From: Chloroflexota bacterium
Lineage (GTDB): Bacteria; Chloroflexota; Anaerolineae; J102
DNA: 32,079 nucleotides
Assembly: GCA_013151415.1 (NCBI GenBank)
Contig: JAADII010000117.1
Location: 27,197-59,275, forward strand
Reading direction: 5' to 3'
Shown piece after piece: positions 1-32,079 of the stretch; position 1 is the first letter of the stretch, and each line of letters begins with the position of its first letter. The notes below the pieces were generated by a model. The model ran no database searches. It was not told the DNA's origin and was given only the letters and a program-made list of their open reading frames with translations. The position numbers and the translations under genes are program-made.

Positions 1-611
1 TCGGCCCAGGTCTGGAAGAGGAGAAAGAGGCCGAGCAGAAAGCCGTCTCGGGGTCGCGCGGTGGCGCGCAAGCTGCGCATGAGGTAAAGCGCGATGAAGG
101 GCAGCCATTGCGAAGACGCGATATTGAATTGCCCCAGGGAGGCGTAGAAGAGTTTGGTGGACGCGAACGCATAGAGGAGCGCGGCGAAGAGGGCGGGCGC
201 GTGGGCGCGCGAGCGGGCCAGGCCAAGGACCTCCAGCGCGAGAAGATAAGCGCCGAAACCGCTGAGCACAAAGCTGCTAAGCAACAGCAGGTTGTTGGCG
301 AGTATGAGAGAGAGCGCGCTCTGCAAGGGGATGCTCAACGCGCCGTTAAGCAAGGTGAGGGTGTAGAAGGCGAGGTTGATCCCCACCGGATAAAACATGA
401 CATCGCCGTCGAAGACGTTGTGCGCCAGCCCCTGCTCGCCCGCTCGATCGACCCAGCTGTATTTGGCCCACCATAGGTTCCAGGCCAGCGCGGGGTCGTC
501 GATGCCGTCGCCGGGAACGTGGGTGGTGATGTGCGCGACCAGGGGCCACGTGAGCGCCAGGCTTAGCAGGATGAGTAGCAGCAACAACCGTCCGGATTGG
601 ATGCGGGTCAT
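1..611 (-). CDS. Polytopic membrane protein, 5' part only (GT-C-like glycosyltransferase or YfhO-like)
   Basis: Reading leftward from an ATG at 609-611, an open frame of 203 codons runs off the window edge. The N-terminus MTRIQSGRLLLLLILLSLAL is a membrane segment. It is followed by a polar loop with the features PGDGIDDPALAWNLWW and MFYPVGINLAFYTLTLLNGAL, then several more hydrophobic helices. A first helix followed by an acidic loop and repeated helices is the layout of GT-C or YfhO-like membrane glycosyltransferases. I cannot name the family with certainty because most of the protein lies outside. A purine-rich ribosome site (GAGGGGGAG) lies about 6 bases upstream of the ATG, and a near-consensus promoter lies further upstream on the same strand. 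The role is probably in envelope glycan or lipid-linked sugar transfer (inference). Confidence 0.7.
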   Translation of the reverse strand, partial: MTRIQSGRLLLLLILLSLALTWPLVAHITTHVPGDGIDDPALAWNLWWAKYSWVDRAGEQGLAHNVFDGDVMFYPVGINLAFYTLTLLNGALSIPLQSALSLILANNLLLLSSFVLSGFGAYLLALEVLGLARSRAHAPALFAALLYAFASTKLFYASLGQFNIASSQWLPFIALYLMRSLRATARPRDGFLLGLFLLFQTWA

Positions 612-753
612 GCGTCTTCTCCCCCTCACCGGTTCGCCCCCACGTTGGCTCGAATATGCGCCGTTCGTTTCAGATTCGTCATCGCATTACTCTCCGAAGC
701 GCCCATGAAAAGCGGTGGGAAATCGTTGTGTGACTCAATGAGCTCTCGGTTTC

Positions 754-782
754 AGTATAACAACCCCGTCGCGAGCCGTCAA
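754..782 (-). promoter_or_regulatory. Sigma70-type promoter for the leftward membrane-protein gene
   Basis: On the minus strand TTGACG (782 to 777) is separated by exactly 17 bases from TATACT (759 to 754). Transcription would start near 747 and leave an untranslated leader of about 135 bases before the ATG at 611. Apart from this, 612-841 holds nothing I recognise. Confidence 0.6.
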
Positions 783-841
783 ACCTGTGCGACTCGTTGG
801 GCGCGTTTCAAAATGGGGCGCGCTCATAAGCGTCATTTCAG

Positions 842-1642
842 ATGTGCGTGCGGGATGACGACGGCGGGGAAGGCTGCGACGAAGCGCAGGCGGTGGTGGC
901 TGCGGTGCTGCGCTTTCGCGGCCAGGTGTACGAAGGCCCGCGCGGGGATCATTCGCAGCCGCTGCCCGGCGTGGAGCTGACCCTGTATGGCCGCAACGAG
1001 GGTGATCCAGAGCCGGGGACGGTGATCGGGAGTGAGACCAGCGTTGCAGGCGGGTTTTTCAACTTCCATCTCATTGCGCCGTGGCTGGGCTATGAAAGCT
1101 ACACGCTGGCGGCGGCCACGCCGGGAGGTATGGTTCCGGTGGCGGTGTGGAGCGAAGGTGGCATGGTGGCATCCATGACAAGCATTCGCTGGGCGAATCC
1201 GGCGCGTGAGGTGTATGAGAGTGCGTTCTATTTCGAGAGTCCCACGCCGCCGCCGAGCGCGGCCATCACCGAGACGGTGGAGTTGCCGTTGCTGAACGAC
1301 GGCTGGGTGACCTGGGGTCATCCCGATGGGAACTACGATGGCTGGGCGGGATTGAGCGTGTGGACCACGGGCCTGGACAACGCCTTGCTGAAATTCGACC
1401 GCAGCCTGTTGCCGCAGAATGCGGTTATCATCAGCGCCACGCTGAGGGTGGACGCGCTGGGTCAGACGGGCGCGGAGGGCAAGGAGCTGGTGGCGATGAA
1501 CGTGTCTCCGTACACGCCTTTGCAGGTGACGTATGCGACTGCGCCGGAGGCGTACAATCCCTCGCGGTCGGTTCTGGTTCCCCTGGCGGCCGGCCCGTTG
1601 CTGCTGGATGTGGCCTCGCAGGTGAGGGCATGGGAGAGGTGA
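842..1642 (+). pseudogene. Truncated surface protein remnant (Cna-B/carboxypeptidase-like plus partial DNRLRE-like domain)
   Basis: An open frame of 266 codons has no convincing start: no ribosome site is visible, there is no signal peptide, and the first residues (MCVRDDDGGEGCDEAQ) look like the inside of a protein. Residues about 24-90 resemble a carboxypeptidase-regulatory or Cna-B-type beta-sandwich (GQVYEG, PLPGVELTLYG, VAGGFFNFHL). Residues about 135-266 resemble the DNRLRE domain of secreted proteins (NALLKFDRSLLP, SATLRVDA, LLLDVASQVRAWER). That domain normally continues after the RAW motif, but here the reading stops at once, inside a perfect palindrome that supplies the TGA. I read it as a fragment of a former large extracellular protein that lost both ends. 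A live short gene with an unusual start is possible but less likely. Confidence 0.5.
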
Positions 1643-1669
1643 GTCGCACTTCCGAAGTGCGACTCACCT
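1637..1669. repeat. Perfect 33-base palindromic element
   Basis: Arms 1637-1652 and 1654-1669 are perfect reverse complements around a single C at 1653, with core TCGCACTTC/GAAGTGCGA. The stop codon of the surface-protein remnant lies in the left arm. A diverged relative is at 5203-5229 and a looser one at 17441-17460. Both of the first two are followed within about 20 bases by ATGCCAC and a GCG-rich stretch. It has no T-run, so it looks more like a REP-type dispersed element than a terminator. Confidence 0.75.
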
Positions 1670-1730
1670 AGGATGATGCCACGCGGGTTTGAAAAGGGTG
1701 CGGGACTTCCGCATAGCAGACCCTTCGGGG

Positions 1731-1736
1731 TATGAT
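1731..1736 (+). promoter_or_regulatory. -10 element suggesting a leaderless metallophosphoesterase mRNA
   Basis: TATGAT lies 7 bases before the ATG at 1744, where transcription would begin at or beside the start codon. No Shine-Dalgarno sequence precedes that ATG. No good -35 hexamer is visible at 16-18 bases, so the call is tentative. Confidence 0.35.
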
Positions 1737-1743
1737 ATATCTC

Positions 1744-3453
1744 ATGTCTCAGCCCTTCACATTCGCGCTCATCGCCGATTCGCACATTCGAGCGGATGAC
1801 GAAACGCCTTCAAATGAATACCCGTCCAACCAAACCGTCAACCGCCGCAATCGCGCCGTGATTCAGGCCATCAACCGCCTCGCGCCTGACTTCGTGATCC
1901 ATCTGGGCGATCTCGCGCATCCCATACCCGCGCTTCCGGCCCATGAAAAAGCCATGAAGCAGGCGCGAACATGGTTTCGCGAGCTGACGGCCCCTTTCTA
2001 TGTGACGCCCGGCAATCACGACATTGGCGACAAGCCCCGCGCCTGGGTTCCCGCGCCCGAAGTCTCGGCTCAGGCTTTGGCTCGATTTCGGCGCGTCTGG
2101 GGGCCCTCTCCCCACGCGTTCACACACAAGGGATGTCGTTTCGTGCTGCTCAACGCGCCCATTCTCAACAGCGACCTGTCGGAAGCGAGCGATCAGAGGC
2201 GTTGGCTGGAACGAGAACTGGCCCGAAGTGGCGAACGCGACTTACGCATTTTTCTGTTCCTCCATTATCCGCCCTACCTCGTCCACCCCGATGAACCGGA
2301 GCATTATGATAACCTGGGTCAGCCTGCGCGCGGCTGGCTTCTGGCCCTGCTCAAGCAATACCAGGTGGAGGCGCTCTTCGCCGGGCATGTGCATAACTTC
2401 TTCTACAACCGCCACGGCAAAACCCATCTCTACGCGTTGCCCTCGGTGGCGTTCGTGCGGCCGGCCTATAGTGAGCTTTTTCGCATCGCGCCTGCAGCCG
2501 AATATGGGCGGGCCGACATGGAAAAACTGGGATTCGGTCTGGTCATCGTGGATGAAGAAGGCGCTCGGCTGCAATTGATTCGCGTGCGCGAGGCCGACGT
2601 TGCGCCGGCGTTTGCCGCACCCAGGCTCGCGGATGGGCTGGGCGTCTTCTTGCGTCAGGGCTGGGCCGACGCGGTGACTCTTCCTTACGGCAATCTGGAC
2701 GAATTCCGCCGCAAACGGGCGCGCAACGATTATTTGCTCTGGGCCTTGTGGGATTTGGGCATAGAAAAACTGCGGGTTCCGGTGGATGATTTGGCCGATG
2801 CAACGAGCCGCGACCGCATGGAAGACGTGGCCGCGTTGGGCTTTCGTTTCCTTTGTTTCAGCGCGGGTTTGCCCACAAGCGAGATGGCGAATCTGTGCCG
2901 GGCCAACGAGCGTTTGTTGGCGGGCTGGGAGATCATTTTGCCCACGGCCTTGATGGAACGAGCCGCGAACGCCCTCGATCGCCTCGATTGGCCCATTCCC
3001 TGCTATCTTTCTCGTCTCGACAGCCTTGCTGACCAGCAGCTCTCACCGGACGCCGCGGAAATCGATCATTTTCCCCGACACGGTTTCCCTCTTGACGCCT
3101 CCCTCGACGCCATCCCCAGGGCTCTGCTCGACGCCGTAACGGGGTTGGTCTTTCGCGTCGAGCCGCACATCGACCCGGCCGCGGGCGTGGAGAACGCGCT
3201 GAAACGGGCGTCGGCCCTGGGAAAGGAGGCCATCGTTCATGTCTGGCTACCGCGCGCGGGCGAGGGAACGGCTTTCACCGATGACGAAGCCATTGCTCGT
3301 CGCGTGGCCGCGGCCCGCTCCGCCGCGCACGCCCACCCGCGCGTCAGTGTCTATCTGGACGCGCTCGTGGATCACGACCGCGGTTACCATCCCCGTCACG
3401 GTCTCCTCGACCGACGGTATAATTTGCGTTTCGCCGCGCTCGACTCACTTTGA
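1744..3453 (+). CDS. Calcineurin-like metallophosphoesterase with an extra C-terminal half
   Basis: The 569-residue protein begins MSQPFTFALIADSHI. All five motifs of the calcineurin-like phosphoesterase fold are present: D-x-H at 12-14, GDLAH around residue 56, GNHD at 90-93, FLHYPP, and GHVH near 213-216. These bind a two-metal centre that hydrolyses phosphate mono- or diesters. The catalytic domain ends near residue 285. The remaining roughly 280 residues have alternating helices and strands (GIEKLRVPVDD, LGFRFLCFSAGLP, KEAIVHVWLP) that suggest a TIM-barrel-like partner domain, which I cannot assign. There is no signal peptide, so it is probably cytoplasmic. ATG 1744 is preferred to the in-frame ATG at 1732 because the latter overlaps the -10 element. 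The substrate is unknown. Confidence 0.85.
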   Translation: MSQPFTFALIADSHIRADDETPSNEYPSNQTVNRRNRAVIQAINRLAPDFVIHLGDLAHPIPALPAHEKAMKQARTWFRELTAPFYVTPGNHDIGDKPRAWVPAPEVSAQALARFRRVWGPSPHAFTHKGCRFVLLNAPILNSDLSEASDQRRWLERELARSGERDLRIFLFLHYPPYLVHPDEPEHYDNLGQPARGWLLALLKQYQVEALFAGHVHNFFYNRHGKTHLYALPSVAFVRPAYSELFRIAPAAEYGRADMEKLGFGLVIVDEEGARLQLIRVREADVAPAFAAPRLADGLGVFLRQGWADAVTLPYGNLDEFRRKRARNDYLLWALWDLGIEKLRVPVDDLADATSRDRMEDVAALGFRFLCFSAGLPTSEMANLCRANERLLAGWEIILPTALMERAANALDRLDWPIPCYLSRLDSLADQQLSPDAAEIDHFPRHGFPLDASLDAIPRALLDAVTGLVFRVEPHIDPAAGVENALKRASALGKEAIVHVWLPRAGEGTAFTDDEAIARRVAAARSAAHAHPRVSVYLDALVDHDRGYHPRHGLLDRRYNLRFAALDSL

Positions 3454-3579
3454 TGCCGGTTCGCCGGGTCAAGGCTCATCCATCGTCCATCGCCCTATCG
3501 TCCCATGGTCCTGTTCATTCCTGGCGTCTTTGCGAGAGATTATCATGGTCAGCGGCGGGGCGTCGTCGTTGAACCGTTT

Positions 3580-3593
3580 TGAAAACGATTTCA
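3580..3593. promoter_or_regulatory. LacI-family operator-like palindrome, copy 1
   Basis: TGAAAACGATTTCA is a cre/LacI-type site: a central CG with TGAAA and TTTCA ends, imperfect only at two inner positions. The identical 14-mer recurs at 3677-3690. TTGACA and TAATAAT follow directly, so a bound repressor could cover a promoter here. Confidence 0.55.
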
Positions 3594-3608
3594 TTGACAT
3601 AATAATGC

Positions 3609-3657
3609 AAAACAGGCCATTTCAGGGCAAAAAAAGCGCCCGAAATAGTCTGTTTTT
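3609..3657 (+). terminator. Terminator- or attenuator-like hairpin between two operators
   Basis: AAAACAG (3609-3615) pairs with CTGTTTT (3650-3656). ATTTC (3619-3623) pairs with GAAAT (3642-3646), and GGGC (3625-3628) with GCCC (3638-3641), giving about 16 pairs with a small internal loop, one bulged A and an A-rich loop. The stem ends in a run of five T, as in an intrinsic terminator. It lies between two identical operator-like sites. Confidence 0.5.
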
Positions 3658-3676
3658 CATCGACCCGACCTGGTTA

Positions 3677-3690
3677 TGAAAACGATTTCA
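3677..3690. promoter_or_regulatory. LacI-family operator-like palindrome, copy 2
   Basis: This 14-mer is identical to 3580-3593 and lies 97 bases downstream centre to centre, a spacing suited to repressor looping. No sugar gene follows, so the target gene seems to have been lost or moved. The site differs from the palindromes at the local lacI-type gene, so another LacI-family protein would be expected to bind it. Confidence 0.55.
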
Positions 3691-3906
3691 TGACAACGTC
3701 ACTTGCAGCACATCGGCCTCGACGCGCGGATAAACGGCGTCGATCTCCTCCTGGATGGCAATGGTGCGGGCGATGGCTTGCAGATGGCGTTTGAGGTGAG
3801 AGCGCCCTGTCTTTGGATTGCTTGTCAAAATCGAGAAAAGGCCGTAGAATAATGTTGAACTTGTTTCAGGGAATCCATACTTAAACTCACATCGAATTGA
3901 AACCAC
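3688..3906 (-). pseudogene. Possible 3' remnant of a leftward gene
   Basis: The last 40 or so residues of this 72-codon leftward frame (HLKRHLQAIARTIAIQEEID, then AVYPRVEADVLQVTLS) look like a genuine amphipathic helix plus strand ending of a protein. The first 30 residues do not. No start signal is visible, and the stop codon coincides with the end of operator copy 2. I do not recognise the family. It may be a relic or chance. Confidence 0.2.
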
Positions 3907-3925
3907 GACTTTTTAGAACGCCGCA

Positions 3926-3993
3926 GACGATGGACGATAGACGCCGTTCTGAACGAAAGGAAACGTATCGTCCCCCGTCCATCGTCTATCGTC
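3926..3993. repeat. Imperfect inverted repeat of the GACGATGG/CCATCGTC family
   Basis: The left arm 3926-3943 and right arm 3976-3993 are complementary at 16 of 18 positions, with a loop of about 32 bases. Related tracts are at 3478-3512, 6465-6556, 12495-12611 and 13999-14082, always between genes. Confidence 0.6.
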
Positions 3994-4062
3994 AACTTAA
4001 ACGAAAAAATTCGGGTTTCAAATTGACTTCAGTTTAGTGATTACTCCTTTGAATCGGCGAGC

Positions 4063-4395
4063 ATGAAAACCGCTATGACATCCATTGAGAATTTAGCGGA
4101 AATTGTCAATCGTCTCGTGCGCGGTTTACATCCTGAACGAGTCTATCTGTTCGGATCTCGGGCACGAGGAGAAGAGGATGAACATAGTGACTACGATCTA
4201 TTAGTCGTAGTCCCTGAATCAGACCTACCGCGTCATCGTCGCGAGGCCCAATCCTATGACTTGCTGTGGGGCGTGCAGACGCCTGTGGACATCATTGTGC
4301 TGACGCGGCAAGAATTCGAACGGAGCGCTCGGGTCAAGACTTCTTTATCGGCTTTGGTGCAAAAGGAGGGTGTCATTTTATATGGAGCAGGCTAA
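4063..4395 (+). CDS. MNT-type nucleotidyltransferase, antitoxin of a HEPN-MNT pair
   Basis: The 110-residue protein shows the minimal nucleotidyltransferase signature: LFGSRARG at residues 29-36, D-Y-D at 43-45, and a third acidic residue in VDIIVL near residue 76. In HEPN-MNT systems this enzyme modifies (AMPylates) and so silences the HEPN RNase toxin; that role is carried over from the family. The frame overlaps the HEPN gene by 14 bases, the usual coupled arrangement. The start at 4063 is uncertain, since an in-frame ATG at 4075 is possible and neither has a strong ribosome site. Base composition is lower in GC than in the flanking operons, consistent with a mobile accessory module. Confidence 0.88.
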   Translation: MKTAMTSIENLAEIVNRLVRGLHPERVYLFGSRARGEEDEHSDYDLLVVVPESDLPRHRREAQSYDLLWGVQTPVDIIVLTRQEFERSARVKTSLSALVQKEGVILYGAG

Positions 4396-4801
4396 AGTTG
4401 AGGAGATATGCTCCTGGGTGAAGAAAGCCCAACACGACATCGAATCGGCGGAATGGTTGTTACTGCGGCCGGAACCGTTGTGTAACGCGGCAGGATTTCA
4501 TTGTCAACAGGCAGCGGAGAAGATGCTGAAGGCGTATCTTACCTGGCGTGATGAGCCATTTGGGAGAACGCACTCTCTCGTCGCCCTAGTCGCAAATTGC
4601 CTCAAATACGACAGAACATTTGATGCATTGCGATTTGCGGCAACGACGCTAACGCCTTATGCAGTGGCGCTTCGCTATCCTGGAGATTTGCCCGACCTGA
4701 CAGAGAAGGAAGCGAGAGAAGCGTTGACATTATCACAAGAAATTCGCGACTTCGTGCTGGCCCGCATACCGAAGCCAATCCAGGCTGCGTGTGAGAGTTA
4801 A
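4382..4801 (+). CDS. HEPN-domain protein, toxin of a HEPN-MNT pair
   Basis: The protein has 139 residues from the ATG at 4382, about 12 bases after a strong AAAGGAGG site at 4362-4369. A GTG at 4370 directly abuts that site and cannot be the start. The helical HEPN pattern is clear: WVKKAQHDIESAEWLLL, then CNAAGFHCQQAAEKMLKAYL, then RTHSLVALV. The conserved His and Glu of HCQQAAEK and the TH of the third block match the HEPN group encoded beside MNT proteins. Such proteins are ribonucleases restrained by the partner nucleotidyltransferase. The start lies inside the MNT gene, indicating translational coupling. The catalytic R-x4-6-H motif is not textbook: the candidate is Arg in WRDEPFGRTH. 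Confidence 0.88.
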   Translation: MEQAKVEEICSWVKKAQHDIESAEWLLLRPEPLCNAAGFHCQQAAEKMLKAYLTWRDEPFGRTHSLVALVANCLKYDRTFDALRFAATTLTPYAVALRYPGDLPDLTEKEAREALTLSQEIRDFVLARIPKPIQAACES

Positions 4802-4892
4802 TCGGCTTTCACTGTTTTGGGCTAGCGTCTTGCTGGTATGATACGGAGTGTTGATTCCGTATTCCTCCCATCGTCTTTGAGGTGCATTGGAA

Positions 4893-5201
4893 ATGACGGC
4901 CACGACGCAAGATATGGCGAAACGAATCTATGAACAGGCGCGACGTTTGCCGGCCGATAGCCTGTACGAATTGGCGCAATATCTCGAATTCTTGCAGTTC
5001 AAGGCGAAATCCGAAAAACAGCCCATGAGTGAACCTGCCGAGCTGCGCATCGTGAAGCTGCGCGGCTTGCTCAAAGGCGTCGACGTGTCTCCCGAAAGCC
5101 TCGCGTCGGCAAGGCAAGAGATGTGGCGAAAATATGACGTTCCTTTGCTCACCACGGATCGCGCCATTGCTGCAAGCGGTCTGGTTAAGATTATCGATTA
5201 G
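4893..5201 (+). pseudogene. VapB-like antitoxin fused to the tail of a PIN toxin (apparent deletion product)
   Basis: ATG 4893 follows GAGGTG (4879-4884) by 8 bases, giving 102 residues. Residues about 10-40 (KRIYEQARRLPADSLYELAQ, then YLEFLQFKA) match small DUF2281/VapB-like antitoxins. The rest up to about residue 80 (RGLLKGVDVSPESLASARQE) is the usual toxin-wrapping tail. The final 20 or so residues, YDVPLLTTDRAIAASGLVKI, instead look like the C-terminal end of a PIN RNase (the VPLLTTDRAI strand-helix motif). An in-frame deletion joining antitoxin to toxin and removing the toxin's active-site Asp residues explains this best. A TATGAT box at 4849-4854 could be its promoter. The fusion might still bind a cognate toxin elsewhere; this was not testable here. 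Confidence 0.6.
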
Positions 5202-5202
5202 T

Positions 5203-5229
5203 TGCGTCGCGCTTCCGAAGCGCGTCGCC
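5203..5229. repeat. Diverged palindromic element related to the one at 1637-1669
   Basis: The core CGCGCTTC (5208-5215), a single C, then GAAGCGCG (5217-5224) has the same CTTC-C-GAAG centre as the element at 1637-1669, with outer arms partly decayed. It sits just after the stop of the antitoxin fusion, and ATGCCAC with GCG follows, as it does at the first element. Confidence 0.5.
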
Positions 5230-5283
5230 ACGGCAACACAATGCCACCGCGCGGCAATCTGAAAAAAACGATCAAAAAAGGGG

Positions 5284-5312
5284 TTGACAGCCAGCGCGAA
5301 TCATGCTAAACT
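5284..5312 (+). promoter_or_regulatory. Promoter of the LacI-family gene
   Basis: TTGACA (5284-5289), 17 bases, then TAAACT (5307-5312). Transcription would start near 5319, directly in front of the first operator. The A-rich run just upstream could act as an UP-like element. Confidence 0.75.
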
Positions 5313-5320
5313 AGTCGCGG

Positions 5321-5332
5321 TTAAACGTTTAA
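5321..5332. promoter_or_regulatory. LacI-type operator O1
   Basis: TTAAACGTTTAA is a perfect 12-base palindrome with the central CG typical of LacI-family sites. It lies at about +1 to +13 of the predicted transcript and is repeated identically at 5374-5385, both preceded by GG. Confidence 0.8.
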
Positions 5333-5338
5333 GTCCGC

Positions 5339-5362
5339 GCCGCCCATGTGCGGCTCTTTTTT
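5339..5362 (+). terminator. Short GC hairpin with T-run in the lacI leader
   Basis: GCCGC (5339-5343) pairs with GCGGC (5350-5354) over a 6-base loop. T, C and six T follow. This is a compact intrinsic-terminator shape between promoter and coding start, and it would truncate some transcripts before the regulator gene. The stem is only 5 pairs, so its strength is uncertain. Confidence 0.45.
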
Positions 5363-5373
5363 AGCGAGAGTGG

Positions 5374-5385
5374 TTAAACGTTTAA
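5374..5385. promoter_or_regulatory. LacI-type operator O2, overlapping the ribosome-site position
   Basis: This site is identical to O1 and 53 bases from it centre to centre, about five helical turns, so repressor dimers would face the same side. It ends two bases before the ATG at 5388, where a Shine-Dalgarno sequence would normally be. Confidence 0.8.
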
Positions 5386-5387
5386 TT

Positions 5388-6413
5388 ATGGCGACCGTCA
5401 CTATTCGCGATGTGGCGAGAGAGGCCGGGGTCTCCACGGCCACTGTTTCTTATGTGCTCAACAATTCGGGGCGCGTGAGCGAACAGACGCGGCAACGGGT
5501 GTTGGAGGCCGCGCGACGATTGGGGTATCGGGCCAATATCACCGCACGCAATCTTCAGGCGCGCGAGACGCGGCTGTTGGGCTACACCTGGCGTCCCACG
5601 CCGCCCGACCAGTTCAACCCCGTCCTCGACCAGTTCCTCAACGCCATCGCGCAGGCGGCCGCGCATCACGATTACCGCGTGCTCACCTTTCCCAGCGAGA
5701 CCATCGAGGAGGAGCTGGCCACCTACGAGGACATGGTGCTGAGCAGCCGCGTGGACGGGTTCATCCTCTCCAACACGAACCTGGACGACCCGCGCGTGCG
5801 CAAGCTCTCGCAGAAGGGCTTCCCATTCGTGGCCTTTGGCCGCGCGAACCCGGAATGGGATTTCCCCTGGGTGGACATCGACGGACGCTGGGGTGTGAGA
5901 AAAGCGGTGGAGCATCTCATCGAGCGGGGGCATGAGCGCATCGCCTGTCTGGCCTGGCCCGAAGATTCGCTCACGGGCGCGTATCGTTTGCAGGGCTATG
6001 TCGAGGCCATGAAGCTGGCCGGTCTACCCGTGGATGCGGCCTGGATCGCGCGCACCGAAAACAAGCACGACGACGCCTATGAAACCACGCGGCGCTTGCT
6101 CGAATTGCCCGCGGCGCGACGTCCCACGGCCATCATGGCCTCGTCCGATCTCATGGCCATGGGCGCGATGAACGCCGCGCACGATATGGGCGTCGAGGTG
6201 GGGCGCGAGCTGGCGCTGGTCGGGTTCGACGACGCGCCTGTGGCCCGCTATTTGCGCCCTCCTCTTAGCTCGTTGCGTCAACCCATCGCCGAGGTGGGCG
6301 AGCGCCTCATTGTCATGTTGGTGGACTTGTGCCAGGGCCGACCGGTCTCCCAGCAACATGTGCTTCTCAAGCCTCAGCTCATCATCCGCGCCTCGAGCGA
6401 TTTTCGGTTTTAG
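5388..6413 (+). CDS. LacI/GalR-family transcriptional repressor
   Basis: The 341-residue protein starts MATVTIRDVAREAGVSTATV. It has the canonical N-terminal helix-turn-helix (residues 4-25) and hinge helix (ARRLGYRANITARNLQ), then a periplasmic-binding-protein-like sensor domain with the usual strands (LLGYTW, DGFILSN, RGHERIACLAW, PTAIMASSDLMAMGAMNAA, ELALVGFDDAP). ATG 5388 matches family alignments. An in-frame ATG at 5346 would add 14 residues encoded by the leader hairpin and operator and is rejected. No Shine-Dalgarno is visible because operator O2 occupies that place. It is probably autoregulated through two TTAAACGTTTAA sites. As the first gene of the sugar locus it is the obvious candidate regulator of the phosphorylase and transporter, although I found no clear operator copy in front of those genes. 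The effector is probably an alpha-glucoside or a sugar phosphate. Confidence 0.95.
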   Translation: MATVTIRDVAREAGVSTATVSYVLNNSGRVSEQTRQRVLEAARRLGYRANITARNLQARETRLLGYTWRPTPPDQFNPVLDQFLNAIAQAAAHHDYRVLTFPSETIEEELATYEDMVLSSRVDGFILSNTNLDDPRVRKLSQKGFPFVAFGRANPEWDFPWVDIDGRWGVRKAVEHLIERGHERIACLAWPEDSLTGAYRLQGYVEAMKLAGLPVDAAWIARTENKHDDAYETTRRLLELPAARRPTAIMASSDLMAMGAMNAAHDMGVEVGRELALVGFDDAPVARYLRPPLSSLRQPIAEVGERLIVMLVDLCQGRPVSQQHVLLKPQLIIRASSDFRF

Positions 6414-6464
6414 GTTTCAGGAAATAGGACGCGGATGACACGGATTGGCTCTTATTTGATTACA

Positions 6465-6635
6465 GACGATGGACGGTAGGCGATAAGACCATGGGGGCAG
6501 GCTCATTTATCGTCCATCGTCCCATCGTCCATCGTCCCATCGTCCCCCTCATCGACCCCACCACCCCCAATATCCAATACCCAATACCCCAATACCCCAA
6601 TACCCCAATACCTCAATACCCCAATACCCACCACC
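6465..6635. repeat. Two abutting low-complexity tracts: CCATCGTC and CCAATACC families
   Basis: A left GACGATGGACGGTAGGCGAT unit (6465-6484) faces repeated CATCGTCC units (about 6510-6552), forming an imperfect inverted repeat. Directly after this, CCAATACC-type units (7-8 bases) run from about 6568 to 6632, up to the start codon of the phosphorylase gene. The tract is open in the same frame as that gene but encodes only a repetitive peptide (PIVHRPIV, QYPNTPIP) and is taken as non-coding. Confidence 0.7.
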
Positions 6636-6637
6636 CC

Positions 6638-9568
6638 ATGCATCTCCAAGCCATCATTTTCGACCTCGACGGCGTCATCACCGACACAGCGGAATATCAT
6701 TATCGAGCCTGGAAGCGTCTGGCCGATGAGGAGGGCTATCCCTTTGACCGAACGGTGAACGAGCGATTGCGCGGGGTTTCGCGCCGAGCGTCGCTGGACA
6801 TCATTCTCGACGGTCGCAAGGTCGAGGAGGCGCGCATCGAGGAGATGATGGCGCGCAAGAATCGCTATTATGTGGAGATGCTGGCGCAGGTCTCGCCCGA
6901 TGACCTGTTGCCTGGGGTGGCGAAGTTGTTCCAAGAGTTGAAAGAGGCCGGGATCAAGATCGGCATCGGCTCGGCCAGCAAGAACGCCCGCGCGGTGCTG
7001 GAGCGGTTGGGCCTGATGGATTGGCTGGATGTCATCGCGGATGGACATAGCGTGCAGCAACCCAAACCCGCGCCCGACCTTTTCCTGTACGCGGCCCAGG
7101 AGATGGGCGTTTCGCCGGGGCTGTGCGCGGTGGTCGAGGACGCGGCCGCGGGGATCGATGCGGCCCTGGCCGCGGGCATGTGGGCCATTGGTCTGGGGCC
7201 GGAAAGCCGCGTCGGTCACGCGCACGCTCGTTTCGACAGCCTGGCCGAGGTGCATTTGGACGACATCTTGCAGGCGTTGGAGCAGGCCTCATGGATGGTT
7301 TACGAGGCGCGTTTCGAGCCGGAGCGATTGCATCACAAGGAGACGGTCTTCACCATCGGCAATGGCTATCAATGCATGCGGGGCGCGTTCGAGGAGGGGT
7401 ATCCGGGTGAGCATGGGGCCGCGTTTGTGCACCGTTTGTGGGATTACACCCCTCTCCATTTCGAGGAGTTGGCCAATATTCCGCGCTGGTGGGGCGCGGA
7501 CATCTGGGTGGATGGCGAGCGTTTTCGCCTGGATCGGGGCGAAGTGCTGAGCTATCGGCGGGACCTGGATTTGCGCACAGGATTGCTCACCCGCCGCGTG
7601 CGCTGGCGACCGCGTCCCGATGGCCCCCTGGTCGCGCTCACGTTTCGGCGTTTTGTGAGCCTGGCCGAGGCGCACGTGGGGGCCGTGCAGATAGATGTCG
7701 ATCTGGTGGAGGGCGAGGCCGAGGTGCGCATGCGAGCGGGTCTGGACGCGCACGCAACCAATCCCTTGCCGGCCGCGCCCGTGGATGATATGGGCCTGAT
7801 GCATTGGCGGTTGCTCCATCAGACCCAGGATGAATCGGAGGCGACCCTATTGGTGCAGACTCGCGCCAGCGAGGTGACCCTGGCCCTGGCTGCTTGCATC
7901 GAAGCCGAGAGAACAGGTTCCGTCGCCAAATCCGTCTCGAATGAGGCGATCCGCGCGACGTTTTGCGACGCCGACGGCCAGCCCGCGGCCGAGCGAAGCG
8001 TTCATTTGAGCGAAGGGGAAGGGCTGCGTTTGCAGAAATTCGTGGGCGTAGTCAGCGAGTTCGACGCGCTCAACCCTCATCGCACGGCCCTTCGCGTGGC
8101 TCGACAGGCCCGTTCCGCGGGTTGGGACGCGTTGTTCAAAGCCAACGCGCGGGCCTGGCAAGATGTGTGGGAGGCCGGCGACATCGAGGTGGAAGGGGAC
8201 ATCGAGGCGCAGATCGCCCTGCGTTTCAACCTTTTCCAACTCATCATCGCCGCGCCTCGCTTCACCGAATTCGCCAGCATTGGGGCCAAGACGCTGAGCG
8301 GGTTTGGCTATCGGCATCATGTGTTCTGGGACACCGACATCTTCATGCTGCCCTATTTCACCTACACCCAGCCGCACCTGGCGCGGAACATGCTCATGTA
8401 TCGCTATCACACCTTGCCAGCGGCCCGCGAAAAAGCCCGCGCTAACGGCCATGAGGGCGCTCAGTTCCCCTGGGAGAGCGCGTCCGACGGCCGCGAGGTC
8501 ACCCCCACCTGGGTTCCCCATCCCACCGATCCCACCCGACTCATTCGCATCTGGACGGGCGACATCGAGATTCACATCACCGCGGACATCGCCTACGCGG
8601 TCATGCAATACTGGCGGGTCACCGGCGACGACGCCTGGATGCGCGACTTCGGCGCGGAAATCGTGTTGGATGGGGCCAAGTTTTGGGCCAGCGCCGCGCG
8701 GTTGGAGGAGGATGGCCGCTATCATTACCGCGATGTCATCGGCCCGGATGAATATCACGACCATGTGGACGACAACGCCTACACCAACGCGCTGGCCAAG
8801 TGGCATTTGCAGACCGCGTTCGAGGTGCTGGACTGGCTGAAAACCCATTTTCCCGGCAAGCGCAGGCAGCTTGTTCTGGATTTGAAGCTCACGCCCGACC
8901 GGCTTTTGCACTGGCGCGACGTTATCGAGCGTTTGCACATACCCCAGGACGAAAAGAGCGGTCTCATAGAGCAATTTTCGGGTTATTTCGAGCTGCAAGA
9001 GCCGGATTTCGCGACATTGCGCGACCCCAACCGCACTCATTCCATGCAAACGCTTCTGGGCATCGAGGGTTGCGCGGCCACGCAGATCATCAAGCAGCCC
9101 GATGTGCTCATGTTGCAATATTTGCTGCCCGATTGGTTCGACGAGGGCCAGATGCGCGTGAACTACGATTATTATAACCCGCGCACCGATCACGAGCACG
9201 GGAGCAGCCTCGGCCCCAGCATCAGCGCGATCATGGCCGCGCGCGTGGGCGATATCGCCGCGGCTTACGAGCATTTCATGCGCGCCGCGCGCGCGGATTT
9301 GCAGGATGTCCGGCACAATGCCGGCGACGGCATTCATGGCGCCAGCGCCGGTGGTTTGTGGATGGCCGCGGTGTTTGGTTTTGGCGGCCTGGAAATACAA
9401 GACGATGGCTGGGTTGCGCGACCGCGGTTGCCGCGGCATTGGACGCGCCTGGCGTTTCGATTCATGCTGCGCGGGCGCTCCCACAGCGTCGAATTGACCC
9501 CCAACGCCAACAGCCCGCCACCCCAAAAAAGTGGCCGAGCCGTTTCTGATGTCTTGGCGGACGAGTGA
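6638..9568 (+). CDS. Bifunctional beta-phosphoglucomutase / GH65 disaccharide phosphorylase
   Basis: The fusion has 976 residues. Residues 1-215 are a HAD-family beta-phosphoglucomutase: nucleophile motif FDLDGV with Asp9 and Asp11, cap domain, IGIGSASKN, KPAPDLFL, and VVEDAAAGIDAA. Residues about 220-960 are a GH65 phosphorylase: IGNGYQCMRGAFEEG at its start, YRHHVFWDTDIFMLP in the (alpha/alpha)6 barrel, and IGPDEYHDH with the general-acid Glu at about residue 705. GH65 inverting phosphorylases split maltose, trehalose, kojibiose or nigerose with phosphate to beta-glucose 1-phosphate, which the HAD half converts to glucose 6-phosphate. Fusing the two channels the intermediate. The exact disaccharide cannot be read from sequence. 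ATG 6638 starts exactly at the HAD domain (MHLQAIIFDLDGV); upstream in-frame codons are repeat DNA. No ribosome site is visible. It lies between lacI and the sugar ABC genes. Confidence 0.93.
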   Translation: MHLQAIIFDLDGVITDTAEYHYRAWKRLADEEGYPFDRTVNERLRGVSRRASLDIILDGRKVEEARIEEMMARKNRYYVEMLAQVSPDDLLPGVAKLFQELKEAGIKIGIGSASKNARAVLERLGLMDWLDVIADGHSVQQPKPAPDLFLYAAQEMGVSPGLCAVVEDAAAGIDAALAAGMWAIGLGPESRVGHAHARFDSLAEVHLDDILQALEQASWMVYEARFEPERLHHKETVFTIGNGYQCMRGAFEEGYPGEHGAAFVHRLWDYTPLHFEELANIPRWWGADIWVDGERFRLDRGEVLSYRRDLDLRTGLLTRRVRWRPRPDGPLVALTFRRFVSLAEAHVGAVQIDVDLVEGEAEVRMRAGLDAHATNPLPAAPVDDMGLMHWRLLHQTQDESEATLLVQTRASEVTLALAACIEAERTGSVAKSVSNEAIRATFCDADGQPAAERSVHLSEGEGLRLQKFVGVVSEFDALNPHRTALRVARQARSAGWDALFKANARAWQDVWEAGDIEVEGDIEAQIALRFNLFQLIIAAPRFTEFASIGAKTLSGFGYRHHVFWDTDIFMLPYFTYTQPHLARNMLMYRYHTLPAAREKARANGHEGAQFPWESASDGREVTPTWVPHPTDPTRLIRIWTGDIEIHITADIAYAVMQYWRVTGDDAWMRDFGAEIVLDGAKFWASAARLEEDGRYHYRDVIGPDEYHDHVDDNAYTNALAKWHLQTAFEVLDWLKTHFPGKRRQLVLDLKLTPDRLLHWRDVIERLHIPQDEKSGLIEQFSGYFELQEPDFATLRDPNRTHSMQTLLGIEGCAATQIIKQPDVLMLQYLLPDWFDEGQMRVNYDYYNPRTDHEHGSSLGPSISAIMAARVGDIAAAYEHFMRAARADLQDVRHNAGDGIHGASAGGLWMAAVFGFGGLEIQDDGWVARPRLPRHWTRLAFRFMLRGRSHSVELTPNANSPPPQKSGRAVSDVLADE

Positions 9569-9767
9569 ACGGCCCGGCCCCCCATCCAACAGGCGCTTGC
9601 CGCGCTTGCCGGATTCAAACGGCCATTATACAGCACAGGGGTCGGGATTCGGCAAGACCGCGGGGAGCCATGAGACGACAGGAGGTGATGCGTCTGACCA
9701 TCTCAAACGCTGTTCCGATTCCCAATCTTTTCACCTATTTCAAAACGTATTCAGGAGGAGATTTCTC

Positions 9768-12347
9768 ATGAAACCTCGAAAATTGCTGATCCTGACCATT
9801 GTGTTGATGCTTGCTCTCGTGCTGGCCGCGTGTGGGGGCGCGAAAGAGGAGCCAACTCCCACCCCTCAGCCCGCTCCCACCAAGGCGCCTGAGCCGACCG
9901 AAGCGCCCGCGGCCACCGAAGCCCCCGCGGCCGAACCGGCCATGTATGGCGACTTGAAAGTCATCGATGTGGAGCCGGGCGCGACCATTGTTTTCTCGGG
10001 CTGGGGCGATGAGACCGAACAGCAGATCTACCGCGACTCCATCGAACGCTTCAAAGAGTTTTATCCCGATGTCACGGTGGATTATCAGCCCATCCCCGCG
10101 GATTTCCAAACCAAGCTCAAAGCCATGATGGCCGGCGGCACCGCGCCCGACGTGTTCTATGTGGACGATCAGCTTATGACCGCATTCGGGCCGAGCGGCC
10201 AGTTGTTGGCCCTGGACGATTACATGGCCGAGGCCGGGGCCAGCCGCGACGACTTCATCCCCGCGCTGCTGACCATTTTCACCCTGGACGGCAAGACCTA
10301 CGGCCTGCCCAAGGACTGGGGCACGCTGGGTCTGGTCTATTTGCCCGACGTGTTCGCCGAGGCCGGCATCGACGAGCCGACCGCGGACTGGACCTGGGAT
10401 GACCTGAAAGCCGCGGCCGAAGTCATCCGCGACAATACGGACAAGGGCGGCTTCTGTCAGAATGCCGATTGGGCCCGCTTTGCGCCCTGGGCCTTTGGCA
10501 ACGGCGGCGCGTATGCGACCGACGACTTCAGCGCGCCGCTCCTGAACACGCCCGAGGTCATCGAGGCCGCCAAGTATGTGACCGACATGTATAAGGACGG
10601 TTCCATCGTCACCTCGTCCGACGTGGGCGCGGGTTGGTGCGGCGAGGCCATCGGCAAGCAGCTTGTGGGCATGACCTACGAGGGCGGCTGGATGGTCAAC
10701 TTCATGCGCCAGAACTACCCCGATGTGAATTGGAAGGCCGTTGAGTTGCCTTCGGGTCCCAAGGGCAAGGCCGATGTGATCTTCACCAACGCCATCGGCG
10801 TCAACGCCAACACCAAGTATCCCAAGGCCGCGGCCGCGTTCACCATCTTCCTGACCAGCCGTTACAACCAGGCCGAGATCGTGAAGACCGGCTTCGCGTA
10901 CAGCACGCATCCCGACCAGCTCGATCTGGTGCAAGACCCCAACGACCGCGCCATCGCCGCGGGCGGCGCGTTCCCGCTGACGCGCGTGGCCTACTGGGGC
11001 CCGAACACGGGCAAGATCAACGACATCGTCTCCAAAGCCCTGGAGCGGGTCTATCTGGGTGAGCAGACGGTGGAGGAGAGCTTCGCCCAGGCCCATGAAG
11101 AGGCCAAGGAGTTCCTGACCGGCGGCGGTCAGGCGGCCGGGCCTATTGAAGCGCCGTCCGCTCCGGAAGGCGTGCCTATGATGGAGGTGGAATCGGGCGC
11201 GACCATCGTCTTCTCGGGCTGGGGTGACGAGACCGAGCAGCAGATCTACCGCGACTCCATCGAACGCTTCAAGGAGTTCTACCCCGATGTCACGGTGGAT
11301 TACCAGCCCATTCCCGCGGATTTCCAGACCAAGCTCAAGGCCATGATGGCCGGTGGGACCGCGCCCGATGTGTTCTATGTGGACGATCAGCTCATGACCG
11401 CATTCGGGCCGAGCGGCCAGTTGTTGGCCCTGGACGATTACATGGCCGAGGCCGGCGTCTCGCGCGATGACTTCATCCCCGCGCTGCTGACCATCTTCAC
11501 CCTGGACGGCAAGACCTACGGTCTGCCCAAGGACTGGGGCACGCTGGGTCTGGTCTATTTGCCCGACGCGTTCGCGAAGGCCGGCATCGACGAGCCGACC
11601 GCGGACTGGACCTGGGATGACCTGAAAGCCGCGGCCGAAGCCATCGCCGCGGAGGGAACCTACGCCGGCTTCTGCCAGAATGCGGACTGGGCCCGCTTCG
11701 CTCCCTTTGTCTTTGGCAACGGCGGCGCGTACGCCAGCGACGATTACACCACCGCGCTGCTGGACACGCCCGAGGTGAAGGAAGCCGCCGCTTTCATCCT
11801 CAGCATGAAGGAGTCGGGCGCGCTGGTCACCTCGTCCGATGTCGGCGCGGGCTGGTGCGGCGAAGCCATCGGCAAAGAGCTGGTGGGCATGACCTACGAG
11901 GGCGGCTGGATGGTCAACTTCATGCGCCAGAACTATCCTGATGTGGAATGGAAGGCCGTGGAGCTGCCCTCCGGCCCCAAGGGCAAGGCCGACGTGATCT
12001 TCACCAACGCCATCGGCGTCAACGCCAACACCAAGTATCCCAAGGCCGCGGCCGCGTTCACTCTGTTCGTGACCAGCCGCTACAACCAGGCCGAGATCGT
12101 GAAGACCGGCTTCGCGTACAGCACGCATCCCGACCAGCTCGACCTGGTGCAAGACCCCAACGACCGCGCCATCGCCGCGGGCGGCGCGTTCCCGCTGACG
12201 CGCGTGGCTTATTGGGGCCCGAACACGGGCAAGGTCAACGATGCCGTCTCCAAGGCGCTGGAGCGCATCTATCTGGGCGATCAGACCATCGACGAAAGCT
12301 TTGCTCAGGCCCAGGAAGAGGCGCAGGCCGCGCTTTCGGGCGAATAA
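9768..12347 (+). CDS. ABC sugar-binding lipoprotein with two tandem binding modules
   Basis: ATG 9768 follows a strong AGGAGGAG site, giving 859 residues. MKPRKLLILTIVLMLALVLA ending in AAC is a lipoprotein signal peptide (Cys22), followed by a Pro/Thr/Glu-rich tether (residues 25-60). Two family-1 (MalE-like) solute-binding modules then follow head to tail, at about residues 68-453 and 474-859. They are offset by exactly 406 codons and nearly identical (both begin with ATIVFSGWGDETEQQIYRDS). One middle block differs more (about 10,420-10,610 against 11,638-11,830). The linker between modules is about 20 residues, GGGQAAGPIEAPSAPEG-like. Only one lipid anchor exists, so one chain would present two sugar receptors to the downstream permeases. 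Normal family members have one module of about 400 residues. A misassembly of two genes is possible but the frame is perfect. Confidence 0.95.
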   Translation: MKPRKLLILTIVLMLALVLAACGGAKEEPTPTPQPAPTKAPEPTEAPAATEAPAAEPAMYGDLKVIDVEPGATIVFSGWGDETEQQIYRDSIERFKEFYPDVTVDYQPIPADFQTKLKAMMAGGTAPDVFYVDDQLMTAFGPSGQLLALDDYMAEAGASRDDFIPALLTIFTLDGKTYGLPKDWGTLGLVYLPDVFAEAGIDEPTADWTWDDLKAAAEVIRDNTDKGGFCQNADWARFAPWAFGNGGAYATDDFSAPLLNTPEVIEAAKYVTDMYKDGSIVTSSDVGAGWCGEAIGKQLVGMTYEGGWMVNFMRQNYPDVNWKAVELPSGPKGKADVIFTNAIGVNANTKYPKAAAAFTIFLTSRYNQAEIVKTGFAYSTHPDQLDLVQDPNDRAIAAGGAFPLTRVAYWGPNTGKINDIVSKALERVYLGEQTVEESFAQAHEEAKEFLTGGGQAAGPIEAPSAPEGVPMMEVESGATIVFSGWGDETEQQIYRDSIERFKEFYPDVTVDYQPIPADFQTKLKAMMAGGTAPDVFYVDDQLMTAFGPSGQLLALDDYMAEAGVSRDDFIPALLTIFTLDGKTYGLPKDWGTLGLVYLPDAFAKAGIDEPTADWTWDDLKAAAEAIAAEGTYAGFCQNADWARFAPFVFGNGGAYASDDYTTALLDTPEVKEAAAFILSMKESGALVTSSDVGAGWCGEAIGKELVGMTYEGGWMVNFMRQNYPDVEWKAVELPSGPKGKADVIFTNAIGVNANTKYPKAAAAFTLFVTSRYNQAEIVKTGFAYSTHPDQLDLVQDPNDRAIAAGGAFPLTRVAYWGPNTGKVNDAVSKALERIYLGDQTIDESFAQAQEEAQAALSGE
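9969..11126 (+). repeat. Direct repeat copy 1 (binding-protein module)
   Basis: This is the first copy of an intragenic direct repeat with an offset of 1218 bases. Long stretches match copy 2 with only scattered, mostly silent changes. The segment around 10,420-10,610 is clearly diverged. Confidence 0.9.
11187..12344 (+). repeat. Direct repeat copy 2 (binding-protein module)
   Basis: This is the second copy of the intragenic duplication and ends at the gene's stop. Residues around its start read VESGATIVFSGW against VEPGATIVFSGW in copy 1. Confidence 0.9.
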
Positions 12348-12366
12348 ACCTTCTCTTCTCCTCGTG

Positions 12367-12403
12367 ATCCTCCGGGGGGCCATCCCTTGGTCTCCCGGAG
12401 GAT
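12367..12403 (+). terminator. Strong stem-loop after the binding-protein gene, no T-run
   Basis: ATCCTCCGGG (12367-12376) pairs perfectly with CCCGGAGGAT (12394-12403) over a 17-base loop. There is no T-run, so it may protect the 3' end of the binding-protein message or partly terminate. Either would give more binding protein than permease, as in many mal-type operons (inference). Confidence 0.55.
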
Positions 12404-12702
12404 ATTCGATATGGATATTCGATATTGGGTATTGGATATTTGGTATTGAGTGATTACTTGTTTGAAATTTGAGCAACATCTTTTGCCGACGTTGACCAAA
12501 ATAGACGAAAGTAGGCTAATGTGGACGAAAGTAGACCAATGTAGACCAATGTAGACCAATATAGACCAAGTGCTACTTCGTCCATTTTCGTCTTATGGTC
12601 TATCTTCGTCTGCTTGCATGCCATTGGGTGTTCGTGAATATGGGGGAAATGCTCAATATCCAATATCCAATACCCAATACCCAGTACCCAATACCCAGTA
12701 TC
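12401..12702. repeat. Nested inverted low-complexity repeats between binding protein and permease
   Basis: This 371-base gap (12348-12718) has no gene. An outer left tract of GATATTGGGTATTGG-type units (12401-12450) is complementary in kind to an outer right tract of CCAATATCCAATACCC-type units (12654-12702). Inside these, GACGAAAGTAGACCAATG-type units (12495-12570) face TTTTCGTCTTATGGTCTATC-type units (12578-12611). All units are 7-12 bases and degenerate. Transcribed, the whole could fold into one long imperfect hairpin. Confidence 0.65.
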
Positions 12703-12718
12703 CAACCTGGAGCGTGCC

Positions 12719-13957
12719 ATGACCGCAACCACGAGCCAAACCTATGTGAAACCTCGCGAAGGTCATCCTCTGTTGGCGGCCATTGTCGCCTTTGTCATCG
12801 TCTTTTTCGTGATGACATGGGCGACCATTCTTTCCGCGCCCACCAAAGGCGCGCCCATCACCGACTTCAGCCGCTATATGCGCGAAGCCATGGCCACCGC
12901 GCCGGCCTTCATCTATTCGGGCATGGGGCTGGGCGTTCTCCTGGGCGCCGCCTTTGCAACCATGACCTATCGCGTATGGGGCGTGCGGCATAAGCGCCAG
13001 GATTTCATCGCCGCCTATATCTTCCTCGCGCCCTACCTTTTCGTCACCCTGATTTTCACCATCGGCGTGTTGATCTTCGCCTTTTACATCGCCTTTCACC
13101 GTTACGACATCTTCACCGACCCGGTGTTTGTGGGGCTGAAGAACTTTGAAAAAGCGTTCAAGTCCAAGGATTTCTTGCGTTCGCTGGTCAACGTGTTCTG
13201 GTATTCGCTGTTGGTGACCGTGATTCAGACCACGTTCGCCCTGCTGCTGGCCGTGTTTCTCAACCAGAAGATTCGAGGGCGCAATTTCTTCCGCACCGTG
13301 TTCTACACGCCCAGCGTGACCTCGTCGGTGGTGATTTCTTTGATATTTTGGTGGCTTTATCTGAAGACGGGTTATCTGAACTGGTTTTTCGACCAGGTGT
13401 GGTCGTGGTTCGGGGCCGAGTGGAAGGCCGTCAACTGGCTCAACGACCCGCGCGGGCTGTTTCAGCTCATCGCCCGCGCGTTCGGCGGCGACATCCCCTC
13501 CAAATACTGGTATCTGCGCGGCCCCAGCGTCACCTGGATGGCCATCATGTTTCAGAACATCTTCACCACCATTCCCACCTTCATGATCATGTTCCTGGCC
13601 GGATTGCAGGACATCCCCCAGAGCCTTTATGAGGCCGCAGACATCGACGGCGCTAACGATTGGCACAAGTTGCGCCATGTCACCATTCCCATGTTGCGGC
13701 CCATTATCTTGCTGGTGGTTGTGCTGGGAACCATCGGCACATTGCAGATTTTCGATCAGGTGAAGATTCTGACCAGCGGCGGGCCGTTGGGCACCACGCT
13801 CACGCCGGTTTACATCGTTTACACCGAGGCCCTGGGCACGCAAGGCCCCATTCAGATGGGCTACGCCTCGGCCCTGGCCTTTATTCTCTTTGTCATCATT
13901 TTCGTGTTCACCTTCCTGCAACGCCGCTACATCGAGCGCGAGACGGAGATGTATTGA
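12719..13957 (+). CDS. ABC sugar permease, MalF-like
   Basis: The 412-residue polytopic membrane protein starts at ATG 12719 with GGAG six bases upstream (12709-12712). Two extra N-terminal membrane helices (around residues 22-42 and 60-84) precede the six-helix permease core, which begins near FIAAYIFLAPYLFVTLIF. The EAA loop that docks the ATPase is clear: YEAADIDGANDWHKLRHVTI then PMLRP. With the next permease it forms the channel fed by the double binding protein. The extra N-terminal helices fit MalF-type subunits. It shares the opening MTATT with the next permease. Confidence 0.93.
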   Translation: MTATTSQTYVKPREGHPLLAAIVAFVIVFFVMTWATILSAPTKGAPITDFSRYMREAMATAPAFIYSGMGLGVLLGAAFATMTYRVWGVRHKRQDFIAAYIFLAPYLFVTLIFTIGVLIFAFYIAFHRYDIFTDPVFVGLKNFEKAFKSKDFLRSLVNVFWYSLLVTVIQTTFALLLAVFLNQKIRGRNFFRTVFYTPSVTSSVVISLIFWWLYLKTGYLNWFFDQVWSWFGAEWKAVNWLNDPRGLFQLIARAFGGDIPSKYWYLRGPSVTWMAIMFQNIFTTIPTFMIMFLAGLQDIPQSLYEAADIDGANDWHKLRHVTIPMLRPIILLVVVLGTIGTLQIFDQVKILTSGGPLGTTLTPVYIVYTEALGTQGPIQMGYASALAFILFVIIFVFTFLQRRYIERETEMY

Positions 13958-13986
13958 GAGGTTGAGGTTGAGGTTGAGGTTGAGGA
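13958..13986 (+). repeat. GAGGTT hexamer tandem repeat
   Basis: Four perfect GAGGTT units and a partial fifth (GAGGA) begin directly after the stop of the MalF-like gene. Copy number could vary by slippage. Confidence 0.85.
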
Positions 13987-13998
13987 GGGACGAACATT

Positions 13999-14082
13999 GA
14001 CGAAAAATAGACCGAGATAGACGATAAAGGATGTTGTCGCCTCAATTTCATGGTCTATTTTCGTCCTATCGTCCTTTGGTCT
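13999..14082. repeat. Inverted low-complexity repeat between the two permease genes
   Basis: GACGAAAAATAGACC and GATAGACGATAAAGGA units (13999-14031) face GGTCTATTTTCGTCCTATCG-type units (14051-14082). This is the same family as the tracts at 3926, 6465 and 12495. A separate small inverted repeat, AACTTTT-GG-AAAAGTT, follows at 14120-14135. Confidence 0.6.
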
Positions 14083-14170
14083 GGCTCGTCGAGGGCGCGT
14101 TTCCTAGACTTTGGCAAGAAACTTTTGGAAAAGTTGTACATTCGGTTGTTATCTCCAAGGAGAAGTTCCT

Positions 14171-15073
14171 ATGACCGCAACGACTGCGACGACCGCGAAA
14201 GTGGCCGTGAAGACCCCAAAGGGCGAAGAGCCGCAGTGGGGTCGATATGCGCTGACTTTCCTCAAATACTTTTTGCTGGTGACCCTGGGCCTGGTCGCGC
14301 TGACGCCCTTTATCCTGGCCTTTTTGGGCACCTTCAAGACCGACGCGGAGATCATCGCTTGGCCGCCCACCTTCTTGCCCAAGGAATGGTTGTGGGAAAA
14401 CTGGGTGAAGACCTGGCAAACCGATCTGGGCGAGGGCGCGACTTTCCCGCGCTGGTTGTTCAACACGGCCGTGGTGTCTTTGGGTTCCGCGGTCGCGCAG
14501 GTGGTGTTCTGTTCCATGTCCGCGTACGCGTTCGCTCGGCTGCGATTTCCCGGCCGCGACGCGGTGTTCGCGTTCATGCTGGCCAGCATGATGATCCCCG
14601 GCGCGGTGACGCTCATTCCGGCCTATGTGGTCATGACCAAGATCCGCTTCGTCAACACCTACTGGTCGTTGCTGGTTCCGGGCGCGGTGTCCGCGGGGAG
14701 CATCTTTTTGCTGACGCAGTTTCTCAAGGGCATTCCTATGGAGCTGGAGGAGGCCGCGTTTGTGGATGGCGCGTCCCGTTTTCGCATTTATAAAGATGTC
14801 ATTTTGCCCCTGTCGCGGCCCGCGCTGCTGACGGTGTTCATCTTGCAGTTCCAGGCCATGTGGAACGCGTTCCTTCCGCCCCTGCTCTACCTGAACACGC
14901 CCCGCATGTGGGTGCTCAATGTGGCGCTGACCGTATTCCAACAACAATACAAGGCGCAATGGAACCTGACCCTGGTCGCGGCCATGTTCAACGCCATTCC
15001 CATCCTTATCCTTTTCGCCTTCTTCAGCCGATATTACATCGAGGGCATCAGTTATGCGGGTCTGAAAGGGTGA
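14171..15073 (+). CDS. ABC sugar permease, MalG-like
   Basis: ATG 14171 follows AAGGAG (14157-14162) by 8 bases, giving 300 residues. An in-frame ATG at 14111 would lie upstream of this ribosome site and is rejected. A cytoplasmic N-terminus is followed by six membrane helices starting with YFLLVTLGLVALTPFILAFL. The EAA motif reads EEAAFVDGASRFRIYKDVIL then PLSRP. It pairs with the MalF-like subunit. No ATP-binding subunit gene is in the cluster, so a shared MsmK/MalK-type ATPase encoded elsewhere is expected. It ends 20 bases from the convergent E2 gene. Confidence 0.95.
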   Translation: MTATTATTAKVAVKTPKGEEPQWGRYALTFLKYFLLVTLGLVALTPFILAFLGTFKTDAEIIAWPPTFLPKEWLWENWVKTWQTDLGEGATFPRWLFNTAVVSLGSAVAQVVFCSMSAYAFARLRFPGRDAVFAFMLASMMIPGAVTLIPAYVVMTKIRFVNTYWSLLVPGAVSAGSIFLLTQFLKGIPMELEEAAFVDGASRFRIYKDVILPLSRPALLTVFILQFQAMWNAFLPPLLYLNTPRMWVLNVALTVFQQQYKAQWNLTLVAAMFNAIPILILFAFFSRYYIEGISYAGLKG

Positions 15074-15093
15074 TCTTTCGACATTGTCGGCAA

Positions 15094-16452
15094 TCAAGCC
15101 AGGCCCAACAGCAAATAAGGCTCCTCGATATATTCTTTGAGTGCGCGTAAGAAACGCGCTGCTGGCGCGCCGTCAACCAGGCGATGATCGAATACGAGGC
15201 TCAGCGTCAACATGTCGCGTGCGACGATCTCGCCATTTCTGACCACAGGTTTGGCGGCAATGCGACCAACGCCCAGAATGGCTGCTTCGGGCAAGTTGAT
15301 CACGGGGGTGAAGGCGTCCACATCAAACGAACCCAAACTTGTGATGGTGAATGTGCCGCCTCTGAGGCTATCGGGCGAGATGCGGCCCGACCGGGCTTGC
15401 TGCACCAACTCCCGAAATTCCATCCCTAGCTCGCGAAGGCTCTTCTGATCTGCATCTTTGATGTTGGGGACAACAAGACCTCGTTCGGTGTCCACGGCGA
15501 CGCCCAAATTGATATGCGCCAGATATTCGATGGCGTCATTCGTGAGTCGGGCATTCATGTAAGGGAATTCACGCAGCGCGCGCGCCGCGATAAAGGCCAG
15601 CAAATCATGATAACCGGGTGAAAAACCCCATTTTTCCGACACCCGGGCTTTGAGCCGTTTGCGCATCATCACCAACTCGGTTGCGTCCACTTCCATCACC
15701 AGGGTGACGCGAGCGGTTGTATGCACGCTTTTGGCCATGCGCTCGGCAATGATCTTCCGCACGCCTGTCAATGGCTTGCGCTCGAGCGCTTCGACCTCAG
15801 CGGCTGCTTGCCGGATCGTCGAACGCGATTCGCGGCCTGGGGCGCGCTCGGCTTGCGCGGCCAGCGCGCGCGCCACATCCTTTTTGGTGATGCGACCGCC
15901 AATGCCCGTGCCCGCCAATGCGCTTATATCCAGATCTGCGTCTTCGGCCATCTTGCGAGCGACAGGCGTAATGCCTTGTCGTCGCTCCAGATAAGCCAAC
16001 ACGTCTCGCTCGATGATGCGACCGCCAGGCCCGCTGGCCGTGAGTTGCGCCACATTCACCCCTTTTTGTGCAGCCAACCGGCGCGCGCGTGGCGAGATGG
16101 CTCGCCAGCCCGATGACCGCTCCATCTGGGAGACTTGGTCAGATGGGCTCGGTTTTTGAGCGCGTTCCTCGCCATGAGTTGCGGCTGTTGGCCCATTTTC
16201 CGGAAATGCTTCGTCTTTTTTCCCAATGATGGCCACTCTGGTGAATACGGGCGTGACATCACCACTATCAAATGGCCCTAAATGAATGAAACCATCCGCG
16301 GGAGCCTCCACCGCGAATGTCGCTTTATCCGTTTCGATCTCCAATATTTCCTGGCCTTTCGTCACTTCGTCGCCGTCGTTGACCAACCATTCAACAATGG
16401 TCACATCTTCGACCGTGTTGCCTAATTTGGGAATAAGCACGGGTTCGGGCAT
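15094..16452 (-). CDS. Dihydrolipoamide acyltransferase (E2) of a 2-oxoacid dehydrogenase complex
   Basis: The 452-residue E2 has an N-terminal lipoyl domain (residues 1-78, lipoylated Lys43 in EIETDKATFA). Two tandem peripheral-subunit-binding domains follow (about 118-155, ISPRARRLAAQKGVNV; about 162-198, TPVARKMAEDADLDISALAG), then the C-terminal CoA acyltransferase with DHRLVDG (His423, Asp427). E2 transfers the acyl group from the E1 product to CoA and forms the core of the complex. AGGAG (16465 to 16461) precedes the ATG. The gene follows the DeoR-family regulator with a 21-base gap, so they are probably co-transcribed, while the E1 gene diverges. No E3 dihydrolipoamide dehydrogenase gene is nearby. 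The acyl specificity (pyruvate, branched-chain or acetoin) cannot be decided from sequence. Confidence 0.95.
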   Translation of the reverse strand: MPEPVLIPKLGNTVEDVTIVEWLVNDGDEVTKGQEILEIETDKATFAVEAPADGFIHLGPFDSGDVTPVFTRVAIIGKKDEAFPENGPTAATHGEERAQKPSPSDQVSQMERSSGWRAISPRARRLAAQKGVNVAQLTASGPGGRIIERDVLAYLERRQGITPVARKMAEDADLDISALAGTGIGGRITKKDVARALAAQAERAPGRESRSTIRQAAAEVEALERKPLTGVRKIIAERMAKSVHTTARVTLVMEVDATELVMMRKRLKARVSEKWGFSPGYHDLLAFIAARALREFPYMNARLTNDAIEYLAHINLGVAVDTERGLVVPNIKDADQKSLRELGMEFRELVQQARSGRISPDSLRGGTFTITSLGSFDVDAFTPVINLPEAAILGVGRIAAKPVVRNGEIVARDMLTLSLVFDHRLVDGAPAARFLRALKEYIEEPYLLLGLA

Positions 16453-16472
16453 AACACACTCTCCTGGCGAGG

Positions 16473-16492
16473 GCTAACGCCCTGGCGTTAGC
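16473..16492. repeat. Perfect 9-base-pair palindrome at the end of the DeoR gene
   Basis: GCTAACGCC (16473-16481) and GGCGTTAGC (16484-16492) are separated by CT. The palindrome contains the TAG stop of the regulator gene and lies just before the ribosome site of the E2 gene. It could be an mRNA processing or attenuation point between the two genes, or another dispersed palindrome. Confidence 0.65.
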
Positions 16493-17244
16493 TTCACCTC
16501 AACGCCCATCCGCTGCACCTGGCGCACAAGCTCGAGGGGCGCGTCTTTGTCGGTGAGAACGAGGTCGATATCGGTGATGTCGGCGAAGGTGGCAAGGCCG
16601 ACGCGCCCCCATTTACTGGCGTCGATGATGGCGACAACCTGTCGGCAACGGCCAACGAGCTCGCGCTTGACGGCCGCCACATCCGCGCTGATATCGGTCA
16701 GCCCTTCGGGGATGGCCAGGCCATGCGCGCCAAAAAAGCCTGTTTGGATGTTGAACTTATCGAAGTAGGAAAGACCGTCCACATCGATGAGCGAGGCTGT
16801 TTCTGGTTGTAAAGCGCCGCCCGAAAGCACCACGCGAACGCCTGGCGCGCCCATGAGCTCTTGCGCCACGGCCACGCTATTGGTTAGCACAGTCACCAAC
16901 TCATGTTGTTTGAGGTTTCGGGCAATGGCCAGGGCTGTGCTGCTGCCATCGAGATAGATGGCGTCCCCCTTTTCCACCATGGCCGCAGCCGCGACGCCAA
17001 TAAGGCTTTTTTCCACTGGATGCTGGCGTTTGCGTCGCTCCAGTTTCAGGTTGTCCTCCGACGCGCCGATAGGCACCGCTCCGCCATGTGTTCGGATAAG
17101 TTTGCCTTGCTCGGCCAACGCTTGTAAATCACCCCGCACCGTCACTTCGGATACGCTGAACGCTTTGCTCAGTTCCGTCACCATGACCCGCCCCTGTTTC
17201 TCCAATAGCCGGAGAATAGCCTGCCGGCGCTCTTGGGGATACAT
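16474..17244 (-). CDS. DeoR-family transcriptional regulator
   Basis: The 256-residue protein begins MYPQERRQAILRLLEKQGRV. It shows the DeoR N-terminal helix-turn-helix (VTELSKAFSVSEVTVRGDLQ, then ALAEQGKLIRTHGGA) and the C-terminal sugar-phosphate isomerase-like sensor domain (AIYLDGSSTALAIARNL, VVLSGGALQPET, GAHGL, VVAIIDASKWGRVGLATFA). The start at 17244 matches the family's typical MxxxERxxxIL opening. An in-frame ATG at 17283 would add 13 residues and cannot be excluded, since neither has a clear ribosome site. DeoR proteins usually repress catabolic genes until a phosphorylated sugar intermediate binds. Here it should control the divergent E1 gene and its own E2-containing transcript. 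Confidence 0.93.
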   Translation of the reverse strand: MYPQERRQAILRLLEKQGRVMVTELSKAFSVSEVTVRGDLQALAEQGKLIRTHGGAVPIGASEDNLKLERRKRQHPVEKSLIGVAAAAMVEKGDAIYLDGSSTALAIARNLKQHELVTVLTNSVAVAQELMGAPGVRVVLSGGALQPETASLIDVDGLSYFDKFNIQTGFFGAHGLAIPEGLTDISADVAAVKRELVGRCRQVVAIIDASKWGRVGLATFADITDIDLVLTDKDAPLELVRQVQRMGVEVKLTPGR

Positions 17245-17339
17245 GGTGTGGCTGGTTTTCGAGCGAAGATGTGAGAAAAGCATGACCGTTGGCGAAGGTG
17301 TAGCAAGGAATGAGAAGGGGGTTTTGATTTCTTGCGATT

Positions 17340-17368
17340 ATCATAGCATATGATTGTGAATGCGTCAA
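17340..17368 (-). promoter_or_regulatory. Promoter of the deoR-type gene and E2
   Basis: On the minus strand TTGACG (17368 to 17363), 17 bases, then TATGAT (17345 to 17340). Its -35 is 17 bases from the -35 of the divergent E1 promoter. Confidence 0.75.
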
Positions 17369-17385
17369 GAATAATTTCAAATACA

Positions 17386-17414
17386 TTGACATTTATTTCG
17401 ATTGTGGTTATAAT
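17386..17414 (+). promoter_or_regulatory. Perfect-consensus promoter of the fused E1 gene
   Basis: TTGACA (17386-17391), exactly 17 bases, then TATAAT (17409-17414). Both boxes match the sigma70 consensus at every position, the strongest promoter seen in this window. Such a promoter is usually held down by a repressor. Confidence 0.85.
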
Positions 17415-17430
17415 GAAAGCATTCGAAAGC
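17415..17430 (+). promoter_or_regulatory. Candidate DeoR-type operator (GAAAGC direct repeat)
   Basis: GAAAGC at 17415-17420 recurs at 17425-17430, a 10-base period placing both on one helix face across the transcription start. On the other strand it reads GCTTTC-N4-GCTTTC, like the CTTTC-type direct repeats of DeoR-family sites. The match is by eye. Confidence 0.5.
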
Positions 17431-17442
17431 GATCTTCTCGTT

Positions 17443-17465
17443 CGCACTTGCGAGTGCGTCGATTT
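17443..17465 (+). terminator. Small leader hairpin with T-run before the E1 gene
   Basis: CGCACT (17443-17448) pairs with AGTGCG (17453-17458) over a TGCG loop, then TCGATTTTT. It is terminator-like and lies in the untranslated leader, 20 bases before the AGGAG ribosome site. It resembles the core of the palindromic element at 1637. Confidence 0.4.
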
Positions 17466-17485
17466 TTCATAGGAGCCCCTTCATT

Positions 17486-19948
17486 ATGCCGAAAAGTATT
17501 TTCATTGATCCGAACGAAGCGCGTAAGCCGGGAGCCATTCGGGGACCGGAAATTCCGGTGAACGCTTACGCATCCGATCCTAAGGCCGAAGCCGAGCGTT
17601 TTGGACGTCATGGTTTGGTGAAAATGTATCAAGACATGGCCACAATTCGTGAATTCGAGCTCATGCTGGATAGCGTGAAGAAACGCGGCGAATATGAGGG
17701 GATCGCGTACAATCATCGTGGGCCGGCGCATCTCTCCATTGGCCAAGAGGCGGCTGCGGTGGGGCAGGCCTATTATCTCACGCCCGATGACTTCATCTTT
17801 GGCTCGCATCGCAGTCATGGCGAGATTCTGGCCAAAAGCCTCTCGGCCATTTCTCAGTTGGATGATGACGAGCTCATGAACATCATGGAGACCTATTTGG
17901 ATGGTTTGATTCTGAGGGCCGTCGAGCGCTTTAGCCAGGCGCGAGAGGTGAAAGCGTTGGCCATCGATTTCACGTTATATGGGGCTTTGGCGGAGATTTT
18001 TGGGCGCGAGACCGGTTTCAACAGGGGAATGGGCGGTTCGATGCACGCATTTTTCCCGCCTTTTGGCGTGATGCCCAATAACGCCATCGTGGGCGGTTCG
18101 GCCGACATCGCCACCGGCGCGGCCCTGTTCAAGCGCATTCGCCGCAAACCCGGCATAGTCATCGCCAACATTGGCGATGCGTCTATGGGCTGCGGGCCGG
18201 TGTGGGAGGCCATGATGATGGCGGCCATGGACCAATACCGCACTCTTTGGCCTTCTGAGCTCGGAGGCGCGCCTCCCATGCTTTTCAACTTCATGAACAA
18301 TTTTTACGGCATGGGCGGCCAGCCTCAAGGCGAGACCATGGGGTTCGGCATGTTGGCTCGGGTGGCTTTGGGCGTCAATCCCGACGCCATGCACGCCGAA
18401 CGCATCGATGGCTATAATCCTTTGGCCGTGGCCGACGCCATCGCCCGCAAAAAGGAAATCTTGCTCGCGGGCCAGGGGCCGGTTTTATTGGACACGGTCA
18501 CCTACCGTTTTTCCGGTCATTCCCCCTCAGACGCCATGGCCTATCGCACAAAAGAGGAGCTGGAGGCCTGGCGAGAACAGGATTCGTTGGTCGCGTTTGG
18601 ACGTTATTTGCAGGAGCATGGCCACGCGACCGCCAACGAGCTGGAAACCATTCATGCGCAAATCAAGGCGCGTGTGCTGGAGGTCTATCGGGCGGCGGTG
18701 TCGGATGAGATTTCACCTCGCCTCGATCTGAACGGCCCCGCGCTCGAAGAAATGATGTTTTCAGACGAATATGCGGACCGGCTGGCGGATGAGGAGCCGG
18801 AAGTGCTGTTGCCGCTGGAGAAAACGCGTTTCAGGCTTACATCGCGCAAAGCGCGCTTTGGCCTGGATGAGCAGGGAAACAAGCTGTCCAACATGCGGGC
18901 TGTGACCTATGCCGAAGCGCTTTTCGAAGCCATGATCTATCGTTTCTATCACGATCCCACCATGGTGGCCTGGGGTGAAGAAAATCGCGATTGGGGCGGC
19001 GCGTTTGGCGTTTATCGCGGCCTGACCGAAGCTTTGCCTTATCATCGACTATTCAACACGCCCATTTCCGAAGGCGCGATTGTGGGCGCGGCCGTGGGAT
19101 ATGCGATTTCGGGCGGCCGCGTGGTGGCCGAGCTTATGTATACCGATTTCATGGGGCGCGCCGGCGATGAGATATTCAATCAGATGGCCAAATGGCAGTC
19201 GATGTCGGCCGGCATTTTGAAGATGCCTTTGGTGTTGCGGGTGTCGGTGGGCTCGAAATACGGCGCGCAGCATTCGCAAGATTGGAGTTCCATCGTCGCC
19301 CATATTCCTGGGCTAAAGATCATGTTTCCGGCTACGCCCTACGACGCCAAAGGCATGTTGAACCTGGCATTACGCGGGACCGATCCGGTGGTCTTTTTTG
19401 AAAGCCAACGGCTTTATCCCGAACCCGAGGTGTTGGTCGAGGGGGGCGTGCCTGTGGATTATTATGAGGTTCCTTTGGGCGAGCCGGTCACGCGTCGCGT
19501 GGGGAGCGATGTCACCATGCTCACTTTGGGCGCCAGTCTTTACCGGGCGTTGGACGCGGCCAAAGATCTGGAGAGCAAATATGGGGTTTCGGCCGAGGTC
19601 ATCGATCTGCGCTTTATCAATCCCTTAAATTACGAGCCATTGCTTGCCTCGGTAAAGAAAACAGGGCGGGTGCTGCTCATCTCCGACGCGGTCGAGCGCG
19701 GCTCCTTTATGCACACAGTGGCCTCAAATCTGGCTCAACTCGCGTTCGATTATCTGGACGGGCCTCCGGTGGTGGTGGGTTCTCGCAATTGGATCACTCC
19801 TCCGGCAGAGTTGGAGACCTATTTTTTCCCGCAGAAAACCTGGATCATCGACGCCTTGCACGAGCGTATTTTGCCATTGCCTGGGCATCAACCCGCCACA
19901 CAACAGGCGTTATCTGAAATTGTGCGGAGAAACCAGTTGGGCGTTTAG
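17486..19948 (+). CDS. Fused E1 alpha/beta 2-oxoacid dehydrogenase (thiamine diphosphate enzyme)
   Basis: The 820-residue protein starts at ATG 17486 after AGGAG (17471-17475). Residues about 40-410 are the alpha part, with [31 protein letters not shown] and the thiamine-diphosphate/Mg motif GDA at 230-232 ending with NN at 271-272. The gap is longer than usual, with the insert [11 protein letters not shown]. Residues about 470-800 are the beta part ([30 protein letters not shown] with the cofactor-activating Glu529, [20 protein letters not shown]). E1 decarboxylates a 2-oxoacid and passes the acyl group to lipoyl-E2. The two halves are separate genes in most bacteria. An unusual segment at residues 118-170 lies between the HRSHG loop and the GMGGS motif. 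It diverges from deoR/E2 and is probably the same complex. The substrate is not determinable. Confidence 0.93.
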
Positions 19949-20011
19949 CTTCTCAATACGCGTCGAGCGTCGTCTCTTGCCTCTGCTCTTGCGAAAACAG
20001 TAGGACAAATT

Positions 20012-20040
20012 TTGCTCAATTGCGAATCTCGTAGTAAACT
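20012..20040 (+). promoter_or_regulatory. Candidate promoter of the Lrp/AsnC gene
   Basis: TTGCTC (20012-20017), 17 bases, then TAAACT (20035-20040), the same -10 hexamer as at the lacI-type gene. Transcription would start near 20047. Confidence 0.55.
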
Positions 20041-20086
20041 GAGCGCCTGTTACGATTTCATGATTCGTCCCGTCTGAGAGATGATT

Positions 20087-20545
20087 ATGGATGACCTCGA
20101 TCATGCCATCGTCGCCATGTTGCGGGAAGATGGCCGCCGCCCTTACACCGAGATTGCACAGGCATTGCATGTGTCCGAAGGGACGGTGCGGAATCGCGTG
20201 GCGCGCTTGCTGGAAGACCGGGTGTTGCAAATTGTGGGGTTGATCGATCCCCAGAAACTGGGGTACGATGCGCCCGCCATGATCGGCGTTTCGGTGCAGA
20301 GCGCAGACCTCGAAAGTGTGGCCGCGCGCATCGCGGCTTTTCCTGAAGTCAGCTATTTGATCATGGTGTCCGGCGAGTATGATCTGATGGTCGAGGTCAT
20401 GTGTCGCGATCGCGAACACCTGGCCGGTTTTCTCAACCAGCAGTTGCGCCGCGTGCCGGGCGTGGTTCGCACCACCACATACATGATCCTTGGCACATAT
20501 AAAATGGCCTACGGCGCCGAACCGGCTATCCCAGCGACCATCTGA
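20087..20545 (+). CDS. Lrp/AsnC-family transcriptional regulator
   Basis: The 152-residue protein begins MDDLDHAIVAMLREDGRRPY. It has the Lrp winged helix-turn-helix (TEIAQALHVSEGTVRNRVAR) and the C-terminal RAM ligand-binding domain (MIGVSVQSADLESVAARIAA, VSYLIMVSGEYDLMVEVMC, LRRVPGVVRTTTYMIL). ATG 20087 lies six bases after GAGAG; the ATG at 20081 directly abuts that site and is less likely. These regulators sense amino acids or related metabolites. The gene sits 134 bases before potA on the same strand, so it may control the polyamine operon or be co-transcribed with it (inference from position only). Confidence 0.93.
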   Translation: MDDLDHAIVAMLREDGRRPYTEIAQALHVSEGTVRNRVARLLEDRVLQIVGLIDPQKLGYDAPAMIGVSVQSADLESVAARIAAFPEVSYLIMVSGEYDLMVEVMCRDREHLAGFLNQQLRRVPGVVRTTTYMILGTYKMAYGAEPAIPATI

Positions 20546-20679
20546 ACCACACGCTAGAATGCCATCTGAATTGAGCCAACCAGACAATCATTTGTCGCTC
20601 AGTCGTTCCGCGCTCGTTTTATCTGGCTTGGGACGACGGACGTTCGGATGCTATTTTCAGTAATCGATATGGAGGAAGT

Positions 20680-21780
20680 ATGGCCAATGCTTTTGCCGTC
20701 GAGCTGCGAAACGTGGTCAAGCGTTTTGGCGACGTGACGGCGGTGAACAACGTCTCGTTGCAAATTCGGCAAGGGGAGTTTTTCTCGTTGCTCGGGCCCA
20801 GCGGTTGTGGCAAAACCACAACCTTGCGCATGATTGCGGGCTTCGAGATGCCCACATCGGGCGAAATTTATATTGATGGCGAGCCGCTGGGCTATATGCC
20901 GCCCAACAAGCGGCCTGTAAACACCGTGTTTCAGCATTACGCCCTCTTCCCACACATGACCGTGGAGCAAAATGTGGGCTTTGGCCTGGAGATGCAGGGC
21001 GTGGACAAGGCCGAGATACGCCGCCGCGTGGGCGAGGCGTTAGAGATGGTGAAGCTATCGGGCATGGAGAAGCGCCGTCCCAAACAGCTTTCGGGCGGCC
21101 AACAGCAACGCGTGGCCCTGGCTCGCGCGCTGGTCAATCGGCCCAAGGTGCTGCTGCTCGACGAACCTTTGGGTGCGCTGGACCTGAAGTTGCGCAAGGC
21201 CATGCAAATGGAGCTCAAGGCCTTGCAAGAGGAAGTGGGCATCACCTTCATTTATGTGACTCACGATCAGGAGGAAGCCCTGACCATGTCGGACCGCATC
21301 GCGGTCATGGATGAAGGGGTGGTGCACCAGGTGGACGAGCCGGAAAACATCTACGAGCGACCGGCCGACCGTTTCGTGGCCGATTTCATCGGCGAGACCA
21401 ATTTCATCCCCGCTCGCGTTGTGCAGTTGGGGCCGCCTGTGGTGGTGGAGATAGCGGGCCGCGTGCGCGTGCCGGCCGCGTGGGCCGAACAAGGATTGTC
21501 GGAGGGCGATCAGGCGTTGCTGTCGATCCGGCCAGAGAAGATCAATCTGTACGAGGAGCGCGAGCTGGGAGAGGCGGGCCCGACCACCGCGCGCGTCGAG
21601 GGCCGCATCCAGCAAATGGTCTACGTGGGCACCGATACGCGGCACACGGTGCGCCTGGCCGACGGCTCGGTTTTGGTGGCCCGATTGCAAAATATTCATA
21701 CCGAGGAAGAGCCGTGGACCGTGGGCGAGAGGACCATTGTGGAATGGGACGCGGCTCACGCCCGTGTGTTGAGGGTTTAG
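20680..21780 (+). CDS. potA: Spermidine/putrescine-type ABC transporter ATP-binding protein
   Basis: The 366-residue protein starts at ATG 20680, four bases after GGAGGA. Walker A is GPSGCGKTT (39-47), the signature LSGGQQQR (137-144), Walker B VLLLDEP (157-163), and the switch His is in THDQEEA. A C-terminal TOBE regulatory domain follows (about 250-366: LLSIRPEKI, RIQQMVYVGTDTRHTVRL). This length and TOBE domain are typical of PotA/FbpC-type import ATPases. The downstream potB, potC and potD neighbours support polyamine specificity. It drives uptake by ATP hydrolysis at the inner face of the membrane. It could also energise other importers in trans, but the sugar permeases in this window more likely use a MalK/MsmK protein. 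Confidence 0.95.
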   Translation: MANAFAVELRNVVKRFGDVTAVNNVSLQIRQGEFFSLLGPSGCGKTTTLRMIAGFEMPTSGEIYIDGEPLGYMPPNKRPVNTVFQHYALFPHMTVEQNVGFGLEMQGVDKAEIRRRVGEALEMVKLSGMEKRRPKQLSGGQQQRVALARALVNRPKVLLLDEPLGALDLKLRKAMQMELKALQEEVGITFIYVTHDQEEALTMSDRIAVMDEGVVHQVDEPENIYERPADRFVADFIGETNFIPARVVQLGPPVVVEIAGRVRVPAAWAEQGLSEGDQALLSIRPEKINLYEERELGEAGPTTARVEGRIQQMVYVGTDTRHTVRLADGSVLVARLQNIHTEEEPWTVGERTIVEWDAAHARVLRV

Positions 21781-21784
21781 CATC

Positions 21785-22651
21785 ATGGAACAAGTGCTTC
21801 GTCGCAATCCCGCTTTACGAGGATGGCTGCTGGTGTTGCCGGCCGCGGTGTTTTTGATCATTTTTTTCATGATCCCGCTGCTGATCGTATTCGTATACAG
21901 TTTTCTAGAGCGGGGAACATACGGCGGCGTCATATGGCAATTCACCCTGGAAAACCTGGCGCGCACTTTCGATCCGCTCTACTTCAGCACCTTTTTGCGC
22001 TCGGTCTATATCGCCATTCTCACCACGCTGATTTCCTTGCTTCTGGGTTATCCGCTGGCTTATTTCATCACCACGCGACCGGCGCATCAGCGCAATCTCT
22101 ATGTGTTGGCCCTGATGATTCCCTTCTGGACGAATTTCCTCATCCGCACCTACGCCTGGCTGACCCTGCTGCGCACCCACACCGGCCTGATCAATGTTTC
22201 GCTCACTTCGCTGGGAATCATCGAAAAACCGTTGCCTTTGTTTGGCAACGACTTCGCCATCGTGTTGGGGTTGGTCTATGGTTGGCTGCCGGTGATGGTC
22301 TTGCCCATTTATGCGGCTCTAGAGCGGCTGGACAAGAGCCTAATCGAGGCCGCTCAGGATTTGTATGCCTCGGGCGCGCAGGTGTTTCGGCGGGTGATCT
22401 GGCCGCTTTCTTTGCCCGGCGTGGTGGCCGGGTCCATGCTCGTGTTCATCCCCTCGTTGGGCGCATTCGTGACCCCCGCCATTTTGGGCGGCGGCAAATC
22501 ACTTATGATCGGCAACATCATCAGCAACCAGTTTTTGGCCGCGCATGATTGGCCGTTTGGCTCCGCGCTCTCCATGCTGATGATGATCGTCATGCTTCTG
22601 GCCACCTTGATCTATTTCCGTTGGGCCTTGCGAGAAGGAGTGCAGCCATGA
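21785..22651 (+). CDS. potB: Polyamine ABC transporter permease PotB
   Basis: The 288-residue inner-membrane protein has six predicted helices, starting with GWLLVLPAAVFLIIFFMIPL. The PotB-type region LMIPFWTNFLIRTYAWLTLL is clear, as is the EAA-like ATPase-docking loop (IEAAQDLYASGAQVFRRVIW then PLSLPG). Only four bases separate it from potA, and its stop overlaps the start of potC (ATGA), so the genes are translationally coupled. With PotC it forms the channel of the complex. Confidence 0.95.
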   Translation: MEQVLRRNPALRGWLLVLPAAVFLIIFFMIPLLIVFVYSFLERGTYGGVIWQFTLENLARTFDPLYFSTFLRSVYIAILTTLISLLLGYPLAYFITTRPAHQRNLYVLALMIPFWTNFLIRTYAWLTLLRTHTGLINVSLTSLGIIEKPLPLFGNDFAIVLGLVYGWLPVMVLPIYAALERLDKSLIEAAQDLYASGAQVFRRVIWPLSLPGVVAGSMLVFIPSLGAFVTPAILGGGKSLMIGNIISNQFLAAHDWPFGSALSMLMMIVMLLATLIYFRWALREGVQP

Positions 22652-23532
22652 ACGACGCCAATCGGAGCCACGATCGCCTGGCGCGGTGGCGGGCCAGCCT
22701 TGGTGGCTGGATCCTTTCCGGCTACGGCGTTCTCGCCTATCTCTTCCTTTATTTGCCCATTGTCATCCTGGTCGTGTTTTCGTTCAACGACTCGCGTTCC
22801 ACAAGCCAATGGCAGGGGTTCACGGTCGATTGGTATTACGCCATGTTCGACGACCGGCAAATCATCCTTTCTCTGTGGAACAGTTTCTTCCTGGCCGTGG
22901 TCTCCACCATCATCGCCACGGTGTTGGGCACGCTCATTGCGCTGGGTCTCGAGCGCTATAGTTTTCGCGGCAAGACCGCGGTCGATTCCATGCTTTATCT
23001 GCCGGTGATCATTCCCGACATCGCCATGGCCATCATGCTGCTGATCTTTTTCAATCTCAGCGGCATCGGGTTTCAGCCCTGGAAGGTGCAATTCTTTGGC
23101 GTGAAGCTGGCTGTGCCTTATTCGGTGATCATCGCGCACGTGGCCTTCAATATCTCTTTTGTGGCCATTGTGGTGCGGGCGCGATTGGCGCAAATGGACC
23201 GCACCCTCGAAGAAGCCGCGCAAGATTTATACGCCAACTCCTGGCGCACATTTCGACGCATCACTCTTCCCATGCTCATGCCCGGCATCATTGGCGGCGC
23301 GCTGCTGGCTTTCACGTTGTCGTTGGACGATTTCGTCATCACCTTCTTCACCAGCGGCGCGGGTTTCAACACCTTGCCTGTGCGCGTGTTTGGCATGATC
23401 AAAAAAGGCGTGACCCCCAAGATCAATGCGGTCTCCACCTTGATGTTGGTGGTTTCGCTTTCGTTGGTTTTTCTCTCGATTATCATGCGCCGTCGCGGCG
23501 GAGACGATGAACCGATTCAGTTCGGATTTTGA
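22648..23532 (+). CDS. potC: Polyamine ABC transporter permease PotC
   Basis: The 294-residue protein starts at ATG 22648, overlapping the potB stop by four bases and preceded by AAGGAG (22635-22640). A longer in-frame reading from 22549 lies within potB and is rejected. Six helices begin with GYGVLAYLFLYLPIVILVVF. The motifs MLYLPVIIPDIAMAIMLL and the EAA loop (LEEAAQDLYANSWRTFRRIT then LPMLMPG) are standard for PotC. LSLDDFVITFF is a family hallmark. Confidence 0.95.
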   Translation: MNDANRSHDRLARWRASLGGWILSGYGVLAYLFLYLPIVILVVFSFNDSRSTSQWQGFTVDWYYAMFDDRQIILSLWNSFFLAVVSTIIATVLGTLIALGLERYSFRGKTAVDSMLYLPVIIPDIAMAIMLLIFFNLSGIGFQPWKVQFFGVKLAVPYSVIIAHVAFNISFVAIVVRARLAQMDRTLEEAAQDLYANSWRTFRRITLPMLMPGIIGGALLAFTLSLDDFVITFFTSGAGFNTLPVRVFGMIKKGVTPKINAVSTLMLVVSLSLVFLSIIMRRRGGDDEPIQFGF

Positions 23533-23629
23533 CCCTCTTCCTACTATTGCGTTCCGTCACCCATCTCCATCAGGAAACCATCTTTCGTTTGTTCAGCCGT
23601 TCATTAGCCTTCACCAAGGAGAATTCACC

Positions 23630-24790
23630 ATGTCGAACCGAAAATCTATGCTGCTTTTGTTGGTTTTGGCGCTTAGCGCACTGATATTGGCTGCATGCGG
23701 CGCCACCCCTCAGCCCGAGCCAACCCAACCGCCCGCCAAGCCCGAGCCCACCCAGGTTCCGGCCCAGCCCGAACCCACGGAAGCGCCGGCCGAGCCAGCC
23801 AAAGTGGAGCCGGCCAAGGAAATCGTGCTCTTTAACTGGTCCGAATACATCGATCCCGAAATCTACACCCAATTCGAGGAGGCCACAGGCATCAAAGTGC
23901 TTGAGGACAACTTCTCCAGCAATGAGGAGCTTCTGGCCAAATTGCAAGGGGGCGCGACCGGCTACGCGCTGATTGTGCCATCCGATTATACGGTTTCCAT
24001 TATGATGGAAGAGGGGTTGCTGGCCAAGCTCGACCACGACAACATTCCCAACTTGAAGAATCTCAAGGAGGAATTCAAGAGCGTGCCTTATGATCCGGGC
24101 AATGTCTATTGCGTTCCTTATCAGTGGGGCACCACAGGCATTGGCTATGAATCCAGCCAGGTGGATGAACCCGCCAGTTGGGCGGTTATTTTCGAGGCAA
24201 AGCCCGATGACCCCTGGTATGGCCGCATGACCATGCTCGACGATGCGCGCGAGAGCTTCGCCGCCGCCCTGGTTTACCTGGGTTACGACATCAACACCAC
24301 CGACGAAGCCCAGCTTCAGGAGGCCAAAGATTTGCTCATCAAGGCCAAGCCTGGTTTGGCCGGATATGACAGCGACACCTTTGAAGACCTGGTGGCTTCG
24401 GGCGAAAACCTGCTGGCCCACGGTTGGAACGGCGATTTCCTGGTCGCGCAAGAGGACAACGAGAACGTGGCCTATGTCGTGCCCCAAGAAGGCGGCGTGG
24501 TTTGGGTGGACAACATCTGCGTGCCCTCGTCGGCCACGCCCGAGGAAAAGCTCGCGGGTGAGATGTTTATCAACTACTTGCTCGAGGCCGAAGTGGGCGC
24601 GCAGTTATCCGAATACAACTGGTACGCCAGCCCCAACGCCGCGGCCGAGGAATTTCTGGATGAAGAGTTCTTGAGCGACCCGGCCGTCTATCCGCCGCCC
24701 GAGGTGTTGGAGAAGTTGCAATACATCGAGCCGGCTGGCGAGGCCGAATCGCTCTATCAACGCCTATGGGATGAGGTGAAATCGTCCTAA
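23630..24790 (+). CDS. potD: Polyamine-binding lipoprotein PotD
   Basis: ATG 23630 lies eight bases after AAGGAG (23616-23621), giving 386 residues. The signal peptide ends in the lipobox LAAC with Cys23, then a Pro/Glu-rich tether with repeated PTQ/PEPT units to about residue 60, like the sugar-binding lipoprotein of this window. The mature domain matches PotD/PotF: IVLFNWSEYIDPEIYTQFEE, then VLEDNFSSNEELLAKL, then ALIVPSDYTVSIMM, then YQWGTTGIGY. NWSEYI forms part of the polyamine pocket in the family. It delivers spermidine or putrescine to PotBC. It is the last gene of the operon and is followed by a strong terminator. Confidence 0.95.
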   Translation: MSNRKSMLLLLVLALSALILAACGATPQPEPTQPPAKPEPTQVPAQPEPTEAPAEPAKVEPAKEIVLFNWSEYIDPEIYTQFEEATGIKVLEDNFSSNEELLAKLQGGATGYALIVPSDYTVSIMMEEGLLAKLDHDNIPNLKNLKEEFKSVPYDPGNVYCVPYQWGTTGIGYESSQVDEPASWAVIFEAKPDDPWYGRMTMLDDARESFAAALVYLGYDINTTDEAQLQEAKDLLIKAKPGLAGYDSDTFEDLVASGENLLAHGWNGDFLVAQEDNENVAYVVPQEGGVVWVDNICVPSSATPEEKLAGEMFINYLLEAEVGAQLSEYNWYASPNAAAEEFLDEEFLSDPAVYPPPEVLEKLQYIEPAGEAESLYQRLWDEVKSS

Positions 24791-24797
24791 CCGTCAA

Positions 24798-24832
24798 GAG
24801 AGGTCGCCGACATGTCGGCGACCTCTCCTTTT
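24798..24832 (+). terminator. Intrinsic terminator of the pot operon
   Basis: The 30 bases 24798-24827 are a perfect palindrome (GAGAGGTCGCCGACA paired with its complement), followed by C and TTTT. It lies 7 bases after the potD stop. Confidence 0.9.
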
Positions 24833-24842
24833 GCGCGTCTTC

Positions 24843-24871
24843 TTCCCTGAATGGCCGCTATTCTGTAAAAT
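24843..24871 (+). promoter_or_regulatory. Weak promoter candidate before tilS
   Basis: TTCCCT (24843-24848), 17 bases, then TAAAAT (24866-24871). The -10 is good and the -35 poor. It is placed after the pot terminator and 30 bases before the tilS ATG. Confidence 0.35.
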
Positions 24872-24901
24872 GAATCCACGGACCAGCGGTCTTATTTTGT
24901 T

Positions 24902-26383
24902 ATGAGCATTCTCACTGATTTGCGGCGTTTTATTCGACGTCATCGTCTCTTGCCCGATCGCGCGCGGGTGGTGGTGGGCGTGAGTGGCGGCCCCGATTCA
25001 CTCGCCTTGCTGCATGCGCTCAACGCGTTGTCCAGCGAGCATCATTGGCGTTTGCATGCAGCCTATCTCCATCATGGGCTGCGCGACGAGGCGGATGACG
25101 AAGCTCGTTTTGTGGCCAATATGGCGGCGGAGTGGGGTTTGGGTTGCACCATCGAACGCGCCGATGTTCGCGGCATCGCGGCTCAACCCGGCGTTTCGCT
25201 GGAAGAGGCCGCGCGACAGGCGCGTTATGCGTTTCTGGGCCGCGTCGCCAAACGCTTAGGCGCTCGCTATGTCGCAGTTGGGCACAATGCGGATGATCAG
25301 GCCGAAACCGTCATCATGCATCTTTTGCGGGGCAGCGGTTTGGCCGGATTGCGCGGCATGACGCCCGACACTCCGCTTGCCGGCCTTCGCCTCACCGCGC
25401 TGCCAGCAGACCAGCGCCCCGACTTTCACGGCATTCATTTGGTTCGTCCCTGGCTCCAGACCTCGCGCGACGACATTTGGGCCTACTGCCGACGCAACCA
25501 ACTCGAGCCCCGCATCGACGCCACCAATACCGACGCCACCTTTTTTCGCAACCGTCTTCGCCATGAGGTATTGCCGCTCTTGCGCGCCATCAATCCTCGC
25601 CTCACCCGAACTTTAGGTCACACCGCCCTGGCCCTTCAAGGTGATTACGAAGTTCTTTCCCGGCATCGAGATCATTTATGGGATGAGCTGGCGCGAATCG
25701 AACCGCATCGCATTCGTTTCCGTCTTGCAGCATTTCGCGCCTTACCCATTGGCGACCAAAGAGCGCTCTTGCGTCGGGCCATCGCCACGCTAAGACCTCA
25801 CCATCGCAATATCGGTTGGGAGCACACCGAACGTTTGCTCGATCTCCTCGTTCTTCATCCGCAACAGGCCAGCGGCGGCCCCTATCCACTTCTTGCAGGC
25901 GTCGAGGCTTACCTCAATCATCCATATCTGGATATTATTTCTTCATCTGAGTTCACCATGGACCTTCCTCAAGTCCAGGCTCCCCTCACATTGCCCCTTC
26001 CCGGCTCGCTCTCACTGGGCCGGGGCTGGAGCCTCCGAACTCGTCGTTGTTCCTGGCCCGCCCAGGCCCCGCCCTGGCATGAGCGCGCCAACCCGAACAT
26101 CCTTTGGCTTCCTATCGACATTCCCCGTCCGCTCATCGTGCGCCCGCGACGGCCTGGCGATCGCATTCAGCCCTTTGGCATGAGCGGCGCTAAACCCATC
26201 ACGGCTCTCATGACAGAGCTACGACTTCCGCGAGCGGCTCGAGCTCATTGGCCTCTGTTGGTTGATGGCTCAGGCCGCATTCTTTGGCTTGTCGGTCAGC
26301 GCGCATCTGAGGCTTGTCGCCTTCCCGCCGACGCGACCGAAGCCTGGGAGATTGTCCTCTCGCGGCGTCCTGGCGACGTTTGA
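24902..26383 (+). CDS. tilS: tRNA(Ile)-lysidine synthetase
   Basis: The 493-residue protein carries the PP-loop ATP pyrophosphatase motif SGGPDS (28-33) near its N-terminus. Family motifs follow: AAYLHHGLRDEADDEARFV, SLEEAARQARYAFL and VGHNADDQAETVIMHLLRGS. The C-terminal TilS domain is present (RPRRPGDRIQPFGMSG, LPRAARAHWPLLVDGSGRIL). TilS attaches lysine to C34 of the AUA-decoding tRNA-Ile, an essential step in most bacteria. The C-terminal region has an extra Pro-rich loop (residues about 360-395). There is no visible link to the flanking operons. Confidence 0.95.
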   Translation: MSILTDLRRFIRRHRLLPDRARVVVGVSGGPDSLALLHALNALSSEHHWRLHAAYLHHGLRDEADDEARFVANMAAEWGLGCTIERADVRGIAAQPGVSLEEAARQARYAFLGRVAKRLGARYVAVGHNADDQAETVIMHLLRGSGLAGLRGMTPDTPLAGLRLTALPADQRPDFHGIHLVRPWLQTSRDDIWAYCRRNQLEPRIDATNTDATFFRNRLRHEVLPLLRAINPRLTRTLGHTALALQGDYEVLSRHRDHLWDELARIEPHRIRFRLAAFRALPIGDQRALLRRAIATLRPHHRNIGWEHTERLLDLLVLHPQQASGGPYPLLAGVEAYLNHPYLDIISSSEFTMDLPQVQAPLTLPLPGSLSLGRGWSLRTRRCSWPAQAPPWHERANPNILWLPIDIPRPLIVRPRRPGDRIQPFGMSGAKPITALMTELRLPRAARAHWPLLVDGSGRILWLVGQRASEACRLPADATEAWEIVLSRRPGDV

Positions 26384-26432
26384 GAACATCGATTGCGTTT
26401 GGGCTGACTCGTTCGTTTGCAGCCAAGAAATC

Positions 26433-27833
26433 ATGTCCGCCGATCCTAACATTCTTCTGATCGTTCTCGATTGCGTGCGTTATGATGGGTTGCACTGCTT
26501 GGGCAACGCCCGAGCCGTCACCCCGCGGCTCGACGCGCTGGCCGAGCGCGGTCGCGTTTTTCATCAGGCTCGCAGCGCCGCCGTGTGGACGCTGCCCAGC
26601 CATGCCAGCCTCTTCACCGGCCTGCATCCTCGTCAGCATGGCGTCAACCACGATCATCGCTGGCTGGCGCGGCATATTCCTACATTGGCCGAAGCCCTCT
26701 CTCGTTTGGGATATCAAACCGCAGCCTTTTCCACCAATGCCTGGGTTGGGCCTCATTTTGGATTGGATCGAGGTTTTGAGAACTTCTATGCTTTGTGGCG
26801 CATCTTTCCTGGCATGGGCGCTCGCCCCTTCCCGTGGTGGGAAAAAGCCCTGCGCAAGCGCGTGCTCGAACGCCGCGATAAGGGCGCGGCCAAACTCAAT
26901 CGTTATGTGCAGCGTTGGTGGCGCCGCGAGCGCGATCGCGAGCGCCCCTTCTTCCTTTTCGCCCTCTATCTCGATGCACATTTGCCCTACCGTCCTCCCC
27001 GCGGCTATGCTGAGCAGGTGCTCGATCGCGCGGCCTTGCGTGCGGCCCGCCGCGCGAATCAGGACGCCTGGGCTTATATGGCCGGCGAGGTGGAGATGAC
27101 CGCTGAAGATTTTCAAGGATTGCGCGGTTTATATGATGCTGAGATTCGTTACGTTGACCACAAGCTGGGTGAACTGCTCGATTTTTTGCAAGAGGTGGGC
27201 GCGCTGGAAAATACGCTTGTCATTGTCACTGCGGACCATGGCGAGAACATTGGCGAGCATGGACTGATGGATCATCAATATTGCGTCTATGACACCCTTG
27301 CTCGCGTCCCTCTCATTTTGCACCACCCGGCCTTAGCGCCGGACAGCCAAGATTATGCTCCGGCCCAACTCACCGATCTCTTTCCCACCATTTTGCACTT
27401 TATCGGCCGCTCTGATCTCATCACCCTTCCTGGCCGCTCCCTTCTTGACTCCGCCGCGAGCCGGTCTGACCCCGCGCACCCCTCGGATTCATTTCAGGTC
27501 ATTCAATACACAGCGCCCCATCGACACCGTTTTGCTCGTCGCCATCCCCACTTCGATCCCGCCAGTCGTGGATTCGACCGAACGTTCGACGCCATTGTTA
27601 TGGACGGTTATAAGTTGATCCGCAGCAATCGCGGGGAAATCGAGCTTTATGATCTGGCGCGCGATGCTGCTGAATCCGTGAACTTGGCCGCGCGTCAACC
27701 CCAGCGGGCGGCCAAGCTTGCGGCCGCGCTTGACGCCTGGTTGGAAACACACGCCCCCGCGGCGTCTGGGCGCTCTGGCCTTGCTCTGGATGATGGCCTG
27801 GAGCAACATTTGCGAGCGCTTGGTTATCTATAA
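26433..27833 (+). CDS. Sulfatase/alkaline-phosphatase-fold hydrolase with atypical nucleophile
   Basis: The 466-residue protein begins MSADPNILLIVLDCVRYDGL. Metal ligands typical of the sulfatase fold are visible: Asp13 and Asp18 near the N-terminus, and VTADHGENIGEHG in the middle. The catalytic position normally holds Cys or Ser in C/S-x-P-x-R. Here the sequence is WTLPSHASLFTG (residues 52-63), with Thr53 at the nucleophile place and His57 instead of Arg. It is therefore unlikely to be a formylglycine sulfatase. A phosphodiesterase or phosphoglycerol-transferase-like role is possible, but the substrate is unknown. There is no signal peptide. ATG 26433 is chosen because the longer in-frame reading from 26262 overlaps tilS and lacks family similarity. 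The C-terminal half (LTDLFPTILHFIG, YKLIRSNRGEIELYDLARDA) is typical. Confidence 0.9.
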   Translation: MSADPNILLIVLDCVRYDGLHCLGNARAVTPRLDALAERGRVFHQARSAAVWTLPSHASLFTGLHPRQHGVNHDHRWLARHIPTLAEALSRLGYQTAAFSTNAWVGPHFGLDRGFENFYALWRIFPGMGARPFPWWEKALRKRVLERRDKGAAKLNRYVQRWWRRERDRERPFFLFALYLDAHLPYRPPRGYAEQVLDRAALRAARRANQDAWAYMAGEVEMTAEDFQGLRGLYDAEIRYVDHKLGELLDFLQEVGALENTLVIVTADHGENIGEHGLMDHQYCVYDTLARVPLILHHPALAPDSQDYAPAQLTDLFPTILHFIGRSDLITLPGRSLLDSAASRSDPAHPSDSFQVIQYTAPHRHRFARRHPHFDPASRGFDRTFDAIVMDGYKLIRSNRGEIELYDLARDAAESVNLAARQPQRAAKLAAALDAWLETHAPAASGRSGLALDDGLEQHLRALGYL

Positions 27834-27966
27834 ATTTTGGGCGCCAGGCGCTTCGTCTTCCGCTTTTATGACTATGGTCATAGATAAATGCTCGCGTATA
27901 AATTGATTACATGGGCGAAATGGCTGGTTTGTCTAACTGAAAGGAAACTGTAAGGTAAAATTATTG

Positions 27967-28062
27967 AAAGCTGAGAGAGGGGGGGCTAAGATAAAGAATA
28001 GATTAGTTGGTCGGACTAATCGCCACACGCACAACTGTCGGTGCACCATCAGCCTCAGCTTT
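27967..28062 (+). promoter_or_regulatory. Possible structured leader RNA before the giant surface protein
   Basis: AAAGCTGAG (27967-27975) pairs perfectly with CTCAGCTTT (28054-28062), closing a loop. Inside it GATTAGT (28001-28007) pairs with ACTAATC (28015-28021), and a GGTGCACC palindrome also lies within. The outer stem ends in TTTT. It lies 36 bases before the ATG. It is not recognised as any known riboswitch class and could also act as a weak terminator. The rest of 27834-28097 holds only an imperfect palindrome, TATGACTATGGTCATA, at about 27867-27882. Confidence 0.3.
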
Positions 28063-28097
28063 TGCATGAGTTATCTCAAAAGGAGTGTGAAAAAGTT

Positions 28098-31000
28098 ATG
28101 AAGAACAAGGCAACTTTCCTGTGGCTATTCGCGGCTACACTTCTTGTAATGGCGATCTTTGGGTTCGCCGCGACGGGTGCTAACGCGGCGCCAGTCGAAC
28201 CGCCCGGATTTCGAATCCCTGCTGAGATGGCGGCTCCGGCGGCTGTACTAAGTGCGCCGACCGTGGATGGCCTCTACAGCGGAGATGAAAGCAATTATTA
28301 TGTCTTGGGTTCGGCGGACAACGGACGCGGAACCCTATACTACAACCGCGTGGGAAATACGCTTTATCTGCTTATGCGGGTGGACCCCAGCGTCAACGAC
28401 AACGTCTTTGGCGAGAAAGGGGTTGACGATGCATACGTCCAGAGTGTGGGTTGGGCGGCCCGACATACATTTAAAGACCTGTGGAAGTCGGATCACATTG
28501 CGCTTTCGGCGCAGTGCGGCTCCCAAACCTGGACGTGGGCGCAAGATTATTTGTATGATGCAGATAATGACGGGGACCCATTGGAAGCGGATTGGCTCTC
28601 GGACCCTTACGGCAATGATGGCGACGCAACATCCGTGCCGCCGGGTCTCACCGCGGCCAGTTCGCTCATGTGGAATTTGAACTGGAACATACAGAATTCT
28701 GGTTGGGACATCACCCTTGGCGGCGCGCGCGGTTCGGGCAATAAACCGGAACAGGAGTACAAGTCGCCTTATGTGAACAATGGCGGAAGCGAGACCGCGC
28801 CCGCGTATTCGGGGTTCCTGGATGACGGAACCTCGAAATGGGAATGGGCCATGGTTTATGAAATGAGCTTCGATGTGAGCGCGTGCGGCAACAATGACAT
28901 CATTGTGGGAGTGACCAGCGCTCATAATTCGCCCTCCAAGGATGGCGACGAAGATGTGCCAGTGACGCCCACCCCTGTTCCATCGCCTCCGCCAGCGAAC
29001 GCCGCGCATATTGGCGATTATGTGTGGTATGACGCGGACGAAGACGGCGTTCAGGATGCCGGCGAGGCTCCTGTGCCGGGCGTGCGGGTGGAGCTTTATG
29101 ACTCCAGCGACGCGTTGCAAGCCAGCGACACCACCGATATCAACGGTCAATACGGTTTCGATGTGGCCGCGGGCGATTACTACGTGAAGTTCATCTTGCC
29201 GCCGGGCCACCTCTTCACATTGCGCGATCAGGGCGGCGATGACGCTTTGGATAGTGATCCCGATCGCACCACCGGCAAGACCGCTCTGTTCACGGTGGCC
29301 GCCAACGAAATCAAAAACGATGTGGACGCGGGCCTGATTCGCAACCCCGATGTGTGCTATGGCGTGGCCGACAGCACGACAACGGTCAATGATGGCGCCC
29401 AACTTGACACGCTGGCTTACCTGGATCGACTCACCGGCGCCACGGCCGCTGTGGGCGGCGCGGTGGGCAATACCGGCGTGAATAATATTGAAGCCATCGC
29501 CGTGGAGCCGGGAGGCGGTGCGTTGTACGCAGCCGACGCCGGACAATTGGGGACGCTCAATCTGATTACGGGCGCGTTCACGCCCATTGGCTCCGGCTTT
29601 GGCACAGGGAATGGGAGCCTGGGTAGCATTACATTCTATGATGTTGACTCACTGACCTTTGATCCCACCACGGGGATCCTGTACGGAGCGCATCGGCGAT
29701 CGGGCAATGATGTGTTGTTCCAGATCGATCCCGCCACCGGCGCGTATGTGCCCAATGCGTTTGGCCCTGGCATTGATTATGTGCCCGTGCAGAAAATCAA
29801 TAACTTGCCCGATGTGGACGACATCGCCGTGGATCCCGTCACGGGTGAGATGTACGCGTCCATAAATGACGGCGGCAGCTCTGAGAATCACCTCGTGATT
29901 ATTGATAAAGCCACAGGCAATGTGACCGACATCGGCGTCATCAAGGACAGTGGCGGCAACAATATTCAGGATATCGAGGGCTTGGCCTTCTTCAACGATG
30001 GCAATCTTTATGGCTCCAGCGGGAAAAATGGCCCCACCACCAACGCGCTCTATCTCATCGACAAAAACACGGCCGTGGCCACTCTGGTCGGTCAGTTCAC
30101 CGAGCCTCTGCGCGATTTCGAAGGTCTGGGTTGTTTGACCGCGAACGCAGCCATTGTGGTGGAGAAGTCCACCAACGGCGAGGACGCGGATGATCCGCCC
30201 GGCCCCACCATCAACGTGGGTGACCCGGTGAACTGGACCTATTTTGTGCGCAACACCGGCAATATCGCCCTGATCAATGTTCAGGTGACCGACGATCAAG
30301 GCGTTAGCATCGCTTGCCCCGGCGGCCAGCCCTTCACGTTGCAGCCAGGAGAAAGCAAGACATGCACGGGCAGTGGCTTGGCTATCGCGGGACAATACGC
30401 GAATGTGGCTACGGTCACGGGCGAGTCCATTACGAGCGGCGTGGTGGTGTCCGACACCGATCCCAGCCACTACAATGGCGTCAATCTGAACACCGCCTCC
30501 ATTGGCGACTACGTTTGGCACGATCTCTATTTCTCTCAAACCCATTTGGTGGATGGCATTCAGGATGCCGGTGAACCGGGCATCGAGAATGTGGTGGTCG
30601 AGTTGTACGATAGCACGAACACGTTGATCTACACCGACACCACCGACGCCAATGGGTACTACCTGTTTGAAAATCTCGCGGCCGGCGTGTACACGGTGAA
30701 GATCGCCGACAGCAACTTCGCGAGCGGCGGTGTGTTGGAAGGTTGGTACGCCAGCCCCAAAGACCGCGGCGGCGACGACGCCAAGGATAGCGACGGCGAC
30801 GAGACGACGCATACAGCCACCGTGGTTTTGGGACAAGGCGAGGCCAAGGACGACGTGGATTTCGGCTTCTTCCGCACCTGCGTCTCGCTAGAAAAGACCG
30901 GGCCAGCCTCGGTGAACAAGGGCGATGATATCGTCTATAACTTCCGCGTCGAGAACTGCGGCGATGTGGTGCTGCATGGCGGCGTTTCGGTCTATGATCC

Positions 31001-32079
31001 TTTGATCAACCCTTCCGGCGATAACGAAATTTGGAACGAAGTCGTGTGGCCGGGCGAGGTGTACACCTTTACTCGCACCTACACGCCCGACGCCAATCAG
31101 TGCGGCGACGTGACCAATACGGCCACTGCGGTGGGTCATCCCAAGCATCCCGATGGTTACTATCTCGATAACATCTCTGTTGAGAGCAGTTGGACCGTTA
31201 ACATCAATTGCAATCAGCCAGACCTCTTGGTGGATAAGACGATAAAAACGCCGAACAATCGCACCACCTTCATTGTTGGCGAACAAGTGAGCTTTGAGGT
31301 GGTGACCACCAACACGGGCAATACAACCATCTCGTATCTGCCCTTGGAGGATCAGTTTGATAATGTCTGCCTGACCTATTCGGCCAAGAGTTCGCAACCC
31401 AACGAAAATTCCTACAACAATAGCAGCGGCGTCATCAACTGGTTGGACCTGACGCTTTCCAACGGTCAGGATTTGCCGCCCGGCGAAAGTTTCACCACAA
31501 CCATCACCTTTGATGTGACAGGCGTCAGCGCCTATGGCTTCAATACGGCCCTGGTGAGCGGCGCGCAGGACGAGTTCGGAACCGTTATTCCCGATCGTTC
31601 CGACACGGTGGAGTTCATCTGCGCCAATGCGCGCATTCGCATCACACCCGACGCGGACGCGAACCAGGTTGGCGATGCTCACACCTTCACCGTGAAGGTG
31701 GAGAAGAATGTGGGCGGCGGCTGGGTTCCGGTGCAGGGCGTGAACCCGGCCATTAGCCCGACGCCGAACAGCGTGACCGATAATTGCGCTTCCAACGGCA
31801 CAGACGCTAATGGCCAGTGCACGGTCGAAATCAACAGCGACTCGACCGGTGAGTTCACGGCTCATGCCGAAGTGAACTTCACCATCGGTGGCGCGGCCGT
31901 GCATCGCGAAACCGATGGCATGGGCGGCAACAGCGACGACGCTGTGAAGCGCTACGTGGACGCCAAGCTCACCCTCACACCGCCCCAGGCCACCAACCAG
32001 GTGGGCGACGCTCACGTGTTCACGGCCGAGCTGAAGTTCGACTATGGCGACGGTCAGGGTTTCGTGGCTGCGCCGGCGG
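28098..32079 (+). CDS. Giant secreted multi-domain surface protein, 5' part
   Basis: From ATG 28098, 13 bases after AAGGAG (28079-28084), the frame stays open for 1327 codons to the window edge. Residues 1-33 are a Sec signal peptide (TFLWLFAATLLVMAIFGFAA, cut near ANAA). Residues about 55-290 form an unassigned N-terminal domain (VDGLYSGDESNYYVLGSADN, Trp- and Asp-rich), closed by a PTPTPVPSPPP linker. Then come an SdrD_B-like domain (IGDYVWYDADEDGVQDAGEA), a propeller-like repeat region (LYAADAGQLG, LYGAHRRSG, MYASINDGG), and a DUF11-type domain (WTYFVRNTGN). A second SdrD_B domain (IGDYVWHDLYF), further DUF11 modules (VYNFRVENCG, VSFEVVTTNTGN) and at least two Ig-like repeats beginning TPDADANQVGDAHTF follow. 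It is probably an adhesin or sheath/surface-layer-associated protein. The anchor and C-terminus are outside the window. Confidence 0.9.
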   Translation, partial: MKNKATFLWLFAATLLVMAIFGFAATGANAAPVEPPGFRIPAEMAAPAAVLSAPTVDGLYSGDESNYYVLGSADNGRGTLYYNRVGNTLYLLMRVDPSVNDNVFGEKGVDDAYVQSVGWAARHTFKDLWKSDHIALSAQCGSQTWTWAQDYLYDADNDGDPLEADWLSDPYGNDGDATSVPPGLTAASSLMWNLNWNIQNSGWDITLGGARGSGNKPEQEYKSPYVNNGGSETAPAYSGFLDDGTSKWEWAMVYEMSFDVSACGNNDIIVGVTSAHNSPSKDGDEDVPVTPTPVPSPPPANAAHIGDYVWYDADEDGVQDAGEAPVPGVRVELYDSSDALQASDTTDINGQYGFDVAAGDYYVKFILPPGHLFTLRDQGGDDALDSDPDRTTGKTALFTVAANEIKNDVDAGLIRNPDVCYGVADSTTTVNDGAQLDTLAYLDRLTGATAAVGGAVGNTGVNNIEAIAVEPGGGALYAADAGQLGTLNLITGAFTPIGSGFGTGNGSLGSITFYDVDSLTFDPTTGILYGAHRRSGNDVLFQIDPATGAYVPNAFGPGIDYVPVQKINNLPDVDDIAVDPVTGEMYASINDGGSSENHLVIIDKATGNVTDIGVIKDSGGNNIQDIEGLAFFNDGNLYGSSGKNGPTTNALYLIDKNTAVATLVGQFTEPLRDFEGLGCLTANAAIVVEKSTNGEDADDPPGPTINVGDPVNWTYFVRNTGNIALINVQVTDDQGVSIACPGGQPFTLQPGESKTCTGSGLAIAGQYANVATVTGESITSGVVVSDTDPSHYNGVNLNTASIGDYVWHDLYFSQTHLVDGIQDAGEPGIENVVVELYDSTNTLIYTDTTDANGYYLFENLAAGVYTVKIADSNFASGGVLEGWYASPKDRGGDDAKDSDGDETTHTATVVLGQGEAKDDVDFGFFRTCVSLEKTGPASVNKGDDIVYNFRVENCGDVVLHGGVSVYDPLINPSGDNEIWNEVVWPGEVYTFTRTYTPDANQCGDVTNTATAVGHPKHPDGYYLDNISVESSWTVNINCNQPDLLVDKTIKTPNNRTTFIVGEQVSFEVVTTNTGNTTISYLPLEDQFDNVCLTYSAKSSQPNENSYNNSSGVINWLDLTLSNGQDLPPGESFTTTITFDVTGVSAYGFNTALVSGAQDEFGTVIPDRSDTVEFICANARIRITPDADANQVGDAHTFTVKVEKNVGGGWVPVQGVNPAISPTPNSVTDNCASNGTDANGQCTVEINSDSTGEFTAHAEVNFTIGGAAVHRETDGMGGNSDDAVKRYVDAKLTLTPPQATNQVGDAHVFTAELKFDYGDGQGFVAAPA

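Follow-up and report, generated by a model that had tools for sequence, protein, structure and literature searches.

Organisation of the locus

The window, by which the whole analysed stretch of 32,079 nt is meant, contains the gene of a sugar-binding lipoprotein that carries two modules of the same type in one chain. The gene is accompanied by those of a regulator, a fused phosphorylase and two permeases, and the following features were assigned.

5346–6413, + strand: LacI-family regulator (Pfam LacI and Peripla_BP_3)
6491–9568, + strand: fusion of beta-phosphoglucomutase (beta-PGM) and GH65 glycoside phosphorylase, 1025 aa
9768–12347, + strand: gene of the two-module sugar-binding lipoprotein, 859 aa (one open frame by translation; SBP_bac_1 twice)
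9768–9833, + strand: signal peptide ending in lipobox LVLAAC, with Cys22 as predicted lipidation site (from the sequence; predicted helix at aa 5–21)
9834–9962, + strand: Pro/Ala/Thr/Glu-rich spacer from the lipid anchor to the first module (from the sequence; pLDDT <50 at aa 23–54)
9963–11132, + strand: N module, SBP_bac_1, aa 66–455 (profile, model, structural match to 7bvt)
10488–10610, + strand: diverged block of the N module, columns 176–216, hairpin and helix, with N-type "AP" at 10533–10538
11133–11180, + strand: linker, aa 456–471, following the N-module tail EFLTGGG (comparison with relatives; aa 453–463 disordered in the full-length model)
11181–12344, + strand: C module, SBP_bac_1, aa 472–859 (profile, module alignment, full-length model)
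11706–11828, + strand: diverged block of the C module, with C-type "TA" at 11751–11756
12719–13957, + strand: MalF-type permease (BPD_transp_1; conserved beside the sugar-binding protein gene in relatives)
14171–15073, + strand: MalG-type permease, from the first ATG of the ORF at 14111–15073 (translation, conservation in relatives)

A Shine-Dalgarno-like AGGAGGAG lies immediately 5′ of the two-module gene. The same set of genes, in the same or nearly the same order, is found beside both two-module and one-module relatives. In the relatives L057, L058 and L065, beta-PGM and GH65 are encoded by separate genes. The operon of the two-module protein includes no ATPase gene. The Rfam search detected no RNA element between 5000 and 15300, and neither a sigma-70-like promoter nor a terminator was found in the spacer separating the sugar-binding protein gene from the MalF gene.

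Architecture of the two-module protein

The lipobox and its Cys, MKPRKLLILTIVLMLALVLAAC, were read directly in the sequence of the 859-aa protein, which makes it a predicted bacterial lipoprotein. Its two modules are direct repeats with a constant spacing of 1218 nt and with nucleotide identities of 93%, 91% and 81% in three stretches; at the protein level, an alignment of 387 residues gives 87.6% identity between the N and C modules. The Pfam profile SBP_bac_1 (PF01547) matches the protein in two stretches (E=5.6e-66). The full-length score is 224 bits against a cut-off of 26, and the modules taken singly score 124 and 114 bits. The original prediction of one lipoprotein with two near-identical modules is thus borne out, with a single frame, one signal peptide and lipobox, the 1218-nt offset and two SBP_bac_1 domains.

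The AlphaFold model of a module (pLDDT 93.6) has a two-lobed MalE-like fold, and its best structural match is 7bvt (Z 41.0, rmsd 2.3 over 370 residues), closely followed by 3k01, 5f7v and 9xfu. The full-length model (pLDDT 88.2, pTM 0.54) consists of two well-folded domains and a disordered linker. Given this linker and the pTM of 0.54, the orientation of the modules is undefined. Both modules are complete and are predicted to fold independently, with a flexible linker between them. Doubling concerns one of approximately 22 SBP_bac_1 genes in the genome to which the window belongs.

Relatives with two modules

The sample of the class comprised 396 genomes, and in 20 of them the 859-aa protein had a strong match with one or two modules. 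The two-module form is present in 12 Anaerolineae genomes, namely that of the window and 11 others, in several of which the gene is interrupted by contig ends. These others are represented by L021, L022, L023/L100, L024, L025/L102, L026/L101, L027, L028 (with L055), L029/L104, L034 and G003 (L032 with L052). A search of relatives for the architecture of about 850 residues was therefore successful, and the earlier statement that known family members have one module fails within this subfamily.

G003 belongs to the same family as the window genome. Its two-module gene is split between L032 (4377–6286) and L052 (3–812) and has frame breaks in both modules, which may reflect either real decay or an error of assembly.

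The N module ends in a tail E[FY]LTG[GE]G, followed by a similar linker, in 11 of the 12 two-module genomes (10 of the 11 besides that of the window). This tail is absent from all single-module proteins and all C modules compared. The exception is L104, where the tail is missing, the protein's own spacer is repeated instead, and a single-module protein is the sister in the tree. Judging by the missing tail and the repeated spacer, the two-module gene of L104 is probably an independent duplication.

It might be supposed that neighbouring genes, or a single gene, were misjoined during assembly. The assembly of the window genome is fragmented (197 contigs), and repeat-related oddities occur in G003 and L022. 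However, the longest exact run shared by the modules of the window is only 68 nt, and the same linker and architecture recur in 11 further genomes, which derive from different sources. Both observations disfavour misassembly, and this explanation is close to refuted.

The diverged block

The N and C modules of the window differ at 19 of 41 residues in columns 176–216, as compared with 19 of 322 elsewhere (p=1.2e-10). A further patch of differences lies at columns 154–162, and the two together match the interval of about 10,420–10,610 in which one much more diverged middle block had been predicted. The GFCQNADWARFAP segment shows no difference between the modules. In the module model (residues 180–220), the block corresponds to the end of a helix together with the hairpin and helix that follow. 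It was also suggested that a ligand pocket could lie here; this found no support, the hairpin and helix being variable in single-module relatives as well. Among single-module proteins the block is one of the most variable stretches (entropy 1.40 vs 0.74), and part of its divergence can hence be attributed to ordinary weak constraint.

The block also carries a signature specific to position in the chain. Columns 191–192 read A-P in eight of eight N modules and T/S-A/S in eight of eight C modules, in a set that omits G003 and L022, both of which are exceptions with C-type blocks in both modules. In these two the blocks are identical or nearly identical between the modules. In label-flip tests on six two-module lineages, the block and the tail reached the top possible rank (1 of 32) and the remaining regions ranked lower; in versions with five lineages and with ten genomes some other regions ranked high too, with far smaller differences. 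Consistent N/C differences are confined to the block and the tail.

At third codon positions, the modules of the window differ at 0.41 of sites in the block and at 0.18 elsewhere (p=1e-4). The level between the window and the single-module protein L030 is about 0.36, near the value of the block. Purely synonymous tests of whether the window's block is older than its flanks are weak (p=0.04 for codons of the same amino acid, p=0.06–0.12 for fourfold sites). The NG86 dS is 0.62 in the block against 0.26, which is taken as moderate support, since multi-hit codons may inflate the estimate and the stricter counts give p=0.04–0.12. The dN is high in the block. Outside the block dN/dS amounts to 0.04–0.13, which indicates that both modules are kept functional under purifying selection.

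Age of the duplication and probable gene conversion

When whole modules are used for the tree, N and C of one genome come to lie close together, with single-module proteins among them. Without the block columns, the tree joins N and C as sisters in the window genome, G003, L028, L021 and L024, and monophyly of the N modules is rejected (p-AU 6.8e-81). The tree of block columns remains compatible with an N clade (p 0.10); on it the N/C label changes four times, compared with 7.0 times for shuffled labels, and 6 of 500 shuffles were as low. The block and the rest of the protein give different trees, in agreement with the prediction of local divergence or gene conversion around the diverged block. 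It appears from these comparisons that the modules have evolved in concert, having been homogenised repeatedly by gene conversion outside the hypervariable block and the C-terminal tail. In L022 (3773–6283), a tract of 704 nt is identical between the modules and its flanks are strongly diverged, at 22–67% of fourfold sites per bin. This is the pattern of recent conversion, which collapse of a short-read assembly could also produce.

The linker, the N-module tail and the block signature are common to several families of the class. This indicates that the duplication is old and that the similarity of the modules has been maintained, contrary to the recent duplication originally proposed. In 11 of the 12 genomes the two-module form is very probably derived from a single old duplication. 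Single-module proteins are found inside two-module clades, so that the history must also include losses or gains of a module.

Alternatively, each lineage may have duplicated its module recently and independently; the likeness of N and C within a genome would then reflect recent origin, and no conversion would be needed. Most N/C pairs are indeed sisters outside the block, single-module relatives are interspersed with them, and L104, having its own linker and a single-module sister, resembles a separate event. This explanation is nevertheless unlikely, because the motif of N-module tail and linker is common to 11 two-module genomes and occurs in no single-module protein, because the two-residue N/C signature of the block is present in all eight genomes tested, and because two parts of one protein yield discordant trees. 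Repeated recent duplication, as read from the whole-module tree alone, was dropped after the linker, tail and block signatures and the separate trees had been considered. Another candidate, according to which the sister single-module proteins L030 and L103 hold different parental blocks, was unsupported (synonymous divergence 0.55 vs 0.46).

Putative ligand sites of the modules

In the solved homologue TdCIBP (9xf5), 15 residues contact the ligand (PMC13084667). All 15 positions of the window protein that align with them are identical between the two modules. The mapping was made through a sequence alignment at about 24% identity, and local errors of one or two residues may occur; for example, Trp275 aligns with G231, next to the invariant W229. 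The identity of all aligned contact positions makes it probable that both modules bind the same sugar, and the suggestion that one chain holds two related sugars found no support.

The modules could still be specialised, the block conferring a different specificity or affinity for sugars on each of them, in the manner of GlnPQ, whose tandem domains differ in specificity (PMC8025302). Such specialisation would accord with the position-specific signature and the high dN of the block. It would also accord with columns 176–177, close to a conserved pocket helix, where the N module has WA and the C module FV. However, the alternation of W and F at this site is common among single-module proteins, in which the block as a whole is variable, and L022 and G003 do without any appreciable difference between their blocks. 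Together with the 15 identical contact positions, this leaves specialisation quite improbable.

The operon and the candidate sugar

The closest solved structure to the GH65 fusion is the kojibiose phosphorylase 3wiq (E=1.4e-139), followed by 4ktr/4ktp, which are structures of 2-O-alpha-glucosylglycerol phosphorylase. The NCBIfam model of kojibiose hydrolase scored below its cut-off on the fusion protein. The content of the operon suggests an alpha-1,2-glucoside as the putative ligand, a proposal derived from the neighbouring genes.

A similar set of genes is known in the ycj operon of E. coli, which encodes the SBP lipoprotein YcjN, the permeases YcjO/P, and YcjT, YcjU and YcjW (PMC11543891). 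YcjT is a kojibiose phosphorylase, YcjU a beta-PGM and YcjW a LacI-family protein (PMC11543891). A LacI regulator, a GH65 phosphorylase, a beta-PGM, an SBP lipoprotein and two permeases are thus common to both loci. In the window, however, one chain combines GH65 with beta-PGM, the SBP contains a second module, and other ycj enzymes are not seen alongside. No ligand is known for YcjN, although its gene neighbours that of a proven kojibiose phosphorylase and kojibiose was among the compounds screened (PMC11543891); this weighs against a ligand derived from gene neighbourhood.

Proposed working of the receptor

The protein may be regarded as the lipid-anchored receptor of a carbohydrate ABC importer, made bivalent by two sites of equal kind. 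Equal specificity, the nature of the bound sugar and faster uptake are inferred. Both modules would capture one alpha-1,2-linked glucoside of the kojibiose or glucosylglycerol type, and the fused GH65 phosphorylase and beta-PGM would turn it into glucose 6-phosphate. Two sites per anchor would give twice as many capture sites close to each MalF/MalG translocator, so that a loaded module would be at hand more often; the higher local receptor density expected from the original prediction is retained in this conditional form. The importer is assumed to draw on an ATPase encoded elsewhere. Gene conversion, possibly joined by selection for equal specificity, would keep the modules alike. For this reading as a whole, comprising a bivalent lipid-anchored receptor, an old duplication, likeness maintained by conversion and a shared sugar, we estimate a probability of about 0.6.

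The block may have been spared because different surfaces are required at the N and C positions, for example for N-specific contacts to the adjacent module, the membrane or the permease, the pockets being alike. This is compatible with the bivalent receptor and adds a cause for the sparing of the block, and the restriction of consistent N/C differences to the block and the tail speaks for it. It is nonetheless rather unlikely, because the full-length model (pTM 0.54) has no defined interface between the modules, the N/C difference is lost in L022 and G003, and the block evolves fast in general. A broader version, which we put forward tentatively and with little expectation, is a long-lived tethered relay found across the class, with two equal sites on a free lipoprotein, where conversion equalises the pockets and selection keeps the surface block and the tail distinct for separate docking roles of the N and C modules at the importer.

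Comparison with known systems

GlnPQ of Lactococcus lactis and other Gram-positives also has tandem substrate-binding domains that are joined by a short flexible linker and serve one importer (PMC8025302). These domains bind independently (PMC8025302). The linker is 14 aa long in GlnPQ and about 16–20 aa in the two-module lipoprotein. In GlnPQ, however, the domains form one chain with the permease, take amino acids as ligands and are unlike in specificity (PMC8025302), whereas the protein described here is a separate SBP_bac_1 carbohydrate lipoprotein with near-identical modules. A permease fusion of the GlnPQ type is absent, as the SBP chain ends at 12347 and the permeases are separate genes.

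The substrate-binding domain of OpuA is likewise fused to the permease. OpuA resembles the two-module protein in having two substrate-binding domains near one translocator (PMC11065425), but it has one domain per dimer subunit, and its substrate is glycine betaine. The nearest solved proteins, Lmo0181 (5f7v), CMMBP (7bvt), TdCIBP (9xf5/9xfu) and GacH (3k01), match in fold (Z 37–41) and have several aligned sugar-contact residues alike; they differ in possessing one SBP_bac_1 module each, at 21–25% identity. Searches of the open-access literature for tandem or fused SBP lipoproteins brought up only the GlnPQ and OpuA types. Both are precedents for tethered domains. The parts of the two-module lipoprotein are ordinary and their combination is unusual.

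Known examples of substrate-binding domains in tandem are fused to a permease and have differing specificities, as in GlnPQ; near-identical sites on a carbohydrate lipoprotein would make the number of sites separable from specificity. Related genomes in which a single-module homologue occupies the same operon context provide natural controls. In addition, the locus offers a natural example of apparent gene conversion within a gene that leaves one block spared.

Other features of the window

The 370-bp spacer preceding the MalF gene contains two arrays of CAATACC-type heptamers in opposite orientations, at 12400–12448 and 12654–12705. The pattern CAATACCCAATACCCAATA, with up to two mismatches, occurs 147 times in the genome, compared with 0 for the reversed control. 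A ten-base tandem array, GACCAATGTA, with 7.6 copies occupies positions 12494–12569 of the same spacer. Further downstream, at 17486–19948, the alpha and beta parts of a dehydrogenase E1 (E1_dh, Transket_pyr, Transketolase_C) are joined in one chain of 820 aa, and an E2 gene at 15094–16452 faces this fused gene. A second ABC importer is encoded at 20680–24790 and consists of an ATPase (ABC_tran, TOBE_2), a permease and a single-module SBP_bac_8 protein.
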